Assembly (NCBI RefSeq): GCF_002078015.1
Contig: NZ_LWBP01000167.1
Span: 1-64,000 of the forward strand
DNA length: 64,000 bases
Source of the DNA: Niastella populi
Lineage (GTDB): Bacteria; Bacteroidota; Bacteroidia; Chitinophagales; Chitinophagaceae
Direction of reading: 5' to 3'
The translations under genes were made by a program, and so were the position numbers. Numbering within the stretch: the first letter of the stretch is position 1; each line of letters starts with the position of its first letter. This document shows positions 1 to 64,000 of the stretch, piece by piece. The notes under the pieces were generated by a model. The model saw only the letters and a program-made list of their open reading frames with translations. It had not been told where the DNA came from and searched no databases.

Positions 1-553
1 TTTCAATTCCTCTATGGTGCGATTATAGCGGTCAATACGACTGTTCACCTGGTGCGGCGTTCCGTGTTTCAATTCCTCTATGGTGCGATTATAGCCCAGC
101 GCCCCGCCTATCCCGATCCCAGCAGCCACGTTTCAATTCCTCTATGGTGCGATTATAGCTTGTTGATGAACTGTTGGCTCAACATCCGATTGTTAGTTTC
201 AATTCCTCTATGGTGCGATTATAGCCTCAGTAAGCAGACGCTTAACGATTGTGGTAAATCCGTTTCAATTCCTCTATGGTGCGATTATAGCTGCAAAGGT
301 TAACACTGCGTTGACTGCTGCTAGCTTGTTTCAATTCCTCTATGGTGCGATTATAGCTTCCATGTGTTTGTCGTTAATGTTTTTTTCGAGTGGTTTCAAT
401 TCCTCTATGGTGCGATTATAGCTAACCATGTCTTTGTACACATCGACATTAAACTGTGTTTCAATTCCTCTATGGTGCGATTATAGCACCCTCGCGCAGC
501 ATGCCCTGCAATCTCTGAAGGAAGTTTCAATTCCTCTATGGTGCGATTATAGC
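1..553 (-). CRISPR. Type I-B CRISPR array, 9 repeats / 8 spacers in window
   Basis: A 30-bp repeat (plus strand begins GTTTCAATTCCTC and ends GCGATTATAGC) starts at 66, 130, 196, 262, 328, 393, 458 and 524; a further copy at 1-29 lacks only its first base because the window starts there, so the array continues to the left. All repeats I read are identical. Spacers are 34-36 bp and all different. Read on the minus strand the repeat ends in ATTGAAAC, the usual 8-nt 5' handle of Cas6-processed type I-B crRNAs, so the array is transcribed leftward from a leader at 554-759, the same strand as the cas genes. The leader-proximal, hence newest, spacer is 488-523. Several spacers (for example 423-457 and 488-523) are open in one frame, compatible with phage coding DNA, but no target was identified. 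Confidence 0.98.
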
Positions 554-759
554 CCGTTATTTGCAGCAAAATAAAACGTTGTCTTTCAACCTTCACACCA
601 AAAACAAGCATTTTATTAAGACCTAAAAAGTTGTCATCCCCCAATTATACGATCCCTGCCAGACGTCGACAACCACTTCAAGTGCCTCTCAATACGACAG
701 TTAGCAATATCAGGAGAAAAAAATATCATCTCTTTTATGCAAAAACCGGAGGCCGACGA
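554..759 (-). promoter_or_regulatory. CRISPR leader
   Basis: The 206 bp between the last repeat and the cas2 stop codon hold no convincing gene. Position and array polarity (repeat ends ATTGAAAC on the minus strand) make this the leader that carries the array promoter and the integration site for new spacers. It is AT-rich near the array (550-640) and less so near cas2. I did not find a clear promoter hexamer. Confidence 0.7.
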
Positions 760-1023
760 CTAAAGTATATTATCCAGATCATTTTTTTCTTTTCCAACTA
801 TCTGCTTTTCAAGCCATTTCTCCTCGCGGCTCTTGAATATGATCAGGCTGTCATTTTCTTCGTCCATTATATTCCGGGCTTCATGAATGAGTTCCTTCAG
901 TTTGGCATTGGTAATTTCACCCTCGAATACACTATTCTGTATCCAATTCAGGTACCGGCGGCATAGTTTGAGCATTTTTGCAACCCGCTTTACTTCAATA
1001 TCATACACCAGAATTATGTACAT
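760..1023 (-). CDS. cas2: CRISPR-associated endonuclease Cas2
   Basis: 87 aa, normal for Cas2. The N-terminus MYIILVYDIEVKRV is the first beta strand with the conserved Asp (residue 8) of the ferredoxin-like fold; LCRRYLNWIQNSVFEGEI is the typical helix-strand segment (the Arg-x-x-W-x-Q-x-S-V-F-E-G pattern). Cas2 dimers bridge Cas1 dimers in the spacer-integration complex. It starts 1 nt after the cas1 stop, so the two are translationally linked, and it is the last cas gene before the leader. Start ATG chosen because it directly precedes the first strand. Confidence 0.95.
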   Translation of the reverse strand: MYIILVYDIEVKRVAKMLKLCRRYLNWIQNSVFEGEITNAKLKELIHEARNIMDEENDSLIIFKSREEKWLEKQIVGKEKNDLDNIL

Positions 1024-1024
1024 A

Positions 1025-2029
1025 TTACCACCAGGCTTTAAATGGTTTGTACTCTTCCATACCCAAAATATGTTTTGCCAGTTTATAACACTCCAGCTTT
1101 ACCAGGTGTTTATAACTTACATTCCGGCTAAGCGTCCTGTGTTTGATGGTTTCATTCAACTTTTCATCCCACGCCTTTACCACCGTTTTACGACCACTTT
1201 CTTTCAACAGGCATCTGTTCAATTTTGTGTCAAAATCACAATCCTGCACCTGCTTTTTGTTTAACAACGAAAAGATCAGCCGGTCTGCCAATACTGGTTT
1301 AAATATTTCTGCCAGATCCAGCGCCAGTGAATACCGGCGTTCTCCCGGTTGATGCAAAAAGCTGATTGTTGGATTTAACTGTGTATGATAGATCATATCT
1401 AAACAAAGCGTATAACACATACTGTTTACAAACGATATCATGGCATTTACCTCATTCGATGGCGGCTGTTTGGTACGATGTCCCATTTCAAAATTATTAA
1501 TTATGGCGGCAAAGGCACCATAATAACTCATGCGAATATTACCTTCAATTCCCATCAGGGATTCTATATCACCAGAGGAAGGAATCGATTGCATCAGCGA
1601 TTCAATATAAGTGATCTGAGCCGATGTATCCTTTTCCCGATTGTTGTAATATTTCAGATTTTTCACCATATTGAAGGCAGCGCCTTCTGTTAGCTTTTGT
1701 GCAAGCGTCAATCGCTTTTTGGGTTTCATATAAGCATCCGCCTGGGCAATCAGCATTTTTCCCGCCAACAAATAATCTTTAGGCGCAAAGGAACCGGTGT
1801 AATGTTCATAATAGTCAAAAAAATGTACGCTTATATGCTCTTTGCCTAAAAAATTATATAACGCGCTGTTGGCATCCAGACTGCCAAACACATAAAGATT
1901 ATCCACCGTTTCAACAGGTATGTATTTGGGTGCGCCTTCATTACCACCTTCATCCACGGGAGTGAATTTGAGGGTATTATCTTTGCGGCTCATACGGCCG
2001 GGGTTGAAAAGGTAGTAGGACTTCTTCAT
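1025..2029 (-). CDS. cas1: CRISPR-associated integrase Cas1 (type I-B)
   Basis: 334 aa, usual length. N-terminal beta domain (to about residue 90) followed by the all-alpha catalytic domain. The metal ligands are visible: Glu in LMGIEGNIR, His in ISFLHQPGERR and Asp in SLALDLAEIF. It integrates new spacers at the leader end together with Cas2. The opening MKKSYYLFNPGRMSRKDNTL is the standard type I-B Cas1 start. A 177-bp gap (2030-2206) separates it from cas4, so cas1-cas2 may have its own promoter, although all cas genes share one strand. Confidence 0.96.
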   Translation of the reverse strand: MKKSYYLFNPGRMSRKDNTLKFTPVDEGGNEGAPKYIPVETVDNLYVFGSLDANSALYNFLGKEHISVHFFDYYEHYTGSFAPKDYLLAGKMLIAQADAYMKPKKRLTLAQKLTEGAAFNMVKNLKYYNNREKDTSAQITYIESLMQSIPSSGDIESLMGIEGNIRMSYYGAFAAIINNFEMGHRTKQPPSNEVNAMISFVNSMCYTLCLDMIYHTQLNPTISFLHQPGERRYSLALDLAEIFKPVLADRLIFSLLNKKQVQDCDFDTKLNRCLLKESGRKTVVKAWDEKLNETIKHRTLSRNVSYKHLVKLECYKLAKHILGMEEYKPFKAWW

Positions 2030-2206
2030 TGTGTTAATGAAATTTATTTCCGTTTCTTTATTTGTCGATTACCCCGCTTATTTTTTAATTGTCAGAACCA
2101 ACCCTGCTTTTAATTGTGGCTAATTCGCTATGATTAAAATCAAATAGCAAATGCCTTCCCGGATACCAGAAGATTCAACTGTATGGTTTTATTTTTGGCC
2201 AAAATT
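2030..2206. other. Gap between cas4 and cas1
   Basis: 177 bp, AT-rich, without an ORF. It holds a 12-bp palindrome TTTTGGCCAAAA near 2193-2206 and, at 2130-2143, ATGAT-TAAA-ATCAA, one mismatch from a CRP/FNR-type operator, about 100 bp upstream of the cas1 start. Either could be chance; the gap is a reasonable place for a second promoter for cas1-cas2. Confidence 0.35.
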
Positions 2207-2710
2207 TCAGGTTTCTGTGATATAACAAAAGTCGTAGTACGAACATCTCTTGCATAACCTGGCATTGATTACTGGCGGACAGCGTTCACTGCCGATGATC
2301 GCTTCAATCTGCTGCACGGTCTGCCCCAGGTAGTTCCTGTCTTCATCTGTAAAATCAATGCCTTTGGTTTGCCGCAGCTTCGGGTATTCAAGAACCCCCT
2401 TCACTCCTTTAATACCGTTTTGTTCCAGCAACCAGATATAGTATTTCACTTGCCATTCATGCGCTTCCTCCATGCTGTCAGATTTTTTCACCTCATGGAT
2501 CACCTTATTTTTAGCATCATAAAAATCTATCTTGCTTCCACCAATTTCAACTTCGGTATATTTTTCCGCCCGTTGCGGATAGCTGGTTTCACCAATCAGT
2601 TTGCCTTCTGCTACAGTATCAGAAGTGTGTTCCATGTTGATGCCATTGGCAAAGAGCCAGAGCTTTCGATGGCAGATGAAGAAGTAGTTGATGTGGGTGG
2701 CGGTGAGCAT
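2207..2710 (-). CDS. cas4: CRISPR-associated exonuclease Cas4
   Basis: 167 aa, RecB-family nuclease of the PD-(D/E)XK fold that trims prespacers to PAM-defined ends. An N-terminal Cys (FICHRKLWLF, about residue 13) and three C-terminal Cys (CKRCSYYDFC) are the four [4Fe-4S] ligands. The nuclease core is visible as GGSKIDFYD followed by VIHEVKKS (E-x-K). It lies 15 bp after cas3 and upstream of cas1, as in most I-B loci. Confidence 0.95.
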   Translation of the reverse strand: MLTATHINYFFICHRKLWLFANGINMEHTSDTVAEGKLIGETSYPQRAEKYTEVEIGGSKIDFYDAKNKVIHEVKKSDSMEEAHEWQVKYYIWLLEQNGIKGVKGVLEYPKLRQTKGIDFTDEDRNYLGQTVQQIEAIIGSERCPPVINARLCKRCSYYDFCYITET

Positions 2711-2725
2711 AACTACATTATTTTT

Positions 2726-5056
2726 TCAAAGCATAACATTTTCAGCATTCCACGTCTCTTGTTCGTCGTACAATAAACCTAAATCAGGATCATATTTTTT
2801 CCCTATAATCCAATAAGGTATAGAGATTAATTTTTGCTTTTTACTTTCAAAAGAGAATCGATCTTTTACAAGATCCTGATTGTTCTCGGTTAAAAGTTGA
2901 GCAAATTTGTTTTTGCGGATTTGCACTTTCAGTTGCTCTGCACCAGTAAAGTCAAAGATAGAAAGCCGGCGCTCATACTCATTTTTAAATTTAACAGGCA
3001 GAACTTTTATTCCATCGAATTGTTTATAAAAATCTTCTTCCTGGTGTTTTGAATAGATCAAGGGGGCAAGTTCACGAACCGCATTTTTCAAAAGATCATA
3101 AGTGCTTTTGAAAACCTCATAGCTTTTTGGGTCCCAGGCTGGGTAAACGAAATCAATATAAGTTTGCAGCTTATTTTCCTTAATAATTCCTCCATCGGCT
3201 TCAATGATAGTGTCAAGTATTTTTAGTGTACGATTGACTGTTTCTGCGGGGTAGATATATTTTTCATTCGCATTTTTCCCCTTAAAAACATATACCGGAC
3301 AAATACCTTTTTTTCGTTTTCGGTTCACTCGTCCAAAACGCTGAATCAATGCATCTATAGGTGCAGGCTCTGAATAGATTACATCATAATCAATATCCAG
3401 ACTAACTTCGATAGCCTGCGTACCAACCAATAGTTGAATAGGATCTTCTTTATTTTCTCCTTCCTTTAAAATCTTCTCATGTTTTGCTCTGTCCTCCCCA
3501 GTAAATGCACTATGTAACAAAACCGCTTTATTAACGTATTCCTTCAGTTGAGCAAATACCTGTTGTGATTGTTTCACAGTATTGCAAACAATCAAAACTT
3601 TCGTTCCGGCATTCAAGTTGTCAATAATTAACCCCAGGCTGCTTGCAAGCAACCCTTCCTTCAATATAACTTTATGTCTGTCGAAGCCGTCATACAGGAC
3701 TTTGTCGGCCTTTATATCTGTATACCTGCCCAATGTGTTTTCGATTTCTACCCGCAAAAAACTAGGCAGGGTAGCCGTCATTATCATAACCTTTACCTGC
3801 AAATGGTTTACTGCGTATTCCAGAAATACTTTTATCTGTGCAAAAACATCAGGGCTGTAAGCATGTATTTCATCAAAAATGAAATAGGCGCCAGCCCATT
3901 CAAAAATGCCCTGCTCAAAACCTTTTAAGCCGAATAAATGTTTTAAAAGCTGAAAAGGCGTAACAACTTTCAGCGGCGTGTATATGGTTTTGAACTTTCC
4001 TCTTAATTCCTCAATCCTTTGTTTTTTCACATCAGTTGCGTATTGTGCATCATCGAAATAATCGTAGAGATAATCACTCAGTTTGCCGTGAAGCATACCC
4101 ACATATTCCTTACCTAAACCATATTCATCATGGCTTAAACGTTCGTACATGGCATTGATAGATGCGGTAAATGGCAACACATAAAAACACCTTCCCTGAC
4201 CCAAATGCTTCAACTGGGTCTGCAACCAAAGCATAGCAGCTTCTGTTTTACCGGAGCCTGTTGGCGCCGTAAGAACTACATTGCCAGTTGTTTGTTCACA
4301 TTGCAATTGATGCCTGTAAAAATCAACACCTACTCTAAGCAATCGTTGTCTATGCCTTGTCAAAAAAACAAAATTTTGTTCCTCAATTTTTTCAATGGAG
4401 GTCATTCGTGCAGAACCCAGGTGGTCGCAATGCTTTAAGGCGCCAGACAGCAGTAGCAAATGGAAGTAATCTTCATTTTCAATAGAAACTTTTCCTGATT
4501 TTGCTCTATTCAAATAAGGTAGCACAACTTTCCGTGGATCAATATCCGGAATAGTGCTGAAATCTAAACTGAAATAATGTTTTAATATTTTATTGACTTC
4601 AGCTGCATCTACCTTCCCAACTTCCTCTTTAAAATTTAGTTTCTCATCTTCTTCAAAGTCAAAATCATTTTTACCGGCAATACGATATGCATTCAAATAC
4701 CGCTGATGTAATTGTTCGAAGTCTTTATGGTGCCCGGCAATAACTAAATGCAGCAATTTTTTTGCTTCGGTTTCCAAGGGCAATGCTTCAACGAAAAGGA
4801 GAGAAAATAATTCATGTCTTTGTCCCAACCAATTGTTTGGCAACTTTTTCAATAAGCTTTGAAACTCTTTGTGGGCTTTACCCAAATCGTGAAAAATAAC
4901 CGCCTTATAAAGAATATCCCAAAAATCAATACTTCTATATTGAGTCGCAGCAGCCTTAGGAAAACACTTTTTTAAAAAGTCTAAAATCAATAAACAATCA
5001 TTAATATGAGTTTTTAATGAAAGTTCAGGTTCAGACTTTGCTAAAATAGTTTCCAT
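2726..5056 (-). CDS. cas3: CRISPR-associated helicase-nuclease Cas3 (HD N-terminal)
   Basis: 776 aa. The N-terminal HD nuclease is intact: His in LKTHINDCLL, the HD pair in IFHDLGKAHKEFQ, a His in GQRHELFS and the double His in VIAGHHKDF. The helicase follows: Walker A TAPTGSGKTEA (about residue 264), motif II FDEIHAYSPD, motif III MIMTATLPSF, motif VI QRFGRVNRKRKKG. Recruited by target-bound Cascade, it nicks and degrades invader DNA 3' to 5'. Placed 23 bp after cas5 and 15 bp before cas4 in the cas operon. No sign of decay, so interference should be functional. Confidence 0.96.
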   Translation of the reverse strand: METILAKSEPELSLKTHINDCLLILDFLKKCFPKAAATQYRSIDFWDILYKAVIFHDLGKAHKEFQSLLKKLPNNWLGQRHELFSLLFVEALPLETEAKKLLHLVIAGHHKDFEQLHQRYLNAYRIAGKNDFDFEEDEKLNFKEEVGKVDAAEVNKILKHYFSLDFSTIPDIDPRKVVLPYLNRAKSGKVSIENEDYFHLLLLSGALKHCDHLGSARMTSIEKIEEQNFVFLTRHRQRLLRVGVDFYRHQLQCEQTTGNVVLTAPTGSGKTEAAMLWLQTQLKHLGQGRCFYVLPFTASINAMYERLSHDEYGLGKEYVGMLHGKLSDYLYDYFDDAQYATDVKKQRIEELRGKFKTIYTPLKVVTPFQLLKHLFGLKGFEQGIFEWAGAYFIFDEIHAYSPDVFAQIKVFLEYAVNHLQVKVMIMTATLPSFLRVEIENTLGRYTDIKADKVLYDGFDRHKVILKEGLLASSLGLIIDNLNAGTKVLIVCNTVKQSQQVFAQLKEYVNKAVLLHSAFTGEDRAKHEKILKEGENKEDPIQLLVGTQAIEVSLDIDYDVIYSEPAPIDALIQRFGRVNRKRKKGICPVYVFKGKNANEKYIYPAETVNRTLKILDTIIEADGGIIKENKLQTYIDFVYPAWDPKSYEVFKSTYDLLKNAVRELAPLIYSKHQEEDFYKQFDGIKVLPVKFKNEYERRLSIFDFTGAEQLKVQIRKNKFAQLLTENNQDLVKDRFSFESKKQKLISIPYWIIGKKYDPDLGLLYDEQETWNAENVML

Positions 5057-5079
5057 TAGAGTGTTTTTATCAAAACATG

Positions 5080-5754
5080 CTATTGATTTTCAAAATCGAG
5101 CTGATGCAGATAAATATCTACTTCTTTACCATTTAACTCGTCTCTGTATGCCAAAAGATTGGTTTTAATTTTCGCATAATGGTTGATTATGGAATAAGGT
5201 TCTGTACCCATATTTTGCCTTGGCAAGGTATTGGAAAAATATTTTGGTAAGGCCTGAATTGTACCAGGTAGATAATTATTATTAAAGGGAACAATTTGCC
5301 CGCTAATTTTATCAGCATTTTCAACCGGATTCAGTTGCTTTCTGCCGATGCTTTTGATATCAACAGAAGCTAAATCATTCATTCTGCCTAAAAGAAGCGG
5401 ATAATAAGGGGCTTTAAAATAACTAATCAGATTTTCATCTGTCAAATACAACCTCAGAAATACATCAAATAAAAATTCCCTCCTGATTACATTTGACTTA
5501 GCATTATTCGTTGGCCTTCCTTTATTGCTGTCGATCATATAAATTGTTTCAAGATCAGTAGCTTTGGCGCCGAACTCAAAGTAATACCCAATTGAAAGCC
5601 TGGAATGTTCCACATATTTTCCCGCTGCTGCATTAATCAGGCCCAAAACAGTACTTAATGGAGGTACTTCCAAAGTAGGCTGTATACCACTTATAAGATT
5701 GGGATACCGAAAACTTGCTGTCCAGCTTCTTATATCAACGGTATAAACTTCCAT
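5080..5754 (-). CDS. cas5: Cascade subunit Cas5 (type I-B, Cst/Tneap-like)
   Basis: 224 aa. The start MEVYTVDIRSWTASFRYPNL and the glycine-containing region PPLSTVLGLINAAAG are typical of Cas5t, the RAMP-fold subunit that caps the crRNA 5' handle. It overlaps the cas7 stop by one base (TAATG), which implies coupled translation of the two backbone proteins. Order cas8-cas7-cas5-cas3 is the canonical I-B arrangement. Confidence 0.92.
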   Translation of the reverse strand: MEVYTVDIRSWTASFRYPNLISGIQPTLEVPPLSTVLGLINAAAGKYVEHSRLSIGYYFEFGAKATDLETIYMIDSNKGRPTNNAKSNVIRREFLFDVFLRLYLTDENLISYFKAPYYPLLLGRMNDLASVDIKSIGRKQLNPVENADKISGQIVPFNNNYLPGTIQALPKYFSNTLPRQNMGTEPYSIINHYAKIKTNLLAYRDELNGKEVDIYLHQLDFENQ

Positions 5755-6851
5755 TACACAATTTGATCTTCCAGTTGTTTACAATAATTGTCGATTGTTT
5801 CGTTTATAGAGCCAATCTGAACTTTGGGATAGCCATCAGCCTGGGCTTCTAAAGATTTTAATTCTTCCGCATATTCATCCATAAATCCGCTTCTTCGCCC
5901 AATGAAAATGGCACCTTGAAATTGCTCTTTATAATCTTTCAGCACTTCTTTTATTCCTTCTATATTCAGATAAGTTTTTTCGTTGTTTACACCATTGCTT
6001 GCTGCGATATGTGAAAAAGGGTGATTCCCGGTTGTCATTGTAGCCAAAACGATAAACTTTGGGGTAACGTCACCCATATTATTCGTTTGCATGGCGCCAC
6101 CGGAAATAGTTTTCAATGCCTGAATCGTATCTTTAATTCGCTGCTTTCTAACATCCGGTAATAACTGCACTAGTTTTTTTGCATTTCCATCTACATCTTT
6201 CACAAACGGGTCGTCAATCTCCCTCGCACCATTGCTCAAAGCAGTTTCTTTCAGTTTTTCAGTTAGATTCTTAAATCCCGTCTTATTATAGGTTGCAAAG
6301 GTTCCAACCTGGGCAATATCCAATGAAAACATTCCCTTCATGATAGAACTATATTCTTCTTTGCTATAAGGAACGGAATCACCATCCTGCCGGGCCATAC
6401 TTGACCAGTTTTCTACCGGCCGGGTAGCACCAACAGAAACAATAACTGAATTTTTTAACGGAGATACTCGGGTTACTGTAACGTCTTCTTTTTGTTCTTT
6501 ACCTTTTTTATCCAAAATTGGCTTCCCCTGTTCATCCACTACTACATCTTTTGCAGCTTTCATATAACCAAAAATATCATCATCTGCATATTTAATAGGG
6601 TCCGCAGCAGTAAAAGCAATTTTTGTCTCCCTGGTTACCGGCGACAATTGCCAGCCGTGATTTTTCTGCAATGCCTCCCGCCACCAATATCGCCATGCCT
6701 GGCCTGAAACATAAGTATAAGTCCTTCCGTTTTTGAAAATCTTCTTGGTAGCTACAGCATTATCAAAATTACTGTTTGTGCTTTTTCCGGCATTGTTTAA
6801 CGCCACTACATCAACGTCTAAAAGGATGAAACCCTGTGTTTTCAAATTCAT
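5754..6851 (-). CDS. cas7: Cascade backbone subunit Cas7 (Cst2/DevR family)
   Basis: 365 aa. N-terminal LDVDVVALNNAGKS and GQAWRYWWREAL are the conserved beginnings of the Cst2/DevR-type Cas7, a RAMP protein that polymerises along the crRNA spacer. An Arg/Gly-rich stretch near residues 135-150 (VSVGATRPVENW) is conserved in the family. It starts 2 bp after the cas8 stop and ends in a one-base overlap with cas5. Confidence 0.93.
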   Translation of the reverse strand: MNLKTQGFILLDVDVVALNNAGKSTNSNFDNAVATKKIFKNGRTYTYVSGQAWRYWWREALQKNHGWQLSPVTRETKIAFTAADPIKYADDDIFGYMKAAKDVVVDEQGKPILDKKGKEQKEDVTVTRVSPLKNSVIVSVGATRPVENWSSMARQDGDSVPYSKEEYSSIMKGMFSLDIAQVGTFATYNKTGFKNLTEKLKETALSNGAREIDDPFVKDVDGNAKKLVQLLPDVRKQRIKDTIQALKTISGGAMQTNNMGDVTPKFIVLATMTTGNHPFSHIAASNGVNNEKTYLNIEGIKEVLKDYKEQFQGAIFIGRRSGFMDEYAEELKSLEAQADGYPKVQIGSINETIDNYCKQLEDQIV

Positions 6852-6853
6852 GT

Positions 6854-8281
6854 TTATTCGTTTTCAGTTATTGTTTCGTTTTCTTCTTCGACTGGCTCTA
6901 TATCAACAGATAGGTGTATTTCATGAATCTTCTGGTAAATAGCTATCAACAAAACGTCACGAATTTCACTCCAGTTCCCCCCATCGGGAAATAAGTAGTC
7001 AACATATTCTTCAACAGTGATTAAAGGGCTTGCGCTACCCTTTTGGTAATTGTCAGTATTTAACTTGAGTAAAAATTGGCGGAGCTCGTATGACCTTTTA
7101 GCTCCATTCAAACGCTTAATGCATTTTTTTATAAAATCAGTATCGGGGTTGCTCGTTATAAATTCAGCAAATTGCTTGATTTTTTCGACGGTCCGTTTTT
7201 CCATATTCCTGATTATTGTTTGATAAGTCTCTACAATTTTAAAAGGGAAAGAGTGTTTTATATTCCAACGAAGGATATTTGCAAGAATGGATTCGTTTTT
7301 CATCAATTTTTCTAAAACTACATTGCGCCATATGCGGTAATTATCAAAATCGGCGTTCTCTTTCTTTCCTTCCCATATTTCTGTACTTTCATTAAACACT
7401 GCGTCTTTAAATTTTGAATTTCGATAATAGAATCGAATAAATTTTGTCCATTCTTTTTTCCATTTCGGGTTATGGCAAAAAGCATAAAATTTAAAAACTA
7501 CCGCAGGAAGTGTGTATATGATAACTTCCGGGCCGGCGCCAAAATTTGTAAAATGATATAAGGTTAAGGCAACATCCTCTTTATTGAAGGAATCTGTTTC
7601 ATCATTGTAAAGAAGAATACACAATTCATTGATACACTCATCTACAAATCCGAATAATGCATTAGCGGGATTATTAAATTCAGATCTTAATACTCCTTCC
7701 GTTAAGCCACTTGCAATTGCGTGTAAGTTCAATCGGCAATTCCGGAAAACGAAATACTGGGTTACCTTTTCATGATTGCTGTGTATAAGTGCTATTTTGT
7801 CGCTTAATTGAATCAGGCCCAACGGAACAAAAAACATTCTTAATAACACTTCTTTTGAAAGATATAAACCACTTTGAAATGCATGATGAAAATTGATAAA
7901 TGTTCCTGAGCCTGATAAAATATGATTGTCGCGTCCTGCAGAAAACAGTTTAGTATTTATGCCTGAAATTCTGCAATAGCCTTCATAACCATCATCTGTT
8001 TCTTCAATTAATGATTTATAATATTGCAAGGTTTCGCTAATTTTCCTTTCCCCTTTAAATGCTGGTTGGGTGATGGTTGAATTGAGAAAAAAGGCGTTAA
8101 TTTTACCTCCCCAATTCTCAACATAAATCTTCGCTACATATTCAATGAGCTCTAAAATGCTTTTATCCCTTAAATATGGCTGTTCCCACAAATATTTTAT
8201 TACCCAACCACCGGCATCAGCAAAGGGATCACCTGTTGTGTGGGTTAGCCATTCGATGTTTATTTTATTTTTTTCCTTCAT
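6854..8281 (-). CDS. cas8b: Cascade large subunit Cas8b (Cst1-like)
   Basis: 475 aa. Assigned from position and from the N-terminal THTTGDPFADAGG signature of the Cst1/Cas8b large subunit, which reads the PAM and recruits Cas3. The family is named for a CXXC...CXXC zinc site; here the corresponding region (about residues 100-135, YCRISGINTKLF through SGTFINFHHAFQSGLYLSKE) keeps only one Cys, and the second CXXC reads SKEV. That loss is noted under findings. First gene of the uninterrupted cas8-cas7-cas5-cas3-cas4 run. The start is the only ATG at the head of the conserved block. Confidence 0.88.
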   Translation of the reverse strand: MKEKNKINIEWLTHTTGDPFADAGGWVIKYLWEQPYLRDKSILELIEYVAKIYVENWGGKINAFFLNSTITQPAFKGERKISETLQYYKSLIEETDDGYEGYCRISGINTKLFSAGRDNHILSGSGTFINFHHAFQSGLYLSKEVLLRMFFVPLGLIQLSDKIALIHSNHEKVTQYFVFRNCRLNLHAIASGLTEGVLRSEFNNPANALFGFVDECINELCILLYNDETDSFNKEDVALTLYHFTNFGAGPEVIIYTLPAVVFKFYAFCHNPKWKKEWTKFIRFYYRNSKFKDAVFNESTEIWEGKKENADFDNYRIWRNVVLEKLMKNESILANILRWNIKHSFPFKIVETYQTIIRNMEKRTVEKIKQFAEFITSNPDTDFIKKCIKRLNGAKRSYELRQFLLKLNTDNYQKGSASPLITVEEYVDYLFPDGGNWSEIRDVLLIAIYQKIHEIHLSVDIEPVEEENETITENE

Positions 8282-8374
8282 ACGATTTGCAACTTCTTTA
8301 ATACTACAAAAACTGATATTTGCATCATTGCCCGTTGCAAAATTCGATTACTGTCACTCTCAAATCAGGAGTGG

Positions 8375-8548
8375 TTATCCTTTGTTGAAAAATGTATGGT
8401 TATTACAGAGTTCACAGAACTTTGGACACTCGTGATAACCAATACCACAATGAATGCAATATTCTAGTCGGTTTATAAGCTTATTAGTTTTGATCATAAA
8501 TTTCCTTTGACCAAAGCTAATATTTTTTAGTCCAATAGTATTAAGCAT
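8375..8548 (-). CDS. Small Cys-rich protein between cas6 and cas8b (57 or 40 aa)
   Basis: An ORF of 57 codons from ATG at 8546-8548, or 40 codons from an in-frame ATG at 8495-8497 that has AAAGGA a few bases upstream; stop TAA at 8375-8377. The C-terminal half carries five Cys in a zinc-ribbon-like pattern: CIHCGIGYHECPKFCELC, preceded by LINRLEY. The upstream half is basic and polar. It lies in the 384-bp gap between cas6 and cas8b on the same strand, 93 bp before cas8b. I do not recognise a family. The dense CxxC pattern is unlikely in random AT-rich DNA, but no homologue has been checked and it could be non-coding. Confidence 0.45.
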   Translation of the reverse strand: MLNTIGLKNISFGQRKFMIKTNKLINRLEYCIHCGIGYHECPKFCELCNNHTFFNKG

Positions 8549-8665
8549 TAAAACTTTTCTCTACTTTTGTTTTAACTTTTCGAAATAGGTTTAACCTCAT
8601 TACGGATTTGAAATATAGTATTAAGTATTAAAAATCATATAATTGCACCAACAATGAGGTTGTTT

Positions 8666-9466
8666 TTATTGAGTGATTTCCACACACCCCATCCCCTGCG
8701 CATTATACAACCCCAAACCCGCATTCATGGCAAGCTCAAGCAGTGGCTTAGGCGCTTTCACCTTCATGCGGAACCTGGTGAAACCCCGGATCTGCGTTTG
8801 TTCCGGTGTAAATGCCTTAATGGTGATCAACCGGCTTTTGATATCCTGCCTGGGTGATATTACCTGTACGCTCATTTTTTCCTTCAAACTTTCTAAATCG
8901 TCATGGTTGTTATAAGCAGCTTTATACTTTTCAAGTAAGTTAAGGATCAACCTATCGGAGAAATCTGCATCTGCCGGACTTAAATAATCATAATTCCCTT
9001 TACTGTTTTTGCGGCCTACTACTAACGGAGATAAGGGCTGCAATACCACTTCGGGTTCAGCAATTTGAAGTGAGGTAAAGAAATCCGGCAGCAACTGCAC
9101 CTGGGTTACTGAAAATTGAGCGCGGCTTATTTTGTCGGCAATATCAAACTGCTGGTTAATGAACAATCCCCTAATGAAATTAGCCGCTGCTTCATCGATA
9201 TGAAAACTGATAGTTAGCGAAGCCGGTGAACCATTGATATGCAGCCGGTCTCCCTGAATGCGAAATGGTACCCGCAGATCGGAAAAACTGAACAACTTAA
9301 AACTTTTACCGTTGTCGAGCCGGTATCCCCGATCGTGAAGGAATGCAGCATACTTTTCATCCGCCTGCTGAATGATCCTGTATATAACTGCAGACAGCGG
9401 ATACTGATAATTAACTGGCAATAAACTATTGCCTGCACAAGGTGTCAGGGATAATTGTAATCTCAT
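8666..9466 (-). CDS. cas6: CRISPR pre-crRNA endoribonuclease Cas6
   Basis: 266 aa. Two RAMP ferredoxin-like domains; the C-terminal glycine-rich loop GLGLYNAQGMGCVEI is diagnostic. It cuts the repeat transcript 8 nt upstream of each spacer, leaving the ATTGAAAC handle seen in this array. N-terminal MRLQLSLTPCAGNSLLPVNY is the usual Cas6 opening; the candidate catalytic His lies in ISFHIDEAA or the FLHDRGY segment, which I cannot decide. It is the most upstream cas gene, separated from cas8b by 384 bp, so the effector operon may start separately. Confidence 0.94.
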   Translation of the reverse strand: MRLQLSLTPCAGNSLLPVNYQYPLSAVIYRIIQQADEKYAAFLHDRGYRLDNGKSFKLFSFSDLRVPFRIQGDRLHINGSPASLTISFHIDEAAANFIRGLFINQQFDIADKISRAQFSVTQVQLLPDFFTSLQIAEPEVVLQPLSPLVVGRKNSKGNYDYLSPADADFSDRLILNLLEKYKAAYNNHDDLESLKEKMSVQVISPRQDIKSRLITIKAFTPEQTQIRGFTRFRMKVKAPKPLLELAMNAGLGLYNAQGMGCVEITQ

Positions 9467-9583
9467 AATGTATAGGGGGGAATCTTATCACTTAAAGGTA
9501 AATGAAAAATAACATGAATCCGAAAGGCATATTTATCACTGTTGACAAAATGTGACTAAGCGAAGATTTTACGGGCTTTATTC

Positions 9584-9597
9584 TTGATCAGGATCAA
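9584..9597. promoter_or_regulatory. CRP/FNR-type operator upstream of cas6
   Basis: TTGAT-CAGG-ATCAA is an exact match to the FNR-class consensus TTGATNNNNATCAA. It is centred about 124 bp upstream of the cas6 start codon and about 110 bp downstream of the 2Fe-2S gene. An exact 10-base match is expected roughly 0.1 times by chance in a window of this size. Function is inferred. Confidence 0.4.
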
Positions 9598-9706
9598 CAA
9601 TGATCGGGAGAGCTATTGTTTGTAGTTATCTGCATAAGACGTTATACTGATGTCCATGATACCGCCAATATTCTCTTCTATGCAATTCAGGAAACGGCGG
9701 GTAGCA

Positions 9707-9961
9707 TTATTTATCAATAATAATGATCTTATTATTCAGCAACTCGTTTATGCGGATCTCGCAGGAAAGTTCCAGTTTTATATTTCCATTAGTATCTACT
9801 ACAAAAACACCGCAGGTACCACAACATCCACCACCATAACAAACGCCAAAACATTTCACATAAAAATGATCACATATAAGACTCAGCAGAGATTCATATT
9901 GATCTGCCGTTTCACAAAAACGGTACACCTTTCCTTTGAAATGTATGGTAAAGTTTATCAT
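9707..9961 (-). CDS. Small 2Fe-2S ferredoxin-like protein
   Basis: 84 aa, cytoplasmic. The segment CFGVCYGGGCCGTCGVFV followed by LELSCEIRINELL fits the plant-type/adrenodoxin 2Fe-2S motif (C-x4-5-C-x2-C ... C), with extra Cys around it (seven in total). N-terminal strands MINFTIHFKGKVYRF fit a beta-grasp fold. It stands alone on the minus strand, 240 bp upstream of cas6, with no obvious redox partner next to it. Similar short beta-grasp proteins serve as electron-transfer domains; a specific role cannot be assigned. Confidence 0.6.
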   Translation of the reverse strand: MINFTIHFKGKVYRFCETADQYESLLSLICDHFYVKCFGVCYGGGCCGTCGVFVVDTNGNIKLELSCEIRINELLNNKIIIIDK

Positions 9962-10099
9962 TTATTCACCACGACAGCTTACTGAGCTATTTCAGTTATA
10001 TGACTAAAATGTAAAGAAACAAGTTGATAAGTTCCGCCATAAAGCAAAATATTGCTGCATTAATGTAATTTCTTCCGGGTTTTAAGTAAATAAACTGGC

Positions 10100-10330
10100 A
10101 AATGAGTGAACTTTTGCTATAAAAAGGTTAACAATTTACGATAGTAAGTGAACTTTTGCTGAAATGAATGAAGTATCAATAAAAAGTGATGTACAAATTG
10201 CAAAAAAAATCAAGTTCTTTCAACACGTGATCAACTTTCACTAAAAAGTAATGTACTTGCAATGAAAACATGTTAAAAACGGCAAAAAGCAATCAACTTC
10301 TCTTTGAATAATGTAAACTATTATTTAAAA
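10100..10330. repeat. Loose repeats of AGTGAACTTTTGCT / AGTRATGTAC type
   Basis: AGTGAACTTTTGCT occurs at 10105 and 10147, exactly 42 bp apart. AAAAAGTGATGTAC starts near 10181 and AAAAAGTAATGTAC near 10243, with related words at 10226 and 10288. Spacings are near multiples of 21 (42, 38, 41, 21, 41). The words resemble the AAGTAACT unit of the array at 10391-10525, so both blocks look like one diverged family. Confidence 0.55.
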
Positions 10331-10390
10331 AAAATTATCTCCAATGCAATCTGTATTATAACCGCCAGGGTTGTCGTTATCGCCCGGAAA

Positions 10391-10525
10391 AAGTAATTAT
10401 TTTCTTCAAAAAAGTAACTATGATCCGGTAATACGTAACTATCACCCGGTAATAAGTAACTATCTCCCGCCAATAAGTAATTATCGGCCTCAAAAAGTAA
10501 CTTATCAGGGAAAAAGTGCCTTTAT
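10391..10525. repeat. Degenerate 21-bp direct-repeat array
   Basis: Units of the form AAGTAACTATCNCCCGGTAAT begin at 10391, 10412, 10433, 10454, 10475, 10495 and about 10514. The AGTAA words are spaced 21, 21, 21, 21, 20 and 19 bp. The core AAGTAAYTAT is best kept; the CCCGG part varies. The array is in a 696-bp gene-free stretch (9962-10657) upstream of no annotated gene on the plus strand and downstream of the metallophosphoesterase terminator on the minus strand. The minus strand is open for 52 codons across it (10377-10535), translating to heptads such as EIVTYYR-VIVTYYR. I see nothing else in 9962-10100. Confidence 0.8.
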
Positions 10526-10579
10526 CGGGTTCCATAACTGTTAAAAATCAGGCTTCCCCACCCTTTAAATAATAAAAAT

Positions 10580-10628
10580 TATAAGCCCCCAGCCTTATAA
10601 TCTCAAATTATAAGACTGGGGGCTTATA
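10580..10628 (-). terminator. Rho-independent terminator of the metallophosphoesterase gene
   Basis: Arms 10580-10601 and 10607-10628 pair over 22 bp with one mismatch around ATAAGCCCCCAG; the loop is 5 nt. On the minus strand the stem is followed by AATTTTTATTATTT. It lies 30 bp after the stop codon at 10658. Confidence 0.88.
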
Positions 10629-10657
10629 TTGTCAAATACGCTTTGGCGTACAATAAT

Positions 10658-11497
10658 TTATGAACTTAATACCCTACCGGCAGGCAACATACGTTCATTC
10701 AACTTCGTTTCGGGGTTCAGGATATACGTAGCCACCGTATTATCCTGCATCACTTCTACCATGCGAAAACCTTTATAGGTGGTGCCCCAGCTTCCGCCAA
10801 TATGTGAATCGAACAGGAAGGGTATTCCTTCCGTTTCCTTCATATCGTCCTGGTCGTGATCGTGCCCGTTGAACACCGCCCTGATGTTCTTATAATCTTT
10901 CAACAGGTTAATGAACTCCGGACAATCCTTTGCATTATCGGTCCACTTCACCGGCGTTATATGAATGGCGATAAAAATATTCGGCGCCTTTTTATATTTT
11001 TCCAGTTGGGCGCGCATCCAGTCGAGGTCGGGACAAATGTACTCCCCTTTCTCCGTTGCCGTTGTGGCCAGCAGGAACACCTGTTTATCTGCAACAAACG
11101 AATGATTGAACGGCATGTTCCAGGTCTTTTTCCAAACTTCTTCATTTACCATATCATGATTGCCCTGGGTAACATAATATGGCATTTTCAACTGATCGAG
11201 TTGTTGTTTCGCCAGCGGTAGCATAGCCGGGTCATTGTGAATGATATCGCCATTGATGATACAGGCTTTCAGCTTCCGCTTTTTATGCTGTGCATTGATA
11301 TGTTGTATAACGTTTGCATAATCGCTTTCCCAGTTGGTTTTCGGCTGGCCGAAATGACCGTCGCTGGCAACCGCAAAACGAAACTTCACTTTATTATGCG
11401 TTGAGTTCAGCGATAAAGCGGAACGGTACAACAGTTCACCGTTCGTAAGTAATAACAATACCGGCGCAGTGTTTTTTATAAATTGACGGCGATCCAT
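10658..11497 (-). CDS. Secreted calcineurin-like metallophosphoesterase
   Basis: 279 aa. The N-terminus MDRRQFIKNTAPVLLLLTNG has twin arginines before a hydrophobic stretch, so export by Tat or Sec is likely. The metallophosphoesterase signature is complete: ASDGHF (D-x-H), INGDIIH (GD), TQGNHDM (GNHD), AIHITP and NGHDHDQ (GHxH). The fold binds two metal ions and hydrolyses phosphoesters; homologues act on glycerophosphodiesters, nucleotides or cyclic nucleotides, and the substrate here is unknown. It is monocistronic with its own terminator at 10580-10628. Confidence 0.88.
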   Translation of the reverse strand: MDRRQFIKNTAPVLLLLTNGELLYRSALSLNSTHNKVKFRFAVASDGHFGQPKTNWESDYANVIQHINAQHKKRKLKACIINGDIIHNDPAMLPLAKQQLDQLKMPYYVTQGNHDMVNEEVWKKTWNMPFNHSFVADKQVFLLATTATEKGEYICPDLDWMRAQLEKYKKAPNIFIAIHITPVKWTDNAKDCPEFINLLKDYKNIRAVFNGHDHDQDDMKETEGIPFLFDSHIGGSWGTTYKGFRMVEVMQDNTVATYILNPETKLNERMLPAGRVLSS

Positions 11498-11529
11498 AAT
11501 ACAGATCTTTGTTTTTAGTTAGCGGGCAA

Positions 11530-11600
11530 CCAACTTACAACTGAACAACTCAACAACTGAACAACTCAACAACTGAATAACTCAATAACTGAACAACTCA
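11530..11600. repeat. 8-bp tandem array AACTGAAC/AACTCAAC
   Basis: About eight units alternating AACTGAAC, AACTCAAC, AACTGAAT and AACTCAAT between the DUF4965 stop and the metallophosphoesterase start. Variation is confined to the same two positions of the unit. A related array is at 55455-55503. Confidence 0.85.
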
Positions 11601-13640
11601 TTACTTATCGAGTTTCCCTTCCAGCATCTTCATAAAATACCCTCCTACCACACTTCTCGCCTGAAATCCTACTTTTTTTGCATTGGTGGTTTCGTGCCAG
11701 TCGCTCAGCGGTACCCTGCTGGGTGTTTCCGTAAGATACGTATAAACCGGATTCACGAGCGCTTCAAAATCGGCCTGATTTCCCGCCAGTGTGGCCGTCC
11801 ACAATATCCAGTCCGATTTGGTATAGGTTTTCCGGCTGTCGAGCGGCAAACCAAATTTGTTCTGTTTGGTGAGATAATACTTTATTTCCTTTTCGTACAC
11901 TTCGGCGGGAAACAATTTCAATCCAAGTATTTTATCCCAGGCCAGGTTGTATTTCTGGCTCCAGGTATTTTTGTCGTTAAACGTAAGGGCGTAATGATTG
12001 CCGTCGTCGGCCATTTGCATCCATTTGGTCACCATGTCTTTTGCCATGCCGCGGTATTTTGCCGCCGTGTCTTTTTCCTTCAGCATATCGGCCAGCATCG
12101 CGTAACAGCCGATACCTACAATGGCTTTTACCGACAGGTTGGTATTGCGTGCAAGGTGACCGGCAAAATCATCGGTGCACAACTGGTTGGCAGGATCGAA
12201 CCCTTCGCGGCTCAGGTACTGCACCCAGGTGCTGAGCGCTTTCCAGTGCTTTTTGGCGTAATTGGCGTTTCCTTCCGCTTTAGCTATCGCTGCCGTAAGG
12301 ATGATCATATTACCCGACTCTTCCACCGGCATATCTTCTCCATAGGTTTGTCCGTTCGCCAGCGGATAAGTGCCGAGGTCATGCGCCGCAAATGGTTTTG
12401 TAAAGCGGCCGCTTTCGGTATAATAAAAAATGCCGTTCAGCATGCCCTTCAACAATTCGGCATTGTACAACAGGAACAGGGGCGCCGAAGGATACGTTAC
12501 ATCAACCGTATTGATGGAACCGTTGCTGTAGTTCTCCTTCGAAAGGAACAACAGTTCGCCCTTCGTATCATTTACGATCTTGTGCGCGGCAATGCTTTGG
12601 CGATAGGCCGCCACACACAACTGCGCATATTTTTCGCCGCCCGCTTTTTTGGCATCGGCATATAATTTCTGATCGAAAGCCATACATTGGCGCATTACGC
12701 TTTTATAGTCTGCTGCCGCTTTGGCCAGCTCTTTTTCAATGGTACGGCCTTCCGCTTTCCATATGGGCGGCAGGTTCTCTTTAAAGTATTGAACAGAATA
12801 AATGTCATCGTACCCCAGCATAATGAACTGCTCCTGCGGTTTGCCATTTGTTCTTACGGTTGGCAGCTCCGTACGCAAAACCAGGTTCTTCCCGGTTTGC
12901 GGATCAGTTGGTTTTATCACTACCGGAAAATCATGCGCAGCATCGGCAATGTACTGCCTGGCATTACTTCCTTTTGGCGCGGCAACATATAAATAACCCC
13001 AGTCGATCCGCAGGTCATCGCCCCGCTTTTGCAAAACCGGCTGTTCTGTTGTTCCCACTTTCAACACGGGCAACCCATCGGCTGTCAACAGTTTTTCCGT
13101 CTTTACTTCCTGGTCGGGTTTGTTTACAGCCAAATTCGATGAAACCCCAAGGATCACCTGGGCGTCATGTTCTTTTCCATCGGTCGATTGCATGGTCACC
13201 GTTATATATGAAACGGGCCGGGTAAGTACCGCCTGGTTGTTCATTAATAAAGGGGATGTAAACTGAAGTTGCAGATCCACCGCACCGCAGGTATATTTAT
13301 AAATGGTGCGCGTGGCAGTAACAGTTACTTCATTTTGCCTGGCAACGCCTAAAACCGGCATTTTGCTATCGGCAAAAGCTTTCGATAAGCTATCTTCCTG
13401 CTTTTTGTCGCCCATGCCCATAAACCGGAAAAACTGTTTGTCAACGACCACCCAGCCCGTAAGGGGCTGGCCGGCGCCGGTCCAGTGTTTTGTAGAACCG
13501 GTAGTAAGCTCATCGGCAAACGACCAGATACTGAAATAGGGATCGTGGGTAATTAAGGGATAAGCAGGCGCTTTTTTTAACTGACCAAAAGTTATCACTG
13601 AAAAAAGCAAAAAAACAGGTAGTATTACTGTATATTTCAT
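11601..13640 (-). CDS. Secreted GtaA-like DUF4965/DUF1793 protein
   Basis: 679 aa. Start taken at ATG 13638-13640 (MKYTVILPVFLLFSVITFGQ, a clean signal peptide); a TTG four codons upstream is less likely. N-terminal YPLITHDPYFSIWSFADEL and the following beta domain, then an alpha/alpha-barrel-like half (PSAPLFLLYNAELLKGML, ESGNMIILTAAIAKAEG, LPLDSRKTYTKSDW) match the DUF4964/DUF5127/DUF4965/DUF1793 architecture of fungal glutaminase A homologues, common in Bacteroidetes. Enzymatic activity in bacteria is not established, and its barrel resembles glycoside hydrolases, so a glycan role is also possible. Likely periplasmic or secreted. Confidence 0.85.
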   Translation of the reverse strand: MKYTVILPVFLLFSVITFGQLKKAPAYPLITHDPYFSIWSFADELTTGSTKHWTGAGQPLTGWVVVDKQFFRFMGMGDKKQEDSLSKAFADSKMPVLGVARQNEVTVTATRTIYKYTCGAVDLQLQFTSPLLMNNQAVLTRPVSYITVTMQSTDGKEHDAQVILGVSSNLAVNKPDQEVKTEKLLTADGLPVLKVGTTEQPVLQKRGDDLRIDWGYLYVAAPKGSNARQYIADAAHDFPVVIKPTDPQTGKNLVLRTELPTVRTNGKPQEQFIMLGYDDIYSVQYFKENLPPIWKAEGRTIEKELAKAAADYKSVMRQCMAFDQKLYADAKKAGGEKYAQLCVAAYRQSIAAHKIVNDTKGELLFLSKENYSNGSINTVDVTYPSAPLFLLYNAELLKGMLNGIFYYTESGRFTKPFAAHDLGTYPLANGQTYGEDMPVEESGNMIILTAAIAKAEGNANYAKKHWKALSTWVQYLSREGFDPANQLCTDDFAGHLARNTNLSVKAIVGIGCYAMLADMLKEKDTAAKYRGMAKDMVTKWMQMADDGNHYALTFNDKNTWSQKYNLAWDKILGLKLFPAEVYEKEIKYYLTKQNKFGLPLDSRKTYTKSDWILWTATLAGNQADFEALVNPVYTYLTETPSRVPLSDWHETTNAKKVGFQARSVVGGYFMKMLEGKLDK

Positions 13641-13875
13641 ATGCAGGAACAAGTAGTTAGCGCTTCTGTTTCTTACTGAAACTGACCAATGTCAGGCAAC
13701 AATATTGCATGTGTTAGTATGCAATTGTGATTATTGGCCGAATTTAAGCGTTCAGCAAATCAAAACTCAAAAACCGGTAAATGAAACATGAAATAAGCGT
13801 ATCCTGCTCACTCGCGGTATTCCCTGCGTCTCAGAATTTGTACAATTTGTTACATTTTAAAAAATAATATTATAA
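13641..13875. other. Divergent promoter region, DUF4965 gene / P-type ATPase
   Basis: 235 bp between two divergent starts. Just before the ATPase the sequence ATTTGTACAATTTG then TACATTTT approximates the Bacteroidetes -33 TTTG and -7 TANNTTTG elements, but the spacing is poor. No repeat array here, unlike most gaps in this window. Confidence 0.3.
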
Positions 13876-16455
13876 ATGAACTGGCATACCTCCACTTTCG
13901 AAGCCGTATTAAAGGAACTGCAAAGTTCAAAGAATGGATTAACAACCGATGAGGTCGCTCAACGAATGCAGCAGTACGGGCCTAATCAACTGCAGGAAAA
14001 AAAGAAAAAACCGGTGTGGCTGTTGTTCGTGATGCAGTTCAAAGACGTAATGATCCTTATTCTGATGGTGGCCGCCATTATTTCAGCCGTCGTGGGCGAC
14101 CTGAAAGACATGATCGTTATCCTCTTCATTATTATCATCAATGCTATCGTAGGTTTTGTACAGGAGTACCGTGCAGAAAAAGCGATCGATGCGCTAAAAA
14201 AAATGTCAGCAGCGAACGTTCGCGTGAGAAGAAATAAACGGGTGGAACAGATCGCCGCCACCGAAGTGGTACCGGGCGATGTGGTGTTGCTGGAAGCGGG
14301 CGATATGGTGGGCGCCGATCTCCGCATCATTGAAAGTCATTCATTAAAAATAGAAGAAGCCTCCCTTACCGGCGAATCGCAGGCTGTAAATAAATCGCCC
14401 GACGCCATAAAGGAAGAAGAGGTGCCGCTGGGCGACCGCGTCAACATGGCATACAAAAGCACGCTGGTCACTGCCGGTAATGGTACCGGTGTGGTGGTGG
14501 CTACCGGTATGCAAACCGAGATCGGGAAAATTGCCGGTATGCTGCAGGAGAAAGAAGCCACTACCCCATTGCAGCAACGGCTGGCCGATTTCAGTAAAAA
14601 ATTATCATTTATCGTTTTGGGTATTTGCGTGGTGTTGTATTTTATCGGCATCCTGCGTGGTGAAACACCGGCGAATATGCTGCTCACCACTATTTCCCTC
14701 GCCGTGGCCGCCATTCCCGAAGCGCTGCCCGCGGTCATTACCATTGCCCTCGCCCTGGGCGCCAAAAAACTGGTACGGAAAAATGCATTGATCAGGAAAC
14801 TGCCCGCTGTTGAAACACTGGGTTCCGTAACGTATATCTGTACCGATAAAACCGGAACGCTTACGCAAAACCAGATGACCGTACAGGAGATCTGGCAGTA
14901 TGAGCAGTGGGGCCTTACCATTCCGGAAATAAAAAAAGAACAGGCGATGCTGCTGGTAATGAGCCTGAACCACGATGCCAAAGAAGACCAAACCGACGAT
15001 AATAAATTAAAAGGCGACCCTACCGAAGTAGCCCTTGTCGAATACGCGCTTCAACAGGAAGGTTATAATAACAGGTGGGAGAACGATTTTCCGCGCCGGC
15101 AGGAATTGCCGTTTGACTCTGACCGTAAGATGATGACAACGGTGCATGCAGTGAATGATGAATTCCTGGTGATCACCAAAGGTGCGCTGGAAGCTGTGCT
15201 GAATATCTGCGAATCGGCCGATGAGGAAGAGATAAGCGCAAAAAGCGATAAACTGGCCGAAGCCGGCCAGCGGATAATTGCCTACAGCTGCAAACTCATA
15301 CAACAACTGCCAAAAGAAGGCGATATGGAAGCGCTGGAAAGCGATCAGGAATTCTGCGGACTGGCAGGAATGATCGATCCGCCGCGGCCTGAGGCACGCC
15401 AGGCCATCACCGAATGTAAAACAGCGGGTATTGTACCGGTAATGATCACCGGCGACCACCCCATTACCGCCTCCGCCATTGCGCGCGACATGGGCATTCT
15501 GCAGCACCGGAACGATAGAACGGTTACAGGAATTGAACTTGAAAAGCTCTCAGATGAAGCGCTCGATAGCGAGATCACCCAGATAAAGGTGTATGCCCGG
15601 GTTTCGCCCCAGCAAAAACTGCGTATTGTAAAAACATTGCAAAAGAAAGATCAGTTTGTGGCCATGACCGGTGATGGGGTAAACGATGCCCCCGCACTGA
15701 AGCGGGCCAATATAGGGGTAGCCATGGGTATTACCGGAACGGATGTTTCGAAAGAAGCCGCCGACATGATCTTACTCGACGACAATTTCGCCACCATCGT
15801 AAAAGCGGTAAGGGAAGGACGACGCATCTATGATAATATCAGGCGGTTCATCAGGTATGTGCTCGCCTGTAATTTTGCAGAAATACTCACCATCTTCATT
15901 GCGCCCCTAGTGGGGATGCCCATCCCGTTATTACCTATTCATATCTTATGGATCAATCTTGTAACGGATAGTTTACCCGGACTGGCACTGGCCGGTGAAA
16001 AAGCCGATGTAAAAGTGATGGAGCGTCCGCCACGTGATCCCAAAGAAAGCATATTTGCCATGGGACTGGGCTTTAATGTTATATGGGTAGGTGTGCTGAT
16101 GGCTGCGGTGGGACTGGTTACGCAGGCATGGTCGATTCATATTGGCGATGCGCACTGGCAAACCATGGTGTTTACCGTTCTTTGTTTCAGCCAGATGGGC
16201 CATGCCCTGGTATCGCGCAGCGAACACGAATATATTTTCCGTATTGGTGTTTTCACGAACAGGAACCTGATAGGCGCCATAGCGCTCACGTTCATTTTGC
16301 AGATCGCGATCATTTATATGCCATTCCTGAACAAGATCTTCAATACCGAACCACTGACATGGAAAGAACTGGGGACCTGTTTATTGATTTCCACCATTAC
16401 TTTCCATGCCGTGGAGTTGGAAAAATTTATCAAAAAGCGGATGGGAACAATTTAA
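13876..16455 (+). CDS. Ca2+-type P-type ATPase (P2A, SERCA/PMCA-like)
   Basis: 859 aa inner-membrane pump. Actuator TGES at residues 165-168, M4 motif IPEALP at 280-285, phosphorylation site CTDKTGT with Asp-324, hinge TGDGVNDAP from residue 598, and a C-terminal cluster of membrane helices. The PEALP in M4 and the order of domains match bacterial calcium-translocating ATPases that export Ca2+ from the cytoplasm; Mn2+ or Na+ transport cannot be excluded. It is the only plus-strand gene between 9.7 and 19 kb. Its stop codon directly abuts the stop of the convergent lipoprotein gene with no spacer. Confidence 0.93.
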   Translation: MNWHTSTFEAVLKELQSSKNGLTTDEVAQRMQQYGPNQLQEKKKKPVWLLFVMQFKDVMILILMVAAIISAVVGDLKDMIVILFIIIINAIVGFVQEYRAEKAIDALKKMSAANVRVRRNKRVEQIAATEVVPGDVVLLEAGDMVGADLRIIESHSLKIEEASLTGESQAVNKSPDAIKEEEVPLGDRVNMAYKSTLVTAGNGTGVVVATGMQTEIGKIAGMLQEKEATTPLQQRLADFSKKLSFIVLGICVVLYFIGILRGETPANMLLTTISLAVAAIPEALPAVITIALALGAKKLVRKNALIRKLPAVETLGSVTYICTDKTGTLTQNQMTVQEIWQYEQWGLTIPEIKKEQAMLLVMSLNHDAKEDQTDDNKLKGDPTEVALVEYALQQEGYNNRWENDFPRRQELPFDSDRKMMTTVHAVNDEFLVITKGALEAVLNICESADEEEISAKSDKLAEAGQRIIAYSCKLIQQLPKEGDMEALESDQEFCGLAGMIDPPRPEARQAITECKTAGIVPVMITGDHPITASAIARDMGILQHRNDRTVTGIELEKLSDEALDSEITQIKVYARVSPQQKLRIVKTLQKKDQFVAMTGDGVNDAPALKRANIGVAMGITGTDVSKEAADMILLDDNFATIVKAVREGRRIYDNIRRFIRYVLACNFAEILTIFIAPLVGMPIPLLPIHILWINLVTDSLPGLALAGEKADVKVMERPPRDPKESIFAMGLGFNVIWVGVLMAAVGLVTQAWSIHIGDAHWQTMVFTVLCFSQMGHALVSRSEHEYIFRIGVFTNRNLIGAIALTFILQIAIIYMPFLNKIFNTEPLTWKELGTCLLISTITFHAVELEKFIKKRMGTI

Positions 16456-17547
16456 TTAATCCTCTATAACGTACTTATAAGGATAAAGCAGTACTTTCCA
16501 GGTAACGCCGCCATCGGCAGTAATGTACAATTTCTGTCCGCCATACATTATACCGTTCTGATCGTCGTGGAAATGCAGCTTCTTCATATTGGCATACTCA
16601 TAACCTTCACCGGAAACCGTATTCCAGGTAACACCGGTATCGGTACTTTTTACCAGGTTGTCATTGGTAAAACCATAAATGATATGCTGGTTCACCATAT
16701 GGGCAGCCGTAAGTTTCAGATCGGTGACAGGCTGCTTCCAGGTAGCGCCGCTATCGGTTGAAATATAGGCATTGCCAAAATCTTCCGTTACGCACAAATT
16801 ACCTTTTGGCCCTGTTTGCAAACCGGAGAGCACCCTGTTGGTGATCACCTTAGGTTCGCTCCAGGTACGGCCGGTATCGAGTGTCTTTGAAATAAAAGAG
16901 CTGTATGCGCTGTTCTTATACAACAATACATAACCCGTTGTGTCATCTACGAACTTAACACTCACGGGGTAGAATGCATCGTCGAAATAGCTTACGCGGG
17001 TAGCAATTTTCGAAGTAAGATCCAATTTATAGAACTTACGGCTATCGGCAGCGGTAACCGCTTTTTGCTGATAGGTAAGCATGATGTAATTGGTGTCGAT
17101 ATACGATACATCAACCAGTTCGGTAGTATTGAAACCCGAAGTATTGATGGCCGGTGAAAAGGAACCGGAAGTAAGCGCCACCGTGTTCCAGTTATTACCG
17201 AAATCGATGGAATAATAAATTACCGGCGCCAGTGGTGTACCTGCCGCCACAACAACCGCATTGCTGTCGTAGCTGTAAGGCGTTAAGCGGTTAACGGGCA
17301 CCGAATAGCCATTATTTGTAAAGCTTTTAAAACCGTCGGAAGTGATAAAGTAATTGTTCGACGTTAACCCGCGGATAATACCGCCGTCATCGAGCCGTAC
17401 GGCATAGAGGCTGTTATCCTTTATCAGCACCTTCACATCGGCATTGATAGCCGGCTCCGTGGGGATCTGGGTAACAAGATATCTGTCCTTATCGCCGCAA
17501 CCCCATGCCACAGCCCCGGTAAGAAGTAAGATGTATAGTTTTTTCAT
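16456..17547 (-). CDS. Lipoprotein with Asp-box/BNR beta-propeller repeats
   Basis: 363 aa. The signal ends in GAVAWGC, a lipoprotein-type Cys at residue 17. Several Asp-box (S-x-D-x-G-x-T-W) copies are visible: KTLDTGRTWSEP, ISTDSGATWKQP, KSTDTGVTWNTV, ITADGGVTWKVL, plus a weaker YSIDFGNNWNTV. Such repeats build sialidase- or Ycf48-like propellers that bind glycans or proteins; no sialidase Arg triad or Tyr nucleophile is obvious, so a binding or scaffold role is more likely than hydrolysis. It converges on the ATPase gene with zero spacing. Confidence 0.8.
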   Translation of the reverse strand: MKKLYILLLTGAVAWGCGDKDRYLVTQIPTEPAINADVKVLIKDNSLYAVRLDDGGIIRGLTSNNYFITSDGFKSFTNNGYSVPVNRLTPYSYDSNAVVVAAGTPLAPVIYYSIDFGNNWNTVALTSGSFSPAINTSGFNTTELVDVSYIDTNYIMLTYQQKAVTAADSRKFYKLDLTSKIATRVSYFDDAFYPVSVKFVDDTTGYVLLYKNSAYSSFISKTLDTGRTWSEPKVITNRVLSGLQTGPKGNLCVTEDFGNAYISTDSGATWKQPVTDLKLTAAHMVNQHIIYGFTNDNLVKSTDTGVTWNTVSGEGYEYANMKKLHFHDDQNGIMYGGQKLYITADGGVTWKVLLYPYKYVIED

Positions 17548-17649
17548 CTGAGAATATTAATTTTTTTCATTTGCCGGATGGAACTTGCCATGCCACAATT
17601 TTCATAGCGGAAAATGCATAATGAAAATTTTATCATGGACGTTTCATAG

Positions 17650-18444
17650 TTACTTTTTGAAATTCAGGTTAACGCCTACGCTTAGGTTTATTGAACTGCA
17701 ATCAAATTCTTTATGATCGGGCATAATACGGCCGGCAGCCCGTACTTCAGCTACGTAATCGGGATTTACTTTCAGATCGGGTTTGTAATATTCATAATCG
17801 AGCTTCACATACAGATCGCCTGCGCGTACCAGCATTACGCCGGCATCGAATGAGATCCCTGAACCCGTGAGTATTTTACCGGTAGTTTGAATACCTGTGC
17901 CATTTTCATTTTTTTCATCGCTGATGCGGGTGAACTGACTCGATGACCAGTTGTTATCGGCACGCAGAATGGGTGAAATGGTAAACTTACCTATTGTATA
18001 TACCTGGTATTGTAATTCAAGACCGGCCTTCCAGGTGCGGAAAGCCTCGCGGTGAGGTTCAGCCATCTCCACTTTTTTGAAATAATATTTCAGTGCGGCT
18101 ACCGGACGTACCCACAGTTTGTTATTGAAGAATGCTGTTTTCAGACCAATTGAAGTATTGAGGCCGCCCTTAAAAACGTCGCTTAACTCAGTATTGGCAG
18201 GAGAAGCAAAACCGGCGTCGACATCGACTGCAAAAAGCCATTTCTTTTTAACTTTCGGCTTTTTTGTTTTTCCATTTTCAATGGTTATGAGCGGCGTATA
18301 AGTGCCTGAAGTTGCCGCTGGAGTAACTGCAGGAGCTGTTACAGGAGCCTGCTGCGCTGAAGTGTCGGTTTGCGCCTGTACTACCTGCTGCATAAACAGC
18401 ACAGAAAAGACCCATAGGAATCGACGGATACAAAGGGTTTTCAT
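17650..18444 (-). CDS. Outer-membrane beta-barrel protein, unknown role
   Basis: 264 aa. Signal peptide to about residue 24 (FMQQVVQAQTD), then a Pro/Ala/Thr-rich linker (residues 28-48), a Lys-rich stretch KTKKPKVKKKW, and alternating-hydrophobic strands ending in INLSVGVNLNFKK, a typical barrel C-terminus with aromatic/basic end. Family is not recognised; it resembles OmpA-type or autotransporter-like small barrels. It lies 102 bp downstream of nothing co-transcribed with certainty; the lipoprotein gene is the next one on the strand. Confidence 0.65.
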   Translation of the reverse strand: MKTLCIRRFLWVFSVLFMQQVVQAQTDTSAQQAPVTAPAVTPAATSGTYTPLITIENGKTKKPKVKKKWLFAVDVDAGFASPANTELSDVFKGGLNTSIGLKTAFFNNKLWVRPVAALKYYFKKVEMAEPHREAFRTWKAGLELQYQVYTIGKFTISPILRADNNWSSSQFTRISDEKNENGTGIQTTGKILTGSGISFDAGVMLVRAGDLYVKLDYEYYKPDLKVNPDYVAEVRAAGRIMPDHKEFDCSSINLSVGVNLNFKK

Positions 18445-18759
18445 TGGATATTTTTTATAATCTTACCACAAAAATATAACTCCCGTGTTCCGATACCGCC
18501 AGGGGTGGTACACCTGCTGCCCAAGGGCAACAGAATCAGCACTATACGATGCATTAAGTACCCCGCCATTAACCGTATCAAAACACCCTAAAAGACTATA
18601 AAACGCTAATATCCATGCTTGTATTGCACTGTTTAGTTATAAGTTATAAGTTATAAGTTTTAGGTGCCTGGTTTTTCAACGCCGACCCGTTACTTATAAC
18701 TTATAACATATTACTTATAACTTATAACTTATAACTTATAACTTACTACTTATAACTTT
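18445..18759. repeat. ATAAGTT / AACTTAT heptamer arrays in a gene-free gap
   Basis: A 315-bp gap without a gene. From 18633 it carries about three AGTTATA heptamers, a unique centre (18660-18690) and then about ten copies of TTATAAC in the opposite sense (18694-18757). The two sides can pair into a long imperfect hairpin. The bases 18445-18630 show no recognisable feature. Confidence 0.8.
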
Positions 18760-18975
18760 TCAGGCTTTAGGTTCCTCGTCGCCCTGTTTGCCTGGTCGCT
18801 CATTGGGTTCAGGAACGGGGATTTCGCCTGGCGAAGTACCGCCGGGATCGTCTTCAGGCTCAATTTCCGGCTCCTGAAAGGGCGGCGTGGGCCGGTTGGG
18901 AACCGTTTCAGGGGTTATTTCAGGGTTTTCGGGATTGGGCACTTCCGGTTTATCGGGATTCGTTTTTTTGGCCAT
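18760..18975 (-). CDS. Small Pro/Glu-rich protein
   Basis: 71 aa starting MAKKTNPDKPEVPNPENPE. About a quarter Pro with many Glu, arranged in loose P-E-x-x-P units, and no hydrophobic segment, so it should be soluble and disordered. Acidic overall except for the first few residues. I know of similar short Pro-rich proteins of unknown role in this phylum, and the sustained composition argues against a chance ORF. No partner is evident nearby. Confidence 0.55.
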   Translation of the reverse strand: MAKKTNPDKPEVPNPENPEITPETVPNRPTPPFQEPEIEPEDDPGGTSPGEIPVPEPNERPGKQGDEEPKA

Positions 18976-19118
18976 AGTATTTCATTTACAGGAGGTAATG
19001 CAAATGGTGTTCCATGCGGGTTTGTAGAAAGCTGATGTATGCCAGTACGGTATAGTACCGGTTAAAAGAACCAGAAATCATAAACTGCCGTTGGCACGAT
19101 TGTTCCATCATTTTGCCA

Positions 19119-19769
19119 ATGAGCTCCACCTTTATGTTCCAGGACCGGATGGATGCGGGCCTTGCGCTCAGCAGGCACCTGCTACATTACAAACGGGTTG
19201 ATGGTGTAATGCTGGCCGTGCCCCGGGGCGGCATACCGGTTGCTTTTCCCATTGCCCGGATACTGGAAATACCCCTTGAGATCATTTTGTCAAAAAAGAT
19301 CGGTCATCCTTTACATAAAGAATACGCCATTGGGGCGGTAAGTCTTACGGGCAGGATCATTGCACCGAACGCAATGGCATCTGATGAATATATTCAACAG
19401 GAAATCATAAACATCAGGAAGCAGCTGCGCGAGATGTATATAAAGTATATGGGCGATAAAAAACCAACACCGGTCAAAGACAAAGTGGTTATCGTAGTCG
19501 ATGATGGCGTGGCAACAGGCAATACGTTATTAAGTACGATCGAGATCATCCGAAACGAACGGCCGAGGAAACTCGTTGTGGCCGTTCCCGTTGCATCACG
19601 GCAGGCAGCTAAAAAATTAAGCGAAGTATGCGATGAATTTGTTTGCGCCTGGATCCCTTCGGAATTCCATTCCGTTGGTGAATTCTATTTAGATTTTACA
19701 CAGGTAACCGATGAGGAGGTCGTAAGTATATTGGAAATGAGAGTTAAGGAAGACCCGGGAAACGAATGA
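19119..19769 (+). CDS. Phosphoribosyltransferase-domain protein
   Basis: 216 aa. The PRPP-binding signature VVIVVDDGVATGNT (about residues 127-140) and the upstream MLAVPRGGIPVAFPIA loop identify a type I PRTase fold. Start taken at the ATG 19119; a TTG two codons earlier is less likely. Proteins of this subfamily are found fused or adjacent to stress genes (for example in the mycobacterial DosR regulon) and their substrate is unknown. Here it faces the HPF, flavodoxin and UspA genes across a convergent inverted-repeat spacer. Confidence 0.85.
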   Translation: MSSTFMFQDRMDAGLALSRHLLHYKRVDGVMLAVPRGGIPVAFPIARILEIPLEIILSKKIGHPLHKEYAIGAVSLTGRIIAPNAMASDEYIQQEIINIRKQLREMYIKYMGDKKPTPVKDKVVIVVDDGVATGNTLLSTIEIIRNERPRKLVVAVPVASRQAAKKLSEVCDEFVCAWIPSEFHSVGEFYLDFTQVTDEEVVSILEMRVKEDPGNE

Positions 19770-19770
19770 A

Positions 19771-19923
19771 TGCAAAATGCTAATTAGCTAATGTGATAAT
19801 GGAAATACAGCTTCATTTGAGTGCTGTCGCAATAACGTCGGTGCATTAATGAATCCGCATAAAAGCATTAGCGCATTGGCACATTATCGAATTATCACAT
19901 TTTCACATTATCACATTATCAAA
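19771..19923. repeat. Inverted 9-bp repeat arrays between convergent genes
   Basis: Left part has GCTAATTAGCTAATGTGATAA; right part has repeats of CACATTATC (about four) ending TCAAATTA at the HPF stop. The two sides are partly complementary and may act as a bidirectional terminator between the PRTase and HPF genes. Confidence 0.6.
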
Positions 19924-20256
19924 TTAAACTTTCACCGTACTCGTTATCTGATCGGGTAGTCCCTGCTGCAATTTCGCCTGCTCCTGCACTGCTTTTTCAA
20001 GTTCACTCACCGCGGCACAGGCGCTTTCATCAAAACTTGCCGAACGGCGATGCACAAACAGGGAATCGCCATAAAGGGTGAGCCTGATCTCGCAGATCTT
20101 ATTTTCCTGTGGCAGAGCAGCCGTGTCATGGCGCAATATGATTTCTGCTTTAACAATATCCTTGATAAGATGTGAAAAGGAAAGCACCTTCTCTTTCACA
20201 GGCTTTAGTATGGATTCATTTACTTCCGAGTGCGGGGCATGAATCTCAATAATCAT
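19924..20256 (-). CDS. HPF/RaiA-family ribosome-hibernation factor
   Basis: 110 aa from the ATG at 20254-20256 (MIIEIHAPHSEVNESIL), the position where family members begin; in-frame ATGs exist 7 codons further upstream and the exact start is open. The beta-alpha-beta-beta-beta-alpha pattern (VKAEIILRHD, KICEIRLTLYGDSLFVHRRS, then a long helix FDESACAAVSELEKAVQEQ) matches short ribosome-associated inhibitors that bind the 30S decoding site and dimerise or silence ribosomes in starvation. Same strand as flavodoxin and UspA. Confidence 0.8.
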   Translation of the reverse strand: MIIEIHAPHSEVNESILKPVKEKVLSFSHLIKDIVKAEIILRHDTAALPQENKICEIRLTLYGDSLFVHRRSASFDESACAAVSELEKAVQEQAKLQQGLPDQITSTVKV

Positions 20257-20465
20257 TGACTCAAATCGGAATGCCATATAAAATGTTGTGTTTTCTAAGT
20301 TACGACTATAAATGCAATAAAACATACGCCGGCAGTGGCTTTAACAACACCGCATTAAGAAAATGAAACGCCCCTGATCTTTATAACATTGTGATAGATA
20401 GGGCGTAAGCATTCACTTGCGCACGCAGGGCGCATCAACCCGGCGGTAAATACTATAAATTTTAA

Positions 20466-21014
20466 TCAGCCCAGAATTTCTTCACCGGCCAATTTGTTGG
20501 CAGCACCCTGTTGCAGTGCGTTCACCGACTGCACCAGCGGAATGATGTTTTCCTTTTTCATGTCATCAAAACCATGGATCATTCGCTCCTTTTCATCAGG
20601 GTCTTTCGTAGCGCGTGAAGCAAATTTCAGCATCAGCCTGTCGAACCAGTTAAGATCGTTGATCACCAGACGGCCGCGTAAAAAGAATACGGTGATCTTG
20701 TTTTGTAACAATGGCGGAATATTGCGTTGCGCTATTTGTTCCAGCTCGTCTTTCTTATCTGCCGGTGTGGCGCAGACAATGAATAAAAAAACATTCTTAC
20801 GCAACAACTGGTGCGCATGTTTTTTTAACCAGGCATGTAATGTGAGCCGGCCTTCATATACCGATGCGCCAATTACTACAACATCTGTGGCATCGATCGT
20901 TTCATCGAGCAGTTGCACCGGTGTAAACAATGGCCATTTCAACACTTCGCTTATCCAGTTGGCATACTGGCTGGTTGCCCCGTATTTTCCTTTATAAAGA
21001 ATGATCCCTTTCAT
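20466..21014 (-). CDS. Flavodoxin-domain protein (HemG/protoporphyrinogen oxidase-like)
   Basis: 182 aa. MKGIILYKGKYGATSQYANW is the FMN phosphate loop of a flavodoxin, followed by DVVVIGASVYEGRL (second FMN loop) and VFLFIVCATPADKKDE. The sequence style matches menaquinone-dependent protoporphyrinogen-oxidase-like flavodoxins (HemG family), but no heme gene is near. In stress clusters such proteins probably act in redox balance. It lies 170 bp upstream of the repeat array that separates it from uspA. Confidence 0.8.
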   Translation of the reverse strand: MKGIILYKGKYGATSQYANWISEVLKWPLFTPVQLLDETIDATDVVVIGASVYEGRLTLHAWLKKHAHQLLRKNVFLFIVCATPADKKDELEQIAQRNIPPLLQNKITVFFLRGRLVINDLNWFDRLMLKFASRATKDPDEKERMIHGFDDMKKENIIPLVQSVNALQQGAANKLAGEEILG

Positions 21015-21065
21015 ACTGTGAATTTTAAAGTGATCAATAATATTTTCCTTCTATTTTAACCTTGA

Positions 21066-21199
21066 GGATAACTTTCGCCTTTTGTCTTTATGCCTTTCGC
21101 CTTCAGCCTTTCGCCTTTCGCCTTCTGCCTTCTGCCTTTCGCCTTCTGCCTTTCGCCTTTTGCCTTTCGCCTTCTGCCTTAAGCCTTTAGCCTTTAGCC
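21066..21199. repeat. Heptamer array GCCTTTC/GCCTTCT/GCCTTTA
   Basis: About 17 units of the form NGCCTTY in a row with variation at only two positions, e.g. TCGCCTTTCGCCTTCTGCC. It fills the space between the UspA stop and the flavodoxin start. The same words recur at 24360-24480 and, inverted, at 31008-31050. Confidence 0.9.
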
Positions 21200-22030
21200 T
21201 TAATGATGTGTTATAAAGAACGGCAGGTTGATGGTCTTTAACAGTATACCGGCAGTGGCGGGTTTGAAAAGTGACGATAACCAGCTGCGGCCAAAAGCGC
21301 CCATAACCACAATGGTGTTTTGTTTGCCCAGCAAACGGGCATACAGTTCTTCAGAGGGTTTTCCCTGCAACACCTGGAAACCGATGCCTGAGTAATGCAT
21401 GCGCAGCCATTTTCCGAGTTTTTCTTTATCGGTAACAGGTAATGAATCGTCTTTATTCACCTGCAATACGATCGCTTTTTTATCGGCCAGTTCGGGGAAC
21501 AGGTAGGTGAATTGTTTGATGGCGAAAACTGCCGAGCGGCTGCCATCGTACGCAAATACAATTTCTTCGATGCCTGTCTGGTTCAACGGCGCCACCAGTA
21601 CCGGGCATTCTGCTTCGGCCAGTATTTGTTTTACCAGGGCGGTGGGAGACTCTTCGAGTTTCTTTTCAAAAGAAAGGGAAGCCTGTACGATCACGAGATC
21701 GGCAAACCGGCTTTCCTCAATGATAGCTTCAGCGGCATTGATGGTACTGTTATTGAGAATTTGACAACGTATTCCTCTTACCGCGCAGGTGCGTTCAAAC
21801 TGCTGTATATAGGCTAATTGCTTTTGTTCGGCGGCCGTGGGCCCTTTGGTTACAATGGTTTCAACATAGGGCATTCCGAATGCCATATTTACTATCGTTT
21901 CCTCTTCTTTGGGTTCACTAAGAAAATAACCGGTGAGGGTTGAATGTGACAAGGTGGCCGTGTTACAGGCAAAATGAATCAACTCTGTATCAACATGACC
22001 GGCATCCAGCGCCAATAGGATCTTTTTCAT
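21200..22030 (-). CDS. Universal stress protein with two UspA domains
   Basis: 276 aa. Two tandem Usp folds: residues 1-145 (KILLALDAGHVDTELIHF) and 150-276 (EIVFAYDGSRSAVFAIKQF). The C-terminal GxxG-type nucleotide loop is VVMGAFGRSWLSSLFK; the N-terminal half lacks a clear ATP loop. Tandem Usp proteins sense energy state or bind ATP under starvation or hypoxia. Adjacent to the flavodoxin, HPF and PRTase genes, suggesting a shared stress programme. Confidence 0.9.
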   Translation of the reverse strand: MKKILLALDAGHVDTELIHFACNTATLSHSTLTGYFLSEPKEEETIVNMAFGMPYVETIVTKGPTAAEQKQLAYIQQFERTCAVRGIRCQILNNSTINAAEAIIEESRFADLVIVQASLSFEKKLEESPTALVKQILAEAECPVLVAPLNQTGIEEIVFAYDGSRSAVFAIKQFTYLFPELADKKAIVLQVNKDDSLPVTDKEKLGKWLRMHYSGIGFQVLQGKPSEELYARLLGKQNTIVVMGAFGRSWLSSLFKPATAGILLKTINLPFFITHH

Positions 22031-22119
22031 GGTGCATTATTTTACACCAAAGCTATTGTGCAATGCCCTGTACAGAAATGACATTTGTTAGCTGAAGGGA
22101 TGATTGTTGTCAAAAGCAA

Positions 22120-22263
22120 CAGTGGTGAAAGGCAACAAGGCAACAAGGCATAAAGGCAAATACAAATACTATTTCACTTCACCATTCGACATTCAACATT
22201 GGATATTCGACATTTTGTATTTGCCTTTCCCTTTCTAATTTTTAATTTCTCATTCCTCATTTC
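22120..22263. repeat. Inverted repeat with core GCAAATACAAATAC
   Basis: Purine-rich words (GGCAACAAGGCAACAAGGC) lead to AAAGGCAAATACAAA near 22152-22166, and TTTGTATTTGCCTTT at 22214-22228 is its exact complement, giving a 15-bp stem with a 47-nt loop made of ACATTCAACATTGGATATTC-type words. The gap follows the thiH stop and precedes the UspA start. Confidence 0.8.
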
Positions 22264-23388
22264 TCATTTCTGTAAAGCCCCGTCCCAATCTTTCCAAACC
22301 GGTTCATACCCTATAGAGGAAATAACGCGGGCCATTTCGGCCGGACTGCGTTCGTCGGCTATTTCAAACTGCTCGAGGGATTCGGGCTCTACGGCATAAC
22401 CGCCCGGATTGGTTTTTGAACCGGCACTGATAGAAGTTATGCCTAACTGCATAATATGATCCCTGAACCGCGGATGCTCGCGCGTAGATAACGACAATTC
22501 CACTTCCTGGTTAAAGATGCGCCAGGCGCAGACCAACTGCACCAGCTCGCGATCAACCATTTCCACCTTTGGTTCCAGTCCGCCCGAGAACGGACGCAGC
22601 CGCGGAAATGAAATGCTGTATTTTGTTTGCCAGTAAGTACGTTCGAGATAATTCAAATGCAAAGCGGTGAAGAATGAATCGGTACGCCAGTCCTCCAGGC
22701 CTATCAATATGCCCAAACCTATCTTATGCACCCCTGCCCTGCCGAGGCGGTCGGGCGTTTCTATGCGGTATTGAAAATTCGATTTCTTTCCTTTGGGATG
22801 ATGCTTTTTGTAATCTTCGCGGTGATAGGTTTCCTGGTACACCAGCACCGTATGCAATCCTTCCCTGGTAAGCTCGCGGTAATCTTCCTCATCCAGCGGC
22901 TGCACTTCCATAGAGATATGTGCAAAATGATTGCGCAACAGGTTGATGGCATTTTTAAAATACGGCACATGCACCGTATGATTGGCCTCGCCGGTCACCA
23001 GCAACACATGTTCATACCCCATCGATTTTATGGCGGTTGCTTCCTGCACTATTTCGGTTGCAGTCAATGTACGCCGGCGCACTTTATTATCGAGACTGAA
23101 CCCGCAGTAGGTGCAAATATTATTGCATTCGTTCGACAGATACATGGGCACATATAACTGTATCGTTTTCCCAAAACGTTGCCGGGTGAGCTGCTGGCTC
23201 AACTGCGCCATCGGCTCAAGATATGCAGCCGCCGCCGGTGAAATCAACGCCATAAAATCATCCAGCGACCGGGATTGCCTTCCCAGCGCCGCCTCTACAT
23301 CTACAGCTGTTTTGCTGTAGATCCGTTCTTTTACTTCGTTCCAGTTATACCTGTTGAAAACATCTATAAAACTATCCATGGTATTCAC
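22264..23388 (-). CDS. thiH: 2-iminoacetate synthase (tyrosine lyase) ThiH
   Basis: 374 aa radical-SAM enzyme. The [4Fe-4S] motif CNNICTYCGF (C-x3-C-x2-C) sits near residues 88-95, followed by the TIM-barrel strands GYEHVLLVTGEANH and HISMEVQPLDEEDY typical of ThiH. It splits tyrosine to 2-iminoacetate for the thiazole ring. Last gene of the thiamin operon, 84 bp after thiG. Its 3' end abuts an intergenic repeat element. Confidence 0.95.
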   Translation of the reverse strand: MNTMDSFIDVFNRYNWNEVKERIYSKTAVDVEAALGRQSRSLDDFMALISPAAAAYLEPMAQLSQQLTRQRFGKTIQLYVPMYLSNECNNICTYCGFSLDNKVRRRTLTATEIVQEATAIKSMGYEHVLLVTGEANHTVHVPYFKNAINLLRNHFAHISMEVQPLDEEDYRELTREGLHTVLVYQETYHREDYKKHHPKGKKSNFQYRIETPDRLGRAGVHKIGLGILIGLEDWRTDSFFTALHLNYLERTYWQTKYSISFPRLRPFSGGLEPKVEMVDRELVQLVCAWRIFNQEVELSLSTREHPRFRDHIMQLGITSISAGSKTNPGGYAVEPESLEQFEIADERSPAEMARVISSIGYEPVWKDWDGALQK

Positions 23389-23472
23389 TTTAAAACAGGA
23401 ATGGTGTTTTGGCCTGATGCCCGCCCGGATGACGGGGAACTTACATGGAAAAAACTTTCATTGCCTTACATA

Positions 23473-24261
23473 TCACAATGAAATTTTTTCCATGGAGGCT
23501 TCATCTAAAAATGCGGTTAAAGGACTACTTGCCACGGCGGTGTTCAATGGTTTGGCCAGCCGGGCTTCATACGCCATACGGCCTGCCTCAACCGCTATTT
23601 TAAATGCAGCTGCCATTTGCACCGGTTGTCCGGCTACGGCAATGGCCGTATTCACCAGCACCGCATCGGCGCCGATCTCCAGGGCTTTGGCCGCATCGGA
23701 AGGAGAACCTATACCTGCATCTACCACCACCGGCACTTTGCTTTGTTCTATGATGATCTCCAGAAAATCTATTGTCTTCAATCCTTTGTTGCTTCCTATT
23801 GGCGAGCCCAGCGGCATTACCGCTGCTGCGCCTGCTTCTTCGAGGCGTTTGCACAACACCGGATCGGCATGAATATAGGGTAATACCACAAAACCTAATT
23901 TCACCAGTTCTTCTGTCGCCTTCAACGTTTCAACCGCATCGGGCATTAAATATTTCGGATCGGGATGTATTTCCAGCTTCAGCCAGTTTGTTTGCAAGGC
24001 TTCCCTTGCCAGCTGCGCGGCAAAGACCGCTTCTTTGGCGGTACGTACACCGGAGGTATTTGGCAACAGGTTGATGTGCTGATGTTGCAGGTGACGCAAA
24101 ATATCATCCTGCGGATCGTTCATATCAACCCGTTTCAATGCCACTGTCACCAGTTCTGATCCCGATGCCAGCAGCGCCTCTTCCATCACATTGGCTGAAC
24201 TGAATTTTCCCGTTCCCGTGAATAAACGGGAGTTGAATGTTTTGTTTGCTATCGTTAACAT
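23473..24261 (-). CDS. thiG: Thiazole synthase ThiG
   Basis: 262 aa TIM barrel. Lys-95 in [10 protein letters not shown] is the Schiff-base lysine that binds 1-deoxy-D-xylulose 5-phosphate. Other family marks are [24 protein letters not shown] and [14 protein letters not shown], the phosphate-binding loops. With ThiS-thiocarboxylate and 2-iminoacetate from ThiH it builds the thiazole phosphate. Separated from thiE by a long repeat array (24290-24473). Confidence 0.95.
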
Positions 24262-24289
24262 ATGAATTCGTTTAAAATGATCGAATGTG

Positions 24290-24473
24290 GCTGAAAGCTG
24301 AAGGCTGAAGGCTTAAAGCAAATACAAATACAGAGAATTGCATTTCTTTTGCTTTTTAGCTTTTGCCCTTAGCCTTTTGCCTTTAGCCTTCAGCCTTTCG
24401 CCTTCAGCCTTTCGCCTTTTGCCTTTTGCCTTTCGCCTTCAGCCTTCAGCCTTCAGCCTTCAGCCTTCAGCCT
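24290..24473. repeat. Long imperfect hairpin of heptamers inside the thi operon
   Basis: Left side GCTGAAAGCTGAAGGC, then GCTTAAAGC and the core GCAAATACAAATAC at 24318-24331. After a short centre the right side runs through GCCTTTAGCC / TCGCCTTTTGCC heptamers to the thiE stop. The two sides are reverse complements in outline. It sits between thiE and thiG and may stop or stabilise part of the transcript. Confidence 0.85.
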
Positions 24474-25100
24474 TCAGCCTGAATACAAAGCATCAATTTG
24501 TTTAACCACTTCCTGTTTATTAACTGCATTGGTAATAGTACCTGAAACCGCCACTCCATGAATACCGGCATCGCGTAAGCCCGGCACATCAGCGGCCAGA
24601 ATACCGCCGATTGCCACAATGGGCAATTGAATACCGGCAGCCCGCACTTCATTCATTATTCGCCGGTAGCCTTCCAAACCCAACACCGGGCTTAATTTCT
24701 CCTTGGTAGCAGTGAACCGGAAGGGACCGAGGCCGATATAATCAACCCCTTCCTGCACGCGTTGCTGAATATGTTCGAAGGTGTTGGCGGTGCCGCCTAC
24801 TATCATTTCTTTACCTGTGATCGCCCTTACCTCGGCAGGGCTCAGATCCTGCAAACCAACATGAATGCCCCATGCACCAACGGCTTTTGCCACCTGCGGA
24901 AAATCATTGATGACGAGTTTGGCCTTATAGCGGTCGCACAGCTCCTTGGCCTTTTTTGCCTGTTCCAGTACGGCCGTTTCGGGTTCGTTTTTTACCCGTA
25001 GCTGCACCAGGCGGCAACCGGCCTGCAACGCTTCTTCAATGGCCATTAAATGCGTTTTTGCGGCGGTTTGTTGTGATATAAAATACACACGTTCTAACAT
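24474..25100 (-). CDS. thiE: Thiamine-phosphate synthase ThiE
   Basis: 208 aa from ATG 25098-25100 (MLERVYFISQQ), overlapping the thiD end by 7 bp; longer reading frames upstream are thiD in another frame. Canonical ThiE motifs: VQLRVKN, LVINDFPQVAKAVGAWGIHV (pyrophosphate and Mg sites), IGLGPFRFTATKEK (pyrimidine loop) and VAIGGILAADV. It joins HMP-PP and thiazole phosphate. The stop runs into the heptamer array. Confidence 0.93.
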   Translation of the reverse strand: MLERVYFISQQTAAKTHLMAIEEALQAGCRLVQLRVKNEPETAVLEQAKKAKELCDRYKAKLVINDFPQVAKAVGAWGIHVGLQDLSPAEVRAITGKEMIVGGTANTFEHIQQRVQEGVDYIGLGPFRFTATKEKLSPVLGLEGYRRIMNEVRAAGIQLPIVAIGGILAADVPGLRDAGIHGVAVSGTITNAVNKQEVVKQIDALYSG

Positions 25101-25849
25101 ACTGTATGATATCCCAGTAACGACTGGTTGCTGTTTAAGAATGTTTCTACATAATTTTTTGCCAGGCGGCAGGCTTCCCTCAATGATTCGCCCTTTGCCA
25201 GGTGGGCGGTAATGGCAGCTGCCAGTACACAACCCGATCCATGTTTTGGAAAGGCATGCGCAACACCGGCGCTAATGACCGTGCTGCCGGCAGGTTCATA
25301 CAAGGTATCTGTTCCCAATGAATCGGCACGATGCCCGCCTTTTAATAATACCGCACAAAACAGGGCCCTGTCGTCTTTTACCAACGACTCATTTGCGATC
25401 GATTGCAGTTGCAGCAGCTCATTGTAATTGGGCGTTACCAGCGTTACCGCGGCCAGGATGGCTTCGAGACTATGAAAAGTATCCGGGCTGTGAAAATCAT
25501 AGCCGGCGCTGGCTTTCAACACCGGGTCCCAAATAATTTGAATGGCCGGGTTATGCGCCTTTAAAAACCTGATCACTTCTATAAGCGTCTCCGGTGAATG
25601 GATGATGCCGATCTTACAGGCAACGATATCGAACTTACCGATCAGCGGCTGCAATTGCTCAATGATCTGTTCAGCACTCAGCCAGTGCAGCTTTATAAAT
25701 TTATCATCGGTTTGAACCGTCAATGCCGTGCATACGCCGAAACCATACACCTCAAGCTGTTCAAACGTTTTGCAATCGGCCAGTACACCCGCTCCCGCAC
25801 TGGGATCAAAACCGGCTATGGTCAATACGTATGGGCGTGGTGATTGCAT
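25094..25849 (-). CDS. thiD: HMP(-P) kinase ThiD
   Basis: 251 aa ribokinase-fold enzyme. LTIAGFDPSAGAGVLADCK is the substrate-binding N-terminus, and KHGSGCVLAAAITAHLAKG holds the anion-hole GSGC with the catalytic Cys/Asp-equivalent region of ThiD. It phosphorylates hydroxymethylpyrimidine twice. Compact 251 aa without a fused ThiE. Overlaps thiE by 7 bp and is 32 bp after the thiE2-like gene. Confidence 0.94.
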   Translation of the reverse strand: MQSPRPYVLTIAGFDPSAGAGVLADCKTFEQLEVYGFGVCTALTVQTDDKFIKLHWLSAEQIIEQLQPLIGKFDIVACKIGIIHSPETLIEVIRFLKAHNPAIQIIWDPVLKASAGYDFHSPDTFHSLEAILAAVTLVTPNYNELLQLQSIANESLVKDDRALFCAVLLKGGHRADSLGTDTLYEPAGSTVISAGVAHAFPKHGSGCVLAAAITAHLAKGESLREACRLAKNYVETFLNSNQSLLGYHTVC

Positions 25850-25881
25850 TGTTTAATTTTTATTGTAAGGTGGGTGGCCTT

Positions 25882-26499
25882 TTAGTTAAACATGTTTTGA
25901 AATGATTTCTCCAGGGCGACCCACCTTTCAACCGCTTTTTCCGGTTCGTTCCAGATAGATCCCAATACGGCAGCGCCGTCAAAATTCATTTCAGCTACCT
26001 TTTTTATATTACCCGCACCGATGCCGCCCAGCGCAATTACCGGAACGGTTTTCTGCTCCGGGGTCAAATAAAAATCATCGCCGGCCACTCCCCTGTACTG
26101 CTGTTTTGAAATGCTGTCGAACACCGGTGAAAAAAAGGTGTACGAGAAACAGGATGATAAATTTTGAACCGTTTCGATGTCATGCACAGACGTGCTCAAC
26201 GTGTACCCTTTTTCTTTCAATTGTAACAACGATTCTGCTGTTGCCCCCTGCCGGTGCTCTTCCCTGAAATGCCAGCGATGCAGGTCATACGTCGACATCA
26301 AATGAAAAAAACCATGCATTGCGATGCGGTTATGATAAACAGTTGGTATGCCATCGAGCAAATTCCTCATTGCCTGTTCATCCGCATCCGGTTTGCGCAG
26401 GTGAAAAATCTCCAGCCCTTCTTCAAACAATTGTTGAATGATGGCTGCTTCACCGGGAAGCATGACAGGGTTTGATATGACGATTAGTTGGAACATCAT
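25882..26499 (-). CDS. Second ThiE/TenI-like protein
   Basis: 205 aa TIM barrel of the thiamine phosphate synthase superfamily: IFHLRKPD (LRxK/P), STSVHDIETV, FFSPVFDSISKQQY and VIALGGIGAGNIKKV. Compared with the neighbouring ThiE it lacks the ND Mg motif and the GPxxxTxTK loop is altered, so it could be a TenI-like thiazole tautomerase or a diverged ThiE. Bacteroidetes thi operons often hold such a second copy. Between thiC (REP spacer) and thiD. Confidence 0.85.
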   Translation of the reverse strand: MMFQLIVISNPVMLPGEAAIIQQLFEEGLEIFHLRKPDADEQAMRNLLDGIPTVYHNRIAMHGFFHLMSTYDLHRWHFREEHRQGATAESLLQLKEKGYTLSTSVHDIETVQNLSSCFSYTFFSPVFDSISKQQYRGVAGDDFYLTPEQKTVPVIALGGIGAGNIKKVAEMNFDGAAVLGSIWNEPEKAVERWVALEKSFQNMFN

Positions 26500-26501
26500 T
26501 T

Positions 26502-26534
26502 AAGTGTGCCACGTTTTATAAACGTGGTACACTT
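26502..26534. repeat. REP-like palindrome, copy 1
   Basis: AAGTGTGCCACGTT and AACGTGGTACACTT flank a 5-nt loop TTATA; 14-bp arms, one mismatch. It lies between thiC and the thiE2-like gene. Sister copies are at 38783, 46773 and 57406. Confidence 0.9.
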
Positions 26535-26545
26535 CTATCTGGTCT

Positions 26546-28615
<2,070 letters not shown>

Positions 28616-28819
28616 TTACCCGCCCTGTGTAGCCCTGATAAGCATTACCTTATCGGCTTCCCGCAGTATATATGCCGGCCAGGCCGTGCTGGGAATAACG
28701 GTTTGATCAACCGCTACAGCCAGTCCGGCCACAGGTATGCCCAATACCTGGGTAAGCAATTGCTCAAGCGAACATTGATCAGGAATTTCCCTGGGTTGTT
28801 GATTGATAGAAATGTTCAT
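28616..28819 (-). CDS. thiS: Sulfur carrier protein ThiS
   Basis: 67 aa ubiquitin-like beta-grasp protein. MNISINQQPREIPDQCSLEQ is the first strand pair and the C-terminus IRATQGG ends in the diagnostic Gly-Gly that is adenylated and thiocarboxylated. First gene of the operon, 79 bp downstream of the TPP riboswitch. The activating enzyme ThiF is not encoded in the window. Confidence 0.94.
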   Translation of the reverse strand: MNISINQQPREIPDQCSLEQLLTQVLGIPVAGLAVAVDQTVIPSTAWPAYILREADKVMLIRATQGG

Positions 28820-28897
28820 ACCTACGTTTTTAATTACTTCAGGGAATGAACATGCAGCAAAAGAGAATAAAAGGAAAGAAAATAAAGAAGACTTTCA

Positions 28898-28976
28898 CTT
28901 TTCCCTTCGGCAGTACGAACTGCATCAGGTTCAAAGGGTATTATCTCAGTCCGTTTATGGACACCCCTAAAGCGCC
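28898..28976 (-). promoter_or_regulatory. TPP riboswitch (THI element)
   Basis: On the minus strand the region reads TTTAGGGGTGTCC, then GGACTGAGATAATACCC, then TTTGAACCTGATGCAGTT and CCGAAGGGAA, all conserved THI-box blocks: the P2/P3 pyrimidine-sensing CUGAGA, the ACCCUUUGAACCUGAU strand and the final GAAGGGAA. It precedes thiS by about 80 nt. No terminator hairpin follows, so control of translation initiation is more likely than attenuation. Confidence 0.95.
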
Positions 28977-28977
28977 G

Positions 28978-29006
28978 TAAAGGTATACAAAAATTGGAAT
29001 TACAAA
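28978..29006 (-). promoter_or_regulatory. Putative Bacteroidetes promoter for the thi operon
   Basis: On the minus strand TTTG (29003-29006) is followed after 17 bp by TACCTTTA (28978-28985), seven of eight matches to TANNTTTG. A start about 7 bp downstream would fall at the 5' edge of the riboswitch, which supports the call. Only pattern and position support it. Confidence 0.5.
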
Positions 29007-29436
29007 ATTTTTTATCTGCCGGGCATTTTCGGGGCCGGAAATCAACGATCCTGTCATATCTGCTTTCATGCTGCCGATGATCCTAATTTATAACCCGCTG
29101 AATCAAAAACAGCTACTTGATGCACGTCGCAAACAGGTGTACAGATGACATTTTTATTTACCCGGCTGACTTTTTAGGCAATAAATGCATTATATTAGTG
29201 TAGGCTTTGCTGTTAACTGGAGTTTTAAGTATTAAGTATTAGGTTTTATGTTCTTTGGTTCGTGACGACTTATTTTATTCAGACCTCGCGAACTTTACGC
29301 TCCGGGTTTTCAGCTTTAAGCCTTCAGCTTTCGGCTGTATTCACGATTGCCCACTGCTAATTTGATTATAGTAACGCGGTCCCGGATATCCGGGTCTTAT
29401 TCGTTTGCCGTGTCACAATTAATCAAAACAAGTCAT
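29007..29436. other. Gap upstream of the GH16 gene
   Basis: 430 bp between divergent thi and GH16 genes. It contains short repeat words (AAGTATTAAGTATTAGG at 29226-29243; AGCTTTAAGCCTTCAGC at 29310-29330) and a perfect 14-bp palindrome CCCGGATATCCGGG at 29381-29394, 43 bp before the GH16 start. No gene is supported. Confidence 0.5.
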
Positions 29437-30270
29437 ATGAAAAAAATGCAACCTTTCGTTCTGTCAGGCATCCTTGCCTTGCTGTTCATTCAGTGTAAAA
29501 AAGCAATTAAAGACCCGGCTTCGCCGAACACTGAGCAACGAACGGCAACGCCCGAAGTTTTTGAAACAGTCATCAACAACACCTTCGCCAGTTACGCCAC
29601 ATTAGAACAGTACTGGAATTATTTGTATCCCTGGGGGTCAGACCATAACGGTTCAGCCCGCATGTATGCGAGCCCTACCGATCATAATCATGTTTATCTC
29701 GACGGGAATGGCGTACTCACTATCAAAGCCACACGAATAAACTGGAATGAAGGGAACAGCAGTTCCAATCCGTACCTGCCTATCCGTTATCACTCAGGGG
29801 CCATCAATGCCAAATTCCACATTCTTGTGAATGATCAGTTCCCTAATTATGAAGTAAGAGGCGATTTCCAGGCGCCTTCGGTGCGAGGCAGCTGGCCTGC
29901 TTTCTGGCTTACCGGCGTAAACAGCTGGCCGCCCGAAAGCGATATCATGGAGTTCAAGGGCAACACCAATAACTGGCAGAACACATTCCGCACCAGCAGC
30001 GATGTTACCTCTACCATCACCAATGTATCATCGCCCGGCAGCTGGCATACCTATCGCGTATGGATCCAGAAATCTTCGGCCACAGATGTAATCATACATT
30101 ATTATATAGATGGCGTTTGGAAAGCGCAGCACACGGGCAACTTTGTGGGCAAGCCCATGTATATCATCATCAATATGCAAATGGAAGGTTCCAGTGGCTC
30201 GCCCGGCCCAACAACAGATACCTACCTGCGGGCCAGAAATATTTATGTAGGCAGAACAAGGGCTTTCTAA
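29437..30270 (+). CDS. GH16-family glycoside hydrolase, lipoprotein
   Basis: 277 aa from ATG 29437 (MKKMQPFVLSGILALLFIQC); a Cys at residue 20 after a hydrophobic segment suggests a lipoprotein, though the box is atypical. Catalytic motif E-x-D-x-x-E is visible as PPESDIMEF (Glu-167, Asp-169, Glu-172), with the upstream GSWPAFWLTG of GH16 beta-jelly rolls. GH16 enzymes cut beta-1,3/1,4-glucans, agar, carrageenan or xyloglucan; the loops do not allow a narrower choice. No SusC/D neighbour; followed by an imperfect hairpin. Confidence 0.9.
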   Translation: MKKMQPFVLSGILALLFIQCKKAIKDPASPNTEQRTATPEVFETVINNTFASYATLEQYWNYLYPWGSDHNGSARMYASPTDHNHVYLDGNGVLTIKATRINWNEGNSSSNPYLPIRYHSGAINAKFHILVNDQFPNYEVRGDFQAPSVRGSWPAFWLTGVNSWPPESDIMEFKGNTNNWQNTFRTSSDVTSTITNVSSPGSWHTYRVWIQKSSATDVIIHYYIDGVWKAQHTGNFVGKPMYIIINMQMEGSSGSPGPTTDTYLRARNIYVGRTRAF

Positions 30271-30289
30271 CTAAAACATACAACATGAA

Positions 30290-30395
30290 AAAATGAGAGT
30301 CGGAAAGAAAGTAAAGTCCGGAATTAAGAAAGATAGTTACAGAGAGGGTTTCTTTCTAAACCTCCGGACTTTCCGACTTTCGACCTTCGTCCTGT
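30290..30395. terminator. Imperfect hairpin after the GH16 gene
   Basis: Left arm GTCGGAAAGAAAGTAAAGTC and right arm CTCCGGACTTTCCGACTTTC pair with a few bulges around a centre at 30320-30355. Position 20-120 bp after the stop fits a terminator or a member of the repeat family; no U tract follows. Confidence 0.45.
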
Positions 30396-30635
30396 TCATG
30401 CAGCCCCCCGTCAATTACGGCATACATGTCAACGACTTCAGGCCATTCCCATTCGGTTTCACCGATCTTGCTTAAACTCTATAACACACAACGATTGCAT
30501 CCCAAAAGTACACCCGCCTGGTAAGGGGCATCATGATATGAGACAGGGAATAATATGATCTTAATCAAGAGATAGTCTGATACTTTTCATCCATTATATT
30601 CGTTTACCTGATATCTTTGCCAAAAATCAGGTGTT
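30396..30635 (+). promoter_or_regulatory. Promoter region of the small Cys-rich protein
   Basis: No gene in this stretch. TATCTTTG at 30612-30619 is an exact TANNTTTG -7 element, 17 bp before the start codon, with a weak -33 word (TTTTCA, 30584). ATGAT-CTTA-ATCAA at 30555-30568 is one mismatch from a CRP/FNR site and would be centred near -62. Both are pattern matches only. Confidence 0.45.
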
Positions 30636-31007
30636 TTGAATAAATGGTGGACGATAGTGTTTTTGATAGGCATGCTGGGGCAAACCTTCAGCAAAAGCCT
30701 TATCGTCCTGAACTTCAGGATGAATCAAAAGACCATCGCCGCTACATTATGTGAGAACCGCACAAAACCCAAAACATGCTGCCTGGGTAAATGTTACTTG
30801 GGCAAACAGCTGAATAAAGACGAAAACTCACAGAACACCCCATTGAACGGCGGTTCAGGCTTTAAGTTCGAAGTGGTATTGTATAACGAAAAGAAAGCCG
30901 AAACCCAATTTCATTCATTCAACGAACAACCGGTACATGTATCGCGGTATACCGATCCCATTTCTCAAAAGGTAATAGACGCTATATTCCATCCTCCACA
31001 AGGCTAA
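30636..31007 (+). CDS. Small Cys-rich protein upstream of a TonB receptor
   Basis: 123 aa if started at TTG 30636 (MNKWWTIVFLIGMLGQTFSK); the next ATG, at residue 13, would remove the hydrophobic start, so TTG is preferred. Residues 1-20 form a signal or anchor, then FRMNQKTIAATLCENRTKP and KTCCLGKCYLGKQL carry Cys 39, 48, 49 and 53. I know of similar short proteins (NQxxIAxxLCxNRxxPxxxCxGKCxLxKxL) next to metal-uptake TonB receptors in Bacteroidetes; the function is not established. Cys placement suggests metal handling. Next gene: TonB receptor. Confidence 0.7.
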   Translation: MNKWWTIVFLIGMLGQTFSKSLIVLNFRMNQKTIAATLCENRTKPKTCCLGKCYLGKQLNKDENSQNTPLNGGSGFKFEVVLYNEKKAETQFHSFNEQPVHVSRYTDPISQKVIDAIFHPPQG

Positions 31008-31286
31008 AAGCTAAAGGCTTAAGGCTAAAGGCCAAAGGCTTAAAGCTAAATACAAAATCCCGAATGCCGGGATGACCACTTATGCCGAACGCGAAAAGCT
31101 AAACGCCAAACGCGCAACCCCGAATGTTAAGCTGCCCGATTTTATTCGGGAAGTACGATTTCGAGAGCCCGCCTTCAGCGTTAAGCATTAAGCATTCCGC
31201 CTTCCGCCTTCTTCAACCTATGCATCTCTAGCATCTGTCAGGATCATACTGCCTGAACAGCTACCGTATGCGCCAACGTTATTACT
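31008..31286. repeat. Heptamer arrays before the TonB receptor
   Basis: Words AGGCTAAAAGCTAAAGGC run from 31005 to 31050, followed by GCTAAATACAAAATCCCG, small CCCG...CGGG hairpins (31059-31075, 31112-31150), and inverted words (GCCTTCAGCG, CATTAAGCATTCCGCCTTCC) to about 31212. It is the inverse of the 21066-21199 array. A promoter for the receptor is not visible. Confidence 0.75.
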
Positions 31287-33581
31287 ATGAAACTTTTTAT
31301 ACACTGTGTAACCGCCCTATTGATCGTATTGACAGGCGTTCGTTCCTATGCCCAAACCAACTGCACCGGCAAAGTAATTGATGCCATAACCAAAGAACCT
31401 GTAGCACATGCTTCCATACAGATCAAAAACACCAACCAGGGAACTATTACCAATAACAGGGGAGAATTTACATTACCGCTTACCGATACCGGCAACGAAC
31501 TGACCATATCTTCATTAGGCTATTTTCCGGCAACCGTCGCCAATGCAGCTTCGCAAAAACAATGGCTTATTACGTTACAGTCTAACAATAACAGCCTGCA
31601 GGAAATTGTGATCAGCGCCAGCAGAACAGCGCAAAAACGAAGCGAAGCGCCGGTAGCCATTGCCACCATCAGCAAACAAACCATGGAAGACACAAAGGCC
31701 ACCCGCATAGACCAGCTGGTAAATAAAATAAGCGGTGTGAACATGGTGAGCCTTGGCAATGAACAGCACTCGATGAGCATTCGCCAGCCGATGACCACCA
31801 AAAGCCTGTTCCTCTACCTCGAAGACGGCATTCCCATTCGCACAACCGGCGTATACAATCACAATGCCTTACTGGAAATGAATATGCCCGCCGCCCGGCA
31901 GATAGAGGTTATCAAAGGGCCCTCTTCTTCGCTTTATGGTGCAGAAGCCATTGGCGGCGCTATCAATATCATTACCCAGGCGCCACCCGCCGTTTTTTCC
32001 GGACAGGTAAGCGTACAGGTCAATAACAACGGTTATAAAAGAACCGATGTACAGGTAGGCAATACGTTTGGCAAATTCGGCTTACTGATAAGCGGTTATT
32101 ATGCCAACCGCCATAACGGCCCGGTCGATCACAGCGATTTTCACAAAACCGGCATCACCCTTCGCGGCGACTATGCCATCAGTGAAAGAACAAAATGGGT
32201 GAACGATCTCACTTACGTAAATTATTACAGTGATATGCTGGGTTCGCTCGATAGTGCGCATTTCGCCGGTAAAGACTATAGCACACCGCAAACGTTTACC
32301 TATCGCAAAGTGCCGGCGCTTCGCTATAAATCGCAACTGTTACACCAATGGAACAGCAACAGCAGCACCCAGGTATCGTTTATCTTTCGCGACAATTCGG
32401 TACAACAAAATCCATCGTACCGGGTGAAAAACATCGCCAACGATCCTGCGCGCGCATACGGTGAGATCAATGAAAGCGCGTTCAACACCTACATGCTGAT
32501 CGCGCAGCACCAGCAGTCGTTCGATTTTTTAAACAGTAAACTGATCGCCGGCATCTCGGTTGATAACAGTCCGTCGACCTATAACAGCAACTTCATCAAT
32601 ATCAACCGCGATGGCCGCGGGTATTATGTAAGTTATGCTACTACCGATTCGGTGCTCAGCCAATATAAGACCGGCATCAACAACCTGGCTTCTTATCTAC
32701 ATTACGAAGCAGCAATTGCAAAAGGGTTAAAACTCACGGCCGCCCTGCGTTACGATCTCTATCATTATGATTTTGAAAATGCGCTGCCGCCATCTGCCTT
32801 TACCGGCGCCCCTTCTACCAAAAATGATTTCAACCGGTTTTCGCCTAAAGTTGGCGCTACCTGGAACTATAAAGGAACCGGCATTTATGCCAACTACAGT
32901 GAAGGGTTTGTGCCGCCCCAGATCAGTGAATTGTACACCGGGGTAAAAGTACCCTATCTTGGTCCGCAAACATTTTACAACTATGAAGTGGGCGGCTGGT
33001 TCTCTTTACTGAAAAATAAATTATATGCCGACTGGAGCTGGTACCTGTTAAACGGCACCAATGAGATCATCAGCGTACGAAATGCAGATGGTTCAACAGA
33101 GAACCAGAATGCCGGAAAAACAAAACATACCGGTATTGAATACGGGATCACTTACCGGCCCATAAGCGCATTATCGATCCGGTTCAGCGCAGCCAACAGC
33201 AAACACTCTTTTGTTGACTATGTTGAAAAAGGCACCGCCTATAATAACAACGAGCTGGCCGGCGGACCACGGTTTATAGCCAATGCGGAAGTAACGTACA
33301 AACCGGTATTTGTAAAAGGCCTCCGGCTAAGCGCCGAATGGCAACATACAGGCCCATACTTTATGGATAATGCCAATAGTAAAAAGTATGGCGGCTACGA
33401 TCTGCTGAATGTTCGTGCCGGTTATTCAATAAAAAAGTTTGACGTGTGGGTGAATGCGCTCAATTCAACAAATACCTATTATTCCACCTTTGCCAGCAAA
33501 GCGGGCAGCACGTTGAGTTATAACCTTGGTGATCCCAGGGAACTAACCGTAGGCATTGCTTACAAATTTATAAAACGTTAA
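31287..33581 (+). CDS. TonB-dependent receptor with CarboxypepD_reg domain
   Basis: 764 aa outer-membrane receptor. Signal peptide to residue 22 (VLTGVRSYAQTN), CarboxypepD_reg-like domain about 25-110 (CTGKVIDAITKEPVAHASIQ), plug about 125-235 (RIDQLVNKISGVNMVS, PSSSLYGAEAIGGAINI), then a 22-strand barrel ending VGIAYKFIKR. It imports a ligand with TonB energy. The neighbours (Cys-rich small protein upstream, PepSY protein downstream) suggest a metal complex or siderophore rather than a glycan; no SusD partner is present. Confidence 0.93.
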   Translation: MKLFIHCVTALLIVLTGVRSYAQTNCTGKVIDAITKEPVAHASIQIKNTNQGTITNNRGEFTLPLTDTGNELTISSLGYFPATVANAASQKQWLITLQSNNNSLQEIVISASRTAQKRSEAPVAIATISKQTMEDTKATRIDQLVNKISGVNMVSLGNEQHSMSIRQPMTTKSLFLYLEDGIPIRTTGVYNHNALLEMNMPAARQIEVIKGPSSSLYGAEAIGGAINIITQAPPAVFSGQVSVQVNNNGYKRTDVQVGNTFGKFGLLISGYYANRHNGPVDHSDFHKTGITLRGDYAISERTKWVNDLTYVNYYSDMLGSLDSAHFAGKDYSTPQTFTYRKVPALRYKSQLLHQWNSNSSTQVSFIFRDNSVQQNPSYRVKNIANDPARAYGEINESAFNTYMLIAQHQQSFDFLNSKLIAGISVDNSPSTYNSNFININRDGRGYYVSYATTDSVLSQYKTGINNLASYLHYEAAIAKGLKLTAALRYDLYHYDFENALPPSAFTGAPSTKNDFNRFSPKVGATWNYKGTGIYANYSEGFVPPQISELYTGVKVPYLGPQTFYNYEVGGWFSLLKNKLYADWSWYLLNGTNEIISVRNADGSTENQNAGKTKHTGIEYGITYRPISALSIRFSAANSKHSFVDYVEKGTAYNNNELAGGPRFIANAEVTYKPVFVKGLRLSAEWQHTGPYFMDNANSKKYGGYDLLNVRAGYSIKKFDVWVNALNSTNTYYSTFASKAGSTLSYNLGDPRELTVGIAYKFIKR

Positions 33582-33730
33582 TAAAGCTGCAGGCTGAAAG
33601 CCCGAAGCCAAAGGCTGAAGGCCAAATGCGGGAACTTTAACGAAGGTCCTGTATTTGCTTTAGGCTTTAAGCCGGCCGCAGGTTACCGTAAACCTGCAAC
33701 TATACCATCCATACATTCTAACCAACAAAC
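33582..33730. repeat. Repeat element between TonB receptor and PepSY gene
   Basis: GCTGCAGGCTGAAAGCCCG and GGCTGAAGGCCAAATGC on the left, GTATTTGC (33651-33658) and TTTAGGCTTTAAGCC on the right can pair imperfectly. It follows the receptor stop by 5 bp. Confidence 0.65.
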
Positions 33731-35332
33731 ATGCTCCGTAAAAAGATATACGCGCTCCACCGCACGCTGTCACTGATCATTGCCATTCCGGTATTGTTAT
33801 GGGCGGTGAGTGGTTTTATGCACCCGCTCATGACCACCATAAAACCACAGGTAGCCGCACAAAAACTGCCGCCGCTGACGATCGACAGCAACGCTATAGG
33901 AGTGCCGCTGCCCGCCGCCTTACAACGAAATAACATTACCGCCTATCATTCAGTAAAGCTCATTCACATCGATACCAATTTCTTTTACCAGGTACAACAG
34001 GAAGTAAATAAATCGCCGGTGTACCTGAGCGTTACCAATGGTAAACTGCTGCCATCGGGCGATTGGTTGTATGCGCAATACCTGGCGCGGCAATTCCTCG
34101 AAGGACCACCTGCGCCGGCAGCCTCCTCCCCTGCTGCTGATGCCAGCCATACCGCCACCCCCGTAGCCATGGTTGAAGAAGAGGAAGGCCATGATTGCTG
34201 CAATGCCGCAACGGCCTGTGTATTGAATAACACAACGGGCAGTAAGATTGCCAACGTATCGCGCCTGACTGCATTCGATAAAGAATACAAATTCGTGAAC
34301 CGGTTATTGCCGGTTCATAAGGTTTCGTTCAACCGGCCTGATGGTATAAGAATATATGTTGAAACCACCCAGGACCGGTTTGCCTTTGCCATGGATAACT
34401 GGCGCGCGGTGTTCGACAACATCTTCCAATGGCTGCACACCTGGTCGTGGCTCGATGCCCTGGGCAATACCAAACTGTATTTTATTATTGGCATCTGCCT
34501 GCTTTCACTGGTAACATCCGTTTTGGGCATGTATATTTTTTTCATTACCAAAACAAAAAAAACAAATGGCAACGCCACATTAAAGGCCAGACGAAATCAC
34601 CGGTATACCGCCATCGTTGGAGCGGCGTTTACTCTTGCCTGGTCGTTCAGCGGAGCCTGGCATGCCCTCGAAAAATTCAAAACCGATGACCGGAACGCAT
34701 ACTTTGTCAGCAACCAGTTCCCGGCCACTATCAATATTGACTTTCCGCGGCTGCAACGGATAGTGAATAAACCGGTAAGTAATTTCAGCCTCGTAAAAAT
34801 GGATGAACAAACTTACTGGCGCGTGGTTACCATAAATGGCAACCCCCATCCCGTGCATGCACCTGTGCAATCCATGAAAAGTATGGAGGTACCGGTACCC
34901 TCCATTATGTTCGTTAATACCGGCAATTATTCGGTGCTGCCCAATGGCGAGGAAAAATATGCGGCCTGGCTGGCCACACAATTCAGCAAACAACCGGCGG
35001 GCAACATACGGTCGGTAACAGCTATTACCAAGTTCAATGACGAATACAACTTTACCGACAAACGCTTACCCGTTTGGAAAGTAAGTTATGCCACAGCGGA
35101 TGCCGACAGGTATTTTGTAGAAACAGCCACCGGTAAATTATCAGTGAAGGTCAATGACGGCGAACTGAAGGAAGGATATTCATTTGCTTTACTGCACAAG
35201 CATCATTTTATGGATTGGGGCGGGAAGACGGCGCGGGATGCGAGTACGATGATTTGGGCTTTTTTCCAGATAATAATGATATCAGTAGGACTGATGCTTT
35301 GGTGGCGAGCAAGGAAGAAGTTGAAAAGTTGA
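33731..35332 (+). CDS. PepSY-associated membrane protein with HDCC patch
   Basis: 533 aa. Helices near residues 8-30 (LHRTLSLIIAIPVLLWAVSG), 255-280, 295-315 and 508-528 frame two periplasmic regions with PepSY-type repeats (VYLSVTNGKLLPSG; DRYFVETATGKLSV). Residues 149-163 (EEEEGHDCCNAATAC) form an acidic His/Cys patch, unusual for the family and fit for metal binding. PepSY-TM proteins accompany iron or other metal TonB receptors, often as reductases. Likely co-transcribed with the receptor 150 bp upstream. Confidence 0.88.
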   Translation: MLRKKIYALHRTLSLIIAIPVLLWAVSGFMHPLMTTIKPQVAAQKLPPLTIDSNAIGVPLPAALQRNNITAYHSVKLIHIDTNFFYQVQQEVNKSPVYLSVTNGKLLPSGDWLYAQYLARQFLEGPPAPAASSPAADASHTATPVAMVEEEEGHDCCNAATACVLNNTTGSKIANVSRLTAFDKEYKFVNRLLPVHKVSFNRPDGIRIYVETTQDRFAFAMDNWRAVFDNIFQWLHTWSWLDALGNTKLYFIIGICLLSLVTSVLGMYIFFITKTKKTNGNATLKARRNHRYTAIVGAAFTLAWSFSGAWHALEKFKTDDRNAYFVSNQFPATINIDFPRLQRIVNKPVSNFSLVKMDEQTYWRVVTINGNPHPVHAPVQSMKSMEVPVPSIMFVNTGNYSVLPNGEEKYAAWLATQFSKQPAGNIRSVTAITKFNDEYNFTDKRLPVWKVSYATADADRYFVETATGKLSVKVNDGELKEGYSFALLHKHHFMDWGGKTARDASTMIWAFFQIIMISVGLMLWWRARKKLKS

Positions 35333-35344
35333 TGGAGTTGATAG

Positions 35345-35374
35345 AGTTGATAAAGCCGCTCACCTTTATCAACT
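35345..35374. terminator. Bidirectional hairpin between PepSY and AraC genes
   Basis: AGTTGATAAAG and CTTTATCAACT form an 11-bp perfect stem with an 8-nt loop. More TTTATCAAC-type words follow to 35402. The genes converge here, so the hairpin can serve both. Confidence 0.7.
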
Positions 35375-35408
35375 TTATTACCTTTATCACCCTTATCAAC
35401 TTCAGAAT

Positions 35409-36317
35409 TTAATCTTTCTTCTGGGATCTATACTGCTTCGGAGACAATCCTATTATCTTCCTGAATCTCTTTGAAAAATAATACGGATCATCGAAGCCCA
35501 TGCTTAAGGCAATATCCTTTACCGAGCTGCTGCTGAAGTCGAGCTGCTGGCTGGCCTTTTGCATTTTCATCTGAATGAAATAATCGATAGGCGCATACCC
35601 TGTTTTTTGTTTGAACAGGCTCGAGAAACGGGAAGCGGAATAATTGTAATGGCTGCTGAGGTCCTGCAGGGAGATATTTTCATTGATATGTTCCTGCATG
35701 TACAGGATGGCGCTGTCAACCACATCGAGCTTATCGTTGGGGCTAACGGTGGTATGCTTCGAATTATAAATGAACAGGCTCAGGAAATGCGGTAAACACA
35801 AATTGGCGAAAATGAGGTTATCGGTACTGTACCCCAGTTCCAGGGCTTTATACATGCGGGAGAACATGGTAATGATCTCGCCGCTGCTTTTTATATAAAA
35901 GGGTTTGAAATGTTTTTGTACCGCATGCAGCTCATTGAACTCGGGAAGGGATTCGCCGCCGAAATGGATCCAGTAAATGCTCCAGGGATTGTCATCGGTA
36001 CTGGCATAGGCATGTTCAACATTTTGCGGCAGAATGAAAAACTGGTTCGGACCAACCTCTGATCGCTTATCGCCTATCTGGTACCAGCCGGCGCCATCGA
36101 CGCAATAAAATAAAAAGTTTTCAGGCAACCCCTTCTTCCGGTAGGTGTAATGACCACGCGCGTTAGGATAATAACCCAGGCTGCACAGGTGCAGTTTATT
36201 CAGCATTGCATTCGGATGTACCTTTTGCTTTAACACTGTTTTGGGAATCTCTATACGCTGGCGGCCAATGCCATACCAGATGTTCTTGATTGACCCCTCT
36301 TTATTTTTCGCATTCAT
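35409..36317 (-). CDS. AraC-family regulator with cupin-like sensor
   Basis: 302 aa from ATG 36315-36317 (MNAKNKEGSIKNIW). N-terminal cupin-like part (GAGWYQIGDKRSEVGPNQFF, WSIYWIHFGGESLPEF) should bind a sugar; the C-terminal double helix-turn-helix is complete (ENISLQDLSSHYNYSASRFS and VKDIALSMGFDDPYYFSKRF). It is divergent from the DUF5703 glycosidase-like gene across 116 bp, so it probably controls that gene in response to its product. Confidence 0.92.
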   Translation of the reverse strand: MNAKNKEGSIKNIWYGIGRQRIEIPKTVLKQKVHPNAMLNKLHLCSLGYYPNARGHYTYRKKGLPENFLFYCVDGAGWYQIGDKRSEVGPNQFFILPQNVEHAYASTDDNPWSIYWIHFGGESLPEFNELHAVQKHFKPFYIKSSGEIITMFSRMYKALELGYSTDNLIFANLCLPHFLSLFIYNSKHTTVSPNDKLDVVDSAILYMQEHINENISLQDLSSHYNYSASRFSSLFKQKTGYAPIDYFIQMKMQKASQQLDFSSSSVKDIALSMGFDDPYYFSKRFRKIIGLSPKQYRSQKKD

Positions 36318-36433
36318 ATGGTATAACAATAGAATTTACGGCAAGATACTTACATTCGCTGATTCCCGGTTCGCTGAATTTTCCTGTTATGTTTATAATC
36401 CCGCGCCGGGAACACCGAATAGTATTAGCGCCC

Positions 36434-38773
36434 ATGAACACAAGAAATGTATTACTGATCGCAGGCATTTTAACCGGTAACCTGGTAGCCCTGGTAGCCC
36501 GTACGCAGAACGTATTGCCCTCGTATAACGTAACCTGGAACGCACAAAGCACCAACTCCGCCGGCTCCATGCCCTGCGGCGGCGGTGATATCGGTTTAAA
36601 CGTTTGGGTTGAGAAAGGCGAGCTGTACGTGTACATGGCAAAGAGCGGTTCATTTGATGAACACAACGCTTTATTAAAAGCCGGGCGCTTACGTGTCAAA
36701 TGCACACCGAACGCTTTTGAAGGTGAATATTTTAAACAGGAGCTAAAACTCGAAGAAGGTTACGTACAGATCGACGGGCGGAACAACCGCCTGCAAACAA
36801 CCATTAAAATATGGGTCGATGTATTTCGCCCCGTTATACATATCGAGCTTTCAGGGAACAAGGCGGTGAAAACCGAAGTGGCTTTCGAAAGCTGGCGTTA
36901 TACCGACCGTAAAAATACCGGCAGGGCCAACTTTGGGAATTCTTACAAATGGGCGCCTCCAATGGAAGTAATTACCAATAAAGATAATATTGAATTTAAA
37001 GGCAATACCGTTCAGTTCTATCATCGCAACCGCACCGATGTTCCCAATATTTTCGATGTAACGGTAAAACAACAGGGGCTTGAAGCAGTAAAAGACAAAC
37101 TGTATAATCCCATCGCCAATCTGACGTTTGGCGGCATGCTGCAGGGAAAAAACCTGCAACCGGCAGGCACCTATAACGGTACCTATATTAATACCGACTT
37201 TATGGGCTGGAAACTGCAAAGCAAAAAAGCGGCCCGCAAACATCATATTACCGTTTTATTACATACAGCACAAACACCCACTACCGAAGCATGGCAGGCC
37301 GGTTTACAACAGGCAGCTGCCGATGCGGCCAAACAAACGGCCACCGCCTGGCAGCAAACCCGCAACTGGTGGAAGCAATACTGGCAACGCAGTTTTATTT
37401 ATATACATCCTGACCGCCCCGATACCGCCTCTGCCCTCTGGCAAACAGGCCGTAATTACCAGCTGTTCCGGTATATGCTCGGTTGTAATGCCTTTGGAAA
37501 TAATCCTACCAAGTTCAATGGCGGATTGTTTACTTACGACCCTTCACTTACCGACAGCGCGTTACGCATCACCCCCGATTTTCGTAACTGGGGCGGCGGC
37601 ACGCATACAGCCCAAAACCAGCGGCTGGTTTATTTTCCAATGCTCAAAAGCGGTGACTATGACCTTATGAAACCCCAGTTCGATTTTTACCTGCGTTTAT
37701 TACGAACGGCCGAATTGCGCAGCGAAACCTACTGGAACCATAAAGGCGCCTGCTTTGTTGAACAACTCGAAAATTTTGGTCTGCCCAATTGCACGGAGTA
37801 CGGCTGGAAACGCCCGGCCGGTTACGACAAAGGGCTTGAATACAATGCCTGGCTCGAATATGAATGGGATACCGTACTGGAATTTTGCCTGATGATGCTG
37901 GAGACGGAACGGTATGCAGGCAACAATATTAAAGAATACGTTCCTTTTATTGAAAGCTGTTTGCGTTTCTTCAATGAACATTACCAATACCGCGCGGGAA
38001 ATCGGGGAAGAAAAACACTGGATGGCAACGGCCATTTGATCATTTACCCCGGCTCGGCCGCCGAAACCTATAAAATGGCTTATAACCCCAGCAGCACCGT
38101 TGCAGCGTTACACACCGTATTGACCCGCTTGCTGGAACTTCCCGGGCAATACCTGGCAGATTCATCACGCGCCCAATGGCAACAGATGCTCACCCGTATA
38201 CCGCCAGTCAGCTACCGCCAATTCGGTAATTATACGACCATTGCGCCGGCCAAATTATGGGAACGGGTCAACAATACAGAAACCCCGCAATTATACCCGG
38301 TATTTCCATGGGGAATGTATGGGGTTGGCAAACCGGGGCTCGACACCGCCATCAACACATTCAAACACGATACCGACGCCCTTAAGTTCAGGAGCCACAT
38401 CGGCTGGAAACAGGATAACATCTTTGCCGCCCGGCTTGGTTTAACCAATGAAGCGCTTCAATTGACCACCCTTAAATTAAAGAACAGCGGCCGCCGTTTT
38501 CCGGCTTTCTGGGGACCGGGGTTCGACTGGACGCCCGACCATAACTGGGGCGGCAGCGGCATGATCGGCCTGCAGGAAATGCTGTTGCAAACCGATGGCA
38601 AAAAGATCTTCCTCTGCCCTGCCTGGCCAAAAGACCAGGATGTGCATTTTAAATTACATGCCCCGTATAACACAACCGTGGAAGCAACCGTTGTACATGG
38701 GAAAGTGCAGTCGCTCATTGTGCTGCCCGAAGAAAGGAAAAAAGACGTGATCGATATGTTTTCGACACATTGA
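36434..38773 (+). CDS. DUF5703-type glycoside hydrolase-like protein
   Basis: 779 aa from ATG 36434 (MNTRNVLLIAGILTGNLVAL, signal peptide). The start GGGDIGLNVWVEKGELYVYM is the DUF5703 N-terminal beta-supersandwich; the second half is an alpha/alpha barrel of GH95/GH65 type (NWGGGTHTAQNQRLVYFPML, CFVEQLENFGLPNCTEYGW, LEYEWDTVLEFCLMML) with candidate acids in those segments. Activity is not known; related barrels are fucosidases and phosphorylases. Divergent AraC gene upstream, REP palindrome 10 bp downstream. Confidence 0.82.
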   Translation: MNTRNVLLIAGILTGNLVALVARTQNVLPSYNVTWNAQSTNSAGSMPCGGGDIGLNVWVEKGELYVYMAKSGSFDEHNALLKAGRLRVKCTPNAFEGEYFKQELKLEEGYVQIDGRNNRLQTTIKIWVDVFRPVIHIELSGNKAVKTEVAFESWRYTDRKNTGRANFGNSYKWAPPMEVITNKDNIEFKGNTVQFYHRNRTDVPNIFDVTVKQQGLEAVKDKLYNPIANLTFGGMLQGKNLQPAGTYNGTYINTDFMGWKLQSKKAARKHHITVLLHTAQTPTTEAWQAGLQQAAADAAKQTATAWQQTRNWWKQYWQRSFIYIHPDRPDTASALWQTGRNYQLFRYMLGCNAFGNNPTKFNGGLFTYDPSLTDSALRITPDFRNWGGGTHTAQNQRLVYFPMLKSGDYDLMKPQFDFYLRLLRTAELRSETYWNHKGACFVEQLENFGLPNCTEYGWKRPAGYDKGLEYNAWLEYEWDTVLEFCLMMLETERYAGNNIKEYVPFIESCLRFFNEHYQYRAGNRGRKTLDGNGHLIIYPGSAAETYKMAYNPSSTVAALHTVLTRLLELPGQYLADSSRAQWQQMLTRIPPVSYRQFGNYTTIAPAKLWERVNNTETPQLYPVFPWGMYGVGKPGLDTAINTFKHDTDALKFRSHIGWKQDNIFAARLGLTNEALQLTTLKLKNSGRRFPAFWGPGFDWTPDHNWGGSGMIGLQEMLLQTDGKKIFLCPAWPKDQDVHFKLHAPYNTTVEATVVHGKVQSLIVLPEERKKDVIDMFSTH

Positions 38774-38782
38774 TAAAAAACA

Positions 38783-38830
38783 AGGTGTGCCACGATTACC
38801 CTGGCGTAGGAAGCAAATCGTGGCACACCT
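38783..38830. repeat. REP-like palindrome, copy 2
   Basis: AGGTGTGCCACGATT (38783-38797) and AATCGTGGCACACCT (38816-38830) pair perfectly over 15 bp; loop 18 nt ending GGAAGCAA. Copy 3 at 46773 has a similar loop end CGAAAGCAA. Confidence 0.93.
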
Positions 38831-38848
38831 GACAACCTGGAAAACCAC

Positions 38849-39541
38849 ATGAAGTCTATAATTACCGCTTTATTATTTTGCCTGGCTGCCAGCCTGGCAT
38901 ACGCCCAATCGCCATGCGATAAAATAAAGTACCTCGATAAACTGGCCATGGCGCCATCGGAACTGCCGGTTCAGGATTTTAAATTATTCGACTATAACCA
39001 GATCCCCGACTCAGTGAAGGCCCGCCTCCAAAGCGAGGTCATTAAAGAAACCTCCGCTGCCTTCTTCAAAGAGCTGAAAGTAAAAACCGTAAAGTACCTC
39101 GACTCCACCATCAACGCCGCCCTGTTCACGCCGGTGGTCATTACCGATAAAGACGAGAACCCGGTAGACTTTGTATATGCGATCTTTTATGAAATGCAGT
39201 TCAAAGGAAATATTCCGTTTGTATTTAAAGTGGAGATAAAACAAAACGGCGAGTTGCTGCGACCGGCACAATTTGAAGGGATCGTAAACCAGAAAAAGAA
39301 GATCATTCCCTGCGCAAAAGCTTTGTCAATTGCAGCCACCGATAAAGAAGCGCCCATTACAAAACCGGGCGATATGTACATCTACTATAATCAAACCTTC
39401 AGAACCATCGTGTGGCAGATCATGGAAGCCGACAATATTACCGGCGACAGCCACCATGTAACGGTGATAGATGTTTTTACCGGTGATATATTGGAACGTA
39501 ATGAATTTTTGAAGGGGATGACGAACTTTGATAACGAATAA
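38849..39541 (+). CDS. Secreted protein of unknown function
   Basis: 230 aa. Signal peptide to residue 20 (CLAASLAYAQSP). The rest is soluble mixed alpha/beta: repeated acidic/aromatic strands (FVYAIFYEMQFKGNIPFVFK, VIDVFTGDILERNE). I do not recognise a family. It follows the DUF5703 gene after a REP palindrome on the same strand and may be its own unit. Confidence 0.7.
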   Translation: MKSIITALLFCLAASLAYAQSPCDKIKYLDKLAMAPSELPVQDFKLFDYNQIPDSVKARLQSEVIKETSAAFFKELKVKTVKYLDSTINAALFTPVVITDKDENPVDFVYAIFYEMQFKGNIPFVFKVEIKQNGELLRPAQFEGIVNQKKKIIPCAKALSIAATDKEAPITKPGDMYIYYNQTFRTIVWQIMEADNITGDSHHVTVIDVFTGDILERNEFLKGMTNFDNE

Positions 39542-39545
39542 TTTT

Positions 39546-39715
39546 AGTTTATGGTTTATGGTTTATAGTTTATGGTTGCTTCGCGCTTTGGAATGCCTGA
39601 CATTTTTCAACAGCATTAAAGTCTTAGCACTTACTGCCCGAATATCATGAGTTCTAAAAATGTTCAGACGGCTGAATTTAAGGAACAATAAACCATAAAC
39701 TATAAACCATAAACG
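39546..39715. repeat. Long inverted repeat with 22-bp exact arms
   Basis: The 22 bp at 39554-39575 (GTTTATGGTTTATAGTTTAT plus GG) are the exact reverse complement of 39693-39714. Extra GTTTATG heptamers extend both sides. The 117-bp centre is unique and non-repetitive. The element lies between convergent genes (unknown secreted protein and GH127). Confidence 0.9.
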
Positions 39716-39752
39716 GTTACATTTTACCCTAAACATAACTACAATCAACAAA

Positions 39753-41768
39753 CTACTTTCTCACCCAAACAGTCATATCCGACTTCCCCCTGTTTCCCCA
39801 CGCATAATATGGGATCATTGTAATTTTTACCGGCTTTGCGGTGGCACGCACTTCGCGGTACAATGCATTTGACCAGTCGGCCTTTGGTTGTAACAGACCG
39901 GTACCCTGCAATGTTGCGATCTTGCTTTTGCTGATGGTTGTAACCACCGGTTTCAGATCGTTCTTTACCGGAATAGCAATATCGAATACGTTTGTTCCTT
40001 TTGGTAAGTCGGTCGATTCAAGACAATACACAACAGGGCCGCGTTTAACCGCCAGCTGGTTACGGGTTTCCTCTACCAATGGATTGCTTTCTATCAATGT
40101 TACCGGCATGCTGAGATCGAGCTCCACCACATCACCGGTTTTCCAGGTACGGTTAAGTTCCGCATATTGCGCGGCCTTCGTATTCGCCGTAACCGGTTTG
40201 CCATTCACTTTCACCGTGGCGGTCTTACACCAGCCGGGAATACGCAGGAACAATGAATATGCACTGGGCGCGGTTTTATTTACCGTGAATTTTATATGAC
40301 CATCCCAGGGATAATTGCTTTGCTGTGATAATTGTACGGCGGCGCCATTCAGCTGGGTGTTCAATGTATTTCCGCCATACAGGTGCACCCAAATCCCTTT
40401 ATCGGAAGTAGTGTAAGCATAATCGGCCACTTCGGTCATGGTACGTACCGTATTGGGCGGACAGCAGTTCGACAAACTGATGTACGGGATCCGGCCGCCA
40501 TGCCAACGAAGATTGTACGGAAATGCTGCCGAATGGCTCAGCGGGTTGGTATAGAAGAAATTATTTCCATCGAGGCTGATGCCCGATAAGATGGCGTTGT
40601 ACAATTCCAGTTCCATTATATCGGCATACCTGGCATCGCCCGACAATAACAGCATACGCCAGTTCCATAACAGGTTACCGATGTTGGCGCAGGTTTCGTT
40701 ATGCGCGGTCATATTCGGCAACTGGTAAGCGCGGCCATAGGCCTGATGCGTTTTTTGAATATAGGGCGGGTTGTATGATGTACCGTAGGGCGAAACGCCA
40801 TCGTACAGGGCGCCGCAACCACCGGTAACATACATCTTCCTGTATACCACATCTTCCCAGATAGCATTCAAACAATCCATCAATGAATCTTCACCGGTCT
40901 CAGCATATACGTCGGCAACACCGGCGTATAGATAGTTGGCACGAACCGCATGGCCCATCGCAACTTTTTGCTGACGGAAAGGGATACGGTCCTGGTTATC
41001 ATCAGTGCCATTTTCAACGAGCCCGCGAATATTGATGAAGTTGTTTGCGAGTTGCAGGTACTTCGGGTCTTTCGTGGTGCGATACAATTCCACTACGCCC
41101 ATGTAATGCGAAGGGCAGATAGCATTGCGCGCCAGTTCGGGTGAAGAACGTTTATAAAAACCTTCGAGGTAATCAGCCGCTTTTATCGCAATGTTCAGCA
41201 ATGTTTTTTTACCCGTAACCCGGTAGTGCACACAACCGGCTGTCATCAGGTGGCCGAGGTTATAGGTCTCGAAGTTCAGCCTGTCTTCAAATGCTTTTGT
41301 TTTGCCCGAATTTTTTTCCGCAATGATTACCGGGGTATGAATATAGCCGTCGGCCCGCTGACAGGCCGCAATGGTAGCAATGGCAGTATCCATCATTACA
41401 TCGAGTTTCGGATCTTTGGTATCGGCATATAAACCGGCTACCGCTTCCAGCAGTTTATAAAAATCACCATCATGAAATGGCGGGCCTTTATGCGAACCGG
41501 TATCCTTACCTGCTGCAATTTCAAAATTCTTATAGGCATGGGCCACATTGGGGTCGGTATAAGTGCGCCATAAATGCGGCACCATAGAGTCTTTACATAC
41601 CTGCATACGCTCGCCCCAAAATCCGCTTGTCCAAACTACAGCGTTCAGATCAACCGGTTGTAATTTGGCGTGTTTGCTGTTGCTGGTATTCACCAGGCTG
41701 TTGTTCTGGCTATACACACAATTTCCCGCAACCAACAGCGCAAGGGAAAGATTCATCCATTTACACAT
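39753..41768 (-). CDS. GH127-family glycoside hydrolase (beta-L-arabinofuranosidase-like)
   Basis: 671 aa, signal peptide to about residue 20 (LLVAGNCVYSQNN). The Zn/Cys catalytic site of GH127 is present: AHNETCANIGNLLWNW (Glu-x-Cys) and LSNCCPPNTVRTM (Cys-Cys, the second being the nucleophile equivalent). Members cleave beta-L-arabinofuranosides; one in Bacteroides removes aceric acid from rhamnogalacturonan II. Last gene of the 24-kb catabolic block, 27 bp after GH106, so the two are co-transcribed. Confidence 0.93.
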   Translation of the reverse strand: MCKWMNLSLALLVAGNCVYSQNNSLVNTSNSKHAKLQPVDLNAVVWTSGFWGERMQVCKDSMVPHLWRTYTDPNVAHAYKNFEIAAGKDTGSHKGPPFHDGDFYKLLEAVAGLYADTKDPKLDVMMDTAIATIAACQRADGYIHTPVIIAEKNSGKTKAFEDRLNFETYNLGHLMTAGCVHYRVTGKKTLLNIAIKAADYLEGFYKRSSPELARNAICPSHYMGVVELYRTTKDPKYLQLANNFINIRGLVENGTDDNQDRIPFRQQKVAMGHAVRANYLYAGVADVYAETGEDSLMDCLNAIWEDVVYRKMYVTGGCGALYDGVSPYGTSYNPPYIQKTHQAYGRAYQLPNMTAHNETCANIGNLLWNWRMLLLSGDARYADIMELELYNAILSGISLDGNNFFYTNPLSHSAAFPYNLRWHGGRIPYISLSNCCPPNTVRTMTEVADYAYTTSDKGIWVHLYGGNTLNTQLNGAAVQLSQQSNYPWDGHIKFTVNKTAPSAYSLFLRIPGWCKTATVKVNGKPVTANTKAAQYAELNRTWKTGDVVELDLSMPVTLIESNPLVEETRNQLAVKRGPVVYCLESTDLPKGTNVFDIAIPVKNDLKPVVTTISKSKIATLQGTGLLQPKADWSNALYREVRATAKPVKITMIPYYAWGNRGKSDMTVWVRK

Positions 41769-41795
41769 AGCTTTTACAAGATTTTAATTTCAATA

Positions 41796-44700
41796 CTAAT
41801 GTTCAATATACAATGTTACCGGACCTAATAAACCGGCTGGTAATAAAGGTTTGTCTTTCGCCCAGAAAGGCGCATTCGTTTGCGTGATGCGTTCTTTCTC
41901 CGGCAATAACAGATCGCCTTTCATCCGGTTGAACCAGGTATTGGTCACTTCAATTTTTATTTCATTTTTACCTGCCCGCAATGCTTTGGTAATATCAACG
42001 CGATAAGGGGCCGTCCATATTACACCGCAGGCCTGGCCATTCACATATACTTCTGCTATATTGGCCACTTTGCCTGCATCTAACCAAACCCTTGCATCCG
42101 TAGCCGGTTGTTGAAATTCAACCGTTGTTGAATATACCGCGGTTCCCGAATAATATTTGATCGCCGGGTTATCAGCTGTTGACCAGTCTTTCAACTGATC
42201 AAAAACAACCGGTTGGGCCGGGCCGCCTTTTTTAGTGTCGAATGTTACTGTCCAGGGTTGTTGAATTACCAGGGAGCTTACTACCTTGTTTTGCTTTTGT
42301 GGCGCCCTGTCATTTGTTTTAGGCAGCACAACGAACACCGATCCATTTTCAGGCAAAGCCAACTGAAATACAGTTCTTCTTTTCGTATACCGGATCTTAT
42401 TTGCCGCGTAACGATCGCTGGTTACAGGGTCCCAAATCTCCGGCAGCGTTCCTGACCCCCGAATTGAGATCTCAATGATCCTATGCTCATTTAACTGGTT
42501 ACTTACAAAATAGATCTCTGCATCTTTTGTCGTTCTATGCGTCCAGGCAATATGACCAACCCGGTTATTCAAAGAATCCACCGCCTCCAGGTCTCTTGCA
42601 ATCCCCAGCGGCTCAAAAGAACTTTCTTTATACGGTCCCTGCACTACGGTTCCCTTCCCTACTTTCCATTTCATCATTTTACCGGCAGGTACTTTTTTCC
42701 AGACAGCACCGGCCACCGCTTTTACCTTTTTATCTGCCGCCACACGCTGTTCTAAACTGTACGACTGTTCAGGTGCATCATTTACGATTATGGTTGCACC
42801 GGCCTTTACCAATGCTGAAATCTTTTTTGCAACCGCCGGCGTCATGCGTTTTGCGGTCGGTGACATGGGATGCGGCTGTGGCAGCACCAGCAATGCGTAA
42901 CTGGCGCCCCCGGGAAATTCAACCCGGCCTTTGCGCACGGTCGCTTTCATCAACACATCGGGGTTAAAACAATCGTAAGCGTATCCATGCAGCGGGTCGA
43001 TCCATTTTTCGGGATCGGCCATATTGGCCGAATGCGTAACCCCTTCAGGCATTGTTCTCATCGGGTTACCGGCATTGGCCAGCCGCTTTTTTTCCGCCTG
43101 CACCACTGAATCGCCAAAAATACCCGGCAGCGTGTTGACTAGGCGGTCTGGCAATATCGAACGGCGGGGAATTTCTTCACCGGTAAACACCGCCACATCC
43201 ACCACCGGTTTTCCCAATTGTAACATAGCCTGGCAACGCTGTGCATATTCAACCCAGGCCTTACCCGGCTTCCACCAGGTTTGGTTACGTTGAAAATACA
43301 ATCCGATCCCATTCAGCGTCATACCCGGCGCCCTTTCAACCCAGGGGTTATGCATGAACACATGGTAGGCGATGCGATTGATGCCTGCGGCATAATTGCG
43401 GTCCTGCAATGCCTTCAGGTTGCCGGGATGCTCATCCCACGACATCCGCAATTCAGTGAATGCCTCGGCGCCGATGATCTGTTTTCCATAAATATGTCCG
43501 CCCGAAATGGCATCGAACATATCATTGGGTTTGTCGTGCGTGGGGCTTTTCACCCAATACTCGCCCATAGGAATATCCGCTACCTCGAAATGCAGCAACC
43601 CATCGCTCGTCATCGTTGGCGCAACACATTCCGCGCTCATGATACAACCTTTCTCAGCAGCGGCCTTTTTGAGGGTTATATAGAAAACATCCTTTACCAG
43701 TTCCATAATTGTCTGTCGTACATCATATAAAAAACGCTCCGACACATCGGCGCTTTGCACGGGCACGCCGGCCATGGCAATGATGTAAGGCAAACAATCG
43801 TAACCACGGCGTTTTTTGAACTCAGCCCTGAATACCGGCGACCAGTTCTGGCTGCCGCATTCCCAGCTATCGAGATGCAGTATGGTCAATACTTCTTTGG
43901 TGATATCGGGGCCGGCCCTGCGTACTGCTTCGCCAAACCAGTTATCGAACTGCATCCGCACCGCTTCGGGATTGAACTTATCGCACTCCAGTCCTTTACC
44001 TCCGCCACCGGTAGCATTGGTCTGCCCGGTTGAAGTATGGCCAACGCGCATGATGGTCCAGTTACCTGCGGGCACATCCCATGTAAGCCGGCCTTCTGGC
44101 GTCATTTTATCTGTGATATCAATGATCTTATTCAAAGGCACACATAACGAATCGGGGATCTCCGCCGCCGTTGTTCTTTTACTTATCCGCCATACGGCGC
44201 CGCTCTTGCCTTCATACTGATGAATGGCCGGTTCATTGGATAATAAAATGCCATCGACCTTCAACACCGGTTTCCATTTGGCAAAATCAAGATCTTCCGA
44301 TCCCGGCTCCACGTTCTCTTTATCATAAACAAACCTGAAATAACGGGCAGTAGTTGGTTTGATGGCATAGGTGAGATTGAAACCAACATCCTGCCAGCCG
44401 GTGCGGGGCGCCTGCATGCGCTCAACCGGTTTAAATTGTTTGCCATCATTACTTACCATTATTTTCAACTGGCGCGATGTAAAGTTGGTACCGCTGGGGC
44501 GAATAACAATGGAACGGCAGGTGAACGGTTTGTCGTATGCATATTGTATATAACAGGCGCTGTCGCATCTGAAGCTCTGACGGTTATGTTTCTCTGTGAG
44601 ATATTGCGGCGATACACCGGTAACGCTGCTGGTAACAACCGGCACCATAGCCGTATCGGCAATATTCTTTTTGATCATGGTAGGAAATGCCAGCACTGCA

Positions 44701-45248
44701 ATATCCCGGTAATAATTCACGTTTGTTTCAGGCTGCGGCAAAATGCCATTGAATTGTTTTTTGCCGGCTACGTACGTTTTGGTGCTCACCACCCGTTGCA
44801 TCGATAGCTCCGGTTTAATCCACGGGCCGCCGGCCAATGCAAAACCATCACTGACGTGCATCCCCAGTTGTAATTTCAACCGTTTGGCTTCCTGCATGGC
44901 AAATAACACCAACTCCCACCAGTGGGGCGATAATTGCTGCGCGGGCGGATCGATCAATGGCACACTGTCGGCCCCTCTGATGAACATCATATAGGCGCCG
45001 GCGATGCCATTTTCTTTCATGGCCTCCAGGTCGGCGGTAATGCCTTCTTTGGTTACAGCTGCCTGGTGCCAGTACCAGATCACCCAGGGTTTGGCCCGTT
45101 CGGGCGGATGACGGAACAACTCATCCAGCGAAGTATCTGAAAACGGCGCATTTTTTTCGAACGCCATCGTTCCCGGAAACTTTTTTGCCTGCGGAAAAAG
45201 GAAGAAAGCGCTCAGGCAACATAGTAATATGATAGTATGTTTTCTCAT
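41796..45248 (-). CDS. GH106-family alpha-L-rhamnosidase
   Basis: 1150 aa from ATG 45246-45248 (MRKHTIILLCCLSAFFLFPQ, signal peptide); an upstream in-frame start translates a repeat array. GH106 marks: PWVIWYWHQAAVTKEGITAD at the first barrel strand, LKLQLGMHVSDGFALAGGPW, HLDSWECGSQNW and MSAECVAPTMTSDGL with candidate acids, and the C-terminal galactose-binding-like VNGQACGVIWTAPYRVDITK. Exo-rhamnosidase, likely periplasmic. It precedes GH127 and follows the BASS gene across a repeat array. Confidence 0.92.
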   Translation of the reverse strand: MRKHTIILLCCLSAFFLFPQAKKFPGTMAFEKNAPFSDTSLDELFRHPPERAKPWVIWYWHQAAVTKEGITADLEAMKENGIAGAYMMFIRGADSVPLIDPPAQQLSPHWWELVLFAMQEAKRLKLQLGMHVSDGFALAGGPWIKPELSMQRVVSTKTYVAGKKQFNGILPQPETNVNYYRDIAVLAFPTMIKKNIADTAMVPVVTSSVTGVSPQYLTEKHNRQSFRCDSACYIQYAYDKPFTCRSIVIRPSGTNFTSRQLKIMVSNDGKQFKPVERMQAPRTGWQDVGFNLTYAIKPTTARYFRFVYDKENVEPGSEDLDFAKWKPVLKVDGILLSNEPAIHQYEGKSGAVWRISKRTTAAEIPDSLCVPLNKIIDITDKMTPEGRLTWDVPAGNWTIMRVGHTSTGQTNATGGGGKGLECDKFNPEAVRMQFDNWFGEAVRRAGPDITKEVLTILHLDSWECGSQNWSPVFRAEFKKRRGYDCLPYIIAMAGVPVQSADVSERFLYDVRQTIMELVKDVFYITLKKAAAEKGCIMSAECVAPTMTSDGLLHFEVADIPMGEYWVKSPTHDKPNDMFDAISGGHIYGKQIIGAEAFTELRMSWDEHPGNLKALQDRNYAAGINRIAYHVFMHNPWVERAPGMTLNGIGLYFQRNQTWWKPGKAWVEYAQRCQAMLQLGKPVVDVAVFTGEEIPRRSILPDRLVNTLPGIFGDSVVQAEKKRLANAGNPMRTMPEGVTHSANMADPEKWIDPLHGYAYDCFNPDVLMKATVRKGRVEFPGGASYALLVLPQPHPMSPTAKRMTPAVAKKISALVKAGATIIVNDAPEQSYSLEQRVAADKKVKAVAGAVWKKVPAGKMMKWKVGKGTVVQGPYKESSFEPLGIARDLEAVDSLNNRVGHIAWTHRTTKDAEIYFVSNQLNEHRIIEISIRGSGTLPEIWDPVTSDRYAANKIRYTKRRTVFQLALPENGSVFVVLPKTNDRAPQKQNKVVSSLVIQQPWTVTFDTKKGGPAQPVVFDQLKDWSTADNPAIKYYSGTAVYSTTVEFQQPATDARVWLDAGKVANIAEVYVNGQACGVIWTAPYRVDITKALRAGKNEIKIEVTNTWFNRMKGDLLLPEKERITQTNAPFWAKDKPLLPAGLLGPVTLYIEH

Positions 45249-45264
45249 TTCGTGATTTGTGAAT

Positions 45265-45480
45265 AAAGCGGCAGACAATCTGCGCGCTACAAGCTTCAAG
45301 CTGCAAGCAAATATAGAATACAGCTTCAAGCCGAAAGCCAAAAGCAAATACAAAATACAGCCTGATCTTTTTTTCAATAATTCCTTTTTCATCCTCCATC
45401 GCTTCCACTTCTATATTCAACATTGGACATTCGATATTCAATATTTGTATTTTCTTCATTCCTTATTTCTGATTTCTCAT
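45265..45480. repeat. Repeat arrays between GH106 and the BASS gene
   Basis: AAGCTTCAAGCTGCAAGC and GCCAAAAGCAAATACAAAATA on the GH106 side, then ACATTGGACATTCGATATTC and TTATTTCTGATTTCTC words that extend into the 3' end of the BASS reading frame up to about 45490. Confidence 0.8.
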
Positions 45481-46759
45481 TTTTAATTTCCACTGGTCTT
45501 TTGCGCCAATAGTTCGCTAAAATGGAGCCGGCAACATTCATCCACGGACTAAAAACCGCGGCCGGTAAACCTAATGTACCGAGTTTACCCAACCCGGCGG
45601 CAATTCCGGAAGCCATACCGGCATTTTGTAACCCCACTTCAAAGGCAACCGTTCGGGCTGAATTCTTATCGAGCCGGAACAGGCGGCCCAGCCAGTAGCC
45701 AAAAAAGAAACCCGCAGCATTATGGATAACAGAACATAGGAAAAGAAGCACACCGGTCTTCAATAAATTTTCACGCCCGGCGGCCGTAGTAACTGTGGTA
45801 AAATAGATTATGCCGAACATGGAGAAAAGGGGCATAACCTGATCGAGTTTCTTAAAATTCCGTGCCAGCAGGTGATACAGAACACCAGCGACGACTGCGC
45901 CCAACAGGAAGCCGAATATTTCGATGGAGTGTAAAAAAGATGTTGAATTGATATTTACAGATAAATAGTTCCACCAACCCAATGGCAGGGCAGCCAGCCA
46001 GAAAATAGAGATAATAAAAAGCAGTGTCACCACCCGGAAGCCTTTCGGCGTAGCGGTTTTTAAATAATCATGAAGCAGCGCGGCGCCGATAGGAACGATA
46101 ACGATCTTGATGATCTCCATCATCATATGCACCACTTTTACTTCAACCAGGGTGCCGGCGAGTAATTTCATCAACAGCGGTGTGAAGAACGGAGCTGCCA
46201 GGGTAGCCATGGCAGTAACCACTACTGATAAAATGAGATTGGCCTTTGCAAGATAGACCATAACGTTCGAGGCGAGACCGCTCGAGGTAGAACCAATAAG
46301 AATGATACCGGCAGCGATCTCGGGTTCAAAATGAAAGATCTTTGTAAGCAGTAAACCCATCAATGGCATTATTGAGAAATGACACATCAGGCCAATGACC
46401 ACGCCTTTACCCGTTTTTTTAACAGCGGTAAAATCTTCCAGCTTCATTTGAATGCCCATGCCGAACATTACCATTTGAATAATGACGAGCATTAGCCATT
46501 TATCCCGCAGATCGACAGGTCCCCAATGGGTGAACGATCCGGGGTACATCATACCCGCCACCACCGCGGCAACGATCCATGCAGTATACCGGTATCCCTT
46601 TAATGCCGGAATAGCGCCTAAACCGATCGCTGCAAACACCGCAGTACCTACAGCCCCCGCTTTGTACAAATCAGGCTCCTGCATAAAAATACCGATCAGC
46701 AGAAGAACAAATGTTATCGCACCAGCCACTAAAAAACCCTGGAAGATCTTTTTAAACAT
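45389..46759 (-). CDS. BASS-family (bile acid:Na+ symporter-like) carrier
   Basis: 456 aa from ATG 46757-46759 (MFKKIFQGFLVAGAITF). About ten membrane segments; GSTSSGLASNVMVYLAKAN and TVAFEVGLQNAGMASGIAAG are the two discontinuous-helix motifs of the BASS fold (ASBT/PanS-like). These import organic acids with Na+, so an acid-sugar substrate of the neighbouring kinase is a reasonable guess. The last 33 residues (EIKNEKSEIRNEENTNIEYR ...) are charged and encoded by an intergenic repeat that has merged into the frame. Confidence 0.88.
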   Translation of the reverse strand: MFKKIFQGFLVAGAITFVLLLIGIFMQEPDLYKAGAVGTAVFAAIGLGAIPALKGYRYTAWIVAAVVAGMMYPGSFTHWGPVDLRDKWLMLVIIQMVMFGMGIQMKLEDFTAVKKTGKGVVIGLMCHFSIMPLMGLLLTKIFHFEPEIAAGIILIGSTSSGLASNVMVYLAKANLILSVVVTAMATLAAPFFTPLLMKLLAGTLVEVKVVHMMMEIIKIVIVPIGAALLHDYLKTATPKGFRVVTLLFIISIFWLAALPLGWWNYLSVNINSTSFLHSIEIFGFLLGAVVAGVLYHLLARNFKKLDQVMPLFSMFGIIYFTTVTTAAGRENLLKTGVLLFLCSVIHNAAGFFFGYWLGRLFRLDKNSARTVAFEVGLQNAGMASGIAAGLGKLGTLGLPAAVFSPWMNVAGSILANYWRKRPVEIKNEKSEIRNEENTNIEYRMSNVEYRSGSDGG

Positions 46760-46772
46760 ATGGTAACAATTT

Positions 46773-46820
46773 AGGTGTACCACGTTTTCCGCTAATGTCG
46801 AAAGCAAACGTGGCACACCT
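46773..46820. repeat. REP-like palindrome, copy 3
   Basis: AGGTGTACCACGTT (46773-46786) and AACGTGGCACACCT (46807-46820) with a 20-nt loop ending CGAAAGCAA; one G-T pair. It lies between the racemase-like gene and the BASS gene. Confidence 0.92.
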
Positions 46821-46835
46821 TCTTTAGCTTTCGAA

Positions 46836-47498
46836 CTATTTTAATATAGAAGCAATATGTTGTATAGCAATACCCGGACTGGCAAGTATGGGCACTTTTT
46901 TATCTTCCGGTGCGAGGCCATCGGCAACGCGGGCCATAGAGGCCTGCGCCAATACGATAACATCCGTTCCGGCACTCAACTCACGCAATGCTTTTGCTAC
47001 CATGGCATCATGTGTTGCGGTATCGCCGCTCATCAATGCGTCAAAAGCGCCTTCGCACAAAACAGTTTTCAGATCGATGGTTTTACCGGCAACGGCTGCG
47101 CGGCGTTTCACCAGGTCGCTGGTTGGTTGCAGGGTGGTTGACAAAGTTGCCACCACGCCAATTCTTTTTCCCGTTTGCACCGCTTTATCGGCCATGGGTT
47201 GATCGACCCGTAAAACAGGTACACCGGTAAGGCCGGCAGCCGCTTCTACCGCTGCGCCAATTGAAGAACAGGTTACCAGAATAAAATCGGCGCCGGCCAC
47301 TTCAGCAGAACCAACATAGTTCACTACCCGGCGTGCATTGGTGGGCGTTAACTCGCCGCAGCTGATCACATTTTTGATGAGGCTGTCGTCAACGATATTG
47401 AACACTTTTACGTTGGGTAAATACTGACTGCATAATTGCTGGAACACAGGTACCAACGTTGCTGACGTGTGAATAAGCCCTAATGTTTTTTGTTGCAT
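46836..47498 (-). CDS. Asp/Glu-racemase-fold protein lacking the second Cys
   Basis: 220 aa from ATG 47496-47498 (MQQKTLGLIHTSATLVPVFQ), 4 bp after the kinase stop; an ATG 7 codons upstream would overlap it. The first catalytic Cys is present (FILVTCSSIG, Cys-77), the second domain position reads VLAQASMAR where racemases have a Cys. One-Cys members include arylmalonate decarboxylase; others are isomerases of unknown substrate. Its place between a DUF1537 kinase and an acid carrier suggests action on an oxo-acid or acid sugar. Confidence 0.85.
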   Translation of the reverse strand: MQQKTLGLIHTSATLVPVFQQLCSQYLPNVKVFNIVDDSLIKNVISCGELTPTNARRVVNYVGSAEVAGADFILVTCSSIGAAVEAAAGLTGVPVLRVDQPMADKAVQTGKRIGVVATLSTTLQPTSDLVKRRAAVAGKTIDLKTVLCEGAFDALMSGDTATHDAMVAKALRELSAGTDVIVLAQASMARVADGLAPEDKKVPILASPGIAIQHIASILK

Positions 47499-47502
47499 GT
47501 TG

Positions 47503-48846
47503 TTATATGTTTTTGCCATTCATCAATACTTCAAAATAATTTTCGCCGCCAACCTGTCCGCCCTTGAAGTTCACCTCCATTCCGTTTACCGGCGAACCGG
47601 GCGCTGTGGCTTTACATAAAGGCGCACCGGGCACCAGCGGCGCGATCATTTCAACCGCTTCAATGCCCATGGCGCGGGCGGCATAACTGCTGGTGTCGCC
47701 ACCGGCAATTACGATGCGTTTAAGCGCAGTTTTGGAAGCCGTATCACAGGCAAGAAGGCCCAATGCCGCGCCTAATTTTTGGGCCGGCAAATTAACAGCC
47801 TGTTGCTGCCCTGCCCCACCGGTATGAACGATCACGCTCTTTCCCTTATTCAACAATTCCACGGCTTTATCGATTCCGGCCTTTACAGATTGACCATCAT
47901 TGTCGCTTACGGCCGGCGCATCGATAAGCACCTGTTCAAATCCTTTCGCTGTGGCATACGTGATCTGACCGGCTGCTATGGGGGAACAGCTTCCTGCAAT
48001 AACCAGTAATGGTTCCGCTTTGCCGGGATGTTTCCATTCAGCTACCGGTTGTAACAAATTTGTTTGGTTCCAGTATTGCCCCAACGCCATTTCAATGCCG
48101 GAGGAACCTATGGAAAACAAAGTTTTATCATTCGCCTGTTCATCTATCAGTTCACCAATGGCCAGCAGTTGTTCCTGGTAAAGCGCATCGAACAGGGCCA
48201 CATCGAATCCCTGCTCCACCACCTGCGCCCATTCATTGCCGAGCATTTCTTTACCGCCCGATACATGAAGGATATCGATCAACCCGGTTTTCTTAGCGGT
48301 TTGTTTCGACAAATGCAAACGCAGATCGCTTTCATTGGCCGGCGTAACCGGGTGTTTGCTCATGGATGGATGCCTGTCTAACCGGTATATTTTTCCATTG
48401 CTGCCGATACCCATACGCGCAAACAAATTTCCAAACAAACAGTAACGGCCCAGCACAGGCGCCGCTACCAACAGGGGCACACATTTGTTGTTAAAAACCG
48501 CCATCCCGGTATCGAGCGCTTTTCCGATGCTTCCGGTTGTTGGGGAAGAATCGAATGTGGAGCAGACTTTATAATGCACATGGCGCGCACCGGTTTGTTT
48601 TAATTTTTCAAATGCCGGCAATAAGGTTTGCTCCATTTCTGCCGGCGCCATGGCCCGGGTTTTACCGGCAACGCCAAATGCATTCAAACCGGGATATTTC
48701 TCCAATTGTTCCGCTGTTGGCGGTTCAATGAACAGGGCGGTCTTCGCCCCGGCCCGGGTCAAAAATTCCAGTGCATCGGTGGAACCGGTGAAGTCGTCGC
48801 CGTAAAATGCTAACAATATTTTGTTGTCGATTGAACTCATTTTCAT
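47503..48846 (-). CDS. DUF1537 acid-sugar kinase (OiaK-like)
   Basis: 447 aa. Four-carbon acid sugar kinase fold: N-terminal YGDDFTGSTDALEFL (residues 15-29), then VIAGSCSPIAAGQ, VIVHTGGAGQQQ, VIAGGDTSSYAARAMG and FKGGQVGGENYF in the nucleotide-binding C-terminal domain. DUF1537 enzymes phosphorylate 3-oxo-tetronates, D-threonate, L-threonate/erythronate, or 3-oxoisoapionate. Adjacency to a RuBisCO-like protein matches the apionate kinase OiaK; the substrate is inferred. It runs directly into the racemase-like gene. Confidence 0.9.
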   Translation of the reverse strand: MKMSSIDNKILLAFYGDDFTGSTDALEFLTRAGAKTALFIEPPTAEQLEKYPGLNAFGVAGKTRAMAPAEMEQTLLPAFEKLKQTGARHVHYKVCSTFDSSPTTGSIGKALDTGMAVFNNKCVPLLVAAPVLGRYCLFGNLFARMGIGSNGKIYRLDRHPSMSKHPVTPANESDLRLHLSKQTAKKTGLIDILHVSGGKEMLGNEWAQVVEQGFDVALFDALYQEQLLAIGELIDEQANDKTLFSIGSSGIEMALGQYWNQTNLLQPVAEWKHPGKAEPLLVIAGSCSPIAAGQITYATAKGFEQVLIDAPAVSDNDGQSVKAGIDKAVELLNKGKSVIVHTGGAGQQQAVNLPAQKLGAALGLLACDTASKTALKRIVIAGGDTSSYAARAMGIEAVEMIAPLVPGAPLCKATAPGSPVNGMEVNFKGGQVGGENYFEVLMNGKNI

Positions 48847-48849
48847 ACT

Positions 48850-48962
48850 ATGAATATGCTGAACGCTGAAGGCTTAACGCTTAACGCAAATACACTTACC
48901 AAGGGTGTTTTGCGTTTTGCATTCTGCGTTTTGCATTCTGCGTTTTGCGTTCTGCGTTGAGC
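48850..48962. repeat. Heptamer hairpin between kinase and RuBisCO-like gene
   Basis: Left GCTGAACGCTGAAGGC and GCTTAACGCAAATACAC, right TTTTGCGTTTTGCATTCTGC repeated to the stop at 48963. The sides are largely complementary (AACGC/GCGTT) with a centre at 48895-48908. Confidence 0.85.
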
Positions 48963-50210
48963 TTATTGTTTCTTCCCAAACTGCTTCACCGATTCAGCAA
49001 ACTCCTTATATTTAGCCGCAGCCTCTTCCACTGAAAGCCCATCCACCGCGGCCTGCCATGCCTGTTGTAATGCTACCACGCCTGCAGCCGCTCCCATGGG
49101 ATGCGCCATAATACCGCCACCTGCCATATACAACAGGTCGGTTGTATGGGTACGACGCCAGGTTTCCGGCGCCTGTCCGCCCCATTGCCCGCTCGATACC
49201 ACTGGCAATAGGCTCTCATGATCATAGAATGGCTGCAAACAAGCCTTTATGGAGGCCACAACCGAATCGTCACTTTCCCAGAATTTGTTTTGGATACCGT
49301 TTACGTGCAGCTGGTCAACGCCGGCCACACGCCATAATTTCTGATATGCTTTGAAATCGATACCCAGCAACGGATGGCGCGTTAACATGCCCCAGCCATT
49401 GCGGTGCGCATGAATAGCCAGTTGCCGCTGATCGCAGATCTTTTTCACCCCGGCCATGCCTACGCTGTTGATGCTTACCATAGCACAGGTACCGCCGCTT
49501 TTTACAATGTATTCATAGCGTTGCAGCATTTCATCCGTTTCACCGCTGATGTTAAACGCATACATCACTTTTTTACCCGTTGCACCGGCATGATCGTTGA
49601 TCACCTTCATGATGGCATCAACCCGGTCATTGAAATTTGAATTGGCCGATGATGACAACAGCTCATCATCTTTCACAAAATCAATTCCGGCACCGGCCAG
49701 TGTTTTCACCATTTCGGCGGTTTGCTGCGGGGTAAGCCCAATGCTTGGTTTTATAATTGTTCCTATCAGCGGCCGGTTCTGCACATTGGTGAGTTGGCGG
49801 CAACCGCTGATGCCAAATGCAGGGCCTTTATACTGTTTGGCGTAAGAAGGCGGCAGCTCGATATCCATCAGTTTCAACCCGGTGAACTGACGGATCTCGT
49901 ACAGGTTCCCCTGCAGCGTTGATGTAAGCACCGGAAGATTGTAACCAAAATTCTCTATGCTCCACGACACCACAATTTCTGCGCGGTGATACTTGCCGCT
50001 GCTGCTTGTTGCACCCGGAATGGCCGGCGTAGAAACAGTTTCCAGCGGCGTCACTTTTTCTACCCTTGCCGCAAAACGTTGTTTCAGCTCTTCCGTTTCA
50101 CCCGGAACCGCAATAAAGGTGCCGCTCGATTGTTCACCGGCTAATACTTCTGCAGCCTTTTCCGGCTCGAAGGGAGTTTCGATATAATATGTTGCTTTTA
50201 TTCTCTCCAT
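48963..50210 (-). CDS. RuBisCO-like protein (form IV; OiaX/OiaT-like)
   Basis: 415 aa. The metal site is intact: GIDFVKDDE with Lys-180 (carbamylated), Asp-182 and Glu-183; the catalytic Lys-154 sits in IIKPSIGLT, 26 residues before, as in RuBisCO. Loop 6 with its Lys (GKLEGE) is absent, and the C-terminal phosphate site reads YMAGGGIMAHPMGAAAGV. So it cannot fix CO2. RuBisCO-like enzymes next to DUF1537 kinases decarboxylate or cleave 3-oxoisoapionate 4-phosphate in D-apionate catabolism; that role is inferred here. Confidence 0.92.
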   Translation of the reverse strand: MERIKATYYIETPFEPEKAAEVLAGEQSSGTFIAVPGETEELKQRFAARVEKVTPLETVSTPAIPGATSSSGKYHRAEIVVSWSIENFGYNLPVLTSTLQGNLYEIRQFTGLKLMDIELPPSYAKQYKGPAFGISGCRQLTNVQNRPLIGTIIKPSIGLTPQQTAEMVKTLAGAGIDFVKDDELLSSSANSNFNDRVDAIMKVINDHAGATGKKVMYAFNISGETDEMLQRYEYIVKSGGTCAMVSINSVGMAGVKKICDQRQLAIHAHRNGWGMLTRHPLLGIDFKAYQKLWRVAGVDQLHVNGIQNKFWESDDSVVASIKACLQPFYDHESLLPVVSSGQWGGQAPETWRRTHTTDLLYMAGGGIMAHPMGAAAGVVALQQAWQAAVDGLSVEEAAAKYKEFAESVKQFGKKQ

Positions 50211-50390
50211 ATTTATTAGTTCATAGTTCTCAGTTCATAGTTCACAGTTCACAGTTCTCAGTTCATAGTTCTCAGTTCATAGTTCATAGTTCACAGTTCA
50301 CAGTTCATAGTTCATAGTTCTGAGCCGAGGACTTACAGCCAGAAGCTGTATTTCATTAGCACATCAGCACATTATTAGCTAATCAGCACA
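50211..50390. repeat. Heptamer array AGTTCAT/AGTTCTC/AGTTCAC
   Basis: Fifteen or so units (TTCATAGTTCTCAGTTCATA) from 50216 to 50325, followed by GCTGTATTTCATTAGCAC and CAGCACATTA words up to the GH78 stop. Variation affects the last two bases of each heptamer. No gene. Confidence 0.9.
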
Positions 50391-52616
50391 TTAGTTTTTA
50401 TATTTTATTTCATACTCTTTACCCGCCTCAACAGTTACTTCATACAAATTATCGCCTTTGCTGTTGATGACAACACCTTTACCGGTTGGTTTGGTTTTAC
50501 TCTTAAACCTGAGCGTACCGGTTCCTTCGCCGCCTTTTATCTTTATTTGTGTAGTGCTGCAATATACACTGATGTCGCCATGCGGTGTAGGCACTTTGCC
50601 TTCCATCCACTGCAAACCGCCAAGCACCGGCTCTGCCGTCCAGGTAGTATACCCCGGCGAAGTGGGTTGTACACCAAGATAATATTTACCTAACAGGTAA
50701 ATGGGACTGGCGCCCCAGGCATGACAAAGGCTTTTACCAAACGGGCGGCCATACATGGCATAATGCTCAGCGCCCTGTTTTGAAGGATTGTATTCTTCCC
50801 AGAATGAAGTGGCGCCGGCCTGTAACATGCCGCCCCAGTAATTCTTCATTTCATTCAATACATATTTTTGCTCGCCCATCGCACATAACGCTTCCAGTTC
50901 ATAAAATCGCATGTACGGCGTGGTGATCTTTTGAATACTGTCGTTTAAAAGCACATGTTTCTTTACGGCCTGCTTCTGCTCATTATTAAAATAATTGAAG
51001 AAGATAGCGAACATGTTGGCGTAACGGGTTACATTATCGGTAGGTTTTCCATCAATGCGGCTGTGCACCAATGCATTTTTGGCGTCGCTCCAGTAAATCG
51101 AAAACAATTTCGCTTTCATATCGGCAGCAAGCTGTTTATACATGGCTGCATTTTTTGTATCGTTCACCATCCCGGCGCAAATGGCCATGGTTTCGAGGCT
51201 GCGGCATAACAGCAGTTGCTCGAAGCTTACTTCTCCTTTTTTGCTCAACCCTGCCGCCCAGTCAATAAAGATCCAGTCGCCGGGCAAACCCTGCATCAAT
51301 CCATCTTTATTTCTCCGGTCAAGGCAATAGTTCATCAGGCTTTGCATGCGCGGATAGAACTGCCGGATGAATGTTTTATCACCGGTATACTGGTACAGGT
51401 CGTAAATGCCGAGGAACCAGTAAAAAGTATAATCCATAATGGTGTTGATGTGGCTGGTAACCGGGTCTTTCCCGCGTAAAGCCATCAGGGTACGCGATAC
51501 CGAAGGCACATCAAAGAACAGGTAATAATTCATCAGGTAGCTTTGGTATGCATCGCCGCTCCAGATCCAGCGGTCGCGTTTGATACCATCGATGAAAAAT
51601 TCGCGGGTGGTCAATTGCATGGTATATGCCGCCACGTCCCATATTTTATTAAGGCTTTCATCTGAACTACGGAATGAACCGCGGCTGGCTACCGGCAGGT
51701 ATTCATACAACATCGAAACAGAATCGAGACTGGCGCCGCCTTCCATTTGAATATTTACAAAGCGGAATGCTTTTGACAACTGCATTACCGAATCTTTTTT
51801 TGAACCGAGGTTCACTTGTACCCTGTCGAGCGTTTCGCAGGTACCGGTGGCCAGCGCTTCTTCTTTCGATTCGCCATAATACAACGACACCTTACCATTA
51901 CCCTGTAAACCGTGCAGGCGGATAAAACCAAATGTTTCCTTACCGAAATCAACCAGCAGCGAACCATTGTTTTTGGTGGCAGCTACCGGTGACTGTGGTT
52001 TTACCGCCAGTTTGAACTGCGAAGGCCGCTGATCTGGTTCATTGAAATTCCAGCTGCCGGCATTTAACCAGGTGGTTGCTGAAATATCGGATGTTTTACC
52101 GGTTTCATCGATCCACTCTTTGTCTTCAAAGGTTACCAGCCACGATGAATCGGTGGCAATGGTTTTTCCCTTTATATAAATAGCCGGCACATTTCCGGTG
52201 CTGAATACTTTTACATTGATCCGGTGTTTACCGGCAGGAATGGTTACCTGTTGCGGTGTTCCTTCGTATCCTTTACCATCGAGCTTCAAAATGTAATTGC
52301 CTTCTACAAATACATCGATCTGCTCGGGCTCGGACAGTTCCACATCCTTGTGAAAATCCATCAGCACATAGTGGCCGTCCAGTTTCCAGAAAGGCGGGAA
52401 GAACGAACCGCGTTCCGTGCGGCGGTTCTGCATTTTGTTGGCCAGCCAGATCTCGAAATCACCGGGATACCAGATCCAGGTTGCCTGTGCGGCTACATAA
52501 GGTGCCCCGCCTTTGTGAGGCTCACCATTAAAAAGAGGTTGCGCCTGTGTTGTACAGGTGATCAATAATAGAGCAAACCAGATCGTTCGTTGGAATATGG
52601 CATTTCTGCAATTCAT
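50391..52616 (-). CDS. GH78-family alpha-L-rhamnosidase
   Basis: 741 aa; signal peptide to about residue 25 (LLLITCTTQAQP). N-terminal beta domains, then an alpha/alpha6 barrel with the GH78 catalytic region GIKRDRWIWSGDAYQSYLMN (Asp general acid pattern) and the general-base Glu in ATSFWEEYNP; a C-terminal beta-sandwich follows. Cleaves terminal alpha-L-rhamnose. Inverting exo-enzyme, probably periplasmic. Between SSS symporter 1 and the RuBisCO-like gene. Confidence 0.9.
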   Translation of the reverse strand: MNCRNAIFQRTIWFALLLITCTTQAQPLFNGEPHKGGAPYVAAQATWIWYPGDFEIWLANKMQNRRTERGSFFPPFWKLDGHYVLMDFHKDVELSEPEQIDVFVEGNYILKLDGKGYEGTPQQVTIPAGKHRINVKVFSTGNVPAIYIKGKTIATDSSWLVTFEDKEWIDETGKTSDISATTWLNAGSWNFNEPDQRPSQFKLAVKPQSPVAATKNNGSLLVDFGKETFGFIRLHGLQGNGKVSLYYGESKEEALATGTCETLDRVQVNLGSKKDSVMQLSKAFRFVNIQMEGGASLDSVSMLYEYLPVASRGSFRSSDESLNKIWDVAAYTMQLTTREFFIDGIKRDRWIWSGDAYQSYLMNYYLFFDVPSVSRTLMALRGKDPVTSHINTIMDYTFYWFLGIYDLYQYTGDKTFIRQFYPRMQSLMNYCLDRRNKDGLMQGLPGDWIFIDWAAGLSKKGEVSFEQLLLCRSLETMAICAGMVNDTKNAAMYKQLAADMKAKLFSIYWSDAKNALVHSRIDGKPTDNVTRYANMFAIFFNYFNNEQKQAVKKHVLLNDSIQKITTPYMRFYELEALCAMGEQKYVLNEMKNYWGGMLQAGATSFWEEYNPSKQGAEHYAMYGRPFGKSLCHAWGASPIYLLGKYYLGVQPTSPGYTTWTAEPVLGGLQWMEGKVPTPHGDISVYCSTTQIKIKGGEGTGTLRFKSKTKPTGKGVVINSKGDNLYEVTVEAGKEYEIKYKN

Positions 52617-52642
52617 CCAGGATAGTTTTATAGATACAAAAA

Positions 52643-54226
52643 TTAGTGTCCGTTAAATATTATATACAAACCCACCATTACCGCAATCAATATTCCCCAC
52701 ATGGCCAATACCTGTTTATCGGGCTTACCGGCGCTTTTAAAATAAGTGGCCTGTTGCAGTTTCAACACACCCTGTTTATCCAATACCGATACGGCGTAAG
52801 TCATGGCGCTCAATACTACAAACAGGTAGAACGACAACAACAGGAAATGCGGCCAGGCGTCACTCGGGATCACCCACAAATACAAAACACCTACAATGAG
52901 GCAAAATGCGGTACCAACCGTTAGTACAATATTGATGGCCAGTGCGGTGGTCTTTTTCCATAATACACCAAACAAAAAGGCCACGGTCATCGGCGGTGCA
53001 AGAAAGCCTAATACCGATTGAAATATATTGAACAGGTTCAGCCGGTCTTTTAACGCATCGATGGCGAGGGCTACCGATACCGATGCCAGCGCGCCAACTA
53101 CCGTAATGATGCGGCCGATCTTTATGATGTCCCTGTTGGTAGCTTCAGGCTTGTATTTCTTTATATAGATATCCATGGTAAACACCGTACTTACCGAGTT
53201 GAGTGAAGCGCCGATCGTACTGATCAAACACGCGATCAATACCACAATGATCAGGCCTTTCATCCCCGGCGGAAATAAATTCGTAACCATTGTGAGGTAA
53301 GCCAGGTCGGGACTTTTTAAATGCGGATACAGAATATAACAGATAACACCGGGGATCATGAACAAAGGCACATCCAGTATCTTCAGCCAGGCGTTAAAAT
53401 TGGCGCCCAGTTGTCCCTGTTTCAGGCTCTTTGCTCCCAATACAGACTGCACCATGGATTGTTCAGTACAAAAGAACCATACGCCCATTACCGGGTACCC
53501 AAGCAGGATAGCCGGCCAGGGAAAATCCTTATCGCCGGCAGGCAAAAATAAATTCCAGTAATGCGACGGTGTTTTTTCATAAATGGCCATAATACCACCG
53601 GCCTTTGAAACACCAATACCTACCAGTACCAACGATACCACTATCAGTAACAACATCTGGAATACGCTGGTGTAGGCAATGGTTTTTAAGCCGCCTGCTA
53701 TTACGAACAATGTAGCCACCACTACCATGATGATCACCGAAAGCCACATTTCGAGGCCCAGCAACTGCCTGATCAATACGCCACCGGCAAACAGGCCAAG
53801 CGATAACCAGGAAATAAGAATGGTGATCAATGTGTACCAGGCCAGAATATTACGGGTATTCTCGCCAAACCGTTTTCCGAGGAATTCAGGTAACGTAGAT
53901 ACATTGGCGCCCAGATAGCGGGGCGCAAAAACAACCGCCAGCATGAGGATGAACACAAAGGCATACCAGGCAAAATTACCCGCCACTATACCGGTTGAAT
54001 AACCGATACTGGCAGAGGCCACCAGCATGGAGGGGCCCACATTGGTGCCCCACATGGTAAAACCGATACTCGCCCAGCCCAGGGAGCGGTTGGCAAGGAA
54101 AAGATTTTCGTCCTTGTTCTTTTTTTGGACGAAACTAACCCAATACCCGATCCCGATAAGGATGAACAGGTAGATCCCTACTATTATAAAGTCAACAAGT
54201 TTTAACTGATTGTAGATGGCATTCAT
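52643..54226 (-). CDS. Sodium/solute symporter (SSS family) 1
   Basis: 527 aa from ATG 54224-54226 (MNAIYNQLKLVDFIIVGIYL). About 14 membrane helices; family marks are FLANRSLGWASIGFTMWGTN, GYPVMGVWFFCTEQSMVQSV and ACLISTIGASLNSVSTVFTM, the SGLT-like Na+ and sugar sites. Imports a sugar or acid released by the adjacent rhamnosidases. Twenty-six bp upstream of the GH78 gene, likely one transcript. Confidence 0.93.
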   Translation of the reverse strand: MNAIYNQLKLVDFIIVGIYLFILIGIGYWVSFVQKKNKDENLFLANRSLGWASIGFTMWGTNVGPSMLVASASIGYSTGIVAGNFAWYAFVFILMLAVVFAPRYLGANVSTLPEFLGKRFGENTRNILAWYTLITILISWLSLGLFAGGVLIRQLLGLEMWLSVIIMVVVATLFVIAGGLKTIAYTSVFQMLLLIVVSLVLVGIGVSKAGGIMAIYEKTPSHYWNLFLPAGDKDFPWPAILLGYPVMGVWFFCTEQSMVQSVLGAKSLKQGQLGANFNAWLKILDVPLFMIPGVICYILYPHLKSPDLAYLTMVTNLFPPGMKGLIIVVLIACLISTIGASLNSVSTVFTMDIYIKKYKPEATNRDIIKIGRIITVVGALASVSVALAIDALKDRLNLFNIFQSVLGFLAPPMTVAFLFGVLWKKTTALAINIVLTVGTAFCLIVGVLYLWVIPSDAWPHFLLLSFYLFVVLSAMTYAVSVLDKQGVLKLQQATYFKSAGKPDKQVLAMWGILIAVMVGLYIIFNGH

Positions 54227-54229
54227 ATC

Positions 54230-54343
54230 GTGAATGGTGAATGGTGAATGGTCAATATTGAACCGTGAATTGGCCAATGATCACTGAATTTTAAACTGGC
54301 CAAATCCAGTAGCGAAACGATAAGGCGCGGCAGCAACCACAAA
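54230..54343. repeat. Octamer words before SSS symporter 1
   Basis: ATGGTGAATGGTGAATGGTC and GAACCGTGAATTGGCC words occupy the gap between SSS symporter 1 and the Gfo/Idh gene stop, with ACAAACTACAAACCATAAAC at its right end. No promoter is obvious. Confidence 0.7.
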
Positions 54344-55408
54344 CTACAAACCATAAACTTTTAATATCTCACTCACCTTCACAGGTGTACCAGTCTCCAA
54401 CGACCGATCCATTGCCTGTAACAATGCAATGGTTCCGATGCCTTCCTTCAGATCGGGATATGCTGTTGTATTGTTGGTGATGCTGTCGGCAAAATATTCG
54501 AGGTAGTTCTGGTATTCACCGGCATGATGGCTCTGGCCTTCAAACCGGAAATAGTATTTAATGGTCTTATCGCCCCAGTGAACTACTTTTTCTTCGCCGG
54601 TCTTATCGGTAATGGCATAACGCAGTTCATGATAATCGGCCTGCGATGCCCCCTCGGTACACCGTAAGATCACGCTCATGCCGCTATCCCTTTGTGCAGG
54701 TTGAATGGGCCCGGTGTAGGCGCCGCTTACCCGTGCAATACGGCCGTCTGCAGCCCTGAAAATAAAGTGCATGGTATCTTCATTTTTCAATCCGGCTGTT
54801 TTGCCGTTGCTGCTGATCATTCCATACCCCATCACTTCTTCAATACCGGGCAGGTACCAGCGGATAAAATCAACCGGGTGGCTTAAGCCGCCATACAGCC
54901 ATTTGAACGAACTTTCCAACGCCCAGGGTTTTTCTAAAAACCAGCGATGATCGGCGTGGTAATGGCTTTCCACCGTAATGAGATCGCCCAGCAAACCGGC
55001 TTCAAAATCTTTCCGCTGCCTTTTGGCAGGCTCAAAGAACCGGGAACTTTGTCCTACAAATACTTTCTTACCGGTTTTCTTCTGCAGATCGAGCAACTCT
55101 TTTGCATCGGCGAGGTTATCTATCAAAGGTTTGGTGCAGATCACATGTTTGTTGGCCTGCAATGCCTGTTTAATATGGTTCGCATGCCATTTATCGGGCG
55201 TGTATATTGCAATGATGTCGATCTCAGCATCGTTCAGCATGTCGTCATACTTCGTTGTATAATTGAAGAACTGAAACTCCCTGCTGCGGTGTTTGCATAG
55301 ATCCTCATTCATGTCGCAAATGGTTTTCAGCTTCACCTTATTGCTGTTCAGGGCTGCCGACATGGTGGAACGGCCTTCGCCTAAACCTAAAATTCCTATC
55401 GTTAACAT
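54344..55408 (-). CDS. Gfo/Idh/MocA-family sugar dehydrogenase
   Basis: 354 aa, no signal peptide, so cytoplasmic. Rossmann motif ILGLGEGRST (residues 6-15), the conserved Lys in ICTKPLIDN, and the active-site region YGGLSHPVDFIRWYLPG with the catalytic His. Oxidises a sugar (or inositol) hydroxyl with NAD(P). D-apiose dehydrogenase of apionate pathways belongs to this family, which makes it a candidate for the oxidation step here; equally it may act on another released sugar. Confidence 0.88.
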   Translation of the reverse strand: MLTIGILGLGEGRSTMSAALNSNKVKLKTICDMNEDLCKHRSREFQFFNYTTKYDDMLNDAEIDIIAIYTPDKWHANHIKQALQANKHVICTKPLIDNLADAKELLDLQKKTGKKVFVGQSSRFFEPAKRQRKDFEAGLLGDLITVESHYHADHRWFLEKPWALESSFKWLYGGLSHPVDFIRWYLPGIEEVMGYGMISSNGKTAGLKNEDTMHFIFRAADGRIARVSGAYTGPIQPAQRDSGMSVILRCTEGASQADYHELRYAITDKTGEEKVVHWGDKTIKYYFRFEGQSHHAGEYQNYLEYFADSITNNTTAYPDLKEGIGTIALLQAMDRSLETGTPVKVSEILKVYGL

Positions 55409-55439
55409 ATAAAAGTGTATGATTCTAATTTTGTAATTC

Positions 55440-55503
55440 GTAAGCTATTCAGTTAACTAATAAACAACTGAACAACTGAATAACTGAACAACTGAATAAC
55501 TTG
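55440..55503. repeat. AACTGAACAACTGAAT array
   Basis: About five units of AACTGAAC/AACTGAAT between the Gfo/Idh start and the beta-helix gene stop. Same words as the array at 11530-11600, 44 kb away. Confidence 0.8.
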
Positions 55504-57381
55504 TTACTTCTTTATCCCTTTATACCCATCTTCCAGCCCTGCCCTGTTCCTGATACTATCTGCCACCATTGGCCCGTTGTTCTCCCAGGTATTACCCGGA
55601 CCGTTCGAATTCTTCATGAATTTATCTGCCTCGCAATAGTTGTCTTTCAATGTAAGATAGGCAGAGCCTTCATCGAGGTACATATAAAAGAAGTGGTTGG
55701 GATCATGTGCATACGGCGCTTTCAGGATGGTGTGCACGTAATTTTCACTGATCACCGAACCAGGCTGCGCCGACAAAGTATACAACCCGCCTACATCGTA
55801 CATATGTTTTGCGTAATGATGCACCAGGTTGGCATGAACACGGTTATTGCGCATGGCGTTGATGGTTTTCGTCCAGCCCCAGCCCACGCAAATTCCGCTA
55901 TACGGAAGATCATTCAATTCGTTATGTACGATATTGATGCCCTGCACATAACCGGCGCTGATGCCTACGCAACCCCAATCCTCGTTGGCGCAATTGGTAA
56001 TATAAGAATTGCTGATAGTGAGTTTGCGGCACAATTCACGTTCATCGGCCGGGTTATAGGGCAAATGCGTTTCAAAGGCCGGATCGGAAAAATAACCTGC
56101 CTGGATAGCCGTACCGGCAATATCGCGGAAGGTGCAGCCTATGATGGTATCGTATTGCGTTCCTTTTATATAATCAAGACCGGTTGCTGCCATGTGAGAA
56201 AAATTGCAACGTTCAAAACCGGTATTGTTTACAAACTGCAGTTCAACCCCGCCCGGCTGGCGGCCGATCCATGCCTGGTTCTCCAGTCCTTTTTTATCGG
56301 GCGTGCCCGGGATCTTTAATTTATATGCATCGAGGAGGAACATACCGGCCTGTAAGGGAACATGACCGGCCTGCGACGGACGCAGCCAGGTGGTATGTTT
56401 AAAATCGATGCCTTTGAAGTATACATGTGAAACCGGATCATCGATGGTGCCTTCAATGCGGGCAATGTTTTGTAAGCAGGGTGCTACCACCTGTGCAGTT
56501 GGCAGTTCTTCATTGTTACGCGGCCAGTAAACGATCCGTTGTTTTTGCACGTCAAGGTACCACTCGCCCGGTTCGTCGAGGAACTGGATGGCATTGGTAA
56601 GATAAAATGCGGAGTTACCGGTCTTTTGTGAGATCCAGGGCGCCGGCCAGGGATGTTCCGACTGGATACGGCTTTCGGGCTGATAAAAACTCAACAGCGC
56701 GCTATCACCTTTTACCGTAACCGACTTTATGCGCAGAATGGCTATTGCCCACCACTGGTGAATGTACATTTCCATGCCGGCCGCTTTGTCCCAACCCGCT
56801 GCTTTGGGTTTGGGGATCCAGCATTGTTCCGTCTGGTGATTCCAGGAAAGAATGCGGTTCATGCTGTCGGCATTCCGGTCGCGGGCGCGAACAGCCTTCT
56901 GATCGTTTATCCATAACTGCCGGAAGTCGAGCAAACGGCCAGCTTCCACCGGCGCATTGGCCACCCACACCTTACCCCGCGCCGCTGCGGGTAACCCGGG
57001 AATATTTTCCGTTGCTTTACGCCAGCCTTTTACCTGCAAGCCACCGCTCAATACCGGCCGGGCGCCGGGCGCCGCTTCTATAATGGTTGGACTGGTTGGC
57101 GTTCCTGAATCTTCAGGCCGTACAAACAAGGGTTCACTCAATGCATATACGCCGTTCTCTACAATGATATGAACACCATTCGCAACGGCCGGATCGTTGA
57201 GCCGGCGCATCTCCCTTGCCTTACGCAGGGCCATCGCTACGGTGGCCATAGGTTTTTCTTTTGTGCCCGGGTTGGCATCGGAGCCATTGGGCGCCACATA
57301 AATATCGGCAGCCTGCGCCGTTATGCTGAAAAGGCATACAAACAGGACTACAGTAATCGGGTAATTAAACAGTCTTTTCAT
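55504..57381 (-). CDS. Secreted right-handed beta-helix protein, GH141-like
   Basis: 625 aa. Signal peptide to residue 24 (FSITAQAADIYVAPNGSDAN). The opening IYVAPNGSDANPGT then a long run of short strands (CNFSHMAATGLDYI, GCTFRDIAGTAIQAG, NNRVHANLVHHYAKHMYDVG) is the parallel beta-helix seen in GH141 (alpha-L-fucosidase/xylanase) and related pectin-acting proteins. Catalytic residues are not identified by eye; candidate acids lie in the strands around residues 440-560. Likely acts on plant glycan side chains. Confidence 0.82.
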   Translation of the reverse strand: MKRLFNYPITVVLFVCLFSITAQAADIYVAPNGSDANPGTKEKPMATVAMALRKAREMRRLNDPAVANGVHIIVENGVYALSEPLFVRPEDSGTPTSPTIIEAAPGARPVLSGGLQVKGWRKATENIPGLPAAARGKVWVANAPVEAGRLLDFRQLWINDQKAVRARDRNADSMNRILSWNHQTEQCWIPKPKAAGWDKAAGMEMYIHQWWAIAILRIKSVTVKGDSALLSFYQPESRIQSEHPWPAPWISQKTGNSAFYLTNAIQFLDEPGEWYLDVQKQRIVYWPRNNEELPTAQVVAPCLQNIARIEGTIDDPVSHVYFKGIDFKHTTWLRPSQAGHVPLQAGMFLLDAYKLKIPGTPDKKGLENQAWIGRQPGGVELQFVNNTGFERCNFSHMAATGLDYIKGTQYDTIIGCTFRDIAGTAIQAGYFSDPAFETHLPYNPADERELCRKLTISNSYITNCANEDWGCVGISAGYVQGINIVHNELNDLPYSGICVGWGWTKTINAMRNNRVHANLVHHYAKHMYDVGGLYTLSAQPGSVISENYVHTILKAPYAHDPNHFFYMYLDEGSAYLTLKDNYCEADKFMKNSNGPGNTWENNGPMVADSIRNRAGLEDGYKGIKK

Positions 57382-57405
57382 TTTGTTTTGTATCAGTGAG
57401 CTTCA

Positions 57406-57463
57406 AGGAGTGCCACGTCTTCGAGACGTGGCACTCCTACCGTCTCAAAGACGTGGCACACCT
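57406..57463. repeat. REP-like palindrome, copy 4 (three arms)
   Basis: AGGAGTGCCACGTC (57406-57419) pairs with GACGTGGCACTCCT (57425-57438). A third arm GACGTGGCACACCT (57450-57463) follows after 11 bp and can pair with the first arm of other copies. Between beta-helix and isomerase genes. Confidence 0.93.
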
Positions 57464-57468
57464 GCTTT

Positions 57469-58389
57469 CTATTGTTGAAATATCGATTTCATGTACGCGG
57501 TATTGGCGCTGAAATTCTTTTTTACATTACGCGGGTCGGTAGCATCCCGCGAACGCTCGATCACCAGCCAGCCCTTCCAGCCCATTTTCTGCAGCGTGAG
57601 CTTTACGCGGTTCATATTGATCTGCGGATCGTTCTGCAGCCATACACTGTCCTTATTGGTACAATGGATCTGAATGATACGGTCTTTACCGAGGATAGCC
57701 ATTTCCTTATACAGATCCCTTCCGCCCTGCAAAGGATTAGCGAAGTTGAAATAGATCTGAATGGCGGGAGAACCGATATCGTTCAACAGCTTTACTTCTT
57801 CGGTAGCGCTGAGCGCAGTTTCAATACCAATAACTACACCGGCTTCTTCGGCCATTTTACCAACGGCTTTCAGGCGCTCCACAACGGCGGGGCGTAACTC
57901 AGGGTATTTAACCAGGTCGCCTTTTATTCCCAATGGCAGAAAAGCCACTTTTACATTCATCTGCTTCATGGTGTTGATGCAGTCCTGTACCGCTTTAACG
58001 GCTGTTGGCCTTTCGGGAAATGACTGCGCGTAAAAACCAGTCATTGCCAGCGAAGGAATTTCGAGGTCCAGTTCTTTGGCCTTATTAAGGAACACCTGGC
58101 GGATGGAGTCATTTGCCAACTGGTTATTGAAGGTTTCGCGCTGGCCAAGGCCACCCATATCTACCTCCACGCCATCGGCGCCAATTTCCTTTGTTAATTG
58201 AAAAGCACCCAGCTTTTGTCTTTTCAGTATCATGAGGTCAACAACCGCAATTTTATACGCGGGTGCATCGTTCTTTGATCGAGCTTCACTCGTTGATCGT
58301 TCAGCACTTTTTGTTTGTTGTTTTGAAGAAGAACAACCTGCTATTAGCGTAATCAACAGTACAATCGTGAATATTTGTTGTTTTTTCAT
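57469..58389 (-). CDS. Sugar phosphate isomerase/epimerase-fold lipoprotein
   Basis: 306 aa from ATG 58387-58389. MKKQQIFTIVLLITLIAGCSSS is a textbook lipoprotein signal (LIAGC), so the enzyme is anchored outside the cytoplasm. The rest is a xylose-isomerase-like TIM barrel with metal-ligand candidates in GADGVEVDMGGLGQ, VIGIETALSATEE, IQIHCTNKD and WLVIERSRD. Exported members occur in Bacteroidetes glycan clusters and probably act on sugars released in the periplasm; an isomerase or epimerase acting outside the cell is unusual. Confidence 0.85.
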   Translation of the reverse strand: MKKQQIFTIVLLITLIAGCSSSKQQTKSAERSTSEARSKNDAPAYKIAVVDLMILKRQKLGAFQLTKEIGADGVEVDMGGLGQRETFNNQLANDSIRQVFLNKAKELDLEIPSLAMTGFYAQSFPERPTAVKAVQDCINTMKQMNVKVAFLPLGIKGDLVKYPELRPAVVERLKAVGKMAEEAGVVIGIETALSATEEVKLLNDIGSPAIQIYFNFANPLQGGRDLYKEMAILGKDRIIQIHCTNKDSVWLQNDPQINMNRVKLTLQKMGWKGWLVIERSRDATDPRNVKKNFSANTAYMKSIFQQ

Positions 58390-58404
58390 ATAATGTGTCA
58401 AATC

Positions 58405-58485
58405 GTGAAACGGCAAACCCCGACTCCATCGGGGCAGGCTGTGAAAGGCCCCCTCCCCTGACTCCTCCCCCGGAATGGGGAGGGG
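58405..58485. repeat. Two-copy element plus GC-rich hairpin
   Basis: 58405-58446 (minus: TTTCACAGCCTGCCCCGATG then GAGTCGGGGTTTGCC) is repeated at 60159-60193 in the opposite orientation. Next to it CCCCTCCCC (58450-58458) pairs with GGGGAGGGG (58477-58485), a compact hairpin. Similar GC-rich hairpins are common between genes in this phylum. Confidence 0.85.
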
Positions 58486-58554
58486 ACTTGTTATAGCATG
58501 ATTTTCGTTAGCCAGTCTGTCAACTATTTATCAGTCTGCCGAACAGAAACCCTT

Positions 58555-58638
58555 TATCAACGCTATCACCTTTATCAACTTTATCACCTTTATCAACTTT
58601 ATCAACTTGTTAACTCGTCAATCCGTTAACCAGTCAAC
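58555..58638. repeat. TTTATCAAC/TTTATCACC array
   Basis: About eight 9-bp units (CTTTATCAACTTTATCACC) followed by GTTAACTCGTCAATCCGTTA words up to the esterase stop. Same words as the hairpin at 35345-35402. Confidence 0.85.
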
Positions 58639-60027
58639 TCACTTCTTCCCCTCAAACATCTTCTTCAACTCTTCATACCCATGTATCGCGTTCGCCGGCA
58701 GTTTCTCCCCTTTTTCACCGAAGACATACAATGCCGTTTGCGGTTCTATGGTCACCCTGCTTTCATCTATTTTCCCCGTTTTATCTTTTATGGCGCCCAG
58801 ATCGCAACGGAAATGTTTGCCGATAAATTCATACAACGCAATCCGTTTATTGATCCCATAATCATGTCCTTCCGCCGGCAAATGCACATTTTCTACCAGT
58901 TCGGGCTTGCCATAATAGCTGTACATCTTTTTCAGATAGGGAAATTCATTCTCGGGCACATGGGCCGTCCAGTCCTTCCCATCTGAAATAACCAGTTGTG
59001 GACGCGGGGCTGCCATGGCCGCTATTTCGGCATTGTTGGTACCACCGCCGCACAAATGAACGGGCATGCCGCTTTCGCAGGGGCAGCCGCCGCTATGGTA
59101 CGACGATACCATTACCACGGGCGCACTCAATTTTATACGTTCATCCAGCGCCGTTACCAGCATGGTATGACTGCCGCCGCCCGAACCGCCGCTGATGGCA
59201 ACGCGGCTGGTATCCGCCTCTTTCAATTTCAATAAATAATCGAGGATGCGGAATGCACCTAGCGTTTGCACCGTCATGGCCAGACTGCGCCGGTGATCTT
59301 CTGGTTTGAACTGCAGCAGCGATTCGCCCCAGGCAAAGATGTCGTAACTGATGGCGATGCAACCCATACGGGCCAGCGTAGCGCAACGATACTGGCAATC
59401 GGCGCGGTAACGGTGTTTATCCCAATGCCCGTCGGGACACAGCACCACCGGCACCTTGCCTTTTACTTTTGCCGGGCGATATAATGACCCGGAAGTGTAC
59501 ACGCCGGGCAACACTTCAAATGCGATATTCTCCACCGTATAACCATCCATTTTACGCACCGGCGTAATGATGGGTTTGGAAGCCGGCGCCGCCGGAACGG
59601 GCGATAACTGCAATGCCGAATACATACAGGCGCGCATTTCATTTTTCCGCTTCTCCCAGCTGGCTACGTCGTTATACAGGGAAGATAAATATTCCAACTG
59701 CGCTTTGCCTTCCTCCACTGTTTTTAAGTGATACTGAAAGGCGCTGATCTTATAACTTTTATCGCCTGTTTTGCTGAATGAAAGGTCTTGCGAGGCCAGC
59801 ACGTTCGACAGGGTTTTCTCCACATCGGGCCGGAACCGCCAGCGGGCATAGGTCACGAACCGGTCGCTCACCATTTTATCGCTGTACCTGATCTTAATGC
59901 CGTATTGCGCCTCTATTTCGGTCAACACCTGTTTCAACGGCTCGCGGTAGGCGTCATCCGAGGTCTGGCTGATACAATCGAGCCAGATGAACAGGCTACA
60001 GACACTATAAATTAATTTTCGTACCAT
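58639..60027 (-). CDS. STN-domain alpha/beta-hydrolase (esterase)
   Basis: 462 aa, signal peptide to about residue 21 (IWLDCISQTSD). Residues 25-95 (LKQVLTEIEAQYGIKIRYSD, TLSNVLASQDLSFSKTGD) look like an STN domain, normally the N-terminal sensor part of TonB receptors and secretins. The C-terminal half is an alpha/beta hydrolase: nucleophile VAISGGSGGGSHTM, Asp in LVISDGKDW and His in PAEGHDYGIN, related to acetyl-xylan esterases. Probably deacylates a glycan. The fusion is unusual. Confidence 0.85.
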   Translation of the reverse strand: MVRKLIYSVCSLFIWLDCISQTSDDAYREPLKQVLTEIEAQYGIKIRYSDKMVSDRFVTYARWRFRPDVEKTLSNVLASQDLSFSKTGDKSYKISAFQYHLKTVEEGKAQLEYLSSLYNDVASWEKRKNEMRACMYSALQLSPVPAAPASKPIITPVRKMDGYTVENIAFEVLPGVYTSGSLYRPAKVKGKVPVVLCPDGHWDKHRYRADCQYRCATLARMGCIAISYDIFAWGESLLQFKPEDHRRSLAMTVQTLGAFRILDYLLKLKEADTSRVAISGGSGGGSHTMLVTALDERIKLSAPVVMVSSYHSGGCPCESGMPVHLCGGGTNNAEIAAMAAPRPQLVISDGKDWTAHVPENEFPYLKKMYSYYGKPELVENVHLPAEGHDYGINKRIALYEFIGKHFRCDLGAIKDKTGKIDESRVTIEPQTALYVFGEKGEKLPANAIHGYEELKKMFEGKK

Positions 60028-60039
60028 AATTATTCTCTT

Positions 60040-60234
60040 TCAATTAATCGTGAATCGGCAAACGTGAAATGACTCACGAGCCTCGTAAATACCTAACTAA
60101 ATTCCGGCGTCAAAATCCGATTGCTTTCTGCCGCCGTACGCCGCGCTGAGGTTTGCCGTTTCACAGCCTGCCCCGATGTAGCCGGGGTTTCACGTTTGTA
60201 TTTCATTATCAAATTATCACATTATCAAATTAGC
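60040..60234. repeat. Inverted repeat upstream of the esterase
   Basis: CGTGAATCGGCAAACGTGAA (60050-60068) on the left and TTTGCCGTTTCACAGCC (60152-60168) then the second copy of the 58405 element on the right form an imperfect hairpin; GTATTTCATTATCAAATTAT words end at the symporter stop. Contains no gene. Confidence 0.75.
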
Positions 60235-61821
60235 TTACACCGCTCTCAACGTCACCTTTGCCTCTTTCCTTTCATTCTTCCTCGCTTCCTTCCAACCCGT
60301 ATACAACAGGTTTTTATCAAGTACCGGTTTGGGGAAGAACAGGCTGGCTATATAACCTACAACAATCACCACGAGGTGGCTATACACACCCAGCATCAGT
60401 TTATCGTGACCGAAATTATACCGGCCCAGATCGAGCAACAGGTGTTTTTCGGCTCCTGTACCAATTTTGGTTGACGTCAAAAACGCATATGCCGTAAAAA
60501 CTATACAGGTGATGATACCAATAGTAACACCCTGCCTGTTGGCGCGGGCGCTGAAAATACCCAGCATGAAAATGCCTACGATACCACCGGAAAAGATCGC
60601 ATACAAAGTGAATACGATGCCCAGCACCCCTTCACTTCCTGCCTTAATATATAAACTGCCAATGCCGATGGCGATCAAACCGGAGATCACCACCGTCCAT
60701 TTACCTGCCTTCAGGTATTCTCTATCTGTGCGGTTACGGCGCATTTTTTTATAATAGTCCTCTACCCCTACCGCAGCCAGGCTGTTCAGATCGGCGCTCA
60801 GACTGCAAATGGCAGCCGAGATCATGGCCGATAAGATCAAACCGGTTACCCCAACAGGTAATTTCGTAGCAATAAAATACGGGAACACCTGCGGCGCCTG
60901 GATGCCTGCAGGTAAATTGTGCTGCTGGTAATACGCAAACAATGCGGTTCCGATAAACATGAACAGCATCCATACCGGTACCGTTAACAAAATACCCATC
61001 AGAGAAGCGCGGATGGCGCCTTTATCGGTCTTTGCCGTTAAATACCGTTGTACTACCGTTTGATCGGTACCGTATTTCTGAATGGCATAGAATGCGCCAT
61101 TGATAGCCATTACCAGGAAGGTGAGTTTGGTAAGATCGGCATTATACGGGCCAAAACCGGTGCGGCCGTTTGCTTTTGCTATCTGCCATACAGCGGCCGG
61201 ACCGCCATCAGCTGAGAACAGGATCACCGATAAACAAACGATACCGGTAGCAAACAACATGAAACCCTGGAATACATCGAGCCAGATCACCGCCTCGATA
61301 CCACCCATCAGGTTCACTGCAATGATGATGAGGCCTACTATAACGATCATGACCATGGTATTACCACCGATCATGGTATCGAGGGCCATCGCCAGTAAGA
61401 ACAGCACCGTGCCCATGCCGGAAAACTGCCGTAACACAAATGCCAAAGAGCTGTAATAGCGGGCGAAAACCCCGAAACGTTTTTCGAAATATTCATATGT
61501 GCTTAACCCGATCACTTTGCGGTACAGCGGTACTATGAACCAGATGGTGCCTAGTAAAACAACCGGCACCATTAAACCCTGCACCAGCAGGATCCAGTTA
61601 TTGGTAAACCCTTCGGCCGGATATGCCAGAAAGGTTACGCTACTGATCAGCGTAGCCAGGAGCGACATGCCGATGGCCCAGGCCGGCACCCTGCCCTGCG
61701 CCAGGAAAAATGACTTCAGGGAGTTTTGCCTGCGGGCAAACATAAAACCAACCACCAGGGTCACCAACAGGAAGGCCACAATGATGATATAGTCAATTAA
61801 ATGCAAAGAGATCTTGAACAT
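60235..61821 (-). CDS. Sodium/solute symporter (SSS family) 2
   Basis: 528 aa, about 14 helices. LHLIDYIIIVAFLLVTLVVG opens the first helix; YPAEGFTNNWILLVQGLMVP, QKYGTDQTVVQRYLTAKTDK and ISAAICSLSADLNSLAAVGV are the SSS signatures. Different in sequence from symporter 1, so a different substrate is likely. Placed directly downstream of the second kinase gene (27 bp), it fits uptake of the acid the kinase phosphorylates, or of the sugar released by the esterase and isomerase neighbours. Confidence 0.93.
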   Translation of the reverse strand: MFKISLHLIDYIIIVAFLLVTLVVGFMFARRQNSLKSFFLAQGRVPAWAIGMSLLATLISSVTFLAYPAEGFTNNWILLVQGLMVPVVLLGTIWFIVPLYRKVIGLSTYEYFEKRFGVFARYYSSLAFVLRQFSGMGTVLFLLAMALDTMIGGNTMVMIVIVGLIIIAVNLMGGIEAVIWLDVFQGFMLFATGIVCLSVILFSADGGPAAVWQIAKANGRTGFGPYNADLTKLTFLVMAINGAFYAIQKYGTDQTVVQRYLTAKTDKGAIRASLMGILLTVPVWMLFMFIGTALFAYYQQHNLPAGIQAPQVFPYFIATKLPVGVTGLILSAMISAAICSLSADLNSLAAVGVEDYYKKMRRNRTDREYLKAGKWTVVISGLIAIGIGSLYIKAGSEGVLGIVFTLYAIFSGGIVGIFMLGIFSARANRQGVTIGIITCIVFTAYAFLTSTKIGTGAEKHLLLDLGRYNFGHDKLMLGVYSHLVVIVVGYIASLFFPKPVLDKNLLYTGWKEARKNERKEAKVTLRAV

Positions 61822-61848
61822 ATGGCAATTATAAGTTGATACAATCTG

Positions 61849-63006
61849 TTAGAAATTCCAGAGGCCTTCCGGCCATTGATAACTGCCGGGTTTTACCGTT
61901 ATAAATAAACCGGGATCATTTGTTCGCATACGCACCACACCGGGCGCCATTTCTTCCACAGGGAAAAAACGCGTGAGCCCCGACTGGCTGATCAATGCCC
62001 AGGCTGTGGCGCCGCCTTCCACGATCAGTTCCTGCACCATGCTGCGCTGTAACACTTCATGAACCAGTCCGGCCATTTTCGCCTTCAACTGGCCCTGCTG
62101 AAGCGCCATATCGCGGGTTGAATCTTCATGAATGGCCACAATGGCTTTCCCATGTTTTTTTACCAGGGCCACTACTTCATTCGCCCATTTTACATAGCTG
62201 TACGTACCGGTATGCACCGACCTGATGGTTTCATCGGGCATATAACATACCGGGCCACCGGCAGCCTTTATGGTTTTGATAGCATTACGGCTATTGGCAA
62301 ACGTTGTTCCGCATACAAATAAACTGAGCGGCAGCCGTTCGAACTGTATGCCGTTGGCGCCTTCGGTTTTTGTTCCCGCCAGCAGTTTATCGAGCATAGC
62401 GGTGAAAAAGCCGGCAGCCCCGGCGATCAGCGTTTTATTGTCAACCCGTTCGGCCCAGGCCTGCAGATCGGCGGTTTGTGTAGCCTCGCCTACAATTATT
62501 CCCGCAGCGGGCAACGTTGCAGCCACTTTTTTTACATGCACCGGATACCCATTACAACGCAGCATGTCTTCGATCACTGAACTGGTAATGGCAAAATCGG
62601 GATCGTGTGAAAAACTCGATTCATGCACCGGTTTACCATGTAAATAGTAACGGCCGTCCTTAATAGTTCTGCCCAATGCGGGGTTTGCCGATACCAGCAC
62701 AGCTTTATCAAAACCGGTGAGCGATAACTGCGCCTTCAGTTCTGCCAGTACATGCCCGCGTAAGACCGAATCGGTTTTCTTAAAGATCATTTCCGGTTTC
62801 AGCGCCAGCAGCGCACGGGTATGTTTTTCGATTTCGCGAACCGCTTCCGCTTCCGCCATCGACCGGGTATCGGTGGCCACTACAAACAGGTCGGCATCGG
62901 TATCTTTATTTACCTGAGCGCCCAGCTCCACTTTCAGGTGATAGCGCAAGCCAATGCCCGCCAACTCAGCCGCCCCTGTAAAATCGTCTGCTATCACCGC
63001 TATCAT
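61849..63006 (-). CDS. DUF1537 acid-sugar kinase (DtnK/OtnK-like)
   Basis: 385 aa. IADDFTGAAELAGIGLRYHL (residues 5-24) is the substrate domain opening, FKKTDSVLRGHVLAELKAQL the metal/substrate loop, and LIVEGGATAWALISQSGLTR the C-terminal ATP site, shorter than in the paralogue at 47503. The start overlaps the PdxA stop as TAATG, so the two are translated together. DUF1537 plus PdxA2 pairs degrade D-threonate, L-threonate or D-erythronate to dihydroxyacetone phosphate. That is the best inference here. Confidence 0.92.
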   Translation of the reverse strand: MIAVIADDFTGAAELAGIGLRYHLKVELGAQVNKDTDADLFVVATDTRSMAEAEAVREIEKHTRALLALKPEMIFKKTDSVLRGHVLAELKAQLSLTGFDKAVLVSANPALGRTIKDGRYYLHGKPVHESSFSHDPDFAITSSVIEDMLRCNGYPVHVKKVAATLPAAGIIVGEATQTADLQAWAERVDNKTLIAGAAGFFTAMLDKLLAGTKTEGANGIQFERLPLSLFVCGTTFANSRNAIKTIKAAGGPVCYMPDETIRSVHTGTYSYVKWANEVVALVKKHGKAIVAIHEDSTRDMALQQGQLKAKMAGLVHEVLQRSMVQELIVEGGATAWALISQSGLTRFFPVEEMAPGVVRMRTNDPGLFITVKPGSYQWPEGLWNF

Positions 63007-64000
63007 TATGCTGGTTTTTGTTGTTTTACCCTGTGTTTACTTAATTGCACAGCCGCTTCTATGGCCAGTACCATGGCATCGGCACTGGCTATACCCTTCC
63101 CTGCAATTTCAAAGGCCGTACCGTGGTCAACCGAAGTACGAATGATCGGCAGGCCCATGGTAATGTTCACGCCTTTCACGCTGTCCATTTGTTTTTTCTC
63201 GGCATTCCATTTAAAGCCGGTAAGTTTGAAAGGAATATGACCCTGATCGTGATACATGGCCACGATGCCGCCATAGGTACCGGTAGCCGCTTTTGAGAAC
63301 AGCGTATCGGCCGGCACAGGCCCGTCTACATCATATCCCATTTTACGGGCTTCTTCCACCGCAGGTTTTATTTCACCATCATCTTCGGTCCCAAACAAGC
63401 CTGAATCGCCTGCATGCGGATTTAAACCGGCCACACCGATCTTCGTATTGGTGGCGCCCAGTGAAAGAATACCGTTGTGCAGCAATTCGATCACCTGAAT
63501 GATGCGGTCTTTTTTAACCAGGTCGCAGGCTTCGCGCAGCGATACGTGTGTTGATACATGGATCACGCGCATATTCTCCTCCACCAGCAGCATAGCGTAT
63601 TTCTTTGTGCCGGTATAGTGTGCATAGATCTCCGTGTGACCGGCAAAGTGATGACCGGCCTCGTTGATAGATTTTTTATTGATGGGCCCGGTAACGGTAG
63701 CGTCTATGTCGCCGGCCATTGCCAGGTCGATTACTTTTTTAACGGCTTCAAATGAAGCATTACCGGCCATGGCGGAAATCTCGCCAAACACCAGTTTGCC
63801 CATATCTACATTTTTCAGGTCGAAAACATCAACCGTACCTTTTTTGAACGCAGCGTCCTGCACTTTTGAAATGGCGTTAACGGTTGCAGGTAGTTTCAGC
63901 CGTTGAACGATATCGTTGAACACACCGGCATCGCCCACCAGCAGGGGGCGGCAGATGGCATGGATACTGTCGTTCAACAATGCCTTAATGGCTATTTCGG
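63006..64000 (-). CDS. pdxA2: PdxA-like 4-phospho-acid dehydrogenase (partial)
   Basis: Only the part after about residue 16 is inside the window; the reading frame stays open to 64000 (EIAIKALLNDS precedes residue LNDSI). Metal-binding His are present in GHHFAGHTEIYAHY, HVSLREACDLV and YHDQGHIPFKLTGF, and substrate residues in GLNPHAGDSGLFG. PdxA2 enzymes oxidise and decarboxylate D-threonate or D-erythronate 4-phosphate, while PdxA proper serves pyridoxal synthesis; linkage to the kinase favours the former. Start codon lies beyond the edge. Confidence 0.9.
   Translation of the reverse strand, partial: EIAIKALLNDSIHAICRPLLVGDAGVFNDIVQRLKLPATVNAISKVQDAAFKKGTVDVFDLKNVDMGKLVFGEISAMAGNASFEAVKKVIDLAMAGDIDATVTGPINKKSINEAGHHFAGHTEIYAHYTGTKKYAMLLVEENMRVIHVSTHVSLREACDLVKKDRIIQVIELLHNGILSLGATNTKIGVAGLNPHAGDSGLFGTEDDGEIKPAVEEARKMGYDVDGPVPADTLFSKAATGTYGGIVAMYHDQGHIPFKLTGFKWNAEKKQMDSVKGVNITMGLPIIRTSVDHGTAFEIAGKGIASADAMVLAIEAAVQLSKHRVKQQKPA

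Follow-up and report, generated by a model that had tools for sequence, protein, structure and literature searches.

We analysed a window of 64,000 nucleotides from Niastella populi (contig NZ_LWBP01000167.1, positions 1 to 64,000), in which the open reading frame list contains four consecutive minus-strand frames:

48963..50210, minus strand: RuBisCO-like protein (RLP), 415 aa, of a Bacteroidota clade
47503..48846, minus strand: DUF1537 kinase, OiaK-like, 447 aa
46836..47498, minus strand: Asp/Glu-racemase-fold protein (RAC), 220 aa from an inner ATG, proposed ketol isomerase
45389..46759, minus strand: BASS-family carrier (PF01758), PanS-like but below the PanS cut-off, proposed acid-sugar importer

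The four family names given in the original prediction held, as all Pfam scores exceeded their cut-offs: RuBisCO_large (226 bits) and RuBisCO_large_N (32) for the RLP, SBD_N (197) and NBD_C (92) for the kinase, which thereby has both domains of a DUF1537 kinase, Asp_Glu_race (83, PF01177) for RAC, and SBF (107) for the carrier. The RAC frame extends to 47519 and the BASS frame to 46816; the starts used here (47498 and 46759) correspond to internal ATGs in the same reading frame. With these starts, the gaps between RLP and kinase, kinase and RAC, and RAC and carrier are 116, 4 and 76 bp, so that the earlier description of three abutting genes applies to kinase and RAC but not to RLP and kinase. 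A promoter and terminator scan of 45000-52800 was uninformative, with 18 and 15 candidates compared with shuffle means of 12.1 and 10.4.

The cassette is widely conserved. Among the 80 Bacteroidota loci that matched best out of 325 related stretches, all four genes were present at at least 120 bits in 72, and 70 of these 72 complete loci share the same order and strand, which exceeds chance and supports reading the genes as one unit. RAC accompanies the RLP in 76/80 loci; the RAC gene and the BASS carrier are standing partners of the RLP, as had been suspected, and the opposite outcome, a RAC gene that never co-occurs, was not observed. Four loci (L062, L080, L090 and L095) have no kinase beside the RLP although the contig continues. 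The conserved four-gene core of these 80 loci includes no dehydrogenase and no aldolase.

In the RLP, the KDDE carbamylation site is intact (residues 180-183, with K180, D182 and E183), as originally described. The loop-6 Lys, by contrast, had been called missing and is present: in an alignment to the RuBisCO 2cwx, HVNGIQNK falls on the loop-6 segment with Lys matched to Lys, and this residue, K309, is Lys in 81/81 Bacteroidota rows. Together, KDDE and the loop-6 Lys (K180, D182, E183, K309) place the protein in the carbamylated-Lys RuBisCO superfamily. On model scores we rejected an MtnW-type or enolase-type RLP, an assignment that would have contradicted the original prediction: two MtnW-type models gave 140 and 186 bits, versus 530 for the OiaX model NF042437 (NCBIfam). 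The latter value is itself below the OiaX cut-off of 700, which was exceeded in 0/296 genomes of the phylum and in 0/195 Chitinophagaceae. The RLP shares 48-54% identity with relatives, both those labelled OiaX and those without a label; the comparison beyond Bacteroidota covered 11 unlabelled relatives and three OiaX-labelled rows. A first tree held 18 Bacteroidota rows (16 of the 80 loci, the window and Rufibacter). In a second, with 12 such rows (10 of the 80 loci, the window and Rufibacter) and five of the seven outgroup rows omitted, the Bacteroidota clade is sister to OiaX (98/95). Genome matches of about 225 bits represent a separate RLP type and served as outgroup only.

One of the nearest known systems is D-apiose catabolism, in which OiaK is found with OiaX or OiaT (Carter et al. 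2018, via the accessible part of PMC6302742); the same part of that source gives two RLP activities in apiose routes. As in that system, a DUF1537 kinase lies beside an RLP here, and the presumed substrate is of the same type, a branched 3-oxo acid phosphate. Unlike it, the cassette belongs to its own RLP clade, scores below both the OiaX and OiaK cut-offs (for the kinase, 390 bits against NF042436, cut-off 700, NCBIfam), lacks ApnL and PGDH_C relatives across 21 genomes, adds a RAC gene and a BASS carrier, and occurs in an RG-II setting. The 21 RLP genomes comprise 17 Chitinophagaceae and seven from the phylum-wide set, three being shared, and one is only 83% complete. ApnL relatives were found in 0/21 and in 4/4 control plasmids. 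PGDH_C, which we take to represent ApnO, gave the same result (0/21 versus 4/4); this plasmid control was added because PGDH_C matched in 0/14 standard control genomes. Nearby absence alone is not diagnostic, because neither family lies in the stretch in 6/13 non-Bacteroidota RLP regions. An RLP match occurred in 365 plasmid records, from which 14 regions were examined, and PLSDB gene tables are incomplete, so that an absent neighbour there is weak evidence. With both families absent in 21/21 genomes and the controls working, the known apionate route was rejected as the main reading.

The module might still serve apionate if unrelated upstream enzymes made 3-oxo-isoapionate and the OiaK- and RLP-like proteins did their known jobs. 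OiaX and OiaK are indeed the nearest named NCBIfam families, and the same contig carries an apiosidase-like gene upstream of the cassette; apiose is therefore probably released here as well. We nevertheless regard an apionate module as very doubtful, in view of the missing ApnL and PGDH_C relatives, the scores below the OiaX and OiaK cut-offs, the core without a dehydrogenase, and a window Gfo/Idh protein that in its best local alignments shares 18-25% identity with Gfo/Idh proteins from four apiose-type loci. In addition, the cassette of two loci (L089 and L115) is accompanied by genes for a ribose-type ABC transporter, an FGGY kinase and a split transketolase, a set like that of the non-oxidative apiose route, and L121 shows this in part, with one transketolase subunit within the stretch; the kinase of L089, though, exceeds a cut-off for glycerol kinase. 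The original suggestion of a variant pathway for apionate or another branched acid thus does not stand for apionate by the known route, while another branched acid fits, and the broader reading of a probable acid-sugar module is supported.

The surroundings of the cassette point to RG-II:

39753..41768, minus strand: GH127 that scores above the aceric acid hydrolase cut-off of NCBIfam (NF049879)
41796..45248, minus strand: GH106 alpha-L-rhamnosidase, best PDB match 5mqm (1179 bits), which we take to be BT0986 of the RG-II system
50391..52616, minus strand: alpha-rhamnosidase-like six-hairpin glycosidase (Pfam)
52643..54277, minus strand: sodium:solute symporter (Pfam)
54344..55408, minus strand: Gfo/Idh/MocA oxidoreductase, the protein compared above with apiose-locus proteins
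55504..57381, minus strand: GH141, best PDB match 5mqp (BT_1002), 726 bits
57469..58389, minus strand: AP_endonuc_2 protein resembling TIM-barrel sugar isomerases, whose start reads like that of a lipoprotein; a possible alternative isomerase

A separate aldolase, a dehydrogenase, PdxA and a second kinase also lie nearby, and look better suited to Dha. The window GH127 reaches 1144.5 bits against the NF049879 cut-off of 950 and is, on this model score, a predicted aceric acid hydrolase. In the accessible parts of PMC10850190 and PMC5698469, BT1003, a GH127, is termed aceric acid hydrolase, and the latter source also mentions GH127 enzymes of other specificities. As in the Bacteroides thetaiotaomicron RG-II system (BT1002, BT1003, BT1020), related hydrolases occur in the gene run or on the contig; a probable difference is the intracellular cassette with an RLP that the locus here carries.

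Across genomes, a hydrolase over the cut-off was found in 17/17 Chitinophagaceae with the RLP versus 17/178 without it (195 genomes), and in 7/7 versus 9/289 in the phylum-wide set of 296 genomes (Fisher test applied to both); all 21 RLP genomes thus carry the gene. Half of the hydrolase-positive Chitinophagaceae (17/34) have no RLP, and Bacteroides ihuae, one of 14 control genomes, has a hydrolase over the cut-off and no RLP-model match. GH141 and BT1020-like genes are likewise each present in 17/17 Chitinophagaceae RLP genomes. The genome-level co-occurrence is therefore confounded by overall RG-II use and weakened as proof, which is why distance was added. In 9/21 genomes no more than 300 bp separate the hydrolase from the RLP; among the 17 Chitinophagaceae, such proximity is seen for the hydrolase in seven, for GH141 in none and for the BT1020-like gene in none. 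In the remaining 12/21 genomes the hydrolase is farther away, on another contig in three of them, and in the window the distance is 7.3 kb. At the level of loci, 31/80 have GH127 as the next gene upstream in the same orientation, which makes it the commonest single neighbour; in 39/80, some of which are short contigs, GH127 is not in the available stretch. A GH127-RLP-kinase arrangement in Croceibacterium was dropped as independent proof, its GH127 scoring only 87 bits to the aceric acid model.

We infer the substrate of the cassette, each reaction, the reaction order and the products; gene families, conservation, neighbourhood, active-site residues and the absence of two apionate-route families were computed. 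Aceric acid appears the somewhat probable substrate. Reasoning from structure, its conversion to a homologue of 3-oxo-isoapionate needs neither oxidation nor a carbon shift. Aceric acid (3-C-carboxy-5-deoxy-L-xylose) would be released from RG-II by the GH127 of the same gene run and imported by the BASS carrier. RAC would isomerise the aldose to the 2-ulose CH3-CHOH-C(OH)(COO-)-CO-CH2OH, which equals 3-oxo-isoapionate plus one methyl group, and the DUF1537 kinase would phosphorylate its terminal hydroxyl. The RLP, whose RuBisCO active site is nearly complete, would then move the carboxylate and hydrolyse a C-C bond as OiaT does, probably giving 3-phosphoglycerate and L-lactate.

Another acid, such as a Dha or Kdo fragment or a different branched plant acid, would suit the finding that the Chitinophagaceae RLP genomes are general RG-II degraders, as well as the 39 loci, some on short contigs, with no GH127 in the stretch. 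We judge such a substrate improbable, since RLP-type chemistry, by our reasoning, requires a tertiary 2-hydroxy-3-oxo acid and aceric acid is the sole RG-II sugar with a tertiary hydroxy acid, and since the nearby aldolase, dehydrogenase, PdxA and second kinase are better suited to Dha.

Two variants are compatible with aceric acid as the substrate, and the first concerns the RLP step. As a second choice, the RLP may act as an OiaX-like decarboxylase, yielding 5-deoxy-pentulose 1-phosphate and CO2 by simple decarboxylation, followed by an aldolase. Its sister position to OiaX, a decarboxylase, is consistent with this. However, at the positions that we take to be RuBisCO 60, 123, 327 and 334, all three rows labelled OiaX read D, G, Q and K, whereas E60, N123, H327 and K334 are kept in 81/81 Bacteroidota rows, none of which thus shows the D, G, Q pattern. 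E60, N123 and H327 are also kept in 11/11 unlabelled non-Bacteroidota rows, and the conserved core lacks an aldolase. We consider simple decarboxylation unlikely, though well worth keeping in view, and favour the OiaT-like cleavage of the phosphorylated aceric acid 2-ulose.

The second variant concerns RAC. Its Pfam score and predicted structure place it in the racemase fold: the AlphaFold model has a mean pLDDT of 95.9, and racemases are its top PDB matches (TM-score 0.79 to 3ojc). One of the four Cys of RAC, C77 (TCSSIG), aligns with Cys82 of 1jfl, an aspartate racemase, and at the second catalytic site RAC reads QASM, with no Cys; the two-Cys signature of Asp/Glu racemases is thus incomplete, and the earlier label of a one-Cys protein is accurate in the sense that a Cys occupies only one of two catalytic positions. 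C148 is conserved in at least 90% of 61 aligned rows (60 of 76 sequences plus the window; seven of the 76 missed the start motif, some of them still included), and not in all distant relatives. RAC therefore resembles Asp/Glu racemases and arylmalonate decarboxylase in its fold and first catalytic Cys, and differs from the racemases in having QASM or QVSM in place of the second. Outside Bacteroidota, where nine of 172 plasmid records with a RAC match were examined, a DUF1537 kinase lies within 6 kb of the RAC relative in 3/9 places (Deinococcus, Haladaptatus and Natronosalvus), and the stretch read contains none in the other six.

The isomerase role of RAC is proposed from its position. There is a considerable, somewhat less than even, chance that RAC is instead an epimerase or decarboxylase and that isomerisation falls to the TIM-barrel protein at 57469-58389 or to a general sugar isomerase. 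Arylmalonate decarboxylase, a one-Cys member of the racemase fold, is among the structure matches of the RAC model, and a TIM-barrel gene lies near the RLP in 15/80 loci, directly upstream in seven. Yet this is far fewer than the 76/80 loci in which RAC accompanies the RLP, and, judging by its sequence, the window's TIM-barrel protein appears to be exported.

With RAC as the isomerase, the proposed steps would follow those of the DUF1537 tetronate routes that use OtnI and OtnC, where an isomerase and a kinase precede decarboxylation or cleavage. RAC would take the isomerase slot, with a racemase fold where those routes have the OtnI fold, and an RLP would replace the class II aldolase at the end. 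Taken as a whole, a complete redox-free four-gene aceric acid route, with import, aldose-ketose isomerisation by RAC as a novel one-Cys type of racemase-fold enzyme, phosphorylation, and RLP carboxyl transfer and hydrolysis to 3-phosphoglycerate and L-lactate, next to an adjoining Dha module so that the locus handles both rare RG-II acids, is a tentative scheme that we think rather unlikely to be correct in every part.

Among the literature matches listed, mostly titles and abstract starts and with most subscription papers outside their scope, we found no description of intracellular aceric acid catabolism, which does not prove absence, and no match linking RG-II with RuBisCO-like proteins; the listed matches under oiaX, oiaK, oiaT and oxo-isoapionate seemed unrelated by title. 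The accessible parts of PMC12282258, PMC12168206, PMC10103415 and PMC6353982 contain nothing on aceric acid catabolism. According to PMC12168206, RG-II is present throughout the plants and its form is highly conserved. If the aceric acid reading is true, an RLP would act on a third substrate, in addition to the two activities in apiose routes, and the one-Cys branch of the racemase fold would gain a function. Aceric acid is a branched sugar of plant pectin and one of the rarest sugars of RG-II.

The RuBisCO-like protein (RLP), DUF1537 kinase, one-Cys Asp/Glu-racemase-fold protein (RAC) and BASS-family carrier (BASS) are encoded by consecutive genes of the window, all on the minus strand, with the following features at and upstream of them:

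48963-50210, minus strand: RLP (frame and Pfam)
47503-48846, minus strand: DUF1537 kinase (frame and Pfam)
46836-47498, minus strand: RAC, with a longer possible start, to 47519 (frame and Pfam)
45389-46759, minus strand: BASS carrier, with a longer possible start, to 46816 (frame and Pfam)
60235-61821, same strand, upstream of the cassette: probable second symporter (by reading)
Upstream, same strand: esterase-like protein (weak Pfam matches)
Upstream, same strand: second DUF1537 kinase and PdxA-type dehydrogenase
61849-63980, continued at L155:555-2609 (contig G000:C167, just upstream of the window): run containing these last two genes

Pfam matches on the same strand upstream also include an alpha-rhamnosidase-like glycosidase, a sodium symporter, a Gfo/Idh oxidoreductase, a GH141 and a TIM-barrel protein, and GH106 and GH127 genes lie downstream of the cassette. 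Short direct repeats of ctatgaactg-type units occur at 50220-50335, in the gap directly upstream of the RLP gene. A gene at 36290-38773 resembles DUF5703 proteins by reading, and their cluster occurs in 16 of 80 related loci, an assignment based on a scan of one cluster member. A TPP riboswitch (28885-28978, minus strand, 73 bits) is unrelated to the cassette.

A scan of named genomes returned 325 related stretches; the 80 best were kept, and their titles place all of them in the Bacteroidota. Within these best 80 of 325 loci, the RLP is accompanied by RAC in 76, the kinase in 74, BASS in 73 and GH127 in 41 (60% query coverage). The complete four-gene set is present in 72 of the 80 at a 120-bit limit, with identical order and strand in 70 of the 72. 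RAC and BASS are therefore standing partners of the RLP, and the acid-sugar module of the original prediction, including the RAC neighbourhood that it singled out for checking, is a real and conserved cassette. Among the incomplete loci, L062, L067 and L095 have the RLP alone, L063 has RLP and kinase, L069 and L110 are without BASS, and L080 and L090 are without the kinase; L063, L067, L069 and L110 are contigs of only 3 to 11 kb.

The surroundings of the cassette are genes for the use of RG-II. The closest PDB matches of the window GH141 and GH106 are 5mqp (BT_1002) and 5mqm, and the same contig carries a BT1020-like and an apiosidase-like gene beyond the window. The GH127 protein scores 876 bits to 5mqo, which we take to be BT1003, followed by a beta-L-arabinofuranosidase at 401 bits, and 1144.5 bits to the NCBI aceric acid hydrolase model (cut-off 950). 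BT1003 is a GH127 enzyme named aceric acid hydrolase in two papers (PMC10850190, PMC5698469). Over the cut-off, this hydrolase occurs in 34 of 195 family (Chitinophagaceae) genomes, among them 17/17 with the RLP (Fisher 2e-15); in the phylum set the figures are 16 of 296 for all genomes and 7/7 for those with the RLP (Fisher 3e-10). Both Fisher values are computed on related genomes. Because GH141 and BT1020-like genes are each likewise present in 17/17 family RLP genomes, and the genomes are related, this co-occurrence points to RG-II use rather than to aceric acid as such. Position near the RLP is more telling: within 300 bp lie the hydrolase in 9 of 21 RLP genomes (7/17 Chitinophagaceae; the other two, G080 and G286, belong to genomes outside the family) and GH141 and BT1020-like genes in 0/17 each. 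Within 15 kb the figures are 13/21 for the hydrolase, 12/17 for GH141, a small difference, and 0/17 for BT1020-like genes. GH127 is also the commonest single neighbour, being the direct upstream same-strand gene in 31/80 loci. Aceric acid, on balance, is the best-supported substrate of the cassette, with moderate confidence.

Apionate or another branched acid had been predicted as substrate; the second part of this proposal fits the results, and apionate by the known route is unlikely. A PGDH_C dehydrogenase, presumably the D-apionate oxidoisomerase ApnO, and a relative of the lactonase ApnL were each found in 0 of 21 Bacteroidota RLP genomes (control plasmids 4/4 for each), 20 of these 21 having at least 90% completeness. 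Among 13 non-Bacteroidota RLP regions read, four have an annotated PGDH_C dehydrogenase and four an ApnL relative (the Paraburkholderia protein reaches 770 bits, cut-off 750), with both in one region and neither in six. The RLP scores 530 bits to the OiaX model and the kinase 390 to the OiaK model, both under the cut-off of 700. RLPs of this kind, at 488 to 534 bits to OiaX, occur in 7/296 phylum and 17/195 family genomes, the next score in the phylum set being 225 bits. The best local alignments of the window Gfo/Idh protein with those from four apiose-type loci show 18 to 25% identity, against 62 to 75% between the latter. Beside the cassette, L089, L115 and L121 carry a split transketolase (one subunit within the stretch in L121), an FGGY kinase and a ribose-type ABC transporter, a set that resembles the non-oxidative apiose route; parts of it occur in L103 and L122, and a fucose-isomerase-like gene lies near the cassette in L103, L122 and L110.

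From structure formulae we infer a scheme that would start from aceric acid, an aldose whose C3 bears the tertiary hydroxy acid. A carbonyl shift from C1 to C2 would turn it into the methyl homologue of 3-oxo-isoapionate, CH3-CHOH-C(OH)(COO-)-CO-CH2OH, without oxidation, lactonase or carbon migration, which fits a core of a carrier, one isomerase-like protein, a kinase and an RLP. The known RLPs of the apiose route act on 3-oxo-isoapionate 4-phosphate, which is decarboxylated by an Agrobacterium radiobacter RLP and undergoes transcarboxylation with hydrolysis by one of Xanthobacter (PMC6302742).

The role of RAC as the isomerase is the weakest step of this scheme, and is proposed by analogy. 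The slot before a DUF1537 kinase belongs to OtnI in tetronate routes, and RAC may therefore isomerise aceric acid, its single Cys perhaps serving a one-base 1,2-proton transfer. C77-S-S-I-G and Q185-A-S-M are invariant in a 61-row alignment. The RAC model (mean pLDDT 95.9) has racemases as best PDB matches (TM-score 0.79 to 3ojc, 20% identity), and in alignment C77 falls on Cys82 of racemase 1jfl, with no Cys at the second site. At nine non-Bacteroidota places read, RAC relatives keep the first Cys and have no second in 9/9 (seven in one alignment, two in another). Three of these nine have a DUF1537 kinase no more than 6 kb away: Deinococcus (RAC, kinase, class II aldolase), Haladaptatus (kinase, class II aldolase, RAC) and Natronosalvus (RLP, kinase, SDR, RAC). 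In Croceibacterium, RAC adjoins an MFS transporter on the same plasmid as RLP and kinase; in Cupriavidus, some 14 kb separate a relative (31%) from the RLP; the stretches read show no kinase for Rhizobium (three places) or Caballeronia (one).

The loop-6 Lys, originally thought to be missing from the RLP, is present as K309 in an alignment with RuBisCO 2cwx, and is Lys in 81/81 Bacteroidota rows. In RuBisCO numbering, E60, T65, N123, K175, K201, D203, E204, H294, R295, H327, K334 and S379 are kept in 81/81 rows, and K177 is replaced by Ser in all 81. The phylogenetic placement named as a check in the original prediction speaks for a decarboxylase, since the tree joins the 12 Bacteroidota rows in a single clade (100/100) that is sister to the decarboxylase OiaX (98/95), with unlabelled rows outside. 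However, positions 60, 123 and 327 are Asp, Gly and Gln in the three OiaX-labelled rows, but E, N and H in the Bacteroidota rows and also in 11/11 unlabelled non-Bacteroidota rows. We read the RLP as having probably kept an ancestral carboxyl-handling site, and carboxyl transfer with hydrolysis, which would yield 3-phosphoglycerate and L-lactate, is thus preferred over decarboxylation. Another RLP type (L009-L031), common within a single family of the phylum and scoring roughly 214 to 225 bits against OiaX, has T65Q, N123E, R295F, H327I, K334R and S379G in seven aligned rows.

Neighbouring runs may handle other acids. A possible Dha route is encoded by adjoining genes for an iron-containing alcohol dehydrogenase, a DHDPS-family aldolase, the PdxA-type dehydrogenase and the second DUF1537 kinase, which matches D-threonate kinase best (114 bits, cut-off 450). 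In this route aldol cleavage would give pyruvate and a C4 aldehyde acid, followed by reduction, phosphorylation and oxidative decarboxylation. A run with Gfo/Idh, MaoC-like and solute-binding proteins lies upstream of the cassette in L102, L105, L106, L112, L116, L118, L119, L065, L069, L074, L077 and L117, the last five with two additional CaiB-like proteins by reading, and perhaps serves another plant acid. The cassette itself is a new variant of kinase-plus-RLP modules rather than a new category.
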